Shown piece by piece: positions 1 to 39,790 of a stretch of DNA of 39,790 nt. The notes beneath the pieces were generated by a model. The model did no database searches and had not been told where the DNA came from. It saw only the letters and a program-made list of their open reading frames with translations. The stretch's first letter is position 1. Each line of letters starts with the position of its first letter. Origin of the DNA: a virus; IMG/VR virus record IMGVR_UViG_3300021963_000275, positions 1 to 39,790 of that record, one strand, 5' to 3'. Position numbers and translations under genes: made by a program.

Positions 1-1
1 A

Positions 2-250
2 CGAGCACTATCTGGCCTTCTTGACAGGGGCGATATTGCTGGTATTCCTGCTGTTGTTATCGAGGTAAAGAACCATCAACGCATGGAACTCTCAGCATGG
101 CTGAAAGAACTAGATGTTGAGATGCACAATGACAAAGCAGATACTGGTGTAGTTATACATAAGAAGAAGGGTACTACTGATGTTGGCTTGTGGTACGCCA
201 CAATGCCAGTTGATGTGTGGTATAAACTATTAGAGGAAGCAGGTTACTAA
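2..250 (+). CDS. PD-(D/E)XK Holliday-junction-resolvase-like nuclease (3' part only)
   Basis: The gene is cut by the window's left edge; 82 codons of its C-terminal part are readable from base 2 to the TAA at 248-250. The fragment begins with GDIAGIP followed by VVIEVKN, the D...E-x-K signature of PD-(D/E)XK nucleases. It then carries a Trp/Lys-rich segment and VVIHKKKG, a pattern I associate with small phage resolvase or endonuclease proteins. Such enzymes cut branched DNA during replication and packaging. The TAA overlaps the next gene's ATG (TAATG), so the two are probably translated together. It could also be a different nuclease of the same fold; the N-terminus is not visible. Confidence 0.6.
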   Translation, partial: RALSGLLDRGDIAGIPAVVIEVKNHQRMELSAWLKELDVEMHNDKADTGVVIHKKKGTTDVGLWYATMPVDVWYKLLEEAGY

Positions 251-501
251 TGGAAGAAGAACTTACCGAAGATGAAGTGTGCAAGCAACTGCTTGAATTG
301 GCTCAAACACCTGAGCAAATTAACTATATAACGTCAAGCAATACTACAATATTAATGCAAAAGATTGAAAGTCTTAAGCAATTAGTTGAAGACCAAGACC
401 GTGATGTGGCTAAGATTAAAATGGTTCACTATGCAAAAGAACAAACATATATGAAAGTCATTATGAGTTTAGCATATCAAAAGTATTCAGACTATGACTG
501 A
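250..501 (+). CDS. small acidic hypothetical protein
   Basis: This encodes 83 residues, strongly acidic at the N-terminus and predicted helical throughout, with no cysteine pattern, signal peptide or membrane segment. I do not recognise a family. It is likely real because its ATG shares a base with the stop of the nuclease gene (TAATG) and its end overlaps the primase zinc-finger ORF by 8 bases. That is the tight packing seen along this operon. Its place between a resolvase and a primase suggests an accessory role in replication, but this is positional inference only. Confidence 0.6.
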   Translation: MEEELTEDEVCKQLLELAQTPEQINYITSSNTTILMQKIESLKQLVEDQDRDVAKIKMVHYAKEQTYMKVIMSLAYQKYSDYD

Positions 502-874
502 CAAGCATAGCATCTTGGCTGTGCTTGAGCATTACGGTGGGTCTGTCTATCGTGAACGTAATGGATGGCAGAAACTTAAGTGCCCATTCCATGACGACTC
601 ACATGCATCAGCCACAGTTAACATAGAAGAGAACGCATTCAATTGCTTTGGATGCGGTATCAAAGGTGATACTTACAAAATCATTATGGAGAAGGAAGGA
701 ATAGGATTTCGTGAAGCAATCAAAGTCGCAGAAGGAATCACTGGGCAGAGCAGTAGTACACTACGCAAAGCACATAGCAGGGGCGGAGGACTATCTGGCA
801 AGACGGGGAATCACCTTAGCAGACGCGCATACAGCCCACCTGGGCTTGGTCGTAGAGCCTCTACCAGGTCATGA
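494..874 (+). CDS. DNA primase, CHC2 zinc-finger part (split primase)
   Basis: The first ~84 residues are a CHC2-type zinc-binding domain of a DnaG/T7-like primase: CPFH (C30, H33) and CFGC (C51, C54) bracket a short beta segment, followed by FREAIKVAEGITG, the usual helix after the zinc ribbon. From about base 747 the frame turns into Ser/Arg/Gly-rich sequence that looks like non-native coding. The matching TOPRIM half continues in the +1 frame (711-1328). The zinc domain would recognise the priming sequence and the partner would provide catalysis. Either the two parts are separate coupled polypeptides, or a +1 ribosomal shift or a sequence indel near 747 joins them. The zinc domain is clear; how the two halves are expressed is not. 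Confidence 0.8.
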   Translation: MTDKHSILAVLEHYGGSVYRERNGWQKLKCPFHDDSHASATVNIEENAFNCFGCGIKGDTYKIIMEKEGIGFREAIKVAEGITGQSSSTLRKAHSRGGGLSGKTGNHLSRRAYSPPGLGRRASTRS

Positions 875-1328
875 ACAGTTCGTTAATAGGTTAGCGATAC
901 CGTACATCACACCTACTGGTGTGGTGGACATTAGATTCCGCAGCATGTATGGGGAAGAACCTAAGTACATGGGTATGTCCGGTACAGAGACAAGGCTATA
1001 CAACGTAGCAGCAATCAGTCAGGCAACTGACTTCATAGCAGTATGTGAAGGAGAGATAGATGCAATCACGCTCACGCAAAAGTGTGGTATCCCGGCAATT
1101 GGGGTTCCTGGTGCTAACTCGTGGAAAAGACATTACTCGAAACTCTTACAAGACTTCGAGCGTATCTATGTATTTGCGGATGGCGACCAGCCAGGCTCGG
1201 ATTTTGGTAAGAAATTGGCGAGAGAAGTTCAGGGCGTTATTGTAATCAATATGCCAGACGGTGAAGATGTTAATAGTATATTCAACAAACAAGGAACAGA
1301 GTTCTTTAGGGAGAAGGTAGCGGCATGA
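711..1328 (+). CDS. DNA primase, TOPRIM catalytic part (split primase)
   Basis: This ORF supplies the catalytic half of a phage primase. Family-like sequence begins at about residue 13 (AEDYLARRGIT, then a RLAIPY-type beta strand). The TOPRIM motifs follow: CEGEID (E113, D117) and FADGDQPG (D157, D159), the acidic residues that bind the metal for RNA primer synthesis. The GTG at 711 has purine-rich GGAAGGA about 10 bases upstream and AGGA 4 bases upstream, so independent internal initiation is possible. The first dozen residues look like out-of-frame zinc-domain coding. The end overlaps the next gene as ATGA. The enzyme assignment is strong; the start codon is uncertain because of the split with the zinc-finger ORF. 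Confidence 0.8.
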   Translation: MKQSKSQKESLGRAVVHYAKHIAGAEDYLARRGITLADAHTAHLGLVVEPLPGHEQFVNRLAIPYITPTGVVDIRFRSMYGEEPKYMGMSGTETRLYNVAAISQATDFIAVCEGEIDAITLTQKCGIPAIGVPGANSWKRHYSKLLQDFERIYVFADGDQPGSDFGKKLAREVQGVIVINMPDGEDVNSIFNKQGTEFFREKVAA

Positions 1329-1789
1329 GTAAGATGAAGAGTGAGTGGGAAGATGAGTACTTCGGCGAGGGATACGTTTACATCGCAGGAGATTGGGGTC
1401 ATACTGAACCTACTAAGGGACTTCGGGATAAAGATAGAGCACGTGAAGAGGCTAAGCAACGACACCCTTCTTCAAGTAACCGTAAGTCTCCCACCCAAGA
1501 GGTAGATGAGTTCTGTCTGCGCTTTGCATTGTATGACATTCAAGATGAGTTAGCAGACATCTTGCTTAGCAAGCATGAGGACTATGGACCAAAGAATATT
1601 AGTGATGCACCTGGCGGTGCACTCAATGGTATTCGTGTTCGTATGCATGACAAGGTAGCACGACTTAATAACTTAATAGATAGTGGTAAAGAACCGAAGC
1701 ACGAATCAATCCGAGACACACTCGTGGACATCGCCAACTATGCAACCATTGCACTCATGGTCATAGATGACGTATGGGACACTGAGTAA
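1325..1789 (+). CDS. DUF1599-type (nucleotide-modification-associated domain 1) protein
   Basis: This encodes 154 residues starting at an ATGA overlap with the primase. After a charged N-terminal ~60 residues comes LADILLSKHEDYGPKN. Next are an Arg/Asp/Lys-rich helix (RVRMHDKVARL) and RDTLVDIANYATIALMVI. This is the pattern I associate with DUF1599, also called nucleotide modification associated domain 1, an all-alpha domain common in phages. The family is proposed to act on nucleotides or modified bases, related in style to MazG-type enzymes; the reaction is not established. Its place next to primase and a phosphoesterase fits nucleotide metabolism. No partner DNA-modification enzyme is visible in the window. 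Confidence 0.65.
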   Translation: MSKMKSEWEDEYFGEGYVYIAGDWGHTEPTKGLRDKDRAREEAKQRHPSSSNRKSPTQEVDEFCLRFALYDIQDELADILLSKHEDYGPKNISDAPGGALNGIRVRMHDKVARLNNLIDSGKEPKHESIRDTLVDIANYATIALMVIDDVWDTE

Positions 1790-1806
1790 ACAGATAAGGA
1801 AACAAC

Positions 1807-2565
1807 ATGAAACGTATCGTAGTTCTATCAGACATGCAAATCCCGTATAACGATAAGCGTGCAACTCGTGCAGTTATGAACTTTGTTGCAGACTACGAAC
1901 CAGATGAGTTGTTCTGTGTAGGTGATGAGGCTGATAGCCCAGAACCTTCACGTTGGAACAAGGGTTTGGCTGGAGAGTTTGAAGGAACTCTTCAGAAAGG
2001 TTTAGACGAAACAACCAAAGTAATGACAGGTTTCAAGGAAGCGTTAGGCGACAAGCCTTTCCATACAATGAGGAGTAATCATGGAGACAGAATCCAAAAC
2101 TACGTCACACGATTTGCCCCTGCTCTTGCATCGTTACGTGACCTTGAGTATTCCAAACTACTTCGGTATCGTGAGAACGAAATTACATATCACGATAAAT
2201 TTTATCAGTTCACCCCAGGATGGATTCTCGCTCATGGAGATGAGGGTCGTGCCAACAAACAACCTGGTGGGACTGCTCTTACCCTTGCTAAACAAATTGG
2301 GGCTTCAGTTGTCTGCGGTCACACGCACAAGCAGGGTATTCAACATGAACACACCGGCTTCGGTGGTCAGATTAGACACAAGTTATATGGGGTGGAAGTT
2401 GGGCATCTCATGGACCTATCGCAAGCGCACTATCTCGGACAGACTGGTGCTAACTGGCAACAAGGATTCACTATACTCTACAGTCGTAGAGGCAATGTGA
2501 CTCCAGTAAACGTACCAATCAATGGTCGTTCCTTTGTTGTTGAGGGTAAAGTCTATGAGTTCTAA
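1807..2565 (+). CDS. calcineurin-like metallophosphoesterase
   Basis: This encodes 252 residues with the ordered motifs of the metallophosphoesterase fold: an N-terminal SDMQ (D9, Q11 where the usual second ligand is His), GDEAD (39-43), SNHGD (90-94), AHGDEG (H143) and GHTH (171-174). Such enzymes hydrolyse phosphomono- or diesters with a two-metal centre. In phages they are often found with replication or DNA-repair genes. An AAGGA-like ribosome binding site precedes the ATG. The Gln in place of His in the first motif is a modest deviation and occurs in some phage members. Substrate unknown; a role in nucleotide or DNA-end processing is inferred from the neighbours. Confidence 0.8.
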   Translation: MKRIVVLSDMQIPYNDKRATRAVMNFVADYEPDELFCVGDEADSPEPSRWNKGLAGEFEGTLQKGLDETTKVMTGFKEALGDKPFHTMRSNHGDRIQNYVTRFAPALASLRDLEYSKLLRYRENEITYHDKFYQFTPGWILAHGDEGRANKQPGGTALTLAKQIGASVVCGHTHKQGIQHEHTGFGGQIRHKLYGVEVGHLMDLSQAHYLGQTGANWQQGFTILYSRRGNVTPVNVPINGRSFVVEGKVYEF

Positions 2566-3250
2566 TGATAGTTTTGTCCAAGAGTATGAAGGTATGGTTC
2601 GACAGGTTACATCCGAATATCATCGCAAGTATCCGATGGTGGAGAAACCAGATTTAGAACAAGAGTTATGGTTATGGTTTGTGCAGCATCCACGTAAGAT
2701 GGAGGAGTGGACATCAACACATGAGTCTAAGGACTCAGACAAGTTGATTGCTCGCTCACTTCGCAATGCAGCACATGACTTCTGTGTCAAAGAGAAAGCA
2801 CAGGTAGAAGGCTACTCTCCGGATGACATCTTCTACTACAAGAAGGAGTTCATCAAGATGATGATTCCTGCTGTGCTATCTGATGATTGGCAGAAGATTG
2901 AGAACAGCATGGCTAACATGGGTCGCACCATGAAAGCACCATCAGAGTCAGGTGACTTCATGGCTTATGCTGCGGATATCAAGAAGGCATTCGATGACCT
3001 TGAAGAGAAGGAACAGAACCTAGTGTTCTTGTTCTATGGTGAAGATGTTGATTCAAAGACACTTCATGAGATGGTTAACAATGAACGACCAACTGCTAGA
3101 GCAACAGCAATGGCAGCCAATCGTGCACTTAATAAGATGGTTCGTAAACTAGGTGGCTTCTCGCCACAGAAGGATGATGATTATGTGGAACAAAAAGTTG
3201 AAGAAGGAATTGATTCGGACACAGTGGATAGAGTCTCAGAACTTACTTGA
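2555..3250 (+). CDS. sigma-70-like / HTH transcription-associated protein
   Basis: I chose the ATG at 2555 (MSSNDSF), which has GAGGG upstream and overlaps the phosphoesterase end, over a longer ORF from 2522. The 231-residue protein has a helical N-terminal segment with DLEQELWLWFVQHP, reminiscent of sigma region 2. Its C-terminal segment (FDDLEEKEQNLVFLFY, then an HTH-like stretch ending ALNKMVRKLGG) resembles region 4 of diverged sigma factors. Phage proteins of this kind can redirect host RNA polymerase to late genes. The tail is Asp/Glu-rich and overlaps the next frame. The match is by overall layout rather than strong motifs, so a different HTH protein remains possible. Confidence 0.5.
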   Translation: MSSNDSFVQEYEGMVRQVTSEYHRKYPMVEKPDLEQELWLWFVQHPRKMEEWTSTHESKDSDKLIARSLRNAAHDFCVKEKAQVEGYSPDDIFYYKKEFIKMMIPAVLSDDWQKIENSMANMGRTMKAPSESGDFMAYAADIKKAFDDLEEKEQNLVFLFYGEDVDSKTLHEMVNNERPTARATAMAANRALNKMVRKLGGFSPQKDDDYVEQKVEEGIDSDTVDRVSELT

Positions 3251-3377
3251 TAGGTTCTATGATGAGACCGAAGACCTATGGGAACGAGTCCATGCACTAG
3301 AAGCAAGATTGGAGAGGTTAGAAGATGATTTGCCAGGAGTGTCAGAGAGCGGGAGATGCATCAAGATTGTCATCTGA
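3183..3377 (+). CDS. small coiled-coil hypothetical protein
   Basis: This gene overlaps the end of the sigma-like gene in another frame and then continues with FYDETEDLWERVHALEARLE, a heptad-like acidic coiled coil. I prefer the ATG at 3183 to one at 3153 because the earlier residues are a shadow of the overlapping gene, but the true start is unclear. The protein is 64 residues with no cysteines or membrane segment, probably a small oligomerising factor. Its end overlaps the next small zinc-like gene. No family recognised; confidence rests on the convincing coiled-coil composition after the overlap. Confidence 0.45.
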   Translation: MWNKKLKKELIRTQWIESQNLLDRFYDETEDLWERVHALEARLERLEDDLPGVSESGRCIKIVI

Positions 3378-3492
3378 ACCTACCCTAGCCCACATGTTCC
3401 GGAGGGAACTGTGGTACAAGGCTAAAACCCTACATGCTATGTGTACAGCAATAGGTTGTTACTGTCAGCACATGGTTAAAGCAATAGATTAA
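3325..3492 (+). CDS. 55-residue cysteine-containing small protein (zinc-ribbon-like)
   Basis: This short gene encodes 55 residues beginning MICQEC, with a CxxC at positions 3-6 and further cysteines near C40, C45 and C47 followed by QHMV. That layout suggests a small zinc-binding protein of a type often found in actinophages. GGAGAGG lies about 8 bases upstream of the ATG, a good ribosome binding site. It is the last gene before the bidirectional terminator, ending 10 bases before the hairpin. Function unknown; zinc binding is inferred from the cysteines only. Confidence 0.6.
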   Translation: MICQECQRAGDASRLSSEPTLAHMFRRELWYKAKTLHAMCTAIGCYCQHMVKAID

Positions 3493-3502
3493 ATACAAAA
3501 AG

Positions 3503-3530
3503 ACCCCCCTTGGATTTCTCCTTGGGGGGT
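3503..3530. terminator. bidirectional intrinsic terminator between convergent operons
   Basis: ACCCCCC pairs with GGGGGGT (7 bp), with an inner GG/CC pair around a TT/TT mismatch and the loop ATTTCT. A-rich sequence lies on the left (3493-3501) and a T-run on the right (3530-3540), so it can end transcripts from both directions. It sits exactly between the plus-strand operon ending at 3492 and the minus-strand lysis genes ending at 3547. Confidence 0.85.
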
Positions 3531-3546
3531 TTTCTTGTTTGTTTAG

Positions 3547-3933
3547 TTAGTTAGATTTAATCTGACGACCATCTAGTACGATAGGTGCACTACCATCATG
3601 GTCTATGAACAGACCCACTGGCATAGCACCACCAGAGATGAACGAATGGGCTAGGGTTACCCAGACAGTCTTGCCTGCCATACCTGGATGCACTGGATAA
3701 GAGAAGTGCCCAGTGTAATCTGCTTTAGCAGTTCCTGGATAACGACAGAAGCGGAAGCGAATTACGTTAGGTAGTCCACCACCTGGTAGTTCTACCTGTA
3801 CGGTAGTCTCCCATGTGTTGCGCTTACTGCGTACTGAACCCTTCCAGGATGTCTTGCCGTTGATGCGAACAGCAACAGCCTTACCTGAAATAATAGATTG
3901 CTTGTCTTTGTTTGATTCTACTTTGTCAATCAT
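3547..3933 (-). CDS. hypothetical protein at the end of the lysis cassette
   Basis: This encodes 128 residues from the ATG at 3933, which shares its A with the endolysin stop (TAATG); a GTG nine bases upstream is an alternative. It looks beta-rich, with alternating hydrophobic strands, Gly/Pro turns and a Lys/Arg-rich early part. There is no signal peptide, membrane helix or catalytic motif I recognise. As the last gene of the late operon, directly after the M23 endolysin, it may be a separate wall-binding or lysis-accessory protein. That is inferred from position only. Confidence 0.6.
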   Translation of the reverse strand: MIDKVESNKDKQSIISGKAVAVRINGKTSWKGSVRSKRNTWETTVQVELPGGGLPNVIRFRFCRYPGTAKADYTGHFSYPVHPGMAGKTVWVTLAHSFISGGAMPVGLFIDHDGSAPIVLDGRQIKSN

Positions 3934-4334
3934 TATGCCCACAATGTTTGTTGAGGATTAACTGGATTGCTTGTGCTCCAGCGAGCACCAGTGCGCTCAC
4001 CAAAGTGAAGATGGGGAGCAGTGCTTTTACCTGTATTACCAGTAAGACCAATCAACTGTCCCTTTTTAATTTTTTCATTAGGCTGCACAAATATTTTTGA
4101 TAGATGTGCATAGACTAAGTGGTTCTTTGTGCCTAGTGGGTATGTCCTGCGTTGCACAATATGCTTACCATAGTCAGCACCCCAGTTGTTGCCAGTAACT
4201 ATACCTTTGCGTGCTGCATAAACTGGAGTACCGGTCTTGCAAGCAAAGTCCACACCGTCATGCCAACCACGTTTCCAGATTTTCCCAGTAACCCCATAGT
4301 GAGTTGAGATAGGTATATCTTTAACTGGGTACAT
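3933..4334 (-). CDS. M23-family metalloendopeptidase (endolysin)
   Basis: This encodes 133 residues forming a compact LytM/lysostaphin-type domain. The zinc ligands are visible: HDGVD (H25, D29) and HLH (H108, H110), with the second active-site His in VYAHLSK (H77). Surrounding sequence is typical of M23 (GTPVYAARKGIVT, KKGQLIGLTGNTG). The enzyme cleaves peptide cross-bridges in peptidoglycan. Its place directly downstream of a two-helix holin-like gene, joined by TAATG overlaps on both sides, makes it the phage endolysin. There is no signal peptide, so release through holin lesions is expected. There is no added wall-binding domain in this polypeptide. Confidence 0.9.
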   Translation of the reverse strand: MYPVKDIPISTHYGVTGKIWKRGWHDGVDFACKTGTPVYAARKGIVTGNNWGADYGKHIVQRRTYPLGTKNHLVYAHLSKIFVQPNEKIKKGQLIGLTGNTGKSTAPHLHFGERTGARWSTSNPVNPQQTLWA

Positions 4335-4546
4335 TAATCTAATGTTCCTTCGTTGCCGTAGCGTGAGTCACTTGGGTTTAACCAGTTGATTACTACAGGC
4401 AGTGCAGATGCTAGACCAATAGCAACTGCTGGGTGTACACTTAAACTATCAATGTTAACTACAAACCAACCCAGTGCACCTGCTGCAAATATCTTTGCAA
4501 AGGATGCTAGTGGACTTGTAGCCAACCAACTTAAAAAGTTTTCCAT
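4334..4546 (-). CDS. holin (two-transmembrane)
   Basis: This encodes 70 residues with two hydrophobic helices, roughly residues 11-31 and 38-55, joined by a short polar turn (NIDSLSVHP). The C-terminal tail is charged (NPSDSRYGNEGTLD). Size and topology match class II-like holins, which form lesions in the cytoplasmic membrane that let the endolysin reach the wall. It is translationally coupled by TAATG to the upstream 661-residue tail gene and to the downstream M23 endopeptidase. Function is inferred from topology and context, as holins share little sequence. Confidence 0.8.
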   Translation of the reverse strand: MENFLSWLATSPLASFAKIFAAGALGWFVVNIDSLSVHPAVAIGLASALPVVINWLNPSDSRYGNEGTLD

Positions 4547-6531
4547 TATAGTTTCCTTACTGTTACTAACAGCAAGCCACCAAAGCCGCTGCTATTTTTA
4601 TCTGGGGAAGATTCGTTAGTGAAGCGAACCTCTTCAATTACGCCTTGATACTGCTCACCAGTACGGTAATCTGTTACGTTAACAAACCTACCTGTCTCTT
4701 CAATGGCTTCAAGACGCTGGATAAACTCCATTGCACGACCTGTGTAGCCAAAGATAGAACTGTATCTGTCCATCTCACTGTCGTAGCATGACAGTGGGTA
4801 CTGGTAGATACGCTGACGGCGAGTGGCTGGCACTGCCTTAATCTGGTAAGCCTCAAGTACAGGTAGTTCTTGGTCATCTGTTACGTTGTTAAATACAAAC
4901 TTAAGAGATATGTATTCCTGTTTGTTTTCAACAGTGGTCATAGACACGTCCTGATTGCTTAAGCCCTCAGACAAAATAGCCAATGAGTTTGTAGTCCCAT
5001 TTTTATCAATGGTGTATACGGAAACATTGTCGCCTTGACCAGTAGTGCATTGAACGTTAATGTAACGGAAGAACTTAGGTTCAACCGTACCGTAACGAAT
5101 CTTACCTGTCTGTAGCCAGCCAGTTGCACGCTTCAAAGATAGTTTTTCTGTTTTGATTTCTCCAGCATCTCCACCTTCATTAACAATGATGTGCAAACGG
5201 TCTTCCGCGAACAGCACACCTGATGCGTAAGAGTCTTCGTCTGATTCATACTGTAGGTCGTAGGCGTAGGCAAAGGTGCCATCGTCAAACTGAGTACCTA
5301 AGTCAATGCGAATAAGAATTGCATTATCAAACCCATTGTCACCTGCTACAGATGTTGATGCCCAGATGTAGTTGCCACTGGCAACAAATCCTGTTACTGG
5401 GAACTGAGTATCAACCAGCAATGGACCTAGGGTTAGTGAGCCGTCAGTTGAAACTTGAGCGATACGCACACCCTTGTTGGTACCAATAGCCATGTAACCT
5501 AGATAGTACTGCATAGCATTAATAATTTCACCATAGGGTAGTTGAACTACCTGAATGGCTGAAGCAGGGTCTGGCTCTAAGATGCCAGCGTTATCACCAA
5601 ATGGAATTGCCCAAATTTCTGAATCAGAGCCAGCATAACCACCAGCATAAATAAATCTGTTTCCACCTTCAATGGTATTCCATACGAAGTTAGGATTTTC
5701 ATGTGACATTTTTGGTAAGGCACCTAAAGTACTTGTGCCAGTGTTATGACCAGTTGTAGTAAGTGGGTCAGTTAAGTCGTTAATAATATAAAGACTTCTG
5801 GTTTCACCAAATACTAAGTAACCTTTAGTAAACTTAATTATGTGAACGCCACCTGTAATGTGACGATGAATAACTACATCAGAGCCAGTACCGTCAATGT
5901 TACCGGCATGGATTGCTTTACTACATACAGCAAAGTACCTGGTACCATCTGAGGTTACGGACTTAAACAAGTCAGGGGTTGCACCACCACTGACGTGACC
6001 TGTTGCAAGTGTATAGTTGGCGACGGATGCAGCAGCATCCCCATTAAGAGTTAACTTCTTTAAGTAACCAGCACTATCACCTGACACTATGTAGTCAGTT
6101 CCACCTGCTGATTCACCAGCAACTGCAATTATTCCATTAGCACCAGTGTATGAGTGGAATACATCGTTAAGCAATGTGGCTTGACCAACAGTCCATATAT
6201 CAATACCACGGCTATCGGCAAACTTTTGCTGTGATTCTCTATCGGTACCTGGTTCGTAGAACGAAATACCTGCACCGTTGTGCCATGATGTCTGTGAACG
6301 TAACCACCAACCAGTGAGCGATTGCTCACCTGGCTCTTGGCTGTTATCAAACTGGTCTTTGCGATACTGAGCAGTCTCACGCCTGTAAGGATTCTGATTG
6401 CTAACATTCACAAGGAACGGTAGGTCATCAATGGTAAGGTCATAAGCAATGTCAGTTAATTCAAAAGATGCTTCCGTTGTTGTAGCAGAAATATCATAGG
6501 GAACATCTTCTGTAATATCATAAGTTGGCAC
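4546..6531 (-). CDS. large virion-associated tail protein, probably beta-propeller-like
   Basis: This encodes 661 residues. The middle (about 110-450) is a series of beta-rich segments with recurring aromatic/Gly patterns (IIAVAGESAGG, IVSGDSAGYLKKLTL, RFIYAGGYAG) like blades of a propeller. The last ~90 residues (IFGYTGRAMEFIQRLEAIEETG, then VTDYRTGEQYQGVIEEV) look like a tail or baseplate attachment domain. No enzyme motif is seen. Lying between a collar-domain fibre gene and the holin, it is most likely a minor tail or host-contact structural protein. The fold is inferred from pattern, not from a detected family. Confidence 0.6.
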   Translation of the reverse strand: MPTYDITEDVPYDISATTTEASFELTDIAYDLTIDDLPFLVNVSNQNPYRRETAQYRKDQFDNSQEPGEQSLTGWWLRSQTSWHNGAGISFYEPGTDRESQQKFADSRGIDIWTVGQATLLNDVFHSYTGANGIIAVAGESAGGTDYIVSGDSAGYLKKLTLNGDAAASVANYTLATGHVSGGATPDLFKSVTSDGTRYFAVCSKAIHAGNIDGTGSDVVIHRHITGGVHIIKFTKGYLVFGETRSLYIINDLTDPLTTTGHNTGTSTLGALPKMSHENPNFVWNTIEGGNRFIYAGGYAGSDSEIWAIPFGDNAGILEPDPASAIQVVQLPYGEIINAMQYYLGYMAIGTNKGVRIAQVSTDGSLTLGPLLVDTQFPVTGFVASGNYIWASTSVAGDNGFDNAILIRIDLGTQFDDGTFAYAYDLQYESDEDSYASGVLFAEDRLHIIVNEGGDAGEIKTEKLSLKRATGWLQTGKIRYGTVEPKFFRYINVQCTTGQGDNVSVYTIDKNGTTNSLAILSEGLSNQDVSMTTVENKQEYISLKFVFNNVTDDQELPVLEAYQIKAVPATRRQRIYQYPLSCYDSEMDRYSSIFGYTGRAMEFIQRLEAIEETGRFVNVTDYRTGEQYQGVIEEVRFTNESSPDKNSSGFGGLLLVTVRKL

Positions 6532-6540
6532 TTATGCTCC

Positions 6541-7668
6541 TTAGTGCTTGATGATAAAGTTAACAACAGTGGATGGCTGTATGTTGGTGTGTGCTTCTGC
6601 AGCAGCGGTAGCAGAACTAACGGTAATGTCAATGCTGTGGCTGTGGTCTGCAACAGATACGCTTGCAGAACCACCAAGAGCACCAACACCAGCAATAGCC
6701 GTTCCGTTGTAGTTTCCAATAGTTCCACCAGTACCATCTGATTCCATGGCAGGAAGTGGATTAGACGCTCCCGAAATAGCATGGTCGTGAGATGCGGTTC
6801 CAGAGAAATCCATTATCAAACTGTGACCGTGACCATCGGTAGAGATAGAGCCACTAGCAGTATGGGCACCGCCACCAACACTTGTAACACCGTGGTCGTG
6901 TGAAGGAGAACCAGATTGTGCAGCAGTCAATGTTACAGACTCAACACCAAGTTCAGCACCAAGAGTACGTGCAGTCAAATCAGTACCAGCACCAGCACCC
7001 ATAGGTACACGACCTAATAGGTCTGGAAGATTGAAAGTAGTAGTTGTATCACCAGCACCGTATGTTGTACCAATAACCGCAAAGAGTGCGGAGTATGTAG
7101 TACGGCTTACGGCAGAACCATTACATAGTAACCAACCTGTAGGAGCAGAAGAACCAGCAAACGGAGATATCATACCTTTAGGCAATACATCTAGTGCATT
7201 AAACTGTGCCTGAATTGAAGAAGTAACACCATCTACATAACCAAGTTCAGTAGAAGTTACACTACCTATTGAAGTTGTAGATGGAAGCACTACGGTTCCA
7301 GTAAATGTAGGACTTGCTAGTGGTGCTTTTAGATTAAGGTTATGTGCGGTAGTTGTATTAGCAATATGGTCTTGTGCCTCTTGCAAGTCACGACCAGTAA
7401 TCATGTGCTTTACTGTTTGACCAGCAGTGTGTGTTTGTGCAGTAGTACCATCTTGAGCACGAGTAACTTTTAGAGTTGGTGCAGATACACCACTCTGGTC
7501 TGCATCAACAGTAACAATTTCTTCAATCGCCGTATCTGGGTTAAGTACCAAAGTGTACGGTGGACTAGGAAGATTTGTTACATTGTCAAGAGTAATTTGA
7601 GTTGCAATGTTAGATACGTTACCTGCTAACGCTTTCTCAGATGCAATGGAAGAATAATTGCGTGCCAT
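6541..7668 (-). CDS. tail fibre / receptor-binding protein with tail-collar domain
   Basis: This encodes 375 residues. The N-terminal ~110 residues contain a small domain with AQDGTTAQTHTAGQTV, also seen in the upstream connector-like protein. The centre has the phage tail-collar signature (PTGWLLCNGSAVSRTTYSAL, then FNLPDLLGRVPMG). The C-terminal part is a Gly/Ser/His-rich stretch with repeated SHDH/DHSHS motifs ending in QPSTVVNFIIKH, as in metal-knotted short tail fibres. Those His residues could bind metal in a trimeric shaft. The protein probably mediates host contact. A second collar-domain fibre is encoded at 15316-16827 with closely similar motifs. Confidence 0.75.
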   Translation of the reverse strand: MARNYSSIASEKALAGNVSNIATQITLDNVTNLPSPPYTLVLNPDTAIEEIVTVDADQSGVSAPTLKVTRAQDGTTAQTHTAGQTVKHMITGRDLQEAQDHIANTTTAHNLNLKAPLASPTFTGTVVLPSTTSIGSVTSTELGYVDGVTSSIQAQFNALDVLPKGMISPFAGSSAPTGWLLCNGSAVSRTTYSALFAVIGTTYGAGDTTTTFNLPDLLGRVPMGAGAGTDLTARTLGAELGVESVTLTAAQSGSPSHDHGVTSVGGGAHTASGSISTDGHGHSLIMDFSGTASHDHAISGASNPLPAMESDGTGGTIGNYNGTAIAGVGALGGSASVSVADHSHSIDITVSSATAAAEAHTNIQPSTVVNFIIKH

Positions 7669-7675
7669 GGTTTAC

Positions 7676-8575
7676 CTATCGGGTGAAGTGGATGCGGATT
7701 GGGTTACGGTCATTCATCTTGCGTGCTTCTTCTGCAAGACGTTTGTCGTAAAGAGCGAGTAAGTATTTAGATGCGTTAGTACCAGCACCATAGGAACGAC
7801 CAGCAATCTGTGACTGTTGGTCAGACTCAGCAGAACCAAAGGTCAAACGACCTGGGTCAATGAAGGATGCTAGACGTGCAGCAGCACCAAGAATGATTAC
7901 ATCCTTGCAGGATGCTGGTAGTCCAGTAACAATTTCAAAGTCATCATCATCTGCATCCATTACGGCAGGCGCAGCAGAGTAGAATACCTGTACAGTTCTT
8001 CCAGGTTCTACACCAGAATAAAGGCTAATGCTATTGCGAGAGTTAAAGGTTTCAGTGTTAGCCATAGGGTCAACACGCCAACCACGAACAGGTAGCCACT
8101 CTTTGGATGGACCAGTGGTTTCGTATGACACTCCAAGAACTGTCTCTACTTCATCTGGCAAAGCATAAGTTGACCTTGCTGGTGAGAATGCAAAGGTGTG
8201 TATGCCTGTTGTGTATAGGTCCGGGAAAGTTGAGAGAAGTGTTTCGTTGATTGCATCCTTAACATCTACAGATGGGAAGGTAGGAGATACAATTACACGA
8301 GCACCATTCTGATGTGTTGCAGCGGATGTACCGTTGTATCCACGACCATAAGGTGGGATGCTAAGCACACCACTGTTACGGTCATAGGAATCTACGTAGA
8401 TAAGTTCATCATCAATCTGGATGATACCGCTAGAGATATTCTGTGCAGAGGCAACAGTAATGCTTGTTGTTGTCGCACTTGCTGTAGCAGTAAGATGTGT
8501 CTGACGGTCTTGACGTAGCGTAAACCCTGCTAGTTTACGTACAACCTCATCAGTCATAGAACCGAATGTTGCCAT
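7676..8575 (-). CDS. putative head-tail connector / tail adaptor protein
   Basis: This encodes 299 residues. It starts with a helical segment (TFGSMTDEVVRKLAG), followed by an inserted beta domain (about 25-100) ending RGYNGTSAATHQNGARVIV. Then comes a core of alternating strands, and a long C-terminal helical part (KDVIILGAAARLASF, YDKRLAEEARKM). This architecture recalls adaptor or gatekeeper proteins that join the portal to a short tail. The RG-x2-GT...H-x-x-G element recurs in the downstream collar fibre. No enzyme motif. The assignment is from layout and operon position. Confidence 0.5.
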   Translation of the reverse strand: MATFGSMTDEVVRKLAGFTLRQDRQTHLTATASATTTSITVASAQNISSGIIQIDDELIYVDSYDRNSGVLSIPPYGRGYNGTSAATHQNGARVIVSPTFPSVDVKDAINETLLSTFPDLYTTGIHTFAFSPARSTYALPDEVETVLGVSYETTGPSKEWLPVRGWRVDPMANTETFNSRNSISLYSGVEPGRTVQVFYSAAPAVMDADDDDFEIVTGLPASCKDVIILGAAARLASFIDPGRLTFGSAESDQQSQIAGRSYGAGTNASKYLLALYDKRLAEEARKMNDRNPIRIHFTR

Positions 8576-8970
8576 TATCTGTACCTTGCCGTTTTCTTTG
8601 CAATAGTTTTTGGTTGCTTAACAAATTGTTTGCCTTGGGCTGTGCCCTTGCGCTTTGCTTCTGAGGTTTTCTTGTACTCCTCAGCAGTCAATGCTTGACG
8701 TGCCTTCTTAGGTAGGTAGCGTTCACCAGTAGCCTTGCTACCTTGAGTGCTAGGCTTACCTGACTTGGTACCCCACTCTTCCTTGGTCCACTTAGATAGT
8801 GACTTCTGCTTAGAAGTCTTGGGACCTGAGTAACCACCACCGGACTTCTTGTACTCTTGTGCCAGTAGTTGTGCTTTACGAGCAGACCATTGACCAGGCT
8901 TACCACCTTTGGAACTAGCCATAATCTTTTTCTTGAGTGCTTCTCGCTTAGCAGGGTTGGTGTAAGCCAT
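8575..8970 (-). CDS. basic DUF5872-like virion-associated protein
   Basis: This encodes 131 residues starting at the ATG at 8970, which shares a base with the upstream stop; an in-frame ATG two codons earlier is less likely. The sequence is highly basic. It contains SLSKWTKEEWGTKSGKPSTQ, then GERYLPKKARQALTAEEY and KRKGTAQGKQFVKQPK, which I recognise as the pattern of DUF5872, found in phages and large eukaryotic DNA viruses. The molecular role of the family is not known to me. It belongs to a run of six adjacent basic genes, suggesting nucleic-acid binding inside the virion. The family match is from memory of the pattern. Confidence 0.6.
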   Translation of the reverse strand: MAYTNPAKREALKKKIMASSKGGKPGQWSARKAQLLAQEYKKSGGGYSGPKTSKQKSLSKWTKEEWGTKSGKPSTQGSKATGERYLPKKARQALTAEEYKKTSEAKRKGTAQGKQFVKQPKTIAKKTARYR

Positions 8971-9257
8971 TACCATTTAACCTTATCTGCCCAGTACGCT
9001 GCGGACATCTTACCCTTGTTAATGTTAGATGCGTGACGTGCCTTGAATGACTTTCTACGTGCAGCATAGGATGCTGACTCTCCCGATTTCTTAGGAGAGC
9101 CAGACACACCCTGCTGACCAAAGCGAATAGTCTTAACCTCAGTACCAACTTTAGCCACAACAACGTGTGACTTCTTGGGATGGTTAGGTGTACGCTTTGG
9201 CTTGTTGTAGCCAGAAACACCTGCACGTGTTAGTCGTGGGTCCTTCTTTGCTACCAT
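8970..9257 (-). CDS. small basic conserved phage protein
   Basis: This encodes 95 residues, rich in Lys, Arg, Ser and Gly. Recognisable blocks are DPRLTRAGVSGYNKPKRTP, TIRFGQQGV and the C-terminal RRKSFKARHASNINKGKMSA with AYWADKVKW. Blocks like these recur in many environmental phage proteins and in some large DNA viruses, but I cannot name the family with certainty. Start ATG at 9257; the stop overlaps the next gene as TAATG. The charge and neighbours suggest a DNA- or RNA-associated virion protein. Function unknown. Confidence 0.6.
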   Translation of the reverse strand: MVAKKDPRLTRAGVSGYNKPKRTPNHPKKSHVVVAKVGTEVKTIRFGQQGVSGSPKKSGESASYAARRKSFKARHASNINKGKMSAAYWADKVKW

Positions 9258-9259
9258 GA

Positions 9260-9607
9260 TTATTTCTTTCCGGTCCTCATGTAACCCTTGCCACTTTGCG
9301 TGGCTGCTTTACCCTGAGTCTTTAGTTTGTTCTTAACGCCAGTCTTAACTGGCATAGAAGGCTTACGAGCGGAGTTAGTCTTTGCTGGTTTAACACGACT
9401 AGATGTTACTTTCATCCCAGTAGATTTTACTTCTTTTCCGTATGATGATACTTTCATTCCAGCAGATGACTTTCCTGCTTTTACATCTGCCTTGTTGCCT
9501 TTGTTAAATTCAACTGCGCCTTTATTGCTTATCCGCAACTCTCGCTTACGCATTTTACTAGCAGTACGCTTAGCATTACGAATGTCATTCTTATCAAAAT
9601 CGGCCAT
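9260..9607 (-). CDS. very basic low-complexity protein
   Basis: This encodes 115 residues, dominated by Lys, Ser, Gly, Thr and Ala, with internal near-repeats (AGMKVSSYGKEVKS, TGMKVTSSRVK). It is probably disordered and histone- or protamine-like in composition. There are no cysteines, membrane segments or catalytic motifs. It lies between two other small basic genes with only a 2-base gap upstream of the next cistron. Probably a nucleic-acid-binding virion component, by composition and position; no family recognised. Confidence 0.55.
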   Translation of the reverse strand: MADFDKNDIRNAKRTASKMRKRELRISNKGAVEFNKGNKADVKAGKSSAGMKVSSYGKEVKSTGMKVTSSRVKPAKTNSARKPSMPVKTGVKNKLKTQGKAATQSGKGYMRTGKK

Positions 9608-9608
9608 G

Positions 9609-9761
9609 TTACTTACCCTTCTTGGTTGACTTAGGCATAGCAGGGACTGCTGGTACCTTTGGCATGTTGTAGTTTACTTTGTCAATACCTTTGTAAGAAC
9701 CTGGCATTGAAGGCATTTCATGATTGTAGTTCTTGTGATTGCATCCACACGTAGCACACAT
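9609..9761 (-). CDS. 50-residue protein with N-terminal CxxCxC motif
   Basis: This short gene encodes 50 residues starting MCATCGCNHKNYNHEM. Three cysteines plus two histidines in the first 14 residues could bind zinc. The rest is Met/Pro/Lys-rich (MPSMPGSYKG, MPKVPAVPAMPK) and basic at the end. Its ATG shares a base with the upstream stop (TAATG at 9761), and it ends two bases before the next gene. Small phage proteins with an MC-x-TCGC start are common in my experience but of unknown function. Confidence 0.6.
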   Translation of the reverse strand: MCATCGCNHKNYNHEMPSMPGSYKGIDKVNYNMPKVPAVPAMPKSTKKGK

Positions 9762-10177
9762 TATTGTTTCTTCCTGTCTCTAGGAACTGGTACAGACTTT
9801 GATTTGTTCCTGCGGATTCTGGCTGCGTTTGCTTCGCCAGCCTTCTTCATGCCCTTGATTGTTCCAGCAGCAGCAACTGCTGTTCCAACTGAGGCTCCTG
9901 CAACTTTAGTCTTAGGAGATTTGATTACTCTTTTAGTATCAGATGCTAGGGTACGTTTTACTGGTGCAGATGGTTTAACTTCTTGACCAGTTCTAAAGTC
10001 ATATACTTTTGCTTTAGCACCTTGGTTAGGTAAACCTTTACCTGCTGGGTGCTTCTTCATAGCATCTTGCTTGGATACAGATGGCTTCTTTGGCTTACGC
10101 TTACCGCCTCCGCCACCACCAGAACCACTGCTTCCGCGACCAAAGCCGCCTCCACCACCTGGAGTTTTGCTAGCCAC
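9761..10177 (-). CDS. Gly-rich basic hypothetical protein
   Basis: This encodes 138 residues starting at a GTG that overlaps the upstream TAG (TAGTG). The N-terminal ~25 residues are almost entirely Gly/Ser, followed by Lys/Pro/Arg-rich sequence, a short Ala/Gly hydrophobic stretch near 90-105 (VAGASVGTAVAAAGT), and a basic tail. The hydrophobic stretch might be a weak membrane-interacting helix but is short. It belongs to the cluster of basic genes between the glycosyltransferase and the connector-like protein. No family recognised. Confidence 0.5.
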   Translation of the reverse strand: MASKTPGGGGGFGRGSSGSGGGGGGKRKPKKPSVSKQDAMKKHPAGKGLPNQGAKAKVYDFRTGQEVKPSAPVKRTLASDTKRVIKSPKTKVAGASVGTAVAAAGTIKGMKKAGEANAARIRRNKSKSVPVPRDRKKQ

Positions 10178-10935
10178 TATTTACCAGCCTTACCTGCACG
10201 CTTAGCGGCAGCCTTCTTATTAGCAGCACGAGTAGCAGCAGCCTTAGCGTTACGTGCTAGTCTTGCCTTCTCTGCAGCCTTAGCGTTCTTTGCGCGAGTT
10301 GCAGCACCTTGTAATCCACTAGCCTTTTTCTTGCTAGCAGCAGCAACTGCTTGCTGTGTGCTACGCATCTCTCCTGCTTTTTGAGCACGAGTAGACATGT
10401 TTCGTGCAGCATCACCATAGAATTTTGCGGTACCTTTTGCTTTAGCAATACCACTTGCTACTTTTGTACCACCAGCAACTACACGAGCAGCACGAACTGC
10501 TGGAATAGCGGAAGCAACTGTCATGGCACGATTTGTGCGCTTTTCAAACTCTGCCTTGCGCTTTTCGTTAGCCTCTTTATTTACAGTAATCTTTCCACCG
10601 GTACGAGAACCCATTGTTACTGTTGCTTTTGACGTTGTTGCTGCTGGCTTTGTTGCAGTAGTAGAACGTGGGGCCATACCAGTACGAGAAGGCTTTGCCT
10701 GTGATACGGTCTTCATTGCAACGCTCTTCTTAGGTAGTGTACCTAATTGTGCACGCTTGCTATCACCTAATGGAGCAGGTGCACTTGCACCGTAGAAGCG
10801 ACGTAGTGCTTCACGCATCTTAGGGTCGCTAGAACTACCGTACTTCTCTAATGCTGCTTTCTTAGAACCAGCATCACGTAGTTTCTGAATGTAAGACTCA
10901 GATACTTTAATATCTTTTCTTGGTTTGTATGCCAT
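10177..10935 (-). CDS. Lys/Ala-rich histone-H1-like basic protein
   Basis: I place the start at 10935 (MAYKPRKDIKVSES), which has AAGGA upstream; a longer frame reaching 10983 overlaps the previous gene. The 252-residue protein has an N-terminal helical part (ESYIQKLRDAGSKKAALEKY). A Thr/Ala/Lys linker follows, then a long C-terminal Lys/Ala/Arg tail (AAEKARLARNAKAAATRAAN) that resembles histone H1 or bacterial histone-like tails. It is likely to bind DNA non-specifically, for example to help condense the genome in the capsid. Low-complexity composition makes homology claims unsafe; the role is inferred from charge and from its basic neighbours. Confidence 0.5.
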   Translation of the reverse strand: MAYKPRKDIKVSESYIQKLRDAGSKKAALEKYGSSSDPKMREALRRFYGASAPAPLGDSKRAQLGTLPKKSVAMKTVSQAKPSRTGMAPRSTTATKPAATTSKATVTMGSRTGGKITVNKEANEKRKAEFEKRTNRAMTVASAIPAVRAARVVAGGTKVASGIAKAKGTAKFYGDAARNMSTRAQKAGEMRSTQQAVAAASKKKASGLQGAATRAKNAKAAEKARLARNAKAAATRAANKKAAAKRAGKAGK

Positions 10936-10945
10936 TATTTTTTCC

Positions 10946-11212
10946 TTAGAGTGCGCTGCCGAAGGCATGCCCTGTTTTATCACTTACATCCATAGCCTTG
11001 CGAATTTGTGCTGTGGAAGTTCCTTCTGGTTGAATACCCTGCTTACGGGCTTCACGGTACAAACTTAGTTCGTTGTTCCATTTCTTATTTGTCCAGCCAT
11101 TGCTAACTAGACTGCCATTGGCATCTCCAGTTGACATCTGTATGTTAGATGCTCTTAAACAATCTCCCCAAGACTCGTGGTCTTGAGTTGGACATCCGCT
11201 TCTACAAGCCAT
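10946..11212 (-). CDS. small Cys-containing phage protein, MACRSGCPTQ type
   Basis: This encodes 88 residues. It begins MACRSGCPTQDHESWGDCLR, with cysteines at 3, 7 and 18, then an unrelated helical part (LSLYREARKQGIQPEGTSTAQ) and a short tail. The same N-terminal motif is used by the 31-residue protein encoded at 12289-12384, so the two are paralogues at that end. The ATG overlaps the glycosyltransferase stop by 11 bases. The cysteines could bind a metal or form disulphides. Function unknown; small proteins of this type are common in actinophages. Confidence 0.6.
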   Translation of the reverse strand: MACRSGCPTQDHESWGDCLRASNIQMSTGDANGSLVSNGWTNKKWNNELSLYREARKQGIQPEGTSTAQIRKAMDVSDKTGHAFGSAL

Positions 11213-12266
11213 CCTTGTAATCCTTTACCGTCTTATGCATAATGAACTCATAGTTTTTAACTAGACGTTCATCGCCGGGATTTAGTTCAACCGCTTTACG
11301 TGCATAGCGTTTAGCAGAACCCTTCTTGCCTAGGTTCCAACACGCTATGGATAGCAGGTCGTACATTCTCCATGGCATTGATTGGTCAGCCACATAATGG
11401 TTATGTGACTCAAGGGAAAGTTCAGTTACTTTAATTGCTGCTTGGTAGCAGTGGTTCCACATCTTACGTTCGTAATAGTAGAACGCTAATGGCATCCAAG
11501 CCTCTAGGTCAGTTGGTGCTTCTTCAACGTTACGTTGATACCAGTACAAACCTTCACGTTCATTACCTAACTTGCAGTAGGCTTCGCCTATCCCTCGCCA
11601 AGTCTGAGCACGTTCAACATTCCATCCAGGAATGTCTTCCAACTTCTTACCCACATCTATAAGTTCTTGCCACATACCTTTGAAGTAATACTCACGGGCT
11701 AAGTAGACAATCATGCGGTGGTCAGTAGGGTCTTCGCTATGTCCCAGTTCCAGTAGTGATAGATAACTACTACGTGGCTTGTCATCATCTGGCTTGTGGG
11801 TAACCATAGTCTCAACGACTATCAGATTCTCTGGACCCTCACACTGAATAACCTCGTGGCAGGGATACTTCCACCTGTACCCATGCCTAGCATGGACACG
11901 GTTATTGTTAGCCCAGATATTACCTGTGTCCCACATGACCCAAGCCCTGCCAGTGTCTGGCTTCCAAGCCTGTCGTATCTTGTCAAAGAAGTCTGGGTCT
12001 GGTATCTCATCCATGTCTATAGAGACACACACGTCCACGTCAGATGGCACTAAATCTAGAGCCATATTTCGTGCGATATCAAACCTAAAGTCGCTTAGCG
12101 TGGCTCTGTGGGCTTCTATGGGGTACTTCTGAAGTAGGTCATAGGTGTTATCTTCTGACCCAGTATCTAGGACAATTCGGACATCTGCCCCTTTAGTCAC
12201 TTCTACCCATTGTTTAACGTGCTTAGCCTCATTCTTGGCTATAGCATAGACTGCAATCTTAACCAT
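11202..12266 (-). CDS. GT2-family glycosyltransferase with TPR-like C-terminal half
   Basis: This encodes 354 residues. The N-terminal ~180 residues are a GT-A family-2 domain: VYAIAKNE (6-13), LDTGSEDNT (33-41), then the metal/nucleotide-sugar motif SIDMDEIPD (D84, D86) and a later H-x-V region (CHEVIQCEG). The second half has repeated helical pairs (AREYYFKGMWQELIDVGKKL, LAFYYYERKMWNHCYQAAIK, ARKAVELNPGDERL) like tetratricopeptide repeats. It probably transfers a sugar to a virion or host surface target. Its position inside the late structural block, between fibre genes and basic proteins, favours glycosylation of a structural protein. AGGA precedes the ATG. Acceptor and sugar donor unknown. 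Confidence 0.75.
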   Translation of the reverse strand: MVKIAVYAIAKNEAKHVKQWVEVTKGADVRIVLDTGSEDNTYDLLQKYPIEAHRATLSDFRFDIARNMALDLVPSDVDVCVSIDMDEIPDPDFFDKIRQAWKPDTGRAWVMWDTGNIWANNNRVHARHGYRWKYPCHEVIQCEGPENLIVVETMVTHKPDDDKPRSSYLSLLELGHSEDPTDHRMIVYLAREYYFKGMWQELIDVGKKLEDIPGWNVERAQTWRGIGEAYCKLGNEREGLYWYQRNVEEAPTDLEAWMPLAFYYYERKMWNHCYQAAIKVTELSLESHNHYVADQSMPWRMYDLLSIACWNLGKKGSAKRYARKAVELNPGDERLVKNYEFIMHKTVKDYKDGL

Positions 12267-12288
12267 GCTATAATCCTAGCACACTACA

Positions 12289-12384
12289 CTAGGGTCGTAG
12301 TGAGGACTTATTAATTGCTACACCCTTGCAGCAGTCTGCGTATGATTCACAGTCCTGTGTTGGGCAACCTGTTCTACAAGCCAT
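12289..12384 (-). CDS. 31-residue Cys-rich microprotein, MACRTGCPTQ type
   Basis: This very short gene encodes 31 residues starting MACRTGCPTQDCESYADCCK, with five cysteines in the first 20 residues. It matches the start of the 88-residue protein at 10946-11212 at most positions, so it is probably a real coding paralogue rather than chance. Its ATG shares a base with the stop of the upstream gene (TAATG at 12384). The glycosyltransferase starts 22 bases downstream. Cysteine spacing suggests metal binding or a disulphide-rich knot. Function unknown. Confidence 0.55.
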   Translation of the reverse strand: MACRTGCPTQDCESYADCCKGVAINKSSLRP

Positions 12385-12596
12385 TATAGTTCCTCAACAA
12401 CTGGTGGCAACCAAGGTTCTGGAGTATTTCCCGCTTCAAGCCATTCAAGATATTCAAGGTAATAAGGGTCGGCTTCTGTAACTTGAACCTGAAAAGAACC
12501 ATTTTCATCCTCACGTTCAATGCGAAGACTTGACGCACCTGGAAGAGGACGATACCAAACAAAATCTGTAAGGTCTGCTGTATAAAATTTAACCAT
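12384..12596 (-). CDS. small tail-fibre-associated hypothetical protein
   Basis: This encodes 70 residues, acidic. The C-terminal YLEYLEWLEAGNTPEPWLPP resembles the ends of small proteins encoded beside phage tail fibres, often accessory or assembly factors. It follows directly after the fibre gene ending at 12597 and overlaps the microprotein gene downstream. No membrane segment or cysteine. A role in fibre assembly is plausible but not shown. Confidence 0.5.
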   Translation of the reverse strand: MVKFYTADLTDFVWYRPLPGASSLRIEREDENGSFQVQVTEADPYYLEYLEWLEAGNTPEPWLPPVVEEL

Positions 12597-13607
12597 CTAT
12601 AACTCCGCACTTGCTGCTGAACAAGTAATAAAAAAGTTTGTTGCATTGTAACCTGCATTAGATGCAGCAAAAGCCCAATAAACTCCGTCACCAGTTGCTT
12701 GAAAATAAACATTAGACGCAGCAAGTACTGTTGCATCATAACGTCTAAAATTAATACTGCTAAGTGAAACCGATGGAGTTGTTCTCATTGGAACAGATAG
12801 TGAAGATGCTCCATAGTAATAGTTTCCTGCAGCATAACCTATTGCTCCCACGACTTCAGCAATTTCGTGATACTTAAAGTTTTGATAATATCTTTGACAA
12901 AGTTGCAACTCTGTACCAATAGGTCGTTGTTCAAATGGAGTAGCGATAGTTCCCTTCTCAACCTGTACACCCCAGATTTCAGTGGTCTGTGTAGCAACTG
13001 GAAGATTAAGTTCAATAGCCAAGTAATTGTTAGCACCAATGGTTTTGCCAGAAATTGATGGAATAGTTACTGTTGCAGTAAAACGTTGCCAAGATGTAGT
13101 TACGTTAAAAGTTCCATACTGTGTGGTAGTTGTCGCAGAACCACTGGTACCAAAGTTTTGGTAGGCATAACCAGTAACTGTGCGACTAGCATCAGACTTC
13201 ATCCAGAAAGAAACGGTTACAGTTTGACCAGCAAATTTACGTACGTCCTCAATGCGCTGACCAAGATTGAAGGCACTAGAAGTGCCAACAGAAGCAACTA
13301 CAGTGCGTAAGTAATACTCAGATTCATACCCACTAATAACGTTTCCAGGAGTAAATGTTTGGCGGCTTATAGTCATGGAACCATTGCCACTGTTGTATCC
13401 AAAGAATCTATCAGCGGTATAAATCAAAGATGATGATGGTGTAAACGATGTGCCACGTTGCCATACATTAAAGTCACCATTGATAATGGCATTACGGAAA
13501 CCACTGATAGGAGTGGTAGTTAAGTTGGCGTAGTTAGATAGGTCCGCCGTGGACTGTGCAATGTCAACCCATTGTGAGCCGTCATATACAAATGCTTTCT
13601 TAGCCAA
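12597..13607 (-). CDS. tail fibre protein with carbohydrate-binding-like domain
   Basis: This encodes 336 residues. The first ~30 residues (FVYDGSQWVDIAQ) form a short docking-like element also present at the start of the gene at 14327-15316. Then NAIINGDFNVWQRGTSF and later VSFWMKSDASRTVTGY and WGVQVEKGTIATPFEQRP give the pattern of jelly-roll, carbohydrate-binding-like modules common in phage fibres. The C-terminal part is beta-rich. It probably binds a surface glycan on the host. It overlaps the small gene upstream by 8 bases. Domain identity is from remembered pattern. Confidence 0.65.
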   Translation of the reverse strand: MAKKAFVYDGSQWVDIAQSTADLSNYANLTTTPISGFRNAIINGDFNVWQRGTSFTPSSSLIYTADRFFGYNSGNGSMTISRQTFTPGNVISGYESEYYLRTVVASVGTSSAFNLGQRIEDVRKFAGQTVTVSFWMKSDASRTVTGYAYQNFGTSGSATTTTQYGTFNVTTSWQRFTATVTIPSISGKTIGANNYLAIELNLPVATQTTEIWGVQVEKGTIATPFEQRPIGTELQLCQRYYQNFKYHEIAEVVGAIGYAAGNYYYGASSLSVPMRTTPSVSLSSINFRRYDATVLAASNVYFQATGDGVYWAFAASNAGYNATNFFITCSAASAEL

Positions 13608-13821
13608 TTAAAGCACCTGCTTCTTCTTCAGTTAAACCTAATGCAATTAGTTTTGCCATGCCATTAGCCTTGGCTTCTTCTTTGGCTACAAGTTCTGCTT
13701 TAATTTGATTTAGATTTTCAACTTGTTCAGCGATATCAGCAAGATACAACTCAGCATTTTCACCAGTAAGTTCTACTAGTTCTCCGTTGTCTTGAAAAAT
13801 TACCTTAGTCTCTGTAGGCAT
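13600..13821 (-). CDS. small helical hypothetical protein between fibre genes
   Basis: This encodes 73 residues, acidic and mostly helical (EQVENLNQIKAELVAKEEAK, LTEEEAGALIG). It overlaps genes on both sides, which indicates tight coupling within the fibre cassette. Small helical proteins in this position are often fibre chaperones, but there is no sequence motif to prove it. No cysteines or membrane segments. Confidence 0.5.
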   Translation of the reverse strand: MPTETKVIFQDNGELVELTGENAELYLADIAEQVENLNQIKAELVAKEEAKANGMAKLIALGLTEEEAGALIG

Positions 13822-14323
13822 AAAGCGAAACCTTTCCGTTCAAAGTTCCAGACGGAACGTAGATACTAAATCCATTAAAGTTCGTCATGCTGTAATTTCC
13901 AGCAGAATAGTTTCCAGATACTAAATTTAGACTATTCATATACTGACCATGAATAATTCCAACTGTAGGAGATGATGGTCTCCTATACATATTAAACCAT
14001 CCAGTTGAATAGTTAATTGTTGCATTAGGAATTTGTCCTAAATACCAGTATCCAATGTTTGAAGCAGAATAAACACTACTGCTACCTGCATAAGTAGTCA
14101 GCCCACCAGAGCCGTAGTAACTTGCTTGTTTATCCGTGGTATTTTCACGAAATCTAAAAAACATATCATTATCTACAGTGCAACCAAGTTGATAACTAAC
14201 ATGATATCTAGTGTAAGTATCAGATAAAACACTACTAAAATTAATTGCACTTGCAGCACCAGTTAAGACTTGAGTAGATAAATGGACTAATCCAGATTGT
14301 GCTACGTCTCTTGCTCTAGTCAT
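13805..14323 (-). CDS. short tail fibre protein (beta-rich C-terminal module)
   Basis: This encodes 172 residues. After MTRARDVAQSG, an N-terminal motif of many phage fibres, the chain is aromatic/Gly/Ser-rich beta sequence ending NFNGFSIYVPSGTLNGKVSL. That end resembles the end of the neighbouring 329-residue fibre protein (FTLGPNAFTGTLTGGTIRIY), so the two share a host-contact module. Probably a short fibre or a fibre tip that trimerises with other fibre chains. No enzyme motif. Confidence 0.55.
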   Translation of the reverse strand: MTRARDVAQSGLVHLSTQVLTGAASAINFSSVLSDTYTRYHVSYQLGCTVDNDMFFRFRENTTDKQASYYGSGGLTTYAGSSSVYSASNIGYWYLGQIPNATINYSTGWFNMYRRPSSPTVGIIHGQYMNSLNLVSGNYSAGNYSMTNFNGFSIYVPSGTLNGKVSLYAYRD

Positions 14324-14326
14324 TAG

Positions 14327-15315
14327 TTACGCTCCATTGTTGTAGCCGTAGATGCGGATGGTTCCACCAGTCAAGGTTCCAGTGAACGCATTTGGTCCAA
14401 GAGTAAAACTTGTGTATGAAGATGCGGTTTTATGTACTCCACCCATAAAGAATCTATAGTCATCAGCAGCATAATCAGAAACAAGACGAGTGTATTGTGC
14501 TAGGAAAGGATTTTGCAATTCAACGTTGCCTGTGTATCCAGTGCTGTTTGCATTGGACCAAACGTATCTAAACTCTGAAGCATTTGTACCTACACCAAAT
14601 CCACCAAAAGCAGCAGTTGAATATTGCAAAGTTTGAGCAGCATAGTTGTAGGTTGATGTGCTAGAACCCAATCGTAATGAGCCATAGTCGTTGCCTACAG
14701 TACCGCCACTGGAGATAATAATTTTGTAATTATCATAGGCTGCGCTAAAAGCACCATTTACAGTAACGCTAGAAACTGCGGAACCAATAGTAACAGCGCC
14801 GTTAGCATTTACAGTTCCACCAGTTACAGATGTAGGAACTACAAGGTTTAATCCACCAACAGTCTTGTTAACAAACCTTGAATCACTTTGAGTCTGTGTG
14901 TAAACATCAGCAACAGTACGAGCAACTGCGCTAAAGATTTCAACAACATCATTAGCTACCAGTGCTGTAAGTCCAGTAACTGTAGTGCCAGTAGTTGCGG
15001 TATAGTCACCACCACGTACCTGCAATACACCGTTGATGTACAACTGTTCGTATCCTGGAGTGTAAGCAAGCGGTAGAGATGAATCATCATTACCTGACAG
15101 GGAAGTTTCTCCACCTGTCATTGTCTTACGCCAGCGTAGGAACTGGGCAGAGTCAATGCTTGGTACGTCTACGTCAGACTCAATCCAAATGTCACCTGTA
15201 GCAGGAGAACTTGGTGCAGTTGCTTGGTACTTAACTGGGGCTAGGACAGTAGCCTGTCCAATCTCAACCCACTCTGATGCCGTGGCATCCCATACGAATC
15301 CTGGTCTAGTTGTCA

Positions 15316-15316
<1 letters not shown>
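14327..15316 (-). CDS. tail fibre protein with docking segment
   Basis: This encodes 329 residues. It starts FVWDATASEWVEIGQ, similar to the start of the 336-residue fibre. Then comes YQATAPSSPATGDIWIESD, a linker also found in the collagen-like fibre upstream ([17 protein letters not shown]). A middle segment with LPLAYTPGYEQLYINGVLQV is typical of fibre shafts. The C-terminal module ends GTIRIYGYNNGA. The ATG shares a base with the upstream TAA. Probably a receptor-binding chain. Confidence 0.6.
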
Positions 15317-16826
<1,510 letters not shown>

Positions 16827-16827
<1 letters not shown>

Positions 16828-17156
16828 TATTGTGTCACCTGCGGAGTTACAATAAAGCGACCTTCTAGGATACGAGTTACTTGACCACCAGCAGAGGTAA
16901 GTTCAATGTCGTATACCCAACGACCAGCAGGTACACCATTCATGGTAGTAGCAGATACCGTAACGGATACTTCGCCAGAACTATTCATGGTTGCAGAAGT
17001 AAGATTTAATAAAGTTGTGGTTGATGCTGTAGAGCGGCGAACCTGCATAGCAAAGGTGTATGTGCTCAAGTTCCATGCTACGCCATCAGTCTCAACTGTA
17101 AAGTTAAGATTGTATGTAGCACCCTGCTTGGCTACAATGTTGTACTTACCACTCAT
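16827..17156 (-). CDS. Ig-like minor tail / baseplate-upper-domain-type protein
   Basis: This encodes 109 residues that read as a single beta-sandwich: [28 protein letters not shown], then a Ser/Thr-rich loop and [20 protein letters not shown] ending [12 protein letters not shown]. This is the pattern of small phage tail proteins related to the N-terminal domain of baseplate upper proteins. It precedes the collagen-like fibre, so it may link fibres to the tail. Coupled by TAATG to the fibre gene and by a 4-base overlap to the upstream gene. Confidence 0.6.
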
Positions 17157-17383
17157 AGTTCATCCTTAAGATGTAATGTAATGTGCTCATCTAAACGCTT
17201 TTCAATTCTGTTGACTGCCATTGCTACATCTGCAAGGCTACGTCCACCATTAGCCGAAGGCTGAATGGGATGTGTCTGGTCTTTAATGTAGGCTTTAAGT
17301 GGATTAACAATTAGGAACTTACCTAACATAGCAATGATGCCAAGGGTTAACGATACCACAGACAAAGATTCTAACAGTGTCAT
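17153..17383 (-). CDS. single-transmembrane small protein
   Basis: This encodes 76 residues. Residues about 5-25 (ESLSVVSLTLGIIAMLGKFL) form a probable membrane helix. A basic linker and a C-terminal amphipathic coiled coil ([19 protein letters not shown]) follow. Actinophages often encode similar small membrane proteins near tail genes, sometimes proposed as second holins or membrane-anchored lysis or entry factors. The separate two-helix holin lies at 4334-4546. Function not determined; topology is the main evidence. Confidence 0.55.
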   Translation of the reverse strand: MTLLESLSVVSLTLGIIAMLGKFLIVNPLKAYIKDQTHPIQPSANGGRSLADVAMAVNRIEKRLDEHITLHLKDEL

Positions 17384-17631
17384 AACGTAATCACTTCATA
17401 GCCAGCAGCCTCAAGGTCATTCTTTTCGGCTAGGGTTACCGGGTACTCATGTCCACCTAAGTAGAATACATCTGCTTGGTCTAGGTCATCTTGAATTGGA
17501 AATCTATCTTCGTACCATACTCCATCAATCTTAAAGACACTTACGCCTTGTTTGCGTGGGTATCTAGCAAAGAAGTAGTTACCACCCATTGGTCCTTCGT
17601 TGACCACTGGTGGTACAAATAGATATGGCAT
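17380..17631 (-). CDS. small hypothetical structural-region protein
   Basis: This encodes 83 residues, rich in aromatic residues (FFARYPRKQGVSVFKIDGVW, FYLGGHEYPVTLAEKNDL), without membrane helices or cysteines. It lies directly downstream of the major capsid gene and of two hairpins, and overlaps the membrane-protein gene by four bases. Similar-sized proteins sit after the capsid gene in many actinophages, but I cannot assign a role. Confidence 0.5.
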   Translation of the reverse strand: MPYLFVPPVVNEGPMGGNYFFARYPRKQGVSVFKIDGVWYEDRFPIQDDLDQADVFYLGGHEYPVTLAEKNDLEAAGYEVITL

Positions 17632-17645
17632 TATGTTTTCCTTCT

Positions 17646-17694
17646 GGTTAGAAACATAACCCCATCCCTAAACCCGTTATATGATTTAGGGATG
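17646..17694 (-). terminator. tandem hairpins downstream of the capsid gene
   Basis: A 10-bp perfect inverted repeat (CATCCCTAAA / TTTAGGGATG, stem arms 17663-17672 and 17685-17694, 12-base loop) is followed on the minus-strand transcript by a smaller one (GGTTA/TAACC, 17646-17661). There is no strong U-run, so this may be a partial terminator, processing site or 3'-end stabiliser that raises capsid mRNA relative to downstream tail genes. Confidence 0.5.
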
Positions 17695-17710
17695 AGATTA
17701 GTGTCGCTAA

Positions 17711-18718
17711 TTAAGCAATGCTTGAAGCAGACTCAATACGGAACAGTGCATCTTGACGGTACACTGCGTGTCCTAGAACACCGTACCAACCGATTGGACG
17801 CTGACGCATCAAACGGTCAACGACTGGGCCAATAACCACGTGTGGTTCTTCGGCTACAGCCTCAGCAAGTGCTTGCTGTCCACATAGGAAGGTGCGGTAT
17901 ACAGATGTGCTATCGCCATCTGCAGCCTTCTTCAAACGAGGTGACTCGATGAAGTATGCACCTTCAAACTGACCAATTTCGCCAGCCCAGATTGCATCGT
18001 TGCTCTGGTACTCGTGTGGGTTACGCCATGAAGCAGCACCAGTTTCGGCACGAAGGTCATGGGATACTTCTGGGTGAATACCACACCAGTATAGTGAACC
18101 CTTACGTCCGTTAGCCTTGTTGGTACGCAACTTAGCAACAGCACGACGGATATCAGCAGCAGAGATAATATCATCTGAAGTAATACCTGAGGTTGTTGTT
18201 GCAGTGGTTGTTCCACCACTTGCGTAGATTACGTTGGTGCCTGTTAGCAATGCATCCTGTGCTAGTTCGTCGATAGAATCAGCCATGTTGTATGCAATGA
18301 TGTTAGCAACAGCAGGGTCAACGTCTGCAAGAGACATCAACTGCAACTTCTTGCTAACTAGAGTAGCGTTACCGTATTCCCGTAGGGTTACAGTTACGAT
18401 ATCTGGTGTTGACAGAGCAACTGCTGCTGGGTCAACTTCTTCAGACAACTCAGTCTTAGCAACTGCCATGTCGTTGTAAATCTGTAGTGCTACAGATGAA
18501 CCTGGCATTGCCTGACGAGCAGGCTTCTTGTCTGCTACGGAACGTAGCAATGGGGTTGAGCGTAGTTCAAATTCAACAAGGCGGTCGTATGCCTTCTGAA
18601 CTAGACCTGCTCCATTGGATGGAGTGAAAGCACCAACGTTGTTGGCGGAAGCGTATGCGCCACCACCAAGACCACCGTTAGTTGCTGCACTGCCACCGGA
18701 TAAGCCTGTTACAGCCAT
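17711..18718 (-). CDS. major capsid protein (N4-gp56 / HK97-fold type)
   Basis: This encodes 335 residues. The segment DIVTVTLREYGNATLVSKKL, then DVDPAVANIIAYNMADSIDE, and the later LYWCGIHPEVSHDLR and IGQFEGAYFIESPRL match the N4-gp56 family of HK97-fold capsid proteins. The N-terminal ~40 residues are Gly/Ser/Ala-rich and may be an arm. It forms the icosahedral shell. It follows the scaffold-like gene, the expected order. Hairpins downstream may favour high expression of this cistron. Confidence 0.85.
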   Translation of the reverse strand: MAVTGLSGGSAATNGGLGGGAYASANNVGAFTPSNGAGLVQKAYDRLVEFELRSTPLLRSVADKKPARQAMPGSSVALQIYNDMAVAKTELSEEVDPAAVALSTPDIVTVTLREYGNATLVSKKLQLMSLADVDPAVANIIAYNMADSIDELAQDALLTGTNVIYASGGTTTATTTSGITSDDIISAADIRRAVAKLRTNKANGRKGSLYWCGIHPEVSHDLRAETGAASWRNPHEYQSNDAIWAGEIGQFEGAYFIESPRLKKAADGDSTSVYRTFLCGQQALAEAVAEEPHVVIGPVVDRLMRQRPIGWYGVLGHAVYRQDALFRIESASSIA

Positions 18719-18750
18719 GATTATTCCTTAGGGGTTAGATTGATTTGCGA

Positions 18751-19248
18751 TTATTCGGCACCCTGAGAGTAAAGGTAATTTAACAATTCCTCTGCACTCT
18801 GGGCGTTGTTGACCATGCTGAACGCGTCGTTCACATCGTCTGGAGTTAGTGCGCCTGATGCGACCATACCCATTTGTTGAAGAGCACCCATGTCCTCACG
18901 GGAAACAGGGCTTTCTTTGGCTGGTGCTGCAAACCCAAATAGTTCACCATTATCGTTTAACCATTCACTGATGGAATCCGCAGACAATTCAATGTCTCCT
19001 GGAATAAACTTGGCAACCTTTGGGTTGACACCTTTCTCATTTAAGACTTGGCTAATAGTTGACTCACGCTGGAACTTGCGCAAACTTTCCAGTTCTGCGA
19101 GTGCTTCTTTGAGTTGCTTGTCTTTCGCACGTTCTGCACGACGGACCTTCTTGAGGACATCATCACTCGAACCACGTTGTGGTTCATCTGAGTAATCCTC
19201 AAAATCCAAATCATCGTCTTCTAGCCATTCTTGATTGTTGTTGCTCAT
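18751..19248 (-). CDS. capsid scaffold-like protein
   Basis: I use the ATG at 19248 (MSNNNQEWLEDDDLDFEDYS), which has AAGGGAG about 10 bases upstream. The 165-residue protein is acidic at the N-terminus. A Lys/Glu coiled coil follows (VRRAERAKDKQLKEALAELE), then two short helical segments near the C-terminus (LTPDDVNDAFSMV, AEELLNYLYSQG). That charge pattern, its size and its place directly before the major capsid gene are typical of phage scaffolding proteins, which guide procapsid assembly and then leave. Assignment by layout; no catalytic motif. Confidence 0.7.
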   Translation of the reverse strand: MSNNNQEWLEDDDLDFEDYSDEPQRGSSDDVLKKVRRAERAKDKQLKEALAELESLRKFQRESTISQVLNEKGVNPKVAKFIPGDIELSADSISEWLNDNGELFGFAAPAKESPVSREDMGALQQMGMVASGALTPDDVNDAFSMVNNAQSAEELLNYLYSQGAE

Positions 19249-19339
19249 CGCAACCATCTCCCTTACATTGTTTGTTTGAACGTACACGGCTCACTCCGAT
19301 ACAGGGGCATATCAGTTGGTGTGTACTACCGCTCTAATA

Positions 19340-19366
19340 CTCGTTGGGGGCGGTCAATCCAACGAG
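19340..19366 (-). terminator. hairpin between the internal-protein genes and the scaffold gene
   Basis: A perfect 8-bp inverted repeat (CTCGTTGG / CCAACGAG, arms 19340-19347 and 19359-19366, 11-base loop) begins 7 bases after the stop at 19373. About 90 bases without a gene follow before the scaffold gene. The GC-rich stem could be a terminator or attenuator. I saw no convincing promoter in the gap. Confidence 0.45.
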
Positions 19367-19372
19367 AGTTTA

Positions 19373-20488
19373 TTATATTTGTTTCTTGCGACTTAGTGAA
19401 CCAGTAGTAATGCCAGTCTGTCCACCAAATTGCGCACGTGCCTGAGACTCTAGACGCTTACGTGTCTTAGATGTCTGACCAAGTAGTGCTTCTTTTTCAA
19501 GTTCAGTTTGCAGGTCTTCAGGCTTAGTTGTGTCACCAAACATTCTTTGAGCCTGTGCAATACCAGTGCCTGAGGTACGTTGGTATTCAGCAAGTGCCTG
19601 GAATCCAGTACGTGCCTGAGCACGTGTGATGCCTTTTTCTTGCAATGCTTGAGCACCAAGTACTGAGGTAACTCCTGCTTGTCTAGCCTCAACACCAATC
19701 TCAGAACGTATGATACGGTTCTCCAGTTCATTTGGTGTTTCTTTTGTTAGCACTGCTTGAACTAGGTCTTCCTGCTTTAGGCTAGGGAACTGTTCTTTAA
19801 GTCCAGCAAGTACTTGGTCATCAAGACCTTTAACGCGATTGTATGCTTCAGTAACTCTATCACGAACTTCATCAAGAGATACGTCGTTACCCACGAGAGT
19901 TCCATAGTTCTCTACTGTACCAAGATTTGACATACCCATACGGGTCATTAGACGAGAGTACTCTTCTCTTCCTGCTTCATACTCTGCAATCTTTGGAACG
20001 TAGACTGCTTCACCAGCATCACGTCGTCTGTCAAGTTCAAAGATACCTTTGAATCTTTCATTGAACTGCGGTGGTGTTTCACCATTCTGAATCATCAAGT
20101 CAAGGATGTCATTGGTTTCAAAGCCAACAGTTAGACGTGGCTTTGCTGCTTCAAATAACTGGTTAATCCATCCATCATTTTCTGCACCAGGAAACACAGT
20201 CTTTAGTGTGCTTCTGAATACCGCACCAGCATCAGCAAGAAAGTCTGCTTGCGCTGCTGCTTTTTCTTCAGCACGAACACGTGCAGCAATCTGTGCCTCT
20301 GATTCAGTTGGGTCTGCTGCAAACGCTTCATCAACTGCTAGACCTGTATCAATAACTGGTGCTGCAGGAGTTACTGGGGCTTTCTTCTTTTTCTTTTTGT
20401 CGTCTGCTACAACTGGCTTGTTAATAACATTAGGAATTATTTTGTCTTTAGTCTGGGTCTTTGCACCAGGACCACCACGAGGAGCCAT
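19373..20488 (-). CDS. putative internal virion / structural protein (371 aa)
   Basis: This encodes 371 residues. The N-terminal ~80 residues are a Lys-rich, Pro/Ala linker-like region with a run of six Lys (DDKKKKKKAPV). The rest is mostly helical and charged (EDLVQAVLTKETPNELENRI, RMFGDTTKPEDLQTELEKEA), ending in Gly/Ser/Lys-rich sequence. No enzyme motif or membrane helix. It sits with the 313- and 1880-residue genes between protease/portal and scaffold, where podophages keep internal or ejection proteins. The role is inferred from position. Confidence 0.5.
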   Translation of the reverse strand: MAPRGGPGAKTQTKDKIIPNVINKPVVADDKKKKKKAPVTPAAPVIDTGLAVDEAFAADPTESEAQIAARVRAEEKAAAQADFLADAGAVFRSTLKTVFPGAENDGWINQLFEAAKPRLTVGFETNDILDLMIQNGETPPQFNERFKGIFELDRRRDAGEAVYVPKIAEYEAGREEYSRLMTRMGMSNLGTVENYGTLVGNDVSLDEVRDRVTEAYNRVKGLDDQVLAGLKEQFPSLKQEDLVQAVLTKETPNELENRIIRSEIGVEARQAGVTSVLGAQALQEKGITRAQARTGFQALAEYQRTSGTGIAQAQRMFGDTTKPEDLQTELEKEALLGQTSKTRKRLESQARAQFGGQTGITTGSLSRKKQI

Positions 20489-20491
20489 AAC

Positions 20492-21433
20492 TTAAAATCC
20501 CATCGAACTAATCATAGAAGTGGCAAGTTGAGCCGCTTCTCTTTTAGCACCTAATGTTGTACCAAAGCGTGGGTCATTGCGCAACATTGTTCTAAAATTA
20601 CCTAACGACATAATTCCCTTTGCATCATTAATTGCTTTTTGAATGGTGTCATCAGTTAACTTAATGTTATCTGCAACATCTTCAAATGTATCAGCCATCA
20701 TTTGGATATATGGATTAGCCAAGTCACGCACAGTAAGGCTAGCATCTTCTGCTAGACGTGGTGCAAAGTTAGCGTATAATGCCTGAGCATCTTTACGGTA
20801 CTTTGTTAGCAGGTCTTCTTGACGAGCCTTGCCGCCAGCAACATCAATTGCATTTCTTGCAATTTCACCAGCAGTTTTGAAGACACCCATGTCAGCAGAA
20901 TACTTGCTTAAAACTGCTACAGTATCTCCAACTTTTCCACCAAACTTAATGTTTGGATTGGCCTTAAGAGAATCCTTGACTACTTCTGCAACAAACTGCT
21001 TAACATAAACATCTGCATCTGCACCTTGAACGCTAGCACTTGTACTTCTACCATCACTAGATTTAGTTGAAGAACTAGAGCCATAGGCTTTTAGAAATGC
21101 ATTAACTCCTTTGAAGAACTCAGCCTTAATTTTTGCATTAGGCATAAAACCTAAGGCATCAACTAATTCCTTTTCAATAAGAGCATCTGCCGCAGCCTTA
21201 TTTAAGGTTGTTGGAAGCGTTCTTGACTTTGAAGTAGTGCCAGCACTAGATTTAGTTTTTGCGGCAGGGTCATAGGATGACATAAGTTGTGCTTTTTCAA
21301 GTTCTGTGATTTCACCAGAAGCAACCTTTTGACTAAGCCCAATGTTGTAATTTGCAGCAGCAATAAGTTCCGCATTACGTTCAGGCGTGGAACTTTCCCA
21401 TTCCCTACGATTCTCTGTTGGTCCTACAGTCAT
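20492..21433 (-). CDS. putative internal virion / structural protein (313 aa)
   Basis: This encodes 313 residues, mostly helical with Ala/Lys/Asp-rich segments (KAAADALIEKELVDALGF, AEVVKDSLKANPNIKFG) and a Ser-rich linker near residue 120. No catalytic motif, cysteine pattern or signal peptide. Its ATG shares a base with the stop of the 1880-residue gene (TAATG at 21433), so the two are probably made together. Likely part of the same internal/ejection group; no family recognised. Confidence 0.5.
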   Translation of the reverse strand: MTVGPTENRREWESSTPERNAELIAAANYNIGLSQKVASGEITELEKAQLMSSYDPAAKTKSSAGTTSKSRTLPTTLNKAAADALIEKELVDALGFMPNAKIKAEFFKGVNAFLKAYGSSSSTKSSDGRSTSASVQGADADVYVKQFVAEVVKDSLKANPNIKFGGKVGDTVAVLSKYSADMGVFKTAGEIARNAIDVAGGKARQEDLLTKYRKDAQALYANFAPRLAEDASLTVRDLANPYIQMMADTFEDVADNIKLTDDTIQKAINDAKGIMSLGNFRTMLRNDPRFGTTLGAKREAAQLATSMISSMGF

Positions 21434-24400
21434 TAGTTAAATCCATATCCAGTTTGATATTGTGTTATTGGTGTTAATGGGTCATTGTTAAAGTAGATAT
21501 CATATACTCTTTGGAATCCAGGATACTTAGTATCTAAGATTGAAACAAGATTATCTCTTATCTCTGCAATGTAAGCGTTATCAGCAGCCTCAAGTGTTGT
21601 TCTGCCACTTGCTAGTTTTGCTTCTTCAAACATTACAAGTAATTCTTGACGAGCAACAAGATACTCTTTAACTGCTTGCGGAATTGTTGAGTTCTCCCCA
21701 ACTGTCTTTGAGAAGTTATCATCAAATACAATTAGACTTGCAGCAGCAATATTCTTTTCAACACGGTTCTGGCGAATTTTCTTATCACGGGCTCCCCATA
21801 GTGGGTAGCGTTCCGCAATGGTTAATTCCCAGTTATCTTTCCATGCACCGAATTGTTCTTCGTAATCTTTGGTTCCCTTTTTAAGGCCAGCATCTCTTGC
21901 TTTTTGCTCAATAATTTCTATACCAGAATAGTAGTCCTTGTTTCCAGAACGTATCTGTAGGTCCTCGGCAGCAGAGAATGCTTCATCAGATGTGTACTTA
22001 ACCGGCTTGCCATTGATTCTGATATTAAACAGAATATCTGACACGACATCGGAACGGTCTTCAGTAAAGTCACCCTGGTTAAACAAGGCACCAATTAAAC
22101 TGGTGTCACCAACCATTGAGTCAGCACGATTTAACAACTCTTGATTAGGATAGATTCCCTGAAGCGTTGCTTCAGATGAGTTGAATCCAAACCTATTATC
22201 AGTTGTACTGTCAGTTAGTAAATTTGCTATGTACTGACCTTGTGCCTTGTCAATTTCTTCAACGTATCTTGCTGTGCCTAGGTCGTATCCAAACTGTTCG
22301 CGCAATGCGCGTAGTCTAGGCTCACCGTATACTTCGTAGTATGTCTTGTACCTGCTAGTTGATACCAGTGGTAAACCATTCGTAAATGCTTCAGCATAGA
22401 AAGACTTAGTTGCAAGTGCTAGAGATTCTTCTCTATTCTTTTCAAGAATGGCACCTGTAATAGCAATATCATCTTCCATTAGTTTGGCAAGTCGGTCTGC
22501 CTCAATTGCCCGGAATCTATTGTAGAACTTTTGTCCACCAGTTGTATCAGCAAACATACCTGCTTGCCCACCAATTGCAATCATTAATGATTCTAACGCA
22601 ACGGAACCGGAACCAAATGCACTAGCAACCTGCTGTGATGTGCTTTCGCCTCTAGTGCCTTCGTAGTAAGGTTGCACATAATTCATTAGAGTTTCTAGAT
22701 TGGCAATTCCATGCTTTTCTAGGAACTTTGATGGGTCGTAAGGCTTGCCAACCATGTTACGCATGATTGGTCCAATGAACATGTTACCAACTGGGCTACT
22801 GATTTGAGGAACACCAATTGGTTGACCCTGGAATACAACATCAAAGCCAGTTAGTGAGACCTGCATTCTTGCACTAGAATCTCCATCAAAAAACTTGTTT
22901 ATCATCCATTGTGGGTACTCAAAAAGCATTACCTTACCCTTGGTATTCCAAGGATGGCCAATCTGATTAACTACTTTGTAGTTATCCTCACGGTCATAAA
23001 CTGTTCCAAGTTTGTATGGAAGGGTGAAGTACTGTACAAAACGCGCAGCAATTTCAGGGTTACGTACTATTGTTGGTATCCAGAACTTAACAGTATTCTG
23101 CTTTGCCATGTAGAATGGTTCAATGAATCTGCTTAGTTGACCAATGTTTGTGTGACGTTCCACTGTGTATAGGCGGTCATTAACTGCTTTCAAGGCTGCT
23201 GCATGTGCAGCATTTTCAATCTCTTTTGTTCTAGTTGAAACATCTATACCTTGTTTTGCAAACTGATTTGCTAGACGTTCACCTTCAGCCTTGTACACAC
23301 CATTGTAAAACGGGTGGCGCACCAAGAAGTCTTCTGGCATTGTAGCAAGCATGTGGAATAAGTTTCCAATTACATTCTTGTACATGTTTTTTAGGCTTCT
23401 GTCAGGACCAACTTCAGCATTAGCATATACTGCTCTTCTAAAACCTAATGGTATAAGTGCTGATGACGTATCATCAAATGTCTTCTTAGGGTCAATAAGG
23501 TCTACCCTTAAGGACTTAAGTGATTCTTTGGACGGACCCTCTAGTGGAAGATACTTATGAACTTCTAGGATTTGTGTCTGGAATATATCAGACCACTGCA
23601 TTCCCTTGGCACCTTCTTTTTGGTACTCTACCAGGGTTAGGCGCATTTCGTTGCGCCAAGCAAGGGAGTCTGAACTCTTCACCCAATCAATCAGTTCTGA
23701 CATAATTTCGTCATCACTATAGTCACCCTTTAAGTAGTCTGCAATCTCTTGCTCAGACTTCTTTTGCTTTCTTAGAGCAGCGACATTTGCTTTTACATAT
23801 TTGTTGTTTGGGTCACGTTTAGTGACAGACAACTTAATGATAATTCTGCTTGCATCATCATTGTAAATAATGTTGTTAACATATTCAGAATGTGCTGCTG
23901 TCCACATGTTATCTGTAGGTTCAATTATAGTCTGTCTTTTACCAACAGAAGTTAACCCACTTAATGCTTCTCTACGAGAGTTAAGAATGGCTATTGAAGT
24001 ACTCTTAGCAGCACTAACTGTTTCATAGCGCAAAATTTTTGCCATAGCAGGACTAATGGTTGCACCACTAGAAATCTTTACACGCTTCTGTGAGAAGGCA
24101 CGAACTTTTTCTGGCTTAGCAGATGATACCTTAAGGGCACCATTGTAGTTTTTCATGATTCTCTGTCTATTAGAGATATCAAATGCCATCTTTGTTAAGT
24201 CTGAATTTTGCTTAATCAGTTCAATTGTTTCCTGAACTGCTTCTATTTGCAACTTAAGTCTAGGGCTACGACCAATTGCACTACTTGTAGCAATTTTATT
24301 TACTTCAGTTAATGCTTTATCTGCACGCTTTGTTATCTCTTCAAGGGTGTTAAATATTACCTCAGGATTACTATCAATTGCAATCTTGTATGCTGTTGCG

Positions 24401-27075
24401 TAATCTCCATCTTTCATTGCGGCAAGAAATGGACCTGAGATGGTATCGGAGCCAGGGATATTAAATATCTTCTGTCCCTCTTTTGAAATCTTTTTTGCAA
24501 CTGCTGTAGCCTGCGGATTGCCCTTGTATTTACCAATAGTGGTAAACTGCTGACGAGAAAGTTCAATAGACGAGGACAGAACATCCTGAGAAGTGTTCAT
24601 AAAGTACTCTGCTTCTTCCAGGTACCTGTCTCTAATCTTTCTTACAATGTTTTGTGGGGTATCTTCCGGAAGGGCACCAAAGTTCCTGCCAATAAGTAGT
24701 TCATTCTCTAGTTTCTGTGCGCGTGCACTGGCTAACTGTGCTTTAGCACCACCAGTACCAATTAAACCTTTGTATGCTACCCGTTGCTGTACAGTATTTG
24801 TAACATTTTGAAGTTTTGTTTCAATCATTGACGGAATATCAAAGCCAGATAGCAATGTTCTGACAGAAAGTCCTTGATGGGTAGCCATATCAGCAAAACT
24901 TGCTAGCGAACGAGCCCATCCTTCAAGCACGTTACGTGAAGTATACCGAAGTGATAGCAAAACTGCTGGCTTCCACACATAGTTCTGTAGATTTTCATAT
25001 CCATCTTTGATGGTTTCATGCCAGAACTCACCAACGGTTTCTCGTGTGCCCTGTACAAAACCAGATTTATCTGAAATACCAGTAGTTTTTGCTTTAGTAA
25101 TAATATCTTTGATGTTAGACGCTTTTACATCTGGATTATTTTTGATAACAAAAGCAATACCAGATACTAAAGTCTTTTCGTCTCCAAGTATTTCTGCTAT
25201 TTTCTTGAAATCTACACCGTAATGTACGTTAGGAACCTGTGAACTAAACTGTGGATTACCGGAAAGAATATTTTTGGCCGAAGTAATGTCATTGTCAATA
25301 ACTTCTCTACCAGCAAGTTGTGCAATTCTAGATGCTAAGGCAGTTACTGAATCTCTAACGTCTTTAACAATGTATGCGTCTCCACTTCGTGGGTCAACGT
25401 GTACATAGTTTTGGTCGTTAATAATCTCTTTTAGTTTTGCCTTCTTTGTATTGCTAATATCTCTGGCAATATACAAAAAGGTTTCTCTAAGGACCTTAAG
25501 TTGTTCTTTTGTCATGCCAGTTGTATCAACTGCGCGAACAAGAATCTTAGTTAGAGTTTCTTCTTCAAATCTTTCAAGTTCAGCAAATCTTGCAGTATCC
25601 GTCTTTAGTGCAGAAAAACCATTATACCATTTCTCTTGTTCTTTTGCAGAAAGTCCAGCCTCTTTTGCTGCAGAGATAAGACGGGCACGAAATTCCTTAT
25701 TGGCAAAGTCGCCAATTTCACCAGCGATAGTTACAGAACCTGCTGGTATTTCACGTGCTTTGTAGTTGCGACCAAAATAACCTACAGTACGAAGAACCCG
25801 AAACTGGGTATTAGACATTCCCTTAGGGTCAACTTCAGTATCTAATTTATGTAAAGCAGCAGCATCAGAAGCGTCAATTGTTGCATCGTAGTCAGTAAAC
25901 AAACCACGACCATTAACTTCGCCAGCCTTGTTTCGCAAGTACTCAATGTACTTCATGCGACTCCAGGCAAGTTCAGTACCAACTTTACCTACAATGCCAC
26001 CTTCGTCTTCTTTTGAGACAACGGTACGCAATGCGTCAAGTCTTTTTCTTGCTTCGGCTTGTTCGGCAACTAATTTTTCTTTATTGGCTTCAAGATTCTT
26101 TAATTGTCTTGGAGTAAGTTTAGGATTGTTTTGAACTGGAGTTTTTCCAGGTGTTCCCTTTAGTTGATTTTCAATAGAGGTAATCTTTCCCTTAATAGTA
26201 TTAAGGGATTCGCTTAGAATAGAATCTTGTTCTTCAATTCTGGTGATTGCCTTGTTGTCACCAAAACCTGCTTTTAGTACTTCAAAGATTTCTGACCGAC
26301 CACCGGTAGCATAGGCTTCATTTAATGCACGAGCAACCGCAGTAGGATTTTGTGAGTTTGCAACAATTGGAATTGATTCTAATTTTGTAAAATCACCAAT
26401 GTTTCTTTCAATTGCATCAACAACAACGGATGCAGAGTTACTTGCTCCTGCTTGTGCTTCATCTGCTTCTTGAACAAGTTTGGCAAGATTATCCTTACCA
26501 AATGTTACTGGGCTTTTTATTGCAGTACCACGAACACCCATTAAACCTAGGCGTGTAAATTTTGCAGCCTTACCAATTATTACAAGTGGGTCAAAGAAGA
26601 AGTTCATGGTGGCATCTACTGCACCGGAAATTCGCTCAGCAGCAGTGTTGTCCTTCTTGAAGTATCCTTCAACCTGCATCTTATCGGACCAGTTGATTTT
26701 ATCTGCACCCTGTTGACCGGGTGTAAGTTTTGCAACTAGACCTACTGAGGCCTGTCCAATTGTAACACCATTCTTAGAGCGTTCCCATGCTCGGTCCCAC
26801 GTCTGACGTGGTGTTAAACCATCTTCGCCAATATCTTTAATTGTTTGCAAGAAAGTAGACATTGGGCGAGCAACACCAACACGGTATGGCTTATCAAGTT
26901 TTTCAACATTAGTCATTGTTTCTTCAGAGGAAGCAATGTCTATAATTTTTCTTGATACGTCGCCAGTCCAGCCATCTTCATCACGAGCAGTATTTGCTAC
27001 TGTTTGAAGTGCGCGATTGGCTAGACTACCAGGTGCTTGTAGAACTTTGTCGAGAGCATTTTTATTGTCAGCCAT
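21433..27075 (-). CDS. very large (1880-aa) virion structural / probable ejection protein
   Basis: This is the longest gene, 1880 residues without a frame break. The N-terminal part contains a possible short hydrophobic segment (ISGAVDATMNFFFDPLVIIG, about 150-170). Most of the rest is helical and charged, with many coiled-coil-like stretches (about 275-345, 860-1000). A more globular region lies around 1330-1530 (NTVKFWIPTIVRNPEIAARF, MLFEYPQWMINKFFDG). I see no lysozyme, protease or nuclease motif. In podophages such giant proteins are usually internal or ejection proteins released into the host with DNA. Tape-measure function is less likely as no tail-tube genes flank it. Confidence 0.6.
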   Translation of the reverse strand: MADNKNALDKVLQAPGSLANRALQTVANTARDEDGWTGDVSRKIIDIASSEETMTNVEKLDKPYRVGVARPMSTFLQTIKDIGEDGLTPRQTWDRAWERSKNGVTIGQASVGLVAKLTPGQQGADKINWSDKMQVEGYFKKDNTAAERISGAVDATMNFFFDPLVIIGKAAKFTRLGLMGVRGTAIKSPVTFGKDNLAKLVQEADEAQAGASNSASVVVDAIERNIGDFTKLESIPIVANSQNPTAVARALNEAYATGGRSEIFEVLKAGFGDNKAITRIEEQDSILSESLNTIKGKITSIENQLKGTPGKTPVQNNPKLTPRQLKNLEANKEKLVAEQAEARKRLDALRTVVSKEDEGGIVGKVGTELAWSRMKYIEYLRNKAGEVNGRGLFTDYDATIDASDAAALHKLDTEVDPKGMSNTQFRVLRTVGYFGRNYKAREIPAGSVTIAGEIGDFANKEFRARLISAAKEAGLSAKEQEKWYNGFSALKTDTARFAELERFEEETLTKILVRAVDTTGMTKEQLKVLRETFLYIARDISNTKKAKLKEIINDQNYVHVDPRSGDAYIVKDVRDSVTALASRIAQLAGREVIDNDITSAKNILSGNPQFSSQVPNVHYGVDFKKIAEILGDEKTLVSGIAFVIKNNPDVKASNIKDIITKAKTTGISDKSGFVQGTRETVGEFWHETIKDGYENLQNYVWKPAVLLSLRYTSRNVLEGWARSLASFADMATHQGLSVRTLLSGFDIPSMIETKLQNVTNTVQQRVAYKGLIGTGGAKAQLASARAQKLENELLIGRNFGALPEDTPQNIVRKIRDRYLEEAEYFMNTSQDVLSSSIELSRQQFTTIGKYKGNPQATAVAKKISKEGQKIFNIPGSDTISGPFLAAMKDGDYATAYKIAIDSNPEVIFNTLEEITKRADKALTEVNKIATSSAIGRSPRLKLQIEAVQETIELIKQNSDLTKMAFDISNRQRIMKNYNGALKVSSAKPEKVRAFSQKRVKISSGATISPAMAKILRYETVSAAKSTSIAILNSRREALSGLTSVGKRQTIIEPTDNMWTAAHSEYVNNIIYNDDASRIIIKLSVTKRDPNNKYVKANVAALRKQKKSEQEIADYLKGDYSDDEIMSELIDWVKSSDSLAWRNEMRLTLVEYQKEGAKGMQWSDIFQTQILEVHKYLPLEGPSKESLKSLRVDLIDPKKTFDDTSSALIPLGFRRAVYANAEVGPDRSLKNMYKNVIGNLFHMLATMPEDFLVRHPFYNGVYKAEGERLANQFAKQGIDVSTRTKEIENAAHAAALKAVNDRLYTVERHTNIGQLSRFIEPFYMAKQNTVKFWIPTIVRNPEIAARFVQYFTLPYKLGTVYDREDNYKVVNQIGHPWNTKGKVMLFEYPQWMINKFFDGDSSARMQVSLTGFDVVFQGQPIGVPQISSPVGNMFIGPIMRNMVGKPYDPSKFLEKHGIANLETLMNYVQPYYEGTRGESTSQQVASAFGSGSVALESLMIAIGGQAGMFADTTGGQKFYNRFRAIEADRLAKLMEDDIAITGAILEKNREESLALATKSFYAEAFTNGLPLVSTSRYKTYYEVYGEPRLRALREQFGYDLGTARYVEEIDKAQGQYIANLLTDSTTDNRFGFNSSEATLQGIYPNQELLNRADSMVGDTSLIGALFNQGDFTEDRSDVVSDILFNIRINGKPVKYTSDEAFSAAEDLQIRSGNKDYYSGIEIIEQKARDAGLKKGTKDYEEQFGAWKDNWELTIAERYPLWGARDKKIRQNRVEKNIAAASLIVFDDNFSKTVGENSTIPQAVKEYLVARQELLVMFEEAKLASGRTTLEAADNAYIAEIRDNLVSILDTKYPGFQRVYDIYFNNDPLTPITQYQTGYGFN

Positions 27076-27242
27076 TATAGGTCGCCAACTTTCTCTCCGT
27101 TGTTAAGTTCTAATATTTGTGCAATGAATTTGTTGCGGTCATCTGAAGACTCCCAATCAACTAATCCAAATGGGAATGCTACTTCAGAATTCTCTACACC
27201 AAAAACATTAACGAATGCCGCTACGTTTTCCTGTAAATTCAT
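27075..27242 (-). CDS. 55-residue acidic hypothetical protein
   Basis: This short gene encodes 55 residues starting MNLQENVAAFVNVFGVENSE and ending LELNNGEKVGDL. It is acidic with alternating hydrophobic helices. The stop is a TAATG overlap with the 1880-residue gene, and the start lies within an ATGA overlap with the upstream gene. That perfect stitching on both sides is the main reason I call it real. Function unknown, perhaps a small factor for the giant protein. Confidence 0.6.
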   Translation of the reverse strand: MNLQENVAAFVNVFGVENSEVAFPFGLVDWESSDDRNKFIAQILELNNGEKVGDL

Positions 27243-27709
27243 ACTTGTTCTGCCGTAACCTTTACGTATTTTACTAATGCTTTGAATGGTTCTGGTGCAT
27301 CTTCTTGAGATGCCATAAGTTCTAGTGCTGGCATGTATTTCATAATCATGTCATAGTTGCCAACCATTTGACGTTCAGGAGTTCTTCCTGGACCTACAGG
27401 TAAACCAGCAGTAACTGGTTCGTTAGGTCGTTGACTTGGGTCAAACAAGCCAGTAACTGGTCCAGCAGTAGGGGCTACAGATGGAACGGCAGGGGTTGTA
27501 ACTGAAACTGGGTTACCAGCCATAGGTGCACCTGCCTGTGCTTCTTGCAGTGCCTTACGTTCGCCGTACTTGCCACCACCGGACATCTCACGCATGCCTT
27601 GAACTGCTGACTTGCTAGATGGTCCACCATCTGTACGACGTGATAATTTACCAGGTCCTGAAACTGGCGCAGGATTGGCTGGTCTACGGTACCCACCTTG
27701 TTTAGCCAT
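27239..27709 (-). CDS. Pro/Gly-rich virion-associated hypothetical protein
   Basis: This encodes 156 residues. The N-terminus (MAKQGGYRRPANPAPVSGPG, then KLSRRTDGG) is a disordered Pro/Gly/Arg segment that I have seen in many actinophage proteins encoded near portal genes. The middle is Pro/Val/Thr-rich, and the last ~45 residues are helical (YDMIMKYMPALELMASQEDA). Probably a head-associated accessory protein. Overlaps the Ntn-hydrolase-like gene by 8 bases. No catalytic motif. Confidence 0.55.
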   Translation of the reverse strand: MAKQGGYRRPANPAPVSGPGKLSRRTDGGPSSKSAVQGMREMSGGGKYGERKALQEAQAGAPMAGNPVSVTTPAVPSVAPTAGPVTGLFDPSQRPNEPVTAGLPVGPGRTPERQMVGNYDMIMKYMPALELMASQEDAPEPFKALVKYVKVTAEQV

Positions 27710-28223
27710 TTTGCTTTCCTCGTTTCACAATCTGTATTTTACCACCACTATTAACATCAAACTTAATAGCAGTACGCATTGCTTGTCTTATTGTGGCACC
27801 AGCATGGTATGCACCTAGTGCAAGTTCTCCACCAGTACCCATTGCATAAATTCCTGTATCGGTACGTAGTACCGAGTAATCTTCAGCAATGTAGTAAATC
27901 TTATTATCTAAACCAACGAGGAATGAGAATCCATCATCTTTTTCTAGAGTAGTCCCAGTAGAGTCATGTGCTCTCTTTATCTCTGGGATAACCTTGCTAA
28001 CCATGAAACGGTATCCGTCAGTTCCATCGTATCTAGGTAGTTTCCATCCGTATTGGACAACATCACAAAGTCTCGCATTTCCTGCACCAGCAATTACATA
28101 ATCACCATCTTCGGTAATCTTTCTTACATCACTGTGCATGTAGGGGCGTTCATTTGCAGTGATTTGACTATCTGCTGCAAATACGAAACCGTTATCGTAT
28201 TGTACGGCAAGAATTGTTGTCAT
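27702..28223 (-). CDS. Ntn-hydrolase (proteasome/HslV-like) protein, candidate prohead protease
   Basis: This encodes 173 residues. After the initiator Met the chain starts TTILAVQYDNGFVFAADSQI. The Thr at position 2, Asp18 in AADSQ and Lys35 in RKI fit the Thr1/Asp17/Lys33 catalytic set of proteasome beta subunits and HslV if Met is removed. AGAGNARL (45-52) fits the oxyanion-loop region. Such enzymes hydrolyse peptide bonds using the N-terminal Thr. The gene lies directly after the portal gene, the usual place for a prohead maturation protease, and no other protease gene is visible. The fold assignment is good; activity and substrate are inference. Confidence 0.7.
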   Translation of the reverse strand: MTTILAVQYDNGFVFAADSQITANERPYMHSDVRKITEDGDYVIAGAGNARLCDVVQYGWKLPRYDGTDGYRFMVSKVIPEIKRAHDSTGTTLEKDDGFSFLVGLDNKIYYIAEDYSVLRTDTGIYAMGTGGELALGAYHAGATIRQAMRTAIKFDVNSGGKIQIVKRGKQNG

Positions 28224-28225
28224 GG

Positions 28226-30007
28226 TTATCCACCAAGTTGTGACAAGATTCCAGCCAAGTCCATAGGCGGTTGCCCCCCAGCAGGACCTGCAGGCGGAAC
28301 TTGTTCCTCGGTCGGAGGCATAGGTTCTTCTGCTGGGGCAGCACCCTGACCCATAGACTGAGCAACCAATTGTTCTGGTGTCATCTCTGCTGGTTCTTGT
28401 GGTTCTTCGGGCTTTGTTTCTGGTTCTGGTTTTTCAAATACCTTAACAACTGCCTCTTCGATTGCATTACCTTTACGGCGTAGTTCAATGACTTTTGCAA
28501 TCTGTTCCACAATACCAGATGGGTCTTGTCCTTGCATAGCCATCTGTGGGATTGCTTGTGCTAAAGACGCTAGCGATGCTGATAATGAATCACGCATTCG
28601 CTCTATATCAATGCGCTCTTGTTCACCTGAAACATTCATGCTCCATGGTAACTCTCGCATGATAAAATCACGGGATACTAGGTTGGCCTGCAAAGCCTGT
28701 AGTGAGAAGATAAGTGCACGTGATGGGTCAAGTCCAGCCATAAGGCCATAACGAACCTGAATTGTGTAGTCACCAGCAATGTCTTTTGCTGAGTCATACT
28801 TGAATTCATACGGTGCACCATTGAAAGTTCCGCGTTGCTTCTTTTCGCCTGGAAATAACTTCTCATCCATCTCAAAGCAAAGAGCAATAACTTCTTCAAG
28901 TGCTTCACCGATAATCATTTGCATAGCCTTGATTTGGGAATCAAAGCCACCCATAAGGGCCTGAACACCAGAGCCAGTAATAACACTAGCATCCATGTTT
29001 CCTGTGCGACCTTCAGGGTAACGTGAACCCATACGCATTTCTGTTTCTAGAATCTGCTGTTCGGTAAATGCACCGGTAGGTAGTTCTAGTCCTACACGGC
29101 GTACGCCTGCTGGGTTGTTAGTACGCAAGACTGCATCAGGACCAAATGCAAATTCTTGTAAATCTTGGGGAACGACAATAGGAGCCTGTACGGATTTCTC
29201 GGCTGCTTCCATTGCCAGAAGGGAAAAGCGTGCTCGTGCAATCTGCACCCATAGCACGTCATCAAACTGTCCACGTGGGTCATCAACGTCAATGCCTGGT
29301 CTACGAGGCACAACAATTGCTAACTTACCTAGTGGATTCTTTGCTTTACGCAATACCAATGAGTCGCGCTGTGGCAGGAACATGACGATTTGGTCTTTAT
29401 CCTGATAGTGCAATACATCTAGTTCGGTATTAAGGTCTTGGTTTTGGTAACCAAGTTTACCAAGGATACGTGTTTCATATTCAGGGAAATCTACAATGAG
29501 TTCCCGAATAGTCTTTAGGTATCGCTTAGTGTATGAAACACATTTTCCATAGCGGTCATACTCTGGGTAAGCACCCATAGGGTTTTCTATGCGAATGCGT
29601 GGCATACGAGCCTCAAAGTCAGGCTCTACAACAATGGGCATGAAAGCATATGTGAATATCCAGTCTGCACCAGTGTACATCTGAGTTTGTAACCCAGAAT
29701 TCTGAACGTAGTTATTAGCAATCATGCTTCGCTTATCCGAAGCCTTGCGAGCGGAATCGCTCGTGCTATTAACAGTTGAGCAGTTAAACGACGGTAGAGG
29801 GGCTAGTGTCTCTGCTAGGTCTCGCGCAACAACGTCAACGAAGTTAGCAATCATTGGCTTGGAGATTCCCTCAGGGAACATGTCCGGAGCCACAGACTCC
29901 ATGTAGCCACGGCGTACAGCGGTAATGTCGCGCATTCTCTGGTCACGGGCACTGTAGCGGTCTTGCAGCGACAGCACCTTGTCAGTGATTTGTTCGATAC
30001 TTAGCAT
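28226..30007 (-). CDS. portal protein
   Basis: This encodes 593 residues between terminase and the Ntn-hydrolase gene. The N-terminal half has the typical portal beginning (IEQITDKVLSLQDRYSARDQ, MIANFVDVVARDLAETLAPL) and a wing region with PRIRIENPMGAYPEYDRYGK. The centre has long helices and the C-terminal ~90 residues are Pro/Glu-rich and probably disordered (PEPETKPEEPQEPAEMTPEQ). Portals form the dodecameric DNA channel of the capsid vertex and dock terminase. Assignment rests on order and length and on the N-terminal pattern. Confidence 0.85.
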   Translation of the reverse strand: MLSIEQITDKVLSLQDRYSARDQRMRDITAVRRGYMESVAPDMFPEGISKPMIANFVDVVARDLAETLAPLPSFNCSTVNSTSDSARKASDKRSMIANNYVQNSGLQTQMYTGADWIFTYAFMPIVVEPDFEARMPRIRIENPMGAYPEYDRYGKCVSYTKRYLKTIRELIVDFPEYETRILGKLGYQNQDLNTELDVLHYQDKDQIVMFLPQRDSLVLRKAKNPLGKLAIVVPRRPGIDVDDPRGQFDDVLWVQIARARFSLLAMEAAEKSVQAPIVVPQDLQEFAFGPDAVLRTNNPAGVRRVGLELPTGAFTEQQILETEMRMGSRYPEGRTGNMDASVITGSGVQALMGGFDSQIKAMQMIIGEALEEVIALCFEMDEKLFPGEKKQRGTFNGAPYEFKYDSAKDIAGDYTIQVRYGLMAGLDPSRALIFSLQALQANLVSRDFIMRELPWSMNVSGEQERIDIERMRDSLSASLASLAQAIPQMAMQGQDPSGIVEQIAKVIELRRKGNAIEEAVVKVFEKPEPETKPEEPQEPAEMTPEQLVAQSMGQGAAPAEEPMPPTEEQVPPAGPAGGQPPMDLAGILSQLGG

Positions 30008-30014
30008 TATAGCC

Positions 30015-31901
30015 CTAAATGTAGATTATAGATTGTTCTGCAGCAAGTTCGTCTAAGTCAAAGACAATGCGTTGCTCTTCATTTCGACGTGTAGCGTACC
30101 TGTTGTAGGTATGGTAGATACGGCTTCCTGATTGCTGAACAAGTTCTTTTGCTCGCAACTCACAAAACCATAAAGCCATAACGCAGTCGGTCTTATTCTT
30201 GGTATCTGGCTTCCAGGTAATTAACTGGTTAACCAGAGCCTTGATGTGTTCATTAGTATTATCTGGTAATTCTATAAGATTATCGCCTTGGTGCTTTCCT
30301 TCTCGCACCGAGCCAAATAATCCAGACATACCAGCAACGCCAAAGTTTGTGTCCCACTTGTTCTTACCAGTAAATTGCTCACTGAATCGGACACCCCGAT
30401 TGGCAAGCCACATGCGGAGGTCTTCATCCAGCGCGAAGGCTTTTTGGAACGCATTAATTTCAATGCGGATTTCCATCGGGTTATACTTGGTAACCCATTC
30501 TTCAATGAGGTTACGAATCTTTGACGGTGTAGGTTCTGACATGTTAAACACATCTAGAACCATACGTTGCCCTGTTTGCCGTTCTACGGCATAGGCAACC
30601 ATAGCAGAGTTACCTACCATGGCAGGGTCAAATCCTAGGATAGTTACCCATTGTCCATCTCGTGGATGTCCTGGAGTACCTGGCTTGATAGTACCAGGCT
30701 TGCGCATGCGGTTGACACACGCGTTAACAGAGATGAGCGGGAAAATTGCGTCTTCTTCCACATCCTGTTGCTGGTATACAAGAGCCCAAGTAGAAGGGTT
30801 AACTTCACTGCGGCGGTGGAATAGTCTCTTGCCGTCCCACTTCGGGAAGTATCCATCTTCATCCTGTACTAAAAGTTCTGCATCGTATTGGGGGTCTGCC
30901 CCATCCCAGACACGGTCTGAGCGTGGCCAGAGGGTTACCCAGTCTTCTGGCTTATCAGCGTATTCAAGAACCGCTGGCATAGCCAGGTAGGTGAATGGGG
31001 ACTTATCGCCAGACCAGTTATCTGGGTTACGTATCTCTTTGTATAGGTCAATAGAGGATACACGGGTACCAGCAATAACTAGGGTACCGGTAGCACCCAC
31101 ACGGGTGATAACCATCTTCTGTAGCCAGTTAAGTTGCTTTTCCCATTCATGGGCATTCGTTGTGGTGATAACGTCATCAAGGATGATGAGGTCGGCACGA
31201 GTACCGTAAATCTGCTGACCCATACCAATAGCCTGTACGGTAGGGTCTTTCTCGCCAGAGTCGCGCTCTAGGTAGATTCGGTCCTGAGTCCACTGGTCTG
31301 CGGTGGCTTGGTAGCCGCCAGCAGGCCCATAGACGGATTGTAACTTAGCCCAGGCTGGTTCAGTCAGGCGTTGCTTAATAGAGAACAAGAACTCCTTGGC
31401 GCGAGCCTGAGTCTGGGACACTACCACAATACGGATATTTGGGTCCATTGCTATTCGGTAGGCAGCATAGCCTACTGTTAGAACTGTGGACTTAGCGTGT
31501 TCTGGGGGTACGTTAATAAGCAAGCGGCGACGGTTGCCAGGCTCAAAGGTCATAGACTCATGAATCCAAGAAGGCTCATTACCCTCTAGAACGTCAATCC
31601 AAGACTGGTGGTGAGGAAATACCTCAGAGTTCAGGAACTCCTTGGAGAACGTGGCGTAGTCGATATTCTTGCCAGAGGCTAGGGTCTCGCCAAATAGTTT
31701 ATTGGATTCGGTCCGCGCGGCTTCTAGGCGCGAGGCAAATTGTCCGTCTCGGAGCCATGTCTTTAGGGCTGGCAGTTTACGGCCAGTTAGACCGAGGGCA
31801 GTATGTTCATCAATTCCAGAGGCTACGGACGCTAGGAACGCAGCCTGGTCCTGTTCGCGTCTTACCGTGAAGTGATGGTTTTCGCCACTCTTCGCAGACA
31901 T
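30015..31901 (-). CDS. terL: terminase large subunit
   Basis: This encodes 628 residues. The first ~65 residues include an HTH-like segment (GIDEHTALGLTGRKLPALKT), perhaps replacing a separate small subunit. The ATPase has a Walker A variant VPPEHAKST (131-139), Walker B LIILDDV (238-244) and the coupling motif VIAGTR (275-280). The nuclease half begins ILGFDPAMVG and carries further acidic residues (EIRIEINAF). It packages DNA into procapsids and cuts concatemers. ACGAGGT precedes the ATG at 31901. It is the first gene of the minus-strand late operon. No separate small terminase was recognised nearby. Confidence 0.9.
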   Translation of the reverse strand: MSAKSGENHHFTVRREQDQAAFLASVASGIDEHTALGLTGRKLPALKTWLRDGQFASRLEAARTESNKLFGETLASGKNIDYATFSKEFLNSEVFPHHQSWIDVLEGNEPSWIHESMTFEPGNRRRLLINVPPEHAKSTVLTVGYAAYRIAMDPNIRIVVVSQTQARAKEFLFSIKQRLTEPAWAKLQSVYGPAGGYQATADQWTQDRIYLERDSGEKDPTVQAIGMGQQIYGTRADLIILDDVITTTNAHEWEKQLNWLQKMVITRVGATGTLVIAGTRVSSIDLYKEIRNPDNWSGDKSPFTYLAMPAVLEYADKPEDWVTLWPRSDRVWDGADPQYDAELLVQDEDGYFPKWDGKRLFHRRSEVNPSTWALVYQQQDVEEDAIFPLISVNACVNRMRKPGTIKPGTPGHPRDGQWVTILGFDPAMVGNSAMVAYAVERQTGQRMVLDVFNMSEPTPSKIRNLIEEWVTKYNPMEIRIEINAFQKAFALDEDLRMWLANRGVRFSEQFTGKNKWDTNFGVAGMSGLFGSVREGKHQGDNLIELPDNTNEHIKALVNQLITWKPDTKNKTDCVMALWFCELRAKELVQQSGSRIYHTYNRYATRRNEEQRIVFDLDELAAEQSIIYI

Positions 31902-31943
31902 AATAAACCTCGTAAAAACTAGACAATAAAAAACACATATAAA

Positions 31944-31962
31944 GCATCGCGCCAGGCGATGC
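31944..31962 (-). promoter_or_regulatory. leader hairpin upstream of the terminase gene
   Basis: GCATCGC pairs with GCGATGC around a five-base loop. Read on the minus strand it is followed by T-rich sequence (TTTATATGTGTTTTTTATTG), so it could attenuate late transcription before terL. A second hairpin lies at 31978-31996. Confidence 0.45.
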
Positions 31963-31977
31963 GTTTAGTTACATTCT

Positions 31978-31996
31978 GTGTCCCGTCAGGGGACAC
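31978..31996. promoter_or_regulatory. hairpin GTGTCCC/GGGACAC with GTCAG loop
   Basis: A perfect 7-bp stem with a five-base GTCAG loop, 15 bases from the hairpin at 31944-31962, whose loop reads GCCAG on the same strand. The similar size and loop suggest that the two belong to one element in the late leader. Confidence 0.45.
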
Positions 31997-32370
31997 TAAT
32001 AATATAAAACCATACACTTATACTAACCCCATTATGGTATACCCCGTAACGGTACGTTACCAAATATTTATCATGTGACTTACATCACATGTAAGAAAAC
32101 CCTTATAGTACAACACATCCCACCCAAAAACAGCACAGAAAATTATGAGTGAGTCATGGTGGGGTGTGTGGGGCTAGGCTTTAAGACTGGGGGTCAAGTT
32201 AGTTGTTGGGAATTATTCCCGATAAGGATTGGTCACCTTTAGGTGACAGATACCCCACCCAATAGATACCCCTAGGGGTACTTTTATTAAGTGCCATTTA
32301 TTCTTAATGGTGACTGTCTGCATGGTGTCTGCTCATGGTGAATCGGTGGCAGTTGGTGGCAGTTGGATTT

Positions 32371-32386
32371 GGTTTCACGTGAAACA
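32371..32386. promoter_or_regulatory. parS: parS-like ParB binding site
   Basis: GGTTTCACGTGAAACA matches 15 of 16 bases of the bacterial parS consensus TGTTTCACGTGAAACA and has the perfect 14-bp palindrome GTTTCACGTGAAAC at 32372-32385. ParB binds such sites during chromosome or plasmid partition. There is no parA or parB gene in the window, so host ParB is the expected ligand. The match is seen directly; function is inference. Confidence 0.7.
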
Positions 32387-32396
32387 TTCCCAATTC

Positions 32397-32412
32397 CTAA
32401 CAGTACTGTTAG
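32397..32412. promoter_or_regulatory. operator-like palindrome, copy 1 (CTAACAGTACTGTTAG)
   Basis: Perfect 16-bp palindrome, the first of seven copies between 32397 and 36233. It lies 10 bases after the parS-like site and upstream of a candidate promoter (32443-32470) for the HTH gene. Probably an operator; the binding protein is unknown. Confidence 0.65.
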
Positions 32413-32442
32413 CCCTTTAGGCATAAGGGATTTGCGCTCGAT

Positions 32443-32470
32443 TTGCGTATCCGCCACATTCGTGTATTCT
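32443..32470 (+). promoter_or_regulatory. candidate promoter for the HTH gene operon
   Basis: TTGCGT (32443-32448), a 16-base spacer and TATTCT (32465-32470) resemble -35 and -10 boxes. It lies about 120 bases before the HTH gene at 32593 and just downstream of palindrome copy 1. Weak evidence; the -35 resembles that of the candidate at 33326-33354. Confidence 0.3.
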
Positions 32471-32547
32471 GGTTGATGACGGTGACAGCGTTTGTAACTT
32501 GATAACTCAATAGCGCGAAATGGTTTCCCTTAGTTGGCTAACCTTTC

Positions 32548-32564
32548 CTAACCAGATTGGTTAG
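32548..32564. promoter_or_regulatory. inverted repeat CTAACC/GGTTAG before the HTH gene
   Basis: CTAACC and GGTTAG flank a five-base spacer, and another CTAACC lies at 32538-32543. The half-site CTAAC/GTTAG is shared with the seven palindromes, so this may be a weaker autoregulatory site for the same DNA-binding protein. It ends 17 bases before the GAGGAG ribosome binding site of the HTH gene. Confidence 0.4.
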
Positions 32565-32592
32565 TGAAAGTTAGTCATCTGAGGAGATGAAC

Positions 32593-33174
32593 ATGAACAA
32601 GAAACAACAAGCACTAGCAACAGCAGTGCAGGCAGTAAAGAACGCAGACAGCGCCGTTAGAACTTTCAACGGCTTGAGCAACGAAATCGTTAAGGCTCAA
32701 GAACTCGCAGTATCAGCAGTTGAAATTGCTTGTGCTGAGTCGTACGGCGCAAGCCTTGCAGGTGTTTCAGGTGCAGACATTGCTAGAGAATCTGGCGTAT
32801 CTGAAATGACCGTTTCTCGTTACATTGCAGGCGGAAAGATTGCCCACCAGACAGACAACAAGGTGACAGGCTCAAAGGCAGTAAGCGACATGGGTAACGG
32901 CTACATCGGCGTAACCGAGGTCAAGAACTGCGAGAACGTGAGCCAGTACAACAAGGCAGTTAAGGCAGGCAAGGACAAGAACAAGAACGGCGCAGGCAAG
33001 GCGGAAAGTCGTTCACCGATTGAGGTAGCAACTGCACACCTTGAGCAGGTAACTAAGGCGATTAAGGCAGGAAAGATTGAACTGCAAGAAATCGTTAACA
33101 TCTGGGCAGAAATGGTTGCAAGCCTTGAGGTTGAAACCGTAGATGCTGAAGAAATGGAAGATGCAGAAATCTAG
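32593..33174 (+). CDS. HTH DNA-binding protein, first gene of the accessory operon
   Basis: The start is the ATG at 32593 (MNKKQQALATAVQAVKNADS); an ATG at 32587 directly abuts GAGGAG and is too close to it. The 193-residue protein has an N-terminal helical part and then a clear helix-turn-helix at about 58-80 (GADIARESGVSEMTVSRYIA). A Lys/Gly/Asn-rich linker and a C-terminal helical acidic segment follow. It is a probable transcriptional regulator. It lies beside the inverted repeats with CTAAC half-sites and is followed by a strong terminator, so it is a single-gene unit. Candidate ligand: the 16-bp palindromes downstream. Its codons look more GC-rich than the neighbours. Confidence 0.7.
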   Translation: MNKKQQALATAVQAVKNADSAVRTFNGLSNEIVKAQELAVSAVEIACAESYGASLAGVSGADIARESGVSEMTVSRYIAGGKIAHQTDNKVTGSKAVSDMGNGYIGVTEVKNCENVSQYNKAVKAGKDKNKNGAGKAESRSPIEVATAHLEQVTKAIKAGKIELQEIVNIWAEMVASLEVETVDAEEMEDAEI

Positions 33175-33186
33175 GGAAACCAAAAG

Positions 33187-33220
33187 AAGATACCCCCGAG
33201 AAATCGGGGGTATTTTTTTT
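33187..33220 (+). terminator. strong intrinsic terminator after the HTH gene
   Basis: ATACCCCCGA pairs perfectly with TCGGGGGTAT around a GAAA tetraloop (33190-33213), followed by a run of eight T (33213-33220). It lies 13 bases after the HTH stop codon and separates this gene from the operon starting at 33416. Confidence 0.9.
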
Positions 33221-33238
33221 GTCTAAATTAAATTGGTT

Positions 33239-33254
33239 CTAACAGTACTGTTAG
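33239..33254. promoter_or_regulatory. operator-like palindrome, copy 2
   Basis: Perfect CTAACAGTACTGTTAG, 19 bases after the terminator T-run and about 70 bases before a candidate promoter (33326-33354). Confidence 0.65.
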
Positions 33255-33257
33255 GGC

Positions 33258-33321
33258 TTTACTGTTGTACTGCTGGACTGCTGGCTTACTGTTGTGTTGC
33301 TGTTTTGCTGTTGTGTTGCTA
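33258..33321 (+). repeat. CTG/TTG-rich degenerate tandem repeat
   Basis: Variants of TTACTGTTGTRYTGCTG occur several times in succession with CTGCTG and TTGCTG units. No reading frame with a ribosome binding site was seen. It lies between palindrome copy 2 and a candidate promoter; it could be a protein-binding array or simple repeat expansion. Confidence 0.5.
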
Positions 33322-33325
33322 CAAG

Positions 33326-33354
33326 TTGCGAACGGATTGGATACCTGCTAAACT
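33326..33354 (+). promoter_or_regulatory. candidate promoter for the accessory operon
   Basis: TTGCGA (33326-33331), a 17-base spacer and TAAACT (33349-33354) form a plausible -35/-10 pair. A start site near 33361 would place palindrome copy 3 (33388-33403) in the 5' untranslated region of the gene at 33416. An inverted repeat CTGAAC/GTTCAG (33353-33367) overlaps the -10 end. Confidence 0.35.
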
Positions 33355-33387
33355 GAACGTAGTTCAGGAGATGCTTGAACTGTGTCA

Positions 33388-33403
33388 CTAACAGTACTGT
33401 TAG
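33388..33403. promoter_or_regulatory. operator-like palindrome, copy 3, abutting a ribosome binding site
   Basis: Perfect CTAACAGTACTGTTAG. Its last bases run into TAGGAG (33401-33406), the ribosome binding site of the gene starting at 33416. Folding of the palindrome in RNA would tie up part of that site, so control of translation is possible as well as of transcription. Confidence 0.65.
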
Positions 33404-33415
33404 GAGTTGGGTGAC

Positions 33416-33625
33416 ATGAGTAAGGGTAAAGGTATGCGTGGGTATGACGGGTCAACCGTTCCCACTAATCGGGTACTGCGTAGTGCCTCTTATGTACAGG
33501 TGAGGACTGTTGCTAAGGTACAGTTGCGAACCAATAGTAAGTCGAGTAAGATACGAGTATCGTACAACGCTGAGGCTATCGCCAAAGCATTAGCCGTACT
33601 GGGTAACAGTACTGTTAGGAGTTAA
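33416..33625 (+). CDS. small basic hypothetical protein
   Basis: The ATG at 33416 has TAGGAG nine bases upstream; a TTG at 33407 in the same frame is too close to it. The 69-residue protein is basic (MSKGKGMRGYDGSTVPTNRV, VRTVAKVQLRTNSKSSKIRV) with a C-terminal Ala-rich helix. It ends GNSTVRS, the residues encoded by palindrome copy 4. No family recognised; perhaps a small nucleic-acid-binding protein, by charge. Confidence 0.5.
   Translation: MSKGKGMRGYDGSTVPTNRVLRSASYVQVRTVAKVQLRTNSKSSKIRVSYNAEAIAKALAVLGNSTVRS
33603..33618. promoter_or_regulatory. operator-like palindrome, copy 4 (GTAACAGTACTGTTAG)
   Basis: Differs at the first base; the core TAACAGTACTGTTA is perfect. It overlaps the last codons of the gene ending at 33625 and again merges with TAGGAG, the ribosome binding site of the gene at 33627. 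Confidence 0.6.
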
Positions 33626-33626
33626 G

Positions 33627-33818
33627 ATGATTACTAAAGACATTGAAGTGCTGGCTTACTACGAAACTATTGACGGGTCAGGTGCAATGCTAAGTCAGAT
33701 GTTCACCTACGACTGTCATAGATGCGACTACTCTCATGCTAGAGGTAGCCGTTTACTATCGGAGATTGCTAGGCAGATTGCCGAGCATGTACTAACGCAA
33801 GAACATCAGGAGAAATGA
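33627..33818 (+). CDS. small protein with one CxxC...H zinc-finger-like motif
   Basis: This encodes 63 residues. YDCHRCDYSHARGSRLLSEI followed by a second His in AEHVLTQEH gives a C-x2-C...H...H layout like a single zinc finger. TAGGAG from palindrome copy 4 serves as ribosome binding site. The end overlaps the next gene by 4 bases. Possibly a DNA- or protein-binding adaptor; no family recognised. Confidence 0.55.
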   Translation: MITKDIEVLAYYETIDGSGAMLSQMFTYDCHRCDYSHARGSRLLSEIARQIAEHVLTQEHQEK

Positions 33819-34012
33819 TGCGTACTACATGGAAAGAAATGGTTGCCTTCCTTACGGACTGGCGCGACTACCTTAACGGACTCACACCTGCAAGCCATGC
33901 AGAGTTGGGCTGGTCGGGTACTGATAGTGATACCCCTATCTATGATGAACTACTGGCTCAAGCCAAGCACTATGGCTGGGCATACCCAGGTGAGGTGCAG
34001 GACAATGGCTAA
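33815..34012 (+). CDS. small hypothetical protein
   Basis: This encodes 65 residues (MMRTTWKEMVAFLTDWRDYL, HAELGWSGTDSDTPIYDELL). It is Trp- and Tyr-rich and acidic, probably a small globular protein. It starts at an ATGA overlap (a second ATG at 33818 is possible) with AGGAG upstream. It overlaps the next gene by 8 bases. No cysteine or membrane segment; no family recognised. Confidence 0.5.
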   Translation: MMRTTWKEMVAFLTDWRDYLNGLTPASHAELGWSGTDSDTPIYDELLAQAKHYGWAYPGEVQDNG

Positions 34013-34193
34013 GGCACACATGACCGCACTATATTGGTATCAGACTGAACTTGATAAGTTAATCAAGCAAGGCTATGCTAGTGGTGAAGCACACAAGATA
34101 CTCATGGATAGGCTTGCCGACATGGATAGTATCGAGTGGATGGAACCAAACAATAACCTAACAGTACTGTTAGATAACGAGGAGGCACTCTGA
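34005..34193 (+). CDS. small helical hypothetical protein
   Basis: I use the ATG at 34005 because the frame upstream of it is a shadow of the previous gene. The 62-residue protein (MAKAHMTALYWYQTELDKLI, GEAHKILMDRLADMDSIEWM) is helical and acidic. It encodes palindrome copy 5 near its end (LTVLLDN) and its stop overlaps the amidoligase start as TGATG. No family recognised; coupling suggests it is made with the amidoligase. Confidence 0.5.
   Translation: MAKAHMTALYWYQTELDKLIKQGYASGEAHKILMDRLADMDSIEWMEPNNNLTVLLDNEEAL
34158..34173. promoter_or_regulatory. operator-like palindrome, copy 5
   Basis: Perfect CTAACAGTACTGTTAG near the end of the gene at 34005-34193. It lies about 20 bases before the amidoligase ATG and just before its GAGGAGG ribosome binding site (34179-34185). 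Confidence 0.65.
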
Positions 34194-35392
34194 TGAGTGA
34201 GATAGATGCAATGTCACTAGACATTGAGACAGATGAACGACAGGTGGTGTGTTGTTATGGTACATGTACTAATACCATAGACATGGACAATGACACATAC
34301 GCACTAGATAGTGCAGAAGATGCGTACTGTGAGGCTCACATCTTTGTATGTAACTGGTGCGATTGCTCATTCCCAGACACCGAAGTACATGATAACTTCT
34401 CTGGTTACTGCCACCCATGTGGTAACAGAATGACTTCATGTGACAGGTGTGGTCGGGTTGAGCATGAGAACGACATGTACAACGTTAGTAGTGATGACTG
34501 GTGTCATTCTTGTTACGAAGATTACTCTAGACATTGCCCTCGTTGTGATTATAGTTACGACCCTAGAAATGGTAGGTGTTGTGGCGGTAGTCATGATGTT
34601 GAGGACTATAGTTACAAACCGTATCCACAATTCCATTGGGTAGAGAATGACCCTGATGCTGACCGACGTGTATTCATGGGCTTCGAGTTAGAGGTAGAGT
34701 CTGACGGCGAAACCTATGACGGTCCGGAACTGGTGCGGTCACATCTAAGTGACCTTGTTTACTTCAAGGAGGACGGCTCACTTAATGATGGCTTCGAGAT
34801 AGTCACACACCCAATGACCCTTGCCTATGCACACAACATGGACTGGGCATGGACTCAAGGACTACTGGACAAGGGCTATCGCTCATGGGATAGGAGTACC
34901 TGTGGCTTACATGTTCACGTTGATAGACGTGGCTTCAATGGTAGGTTGCATCAGTACTCATTCACCCTGCTACTCATGCGTAACAAGGCTTTGTCTTACC
35001 TAATTGCAGGTAGACAGGGCAACTCGTACGCATCCTTTGACAAGAATGTACGCACAGAAATACCCAAGCATCTAAAGGGTCAAGACAACTGTGTCCAACG
35101 ATATTCTGCTGTCAATGTACTACCAACAGCCACCCTTGAAGTGCGTATGTTCAGGGGTTCACTAAAGAAAGAACGCATACTCGCTGCACTTGAGTATGTG
35201 CATAGTGCCGTAGAGTATTCACGCGGTGCTAGGTCAGGTGTTGGTGCTGAGGAATATCTAACAGCACCTGCATTTATCCAATGGTTACGAGGCAACAAGG
35301 CTTTGTATCCAAACCTATTAAGTTATATAAATCAATCAGTCGAGTTCGGCTTTAGCGAGAAGTCCTATACTTCTCAGAATAGTGGAGAGTAA
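34193..35392 (+). CDS. amidoligase-family (COOH-NH2 ligase) protein with N-terminal zinc ribbons
   Basis: This encodes 399 residues. The first ~135 residues contain at least five paired-cysteine motifs (CNWC, CHPC, CDRC, CHSC, CPRC), probably two or more treble-clef zinc domains. The rest has the ordered amidoligase signature, related to glutamine-synthetase-like ligases: GFELEVE (163-169), KEDGSL (192-197), GFEIVTHP (200-207), CGLHVHVDR (237-245), RYSAVNV (303-309) and LEVRMFRGS (315-323). This fold joins a carboxyl to an amine using ATP. The next gene encodes a class-II glutamine amidotransferase, which can deliver ammonia, so the pair may amidate or ligate a peptide or wall component. Substrate unknown. 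Confidence 0.75.
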   Translation: MSEIDAMSLDIETDERQVVCCYGTCTNTIDMDNDTYALDSAEDAYCEAHIFVCNWCDCSFPDTEVHDNFSGYCHPCGNRMTSCDRCGRVEHENDMYNVSSDDWCHSCYEDYSRHCPRCDYSYDPRNGRCCGGSHDVEDYSYKPYPQFHWVENDPDADRRVFMGFELEVESDGETYDGPELVRSHLSDLVYFKEDGSLNDGFEIVTHPMTLAYAHNMDWAWTQGLLDKGYRSWDRSTCGLHVHVDRRGFNGRLHQYSFTLLLMRNKALSYLIAGRQGNSYASFDKNVRTEIPKHLKGQDNCVQRYSAVNVLPTATLEVRMFRGSLKKERILAALEYVHSAVEYSRGARSGVGAEEYLTAPAFIQWLRGNKALYPNLLSYINQSVEFGFSEKSYTSQNSGE

Positions 35393-35394
35393 TT

Positions 35395-36291
35395 ATGTGT
35401 ATGCTATGTGTATCCCTTCCAGGGTCACGTCCAACACGCGAGCAATTAGAGATTGCTTGCTATAACAACAGCGATGGCTTCGGCTATGCAGTACATCACG
35501 GCGACCACATTGTGGCTGGTCGAGGTATGCTAGTAGATGTCACTATTGACAGGTTCTTTGCTGAGTTAGATAAGAATCCTGATGCTATCGGTATGTTCCA
35601 CGCACGTCTTACCACACATGGTACGACACACGTTGAGAACAATCACCCATTCAGGGTTGACGGTCGCAAAGACATTGTGTTAGGTCACAATGGTATGCTT
35701 CCGGTCACGCTCAAACCTGGTGACAAACGCTCAGATACCCGTGTGTTTGCTGAAGATTTGCTACCTAACATGGGTGTAGATGTGCTTGATGACCCTAAAT
35801 ACTTCAAGCAACTAGAGGACTGGGCTAGAGGTAGCAAGATTGCTATCTTAAGTACCGCACCTGAACTCAAGCAGGAAGTGTACATTCTCAATGAGAAGGA
35901 CGGTCACTGGGATGACGGTGTGTGGTGGTCTAACACCTCGTACAAGTCACGCAGTTACTGGGCCACTAGTTACACTGGTAGTTACTACAATGGCTATGCA
36001 TCTAAAGAAGACTATGACTTCTTTGAGAATGACAAGCACCTATTGCTAGCATCAGATGAGTTGATAGATGCTAACGGTACTGTTAGAACTATCTACGATG
36101 TGTGCTACCATTGCTACTCACAACTGCGAGAAGATGATTACGAAGAGGGTGCTTGCACTTCGTGCAATACATGTATAGACTGTAACGAACACATGGCACA
36201 CTGCATGTGTTACAACCCTAACAGTACTGTTAGAAGTAACGACTACTGGTGGAAGCAAGAACAACTACAACTAGAGAAATTGGATTGGTAA
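35395..36291 (+). CDS. class-II glutamine amidotransferase with C-terminal zinc-cluster
   Basis: This encodes 298 residues. The catalytic Cys is residue 2 (MCMLC), exposed when Met is removed. NSDGFGYA (25-32), FHARLTTHG (68-76) and NNHPF (82-86) form the glutamine site, and GHNGM (97-101) gives the oxyanion hole. These are typical of Ntn-type GATases that release ammonia from glutamine. From about 237 there is a Cys-rich zinc-like domain (C237, C240, C254, C257, C260, C263, C270, C272). It follows the amidoligase after only 2 bases. Palindromes 6 and 7 lie inside the gene near this cysteine domain. Confidence 0.8.
   Translation: MCMLCVSLPGSRPTREQLEIACYNNSDGFGYAVHHGDHIVAGRGMLVDVTIDRFFAELDKNPDAIGMFHARLTTHGTTHVENNHPFRVDGRKDIVLGHNGMLPVTLKPGDKRSDTRVFAEDLLPNMGVDVLDDPKYFKQLEDWARGSKIAILSTAPELKQEVYILNEKDGHWDDGVWWSNTSYKSRSYWATSYTGSYYNGYASKEDYDFFENDKHLLLASDELIDANGTVRTIYDVCYHCYSQLREDDYEEGACTSCNTCIDCNEHMAHCMCYNPNSTVRSNDYWWKQEQLQLEKLDW
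36071..36086. promoter_or_regulatory. operator-like palindrome, copy 7 variant (CTAACGGTACTGTTAG)
   Basis: One base differs from the main palindrome (G for A). It lies inside the amidotransferase gene and encodes ANGTVR, just before the zinc-cluster domain. Confidence 0.5.
36218..36233. promoter_or_regulatory. operator-like palindrome, copy 6
   Basis: Perfect CTAACAGTACTGTTAG inside the amidotransferase gene, encoding PNSTVR just after the zinc-cluster cysteines, about 60 bases before the next gene. Confidence 0.65.
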
Positions 36292-36292
36292 C

Positions 36293-36595
36293 ATGACTGA
36301 GACTATTAAGATTACATATGAGGTTGAGTACTTCTATCATGAGATACTCAAAGAAATGCTGGACAGTGGAGAGTATGGGCTAGGTCAGCACCCAATAACG
36401 GACGAGGCTATTGTATACAATGCACTAGATAAGTTTGTTACTATGAGTGGTGGTATCCCTATGATTCCATCAGCCCTTGACCAGGCAGGTGTACTCACAG
36501 TGGAAGATGATAGAGGAGAACTTCTCTACCAATTTCCAGGGTACAACACACTAGCACAGAGAGAAGACGACCATGATACGCGACTATTTCAATGA
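36293..36595 (+). CDS. hypothetical protein downstream of the amidotransferase
   Basis: This encodes 100 residues, acidic (MTETIKITYEVEYFYHEILK, DRGELLYQFPGYNTLAQRED), without cysteines or membrane segments. It begins one base after the previous stop and overlaps the WhiB-like gene. Possibly part of the amidoligase module by position only. Confidence 0.55.
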   Translation: MTETIKITYEVEYFYHEILKEMLDSGEYGLGQHPITDEAIVYNALDKFVTMSGGIPMIPSALDQAGVLTVEDDRGELLYQFPGYNTLAQREDDHDTRLFQ

Positions 36596-37073
36596 GGTTA
36601 TGATTGACTTCAGGTCAATCGTTGCTGAATCAAAGATAGATTTGTTTGAGTTCCGTTCACGGGATGGTGGCAACCCCACCTCTATGCCAGTCAGGAATCG
36701 TGAAAAGATGAGTGACTTAGTACTTGAACTACCTGACTTTGAGAACGCATCATGTAAGGGCATAGGTCATCAGGCTTTCTATGATGATGGCTTAGAGGTT
36801 GAGGCTGCGATAGACCAAGACGATACAATCTGGTCATCAAACAAACCGGTACAGCATGCATACCTAAGGCGTATGTGCCTGTCATGTCCTGTCGTACAGG
36901 AATGTAGGGAGTGGGGCATTAAGCGTGAGAGGTATGGGTTCTGGGGTGGCATGACCGCTACTGAACGTGAGTCAGAACGTATCATACGTGGCATCAGAGT
37001 TGATGAGATAGACTATCAAGTACACATAGGTAAGGTAGAAGTAAACATGGGAGGTAATGAAGATGAGTTATAG
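36573..37073 (+). CDS. WhiB-family-like iron-sulphur transcription factor
   Basis: This encodes 166 residues. The conserved part has C61 (NASCKGIG), then MCLSCPVVQEC (C102, C105, C111) and GFWGG (122-126), then an Arg-rich helix (TATERESERI). This is the WhiB pattern: four cysteines for a [4Fe-4S] cluster and the Trp-Gly loop that binds sigma factor. Phage WhiB proteins can redirect host transcription and are restricted to actinobacterial systems. The N-terminal ~45 residues are an extension not usual for the family. The start at 36573 has AGAGAGAAG upstream; an internal ATG at 36708 is an alternative. It supports an actinobacterial host. Confidence 0.8.
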   Translation: MIRDYFNEVMIDFRSIVAESKIDLFEFRSRDGGNPTSMPVRNREKMSDLVLELPDFENASCKGIGHQAFYDDGLEVEAAIDQDDTIWSSNKPVQHAYLRRMCLSCPVVQECREWGIKRERYGFWGGMTATERESERIIRGIRVDEIDYQVHIGKVEVNMGGNEDEL

Positions 37074-37287
37074 TTTACATGGCTCAGGCTGGTATGCCAG
37101 CAATAGAAGTGATGACTGGGATTGCCCTGAGTGTGGCGTTGAGGTCATTGACATAGACGTACCAGCAGATGATGACGGCACCACCGTTAGTTATTGTCCT
37201 GAATGCAACTATGAAAAGATAATCACAGATGAGCAACGACTCGAATGGATTACTGATTATGATAGTGAGCAAGACTATGGACGATAA
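37063..37287 (+). CDS. small zinc-ribbon protein (CPEC...CPEC)
   Basis: The ATG at 37063 has GGGAGG eight bases upstream; an ATG six bases earlier is too close. The 74-residue protein has two CPEC motifs, DWDCPECGVEVI and SYCPECNYEKII, spaced as in a single zinc ribbon, and an acidic tail. Probably a nucleic-acid- or protein-binding adaptor. It overlaps the WhiB-like gene and the next gene. No family recognised beyond the ribbon. Confidence 0.6.
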   Translation: MSYSLHGSGWYASNRSDDWDCPECGVEVIDIDVPADDDGTTVSYCPECNYEKIITDEQRLEWITDYDSEQDYGR

Positions 37288-37471
37288 CAGTCCACTGTTC
37301 CTGCTTAACATGACAGATGAGTTCCGAGAAGAAGCAGGTATCTGGTGGAATACACGCGCACATCCTGCACTTAAGATGTTAGTTGTATCCGCTGCATACT
37401 ACGAGCACATAGCACATGACGTAGAGCATGCAGATGAGTACCTTAAGGAGGTATCGGGTGAGATGGATTAA
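37277..37471 (+). CDS. small hypothetical protein
   Basis: This encodes 64 residues from the ATG at 37277 (MDDNSPLFLLNMTDEFREEA, VVSAAYYEHIAHDVEHADEY), acidic and helical. The start overlaps the previous gene; other in-frame ATGs upstream at 37229 and 37259 are possible but would overlap more. It ends inside the next gene's start. No family recognised. Confidence 0.45.
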   Translation: MDDNSPLFLLNMTDEFREEAGIWWNTRAHPALKMLVVSAAYYEHIAHDVEHADEYLKEVSGEMD

Positions 37472-37577
37472 CGCAGTATCATACGTGTTAAACGTATTGC
37501 TATTGGTTGCTGTGTCCAATGCTAAGACAACCATAAATCGTTATGAAAAAGTTATGAGAATGTTAGGTGTTAAATGA
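37458..37577 (+). CDS. 39-residue single-transmembrane microprotein, GTG start
   Basis: This encodes 39 residues starting with GTG at 37458, with AAGGAGG about seven bases upstream, a strong ribosome binding site. It reads VRWINAVSYVLNVLLLVAVS, one probable membrane helix, followed by a basic tail ending MLGVK. The stop overlaps the next gene as ATGA. Small membrane peptides like this can act in lysis control or superinfection exclusion, but nothing proves that here. Confidence 0.5.
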   Translation: MRWINAVSYVLNVLLLVAVSNAKTTINRYEKVMRMLGVK

Positions 37578-37906
37578 GAACAAGAAAGAAGGAACTAGAT
37601 GCTATCTCAGATGCATTGTCACGACCCGCCGAATCTGTGGATGAATTAGCCAAAGACGTATGGGACCTGATAGATTCATACCGTAGGGAAAGAGATGTGT
37701 ACGTGGTAGGTGTTAACTATCAAGGCGTAGGACAATTTCTGTTTGGACCTTACGAGTCAGAGGCTATGGCAACCAAAGACTTTGAGGGACGAGGTAACAT
37801 ACAGGCACTCAAGTCCGGTGATGTAGCAAGGGTATTCAAGGTGCTTGCACCTACCAAAATCTTTGACAACACGCCGATACAAGGTGATTTATTTGACACC
37901 AGATAA
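37574..37906 (+). CDS. hypothetical protein at the end of the accessory operon
   Basis: This encodes 110 residues. It has a helical N-terminal half (KKELDAISDALSRPAESVDE, VWDLIDSYRRERDV) and a beta-rich second half (VYVVGVNYQGVGQFLFGPYE). No cysteines or membrane helices; no family recognised. Its ATG overlaps the microprotein stop. A large hairpin begins 25 bases after its stop codon. Confidence 0.55.
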   Translation: MRTRKKELDAISDALSRPAESVDELAKDVWDLIDSYRRERDVYVVGVNYQGVGQFLFGPYESEAMATKDFEGRGNIQALKSGDVARVFKVLAPTKIFDNTPIQGDLFDTR

Positions 37907-37930
37907 CAATACAAATAGTATCATATATAG

Positions 37931-37970
37931 AACTATATAAGAAACCCCTTAAGGGTTTCTAGTTATAGTT
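37931..37970 (+). terminator. large two-part hairpin after the accessory operon
   Basis: An outer 7-bp stem (AACTATA/TATAGTT) encloses an inner 8-bp stem (AGAAACCC/GGGTTTCT) with a CTTAA loop. It lies between the accessory operon and the tRNA-like element. There is no clear U-run, so it may stop or process transcripts rather than act as a classical terminator. Confidence 0.55.
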
Positions 37971-37992
37971 GTTCATTACTCTCCTAGTGATG

Positions 37993-38027
37993 GGTGGTGG
38001 GTGTGTTCCTAGTGCATGCTCACCACC
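37993..38027 (+). ncRNA. strong hairpin just upstream of the tRNA-like element
   Basis: Arms 37993-38005 and 38015-38027 pair over 13 positions, including three G-T wobbles, around a nine-base loop. Its loop and the sequence just before it share a CCTAGTG direct repeat. It ends five bases before the tRNA-like stem and may form one structured RNA with it. Confidence 0.4.
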
Positions 38028-38031
38028 ACAA

Positions 38032-38107
38032 GGCAGCACCAAGTGGTCAAACAGATAATGAGGGGAAGCATTATCTGATTGTTCGGGTGCAATCCCTGTT
38101 GCTGCCA
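38032..38107 (+). ncRNA. tRNA-like RNA element (unusual, not a normal tRNA)
   Basis: A 7-bp acceptor-like stem (GGCAGCA / TGCTGCC) encloses a 9-bp arm (CAGATAATG/CATTATCTG with an 8-base loop AGGGGAAG) and a T-arm-like hairpin. The T-loop TGCAATC keeps T54, C56, A58 and closing G53-C61 but has G at position 55. There is no clear D-stem, and the anticodon-like loop lacks T33. A discriminator-like A follows. It fits a tRNA mimic or degenerate tRNA better than a working tRNA. Structure was judged by eye. Confidence 0.45.
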
Positions 38108-38133
38108 CGCAAGTACAACAGAAAGGACACTAG

Positions 38134-38340
38134 ATGTCTGTGAAAATAAATGGATATGACTTACCAAGTCATATCTCCTACTCACAACTAACTACCTGGT
38201 TAGATTGTGGTTGGAAGTATTACCTATCACGTATCGTTCAGTTGAAAGAGGACGGTTCATGGTGGTTAGTAGGCGGTTCATCAGTTCACGAGGCTACCGA
38301 AGCCTTTGACCATGCTATGTACCAAGAGGTGGGCAAATGA
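38134..38340 (+). CDS. Cas4-like exonuclease, N-terminal part (split gene)
   Basis: This encodes 68 residues starting MSVKINGYDLPSHISYSQLT, with the first cluster cysteine in WLDCGWKYYL (C25) and the motif-I His in GGSSVHEATEAF (H52). These are the expected N-terminal elements of a Cas4/RecB-like nuclease. The gene ends at a TGA overlapping the next ORF as ATGA, where a continuous Cas4 would go on. AAAGGAC upstream serves as ribosome binding site. The two parts may assemble after coupled translation, or a frame change may have broken one gene. Confidence 0.65.
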   Translation: MSVKINGYDLPSHISYSQLTTWLDCGWKYYLSRIVQLKEDGSWWLVGGSSVHEATEAFDHAMYQEVGK

Positions 38341-38984
38341 TTAAGGCAGCAGAGCCACAGTTCCTCGACCAAGTGTGGAAAGATACGTGGGACAAGGTTA
38401 AGAACGCTCACAGTGCCTCTACGGGGCAGGAATCGGCATTGTGGAGGAAGGCTGGACGTACCACTAAGGCTAACCCTGACGGTGAAGACGAGTCATGGTG
38501 GTTAGAAGAGGGTCGCAGGATGCTGGACTCATGGGTACAGTTCCGGACTGGTCAACTAGGCTGGAGTATCTGGACTACCCCTGATGGTAAGCCTGCCATT
38601 GAAATCTCAATGACCCCACACATGGGTGATGTCCCAGTCCAAATGGGTATTGACCGTGTGATGGTGACACCAGATGGTGAGTTAGTTATTGTAGACTTAA
38701 AGACTGGTAAGTACACACCATCATCAGACTTACAGTTAGCACTGTATGCTGTTGGTATGGAGAAGACATTCGGTATCCGACCGAAGTATGGTACTTACTG
38801 GATGGCACGCAGTGGCACAACATCACCACTGATTGACCTAGACTTCTACACTAAGAACATGATAGAGAAAATAGTTGGTGACTTTGACAGAGCACGTAAA
38901 GGTGCACTGTTCATACCTAACTACAATCACTGCAAGATGTGTGGATTTAAGACAGAATGCGAATGGAACAAGGAAGGAAAGTAA
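38337..38984 (+). CDS. Cas4-like PD-(D/E)XK exonuclease, C-terminal part (split gene)
   Basis: This encodes 215 residues. The nuclease core shows GKPAIEIS (E89), GIDRVMV (D106), VIVDLKTGKY (D120, K122) and SDLQLALYAVGM (Q133), the D...(D/E)XK...Q order of the family. Three cysteines near the end (C199, C202, C208 in NHCKMCGFKTECEW) complete the [4Fe-4S] set whose first cysteine is in the previous ORF. It probably degrades DNA ends during phage recombination. The ATGA overlap suggests coupled translation. Confidence 0.7.
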   Translation: MIKAAEPQFLDQVWKDTWDKVKNAHSASTGQESALWRKAGRTTKANPDGEDESWWLEEGRRMLDSWVQFRTGQLGWSIWTTPDGKPAIEISMTPHMGDVPVQMGIDRVMVTPDGELVIVDLKTGKYTPSSDLQLALYAVGMEKTFGIRPKYGTYWMARSGTTSPLIDLDFYTKNMIEKIVGDFDRARKGALFIPNYNHCKMCGFKTECEWNKEGK

Positions 38985-39439
38985 TGACAGAGAAAAACTA
39001 TGTAGTCAATGTTAAGACTACCAAGGGTACTATCGTCACGGCACGTGGAGATAGTGCAGAGGAACTAATCAGTAACATCAATGCACTTGTAGCAGAGGGT
39101 GCAGCAGATGCTATCGCAACACTAGAGCAGGTACTTACGGGTGCTACACCAGTGCAACCCAGTAACAGCGCAGTCGATATCGTGGCTAATGCGCTAGGTG
39201 GAACTGTAATTAGTGAGACACCAACTACTGGCTTTGCACCAGTACCACCACCACCTAGTGCTGCACCATCCACATCGGCAGGTCAGGTATCATGTTCGCA
39301 TGGTTCAATGATTGGTCGTAAGGGTAACGGTGCTAAGGGTGAATGGAAGGGTTACTTCTGTCCAACACCTAAGGGTACGCCAGACCAATGCCAACCACAG
39401 TGGCTCACTAAGAAAGACCCTGCTTGGAACAGCATCTAA
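38984..39439 (+). CDS. replication-region protein with C-terminal zinc-ribbon-like motif
   Basis: The ATG at 38984 shares a base with the Cas4 stop (TAATG), with AGGAAGG upstream. The 151-residue protein has an N-terminal beta/helical part (NYVVNVKTTKGTIVTARGDS, EELISNINALVAEGAA) and a Pro/Ser linker. Its C-terminal C/H-rich end (VSCSHGSMIG, YFCPTPKGTPDQCQPQW) suggests zinc binding. I have seen similar proteins beside recombination genes in actinophages; a single-strand DNA or recombination role is plausible but unproven. Confidence 0.5.
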   Translation: MTEKNYVVNVKTTKGTIVTARGDSAEELISNINALVAEGAADAIATLEQVLTGATPVQPSNSAVDIVANALGGTVISETPTTGFAPVPPPPSAAPSTSAGQVSCSHGSMIGRKGNGAKGEWKGYFCPTPKGTPDQCQPQWLTKKDPAWNSI

Positions 39440-39463
39440 TCTAATCACTACCTAGGAGATAAC

Positions 39464-39790
39464 ATGAAGACACTAATGAGAGCAGTAGGTCGCCCCGATA
39501 TAGGGGGCGAGCCTATGCCACCAGTGTTTCGTGCATTTGATGATAACCAAATCATCTTCCGTAGGGCAGAGGTCAGCATGATTGCAGGTCAGCCAGGGGC
39601 AGGTAAATCTACACTTGCCCTTGCGCTGGCTCTGCGTATGCAGGCACCAACTCTGTACCTATCAGCGGATACCAATGCACACACTATGGCAATGAGATTG
39701 TACTCAATGATTACTGGTAATTCACAATCAGAATCAGAGAAGATAATCTCCGAGAATCCAGAGCAAGCCAAGCAAGCACTAGCCCAAGCA
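39464..39790 (+). CDS. RecA/DnaB-like P-loop ATPase (5' part only)
   Basis: The gene starts at the ATG at 39464 with TAGGAG upstream and runs off the window; 109 codons are visible. Walker A is GQPGAGKST (42-50), preceded by strands and followed by LALALALRMQAPTLYLSADT, as in RecA-fold ATPases such as DnaB-type helicases and phage recombinases. It probably belongs with the split Cas4 gene and the primase at the other end of the window. Whether it is a helicase or recombinase cannot be decided from this part. Confidence 0.65.
   Translation, partial: MKTLMRAVGRPDIGGEPMPPVFRAFDDNQIIFRRAEVSMIAGQPGAGKSTLALALALRMQAPTLYLSADTNAHTMAMRLYSMITGNSQSESEKIISENPEQAKQALAQA

Follow-up and report, generated by a model that had tools for sequence, protein, structure and literature searches.

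The window, by which we mean the whole 39,790-nucleotide stretch of viral DNA analysed here, appears to cover most of a podovirus-like phage genome. Its gene order runs from terminase through portal, an HslV/proteasome-like peptidase, the small conserved protein phrog_8200, an 1880-aa protein and two further proteins to a scaffold-like protein and a phrog_1357 capsid protein (Table 1). The peptidase gene is tightly packed among its neighbours, its ATG lying 2 bases past the stop codon of portal and the last 8 bases of its 3′-end being shared with the next gene, phrog_8200; phrog_8200 itself is conserved in Beephvirinae and still follows portal in relatives without the peptidase. The WhiB-like protein and the relatives among Streptomyces phages point to a host that is probably actinobacterial.

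Table 1. Features of the window that bear on the peptidase gene and its setting.
Feature	Position	Strand	Basis
HslV/proteasome-like threonine peptidase	27702..28223	-	173 aa; Pfam, PHROG, AlphaFold2, VIA-align, invariant active site, dN/dS 0.07
Terminase large subunit	30015..31901	-	phrog_38, 1.5e-64
Portal protein, ending 2 bases before the peptidase ATG	28226..30007	-	phrog_104, 3.9e-28
Small conserved protein phrog_8200	27239..27709	-	5.8e-21; overlaps 3′-end of the peptidase gene
Giant 1880-aa protein, phrog_10618	21433..27075	-	3.1e-58
Scaffold-like acidic protein	18751..19251	-	phrog_7813; weak match to head scaffolding phrog_3760
Major capsid protein, no delta/propeptide domain	17711..18718	-	phrog_1357, 3.3e-82; N-terminal comparison
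WhiB-like protein	36573..37073	+	direct reading of the ORF: CxxCxxxxxC and GFWGG motifs
RecA/DnaB-like ATPase, truncated at the end of the window	39464..39790	+	only AAA-type match; not an HslU-type unfoldase

Several other features of this genome may deserve attention in their own right. Several contigs with 95-99% identical terminases have 1880-aa proteins of only about 42-60% identity, as for a fast-evolving or swapped gene of the virion operon, and long collagen-like Gly-Pro-Thr repeats followed by a tail-collar-like stretch occupy 15316-16827 (minus strand). The primase is split across two plus-strand ORFs, 494-874 and 711-1328, which share more than 140 bases and of which the second has a Toprim domain; it is split likewise in the diverged phage L053 (11572-11934 and 11789-12454, plus strand). 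The start-to-start offset is 217 bases (+1 frame) in both, which could reflect either programmed frameshifting or a pair of overlapping genes. Two adjacent plus-strand ORFs (34193-35392 and 35395-36291) have weak matches to Amidoligase_2 and class-II glutamine amidotransferases, and the product of the second, with M-C at its N-terminus, is a candidate for a further Ntn-type enzyme of this phage.

The peptidase ORF, whose N-terminus reads M-TTILAVQYDNGFVFAADSQ, is matched by Pfam PF00227 (Proteasome) at an E-value of 6.4e-6, above the gathering score, and across the whole protein by PHROG 1040 (‘peptidase HslV family’; 2.3e-34); used as a profile, it in turn matches solved HslV and BPH, down to 1.2e-13. 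Matches by phmmer to designed dTor repeat proteins, confined to residues 134-167, were repeat-inflated and were discarded. An AlphaFold2 model built with 23 sequences (mean pLDDT 88.5, pTM 0.85) has the Ntn alpha-beta-beta-alpha fold with both helices predicted (residues 50-58 and 70-88), and VIA-align superposes it over nearly its full length on BPH (Z 18.4; 163 residues aligned, rmsd 2.8 Å, 22% identity), HslV (18.0), Anbu (17.6) and 20S beta subunits (17.5). These values are tied, and therefore the fold picks out no single subfamily. An earlier note on this DNA had read the gene as an HslV-like Ntn threonine peptidase and proposed structure prediction and comparison with HslV as a check; sequence, predicted fold and active-site conservation all bear that reading out. 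Profile scans of bacterial genome contigs confirmed no relatives. We conclude that the gene is a real phage relative of bacterial HslV and the proteasome.

The active site is preserved throughout the family. Among 23 homologues, mostly from metagenomic contigs and 26-94% identical to the window peptidase, mature Thr1 (residue 2), Asp17 (residue 18), the Lys33-equivalent (residue 35, Lys34 after Met removal) and the oxyanion glycine (Gly47-equivalent) are invariant, as they are in all 12 sequences of a smaller alignment; the earlier note had thus correctly named Thr1, Asp17 and a lysine near 34 as the catalytic set. The equivalents of Ser129 and Ser169 are Ser or Thr in every one of the 23, and that of Asp166 is present in 20. 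In the model, residue 2 superposes on residue 1 of solved HslV and BPH chains (VIA-align). All the full-length homologues collected begin with M/V-TT, and in most of them a stop codon precedes the start by no more than about a dozen codons. A propeptide is therefore absent, and removal of the first methionine, presumably by the host methionine aminopeptidase, would expose Thr1. Median dN/dS of the gene in the window clade is about 0.07, the second lowest among nine genes, with only terminase lower (0.05) and portal (0.10), scaffold-like (0.15) and capsid (0.18) genes higher, so the protein is very probably functional and under strong constraint. Judged from these residues and from the modelled fold, the phage enzyme is probably active, with Thr1, Asp17, the Lys33-equivalent and the Gly47-equivalent oxyanion hole predicted to hydrolyse peptide bonds.

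It is conceivable that such an Ntn enzyme is not a degradative peptidase but performs another chemistry, for instance as a connectase-like protein ligase or as a processing enzyme of narrow scope: connectase, a ligase, belongs to this superfamily, many of whose homologues have no known partners (PMC8665760). The best structural matches here are the barrel proteases BPH and HslV, and the predicted model shows nothing like the long helical insert that connectase has between its strands 3 and 4, both of which make this alternative very unlikely.

As to a partner, AAA_2/HslU profiles found no match in the window or in six related phage records. The PF00004 AAA match at 39578-39754 was rejected as an unfoldase, since to judge from its sequence it belongs to a RecA/DnaB-like ATPase, about 260 aa long in relatives. 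With neither a propeptide nor an HslU-like partner of phage origin, the peptidase would act alone in a ring, as BPH appears to, or would borrow an unfoldase from the host. In Aeromonas phage 2L372D (NC_048769) two adjacent genes at 19042-20495 are annotated ‘peptidase HslV family’, and a mixed ring is possible there.

The place of the gene beside portal is not a peculiarity of one contig. The peptidase occupies the slot after portal in some 20 close IMG/VR contigs, and it does so too in ct2KA10 (OX376640 and OX376641; hslV 37%, portal 54-56% identity) and in G010 (hslV 36%, portal 54-57%). Retention of the portal–phrog_8200 slot in at least three diverged groups (the window clade, ct2KA10 and G010; hslV 36-38%, portal 54-57%) suggests more than a random cassette. 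The gene nonetheless has a history that differs from that of portal in five records: in L014, L017 and L018 its dS is 0.87-0.90 as against 0.21-0.22 for the adjacent portal, with bootstrap ranges that do not overlap, while in L019 and L020 the pattern is reversed, the peptidase genes being closer to that of the window (90% and 84% identity) than the portals (66-67%). Exchange between lineages would fit these patterns.

More distant relatives uncouple the peptidase from the head genes. Portal and capsid proteins in 29 Streptomyces phage records are 44-47% and 51-56% identical, respectively, to those of the window, and the Streptomyces podoviruses FlowerPower, Stella and Abafar (Beephvirinae) keep the terminase, portal, phrog_8200, scaffold-like and capsid genes with just small ORFs between portal and phrog_8200. 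A sensitive profile search found no peptidase relative in the complete FlowerPower genome, and PHROG 1040 had no match in the whole records of FlowerPower, Stella and Abafar, with positive controls. Abafar makes plaques and normal 60-nm podoviral particles (PMC11536984). A related 43.4-kb phage, G001 (terminase 46%, portal 41-42%, scaffold-like 37% and capsid 37-40% identity), has the portal–phrog_8200–giant protein–scaffold–capsid order of the window with no peptidase between portal and phrog_8200; it carries the gene at 31372-31881, about 15 kb from portal and among replication genes (by eye, a RecA-like ATPase, a VRR-nuclease-like protein, a WhiB-like protein and a primase). On this comparison of gene content, a head of this type can be built without the peptidase, and the linkage of the gene to the head module is non-obligatory.

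These relatives bear directly on the earlier note's central proposal, that the peptidase is the prohead protease of the phage, recruited to cleave the scaffold or the capsid N-terminus during head maturation. The gene does adjoin portal, with which it is likely to be co-translated, and the slot is conserved in the three diverged groups; the rest of the position claimed for it, between portal and the other head genes, holds less well, as the scaffold-like and capsid genes lie about 9 kb downstream, past the 1880-aa gene. Profile searches of the window detected no S14, S49 or S78 protease, in keeping with the note's remark that no other protease gene is seen (in the Peptidase_S77 search the controls gave no match). 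A gene missing from FlowerPower, Stella and Abafar and moved in G001 is neither required for the head module nor bound to travel with it, however, and elsewhere the family co-exists with head maturation proteases. In Microbacterium phage WaterT the peptidase gene lies upstream of terminase, and portal is followed directly by the gene of a distinct head maturation protease (phrog_15531, 1.5e-23); DSL-LC01 has the peptidase beside a WhiB gene, with a Peptidase_S78 domain elsewhere; and the jumbo phage pSal-SNUABM-04 is reported to encode a pair of HslV genes alongside separate prohead proteases, with no HslU (PMC7823757).

The capsid protein itself argues in the same direction. It has no cleaved scaffold or delta domain of the HK97 kind, the scaffold-like protein being encoded by a separate gene, and its N-terminal arm is variable (about 10-40 residues: about 11 in FlowerPower, about 20 in ct2KA10 and 36 in the window) ahead of a conserved core. 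Such an N-terminus makes processing of the HK97 kind unlikely, while some trimming would be compatible with it. The window clade does have a longer, Gly-rich arm that is missing in Beephvirinae, a point in favour of the proposal, but the capsids of ct2KA10 and G010, both of which carry hslV, are without a long arm. Taken with the absences, the relocation and the co-occurring head proteases, this leaves the capsid-maturation claim unsupported, and we regard it as unlikely. The ct2KA10 capsid protein (L026 17567-18766; L027 6711-7910) also differs in length from that of the window, at 399 aa as against 335 aa, with an insertion near its C-terminal part.

A broader version of this idea, to which we give similarly little credence, is that the clade recruited an accessory Ntn peptidase into its late operon to process some virion protein, be it the scaffold, the Gly-rich capsid arm, the portal tail or the 1880-aa protein. 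Were this so, maturation by a threonine-type enzyme would be new for a tailed phage, and we know of no Ntn-type enzyme for capsid or ejection-protein maturation in any phage. Alternatively, the peptidase may be virion-associated, packaged with or near portal or ejection proteins and entering the cell along with the DNA, there to attack host proteins as infection starts. In three groups its gene lies in the late operon beside portal and the gene for the 1880-aa protein, which would suit such a role. We nevertheless think this improbable, as the gene lies outside the virion operon in G001, DSL-LC01, Arthrobacter phage Hum25 and P22-like MW202475, and in the last two is far from the head genes.

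Related phages build the same head without the gene or carry it elsewhere, and therefore an accessory protease, not a capsid maturase, is the most likely explanation. We consider it probable that the gene encodes an accessory threonine peptidase of the HslV/BPH type that chiefly serves, within an infected and probably actinobacterial cell, to turn over or trim proteins of the host or the phage. In the window clade it is probably expressed late and translationally coupled to portal. Phage proteasome homologues are widespread, and our searches of the literature turned up no experimental work on an HslV-like protein from a phage or on what any of these homologues does. With the same head module, the peptidase gene is found in the late operon, among replication genes or not at all, a natural comparison that makes its function testable.

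Among known systems, the caudoviral prohead proteases (S78, S14/S49-like and S77) share with this peptidase the operon slot after portal, but their fold and chemistry are unrelated to it and the head module of sister phages works without the peptidase gene. HslV (ClpQ) shares its fold (Z about 18) and active-site frame; the phage differs in having no HslU and in an Asp-x-x-Ser-Gly-Gly motif like that of proteasome beta subunits. BPH, the beta-proteobacterial proteasome homologue (5ovs, 5ovt, 5ovu), is the best structural match, tied with HslV, and to our knowledge has no dedicated unfoldase; it is a cellular protein about 20% identical to the phage peptidase, the latter being known from sequence and model. 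PHROG 1040 is matched directly, though its annotated members that we examined lie outside head operons. Closest in kind are PPH and AAH, proteasome homologues of phages to which their 2021 description gave no function (Fuchs, Alva and Lupas, 2021; PMC8665760), and which resemble the window peptidase in being phage-borne, compact subunits with Thr1, Asp17 and Lys33, no propeptide and no linked AAA+ partner. PPH is about 140 residues long and lacks helix H2 (PMC8665760), whereas the window peptidase, with 173 residues and both helices predicted, falls outside that definition. No actinobacteria-specific phages were found with AAH (sequence cluster OC.661151; PMC8665760), whereas the window lineage, compared with AAH by its published description, looks actinophage-like. 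Phage-borne threonine peptidases are thus a known kind of which this is a further member, a small extension by which the family reaches actinophage-like viruses with a fixed operon position.
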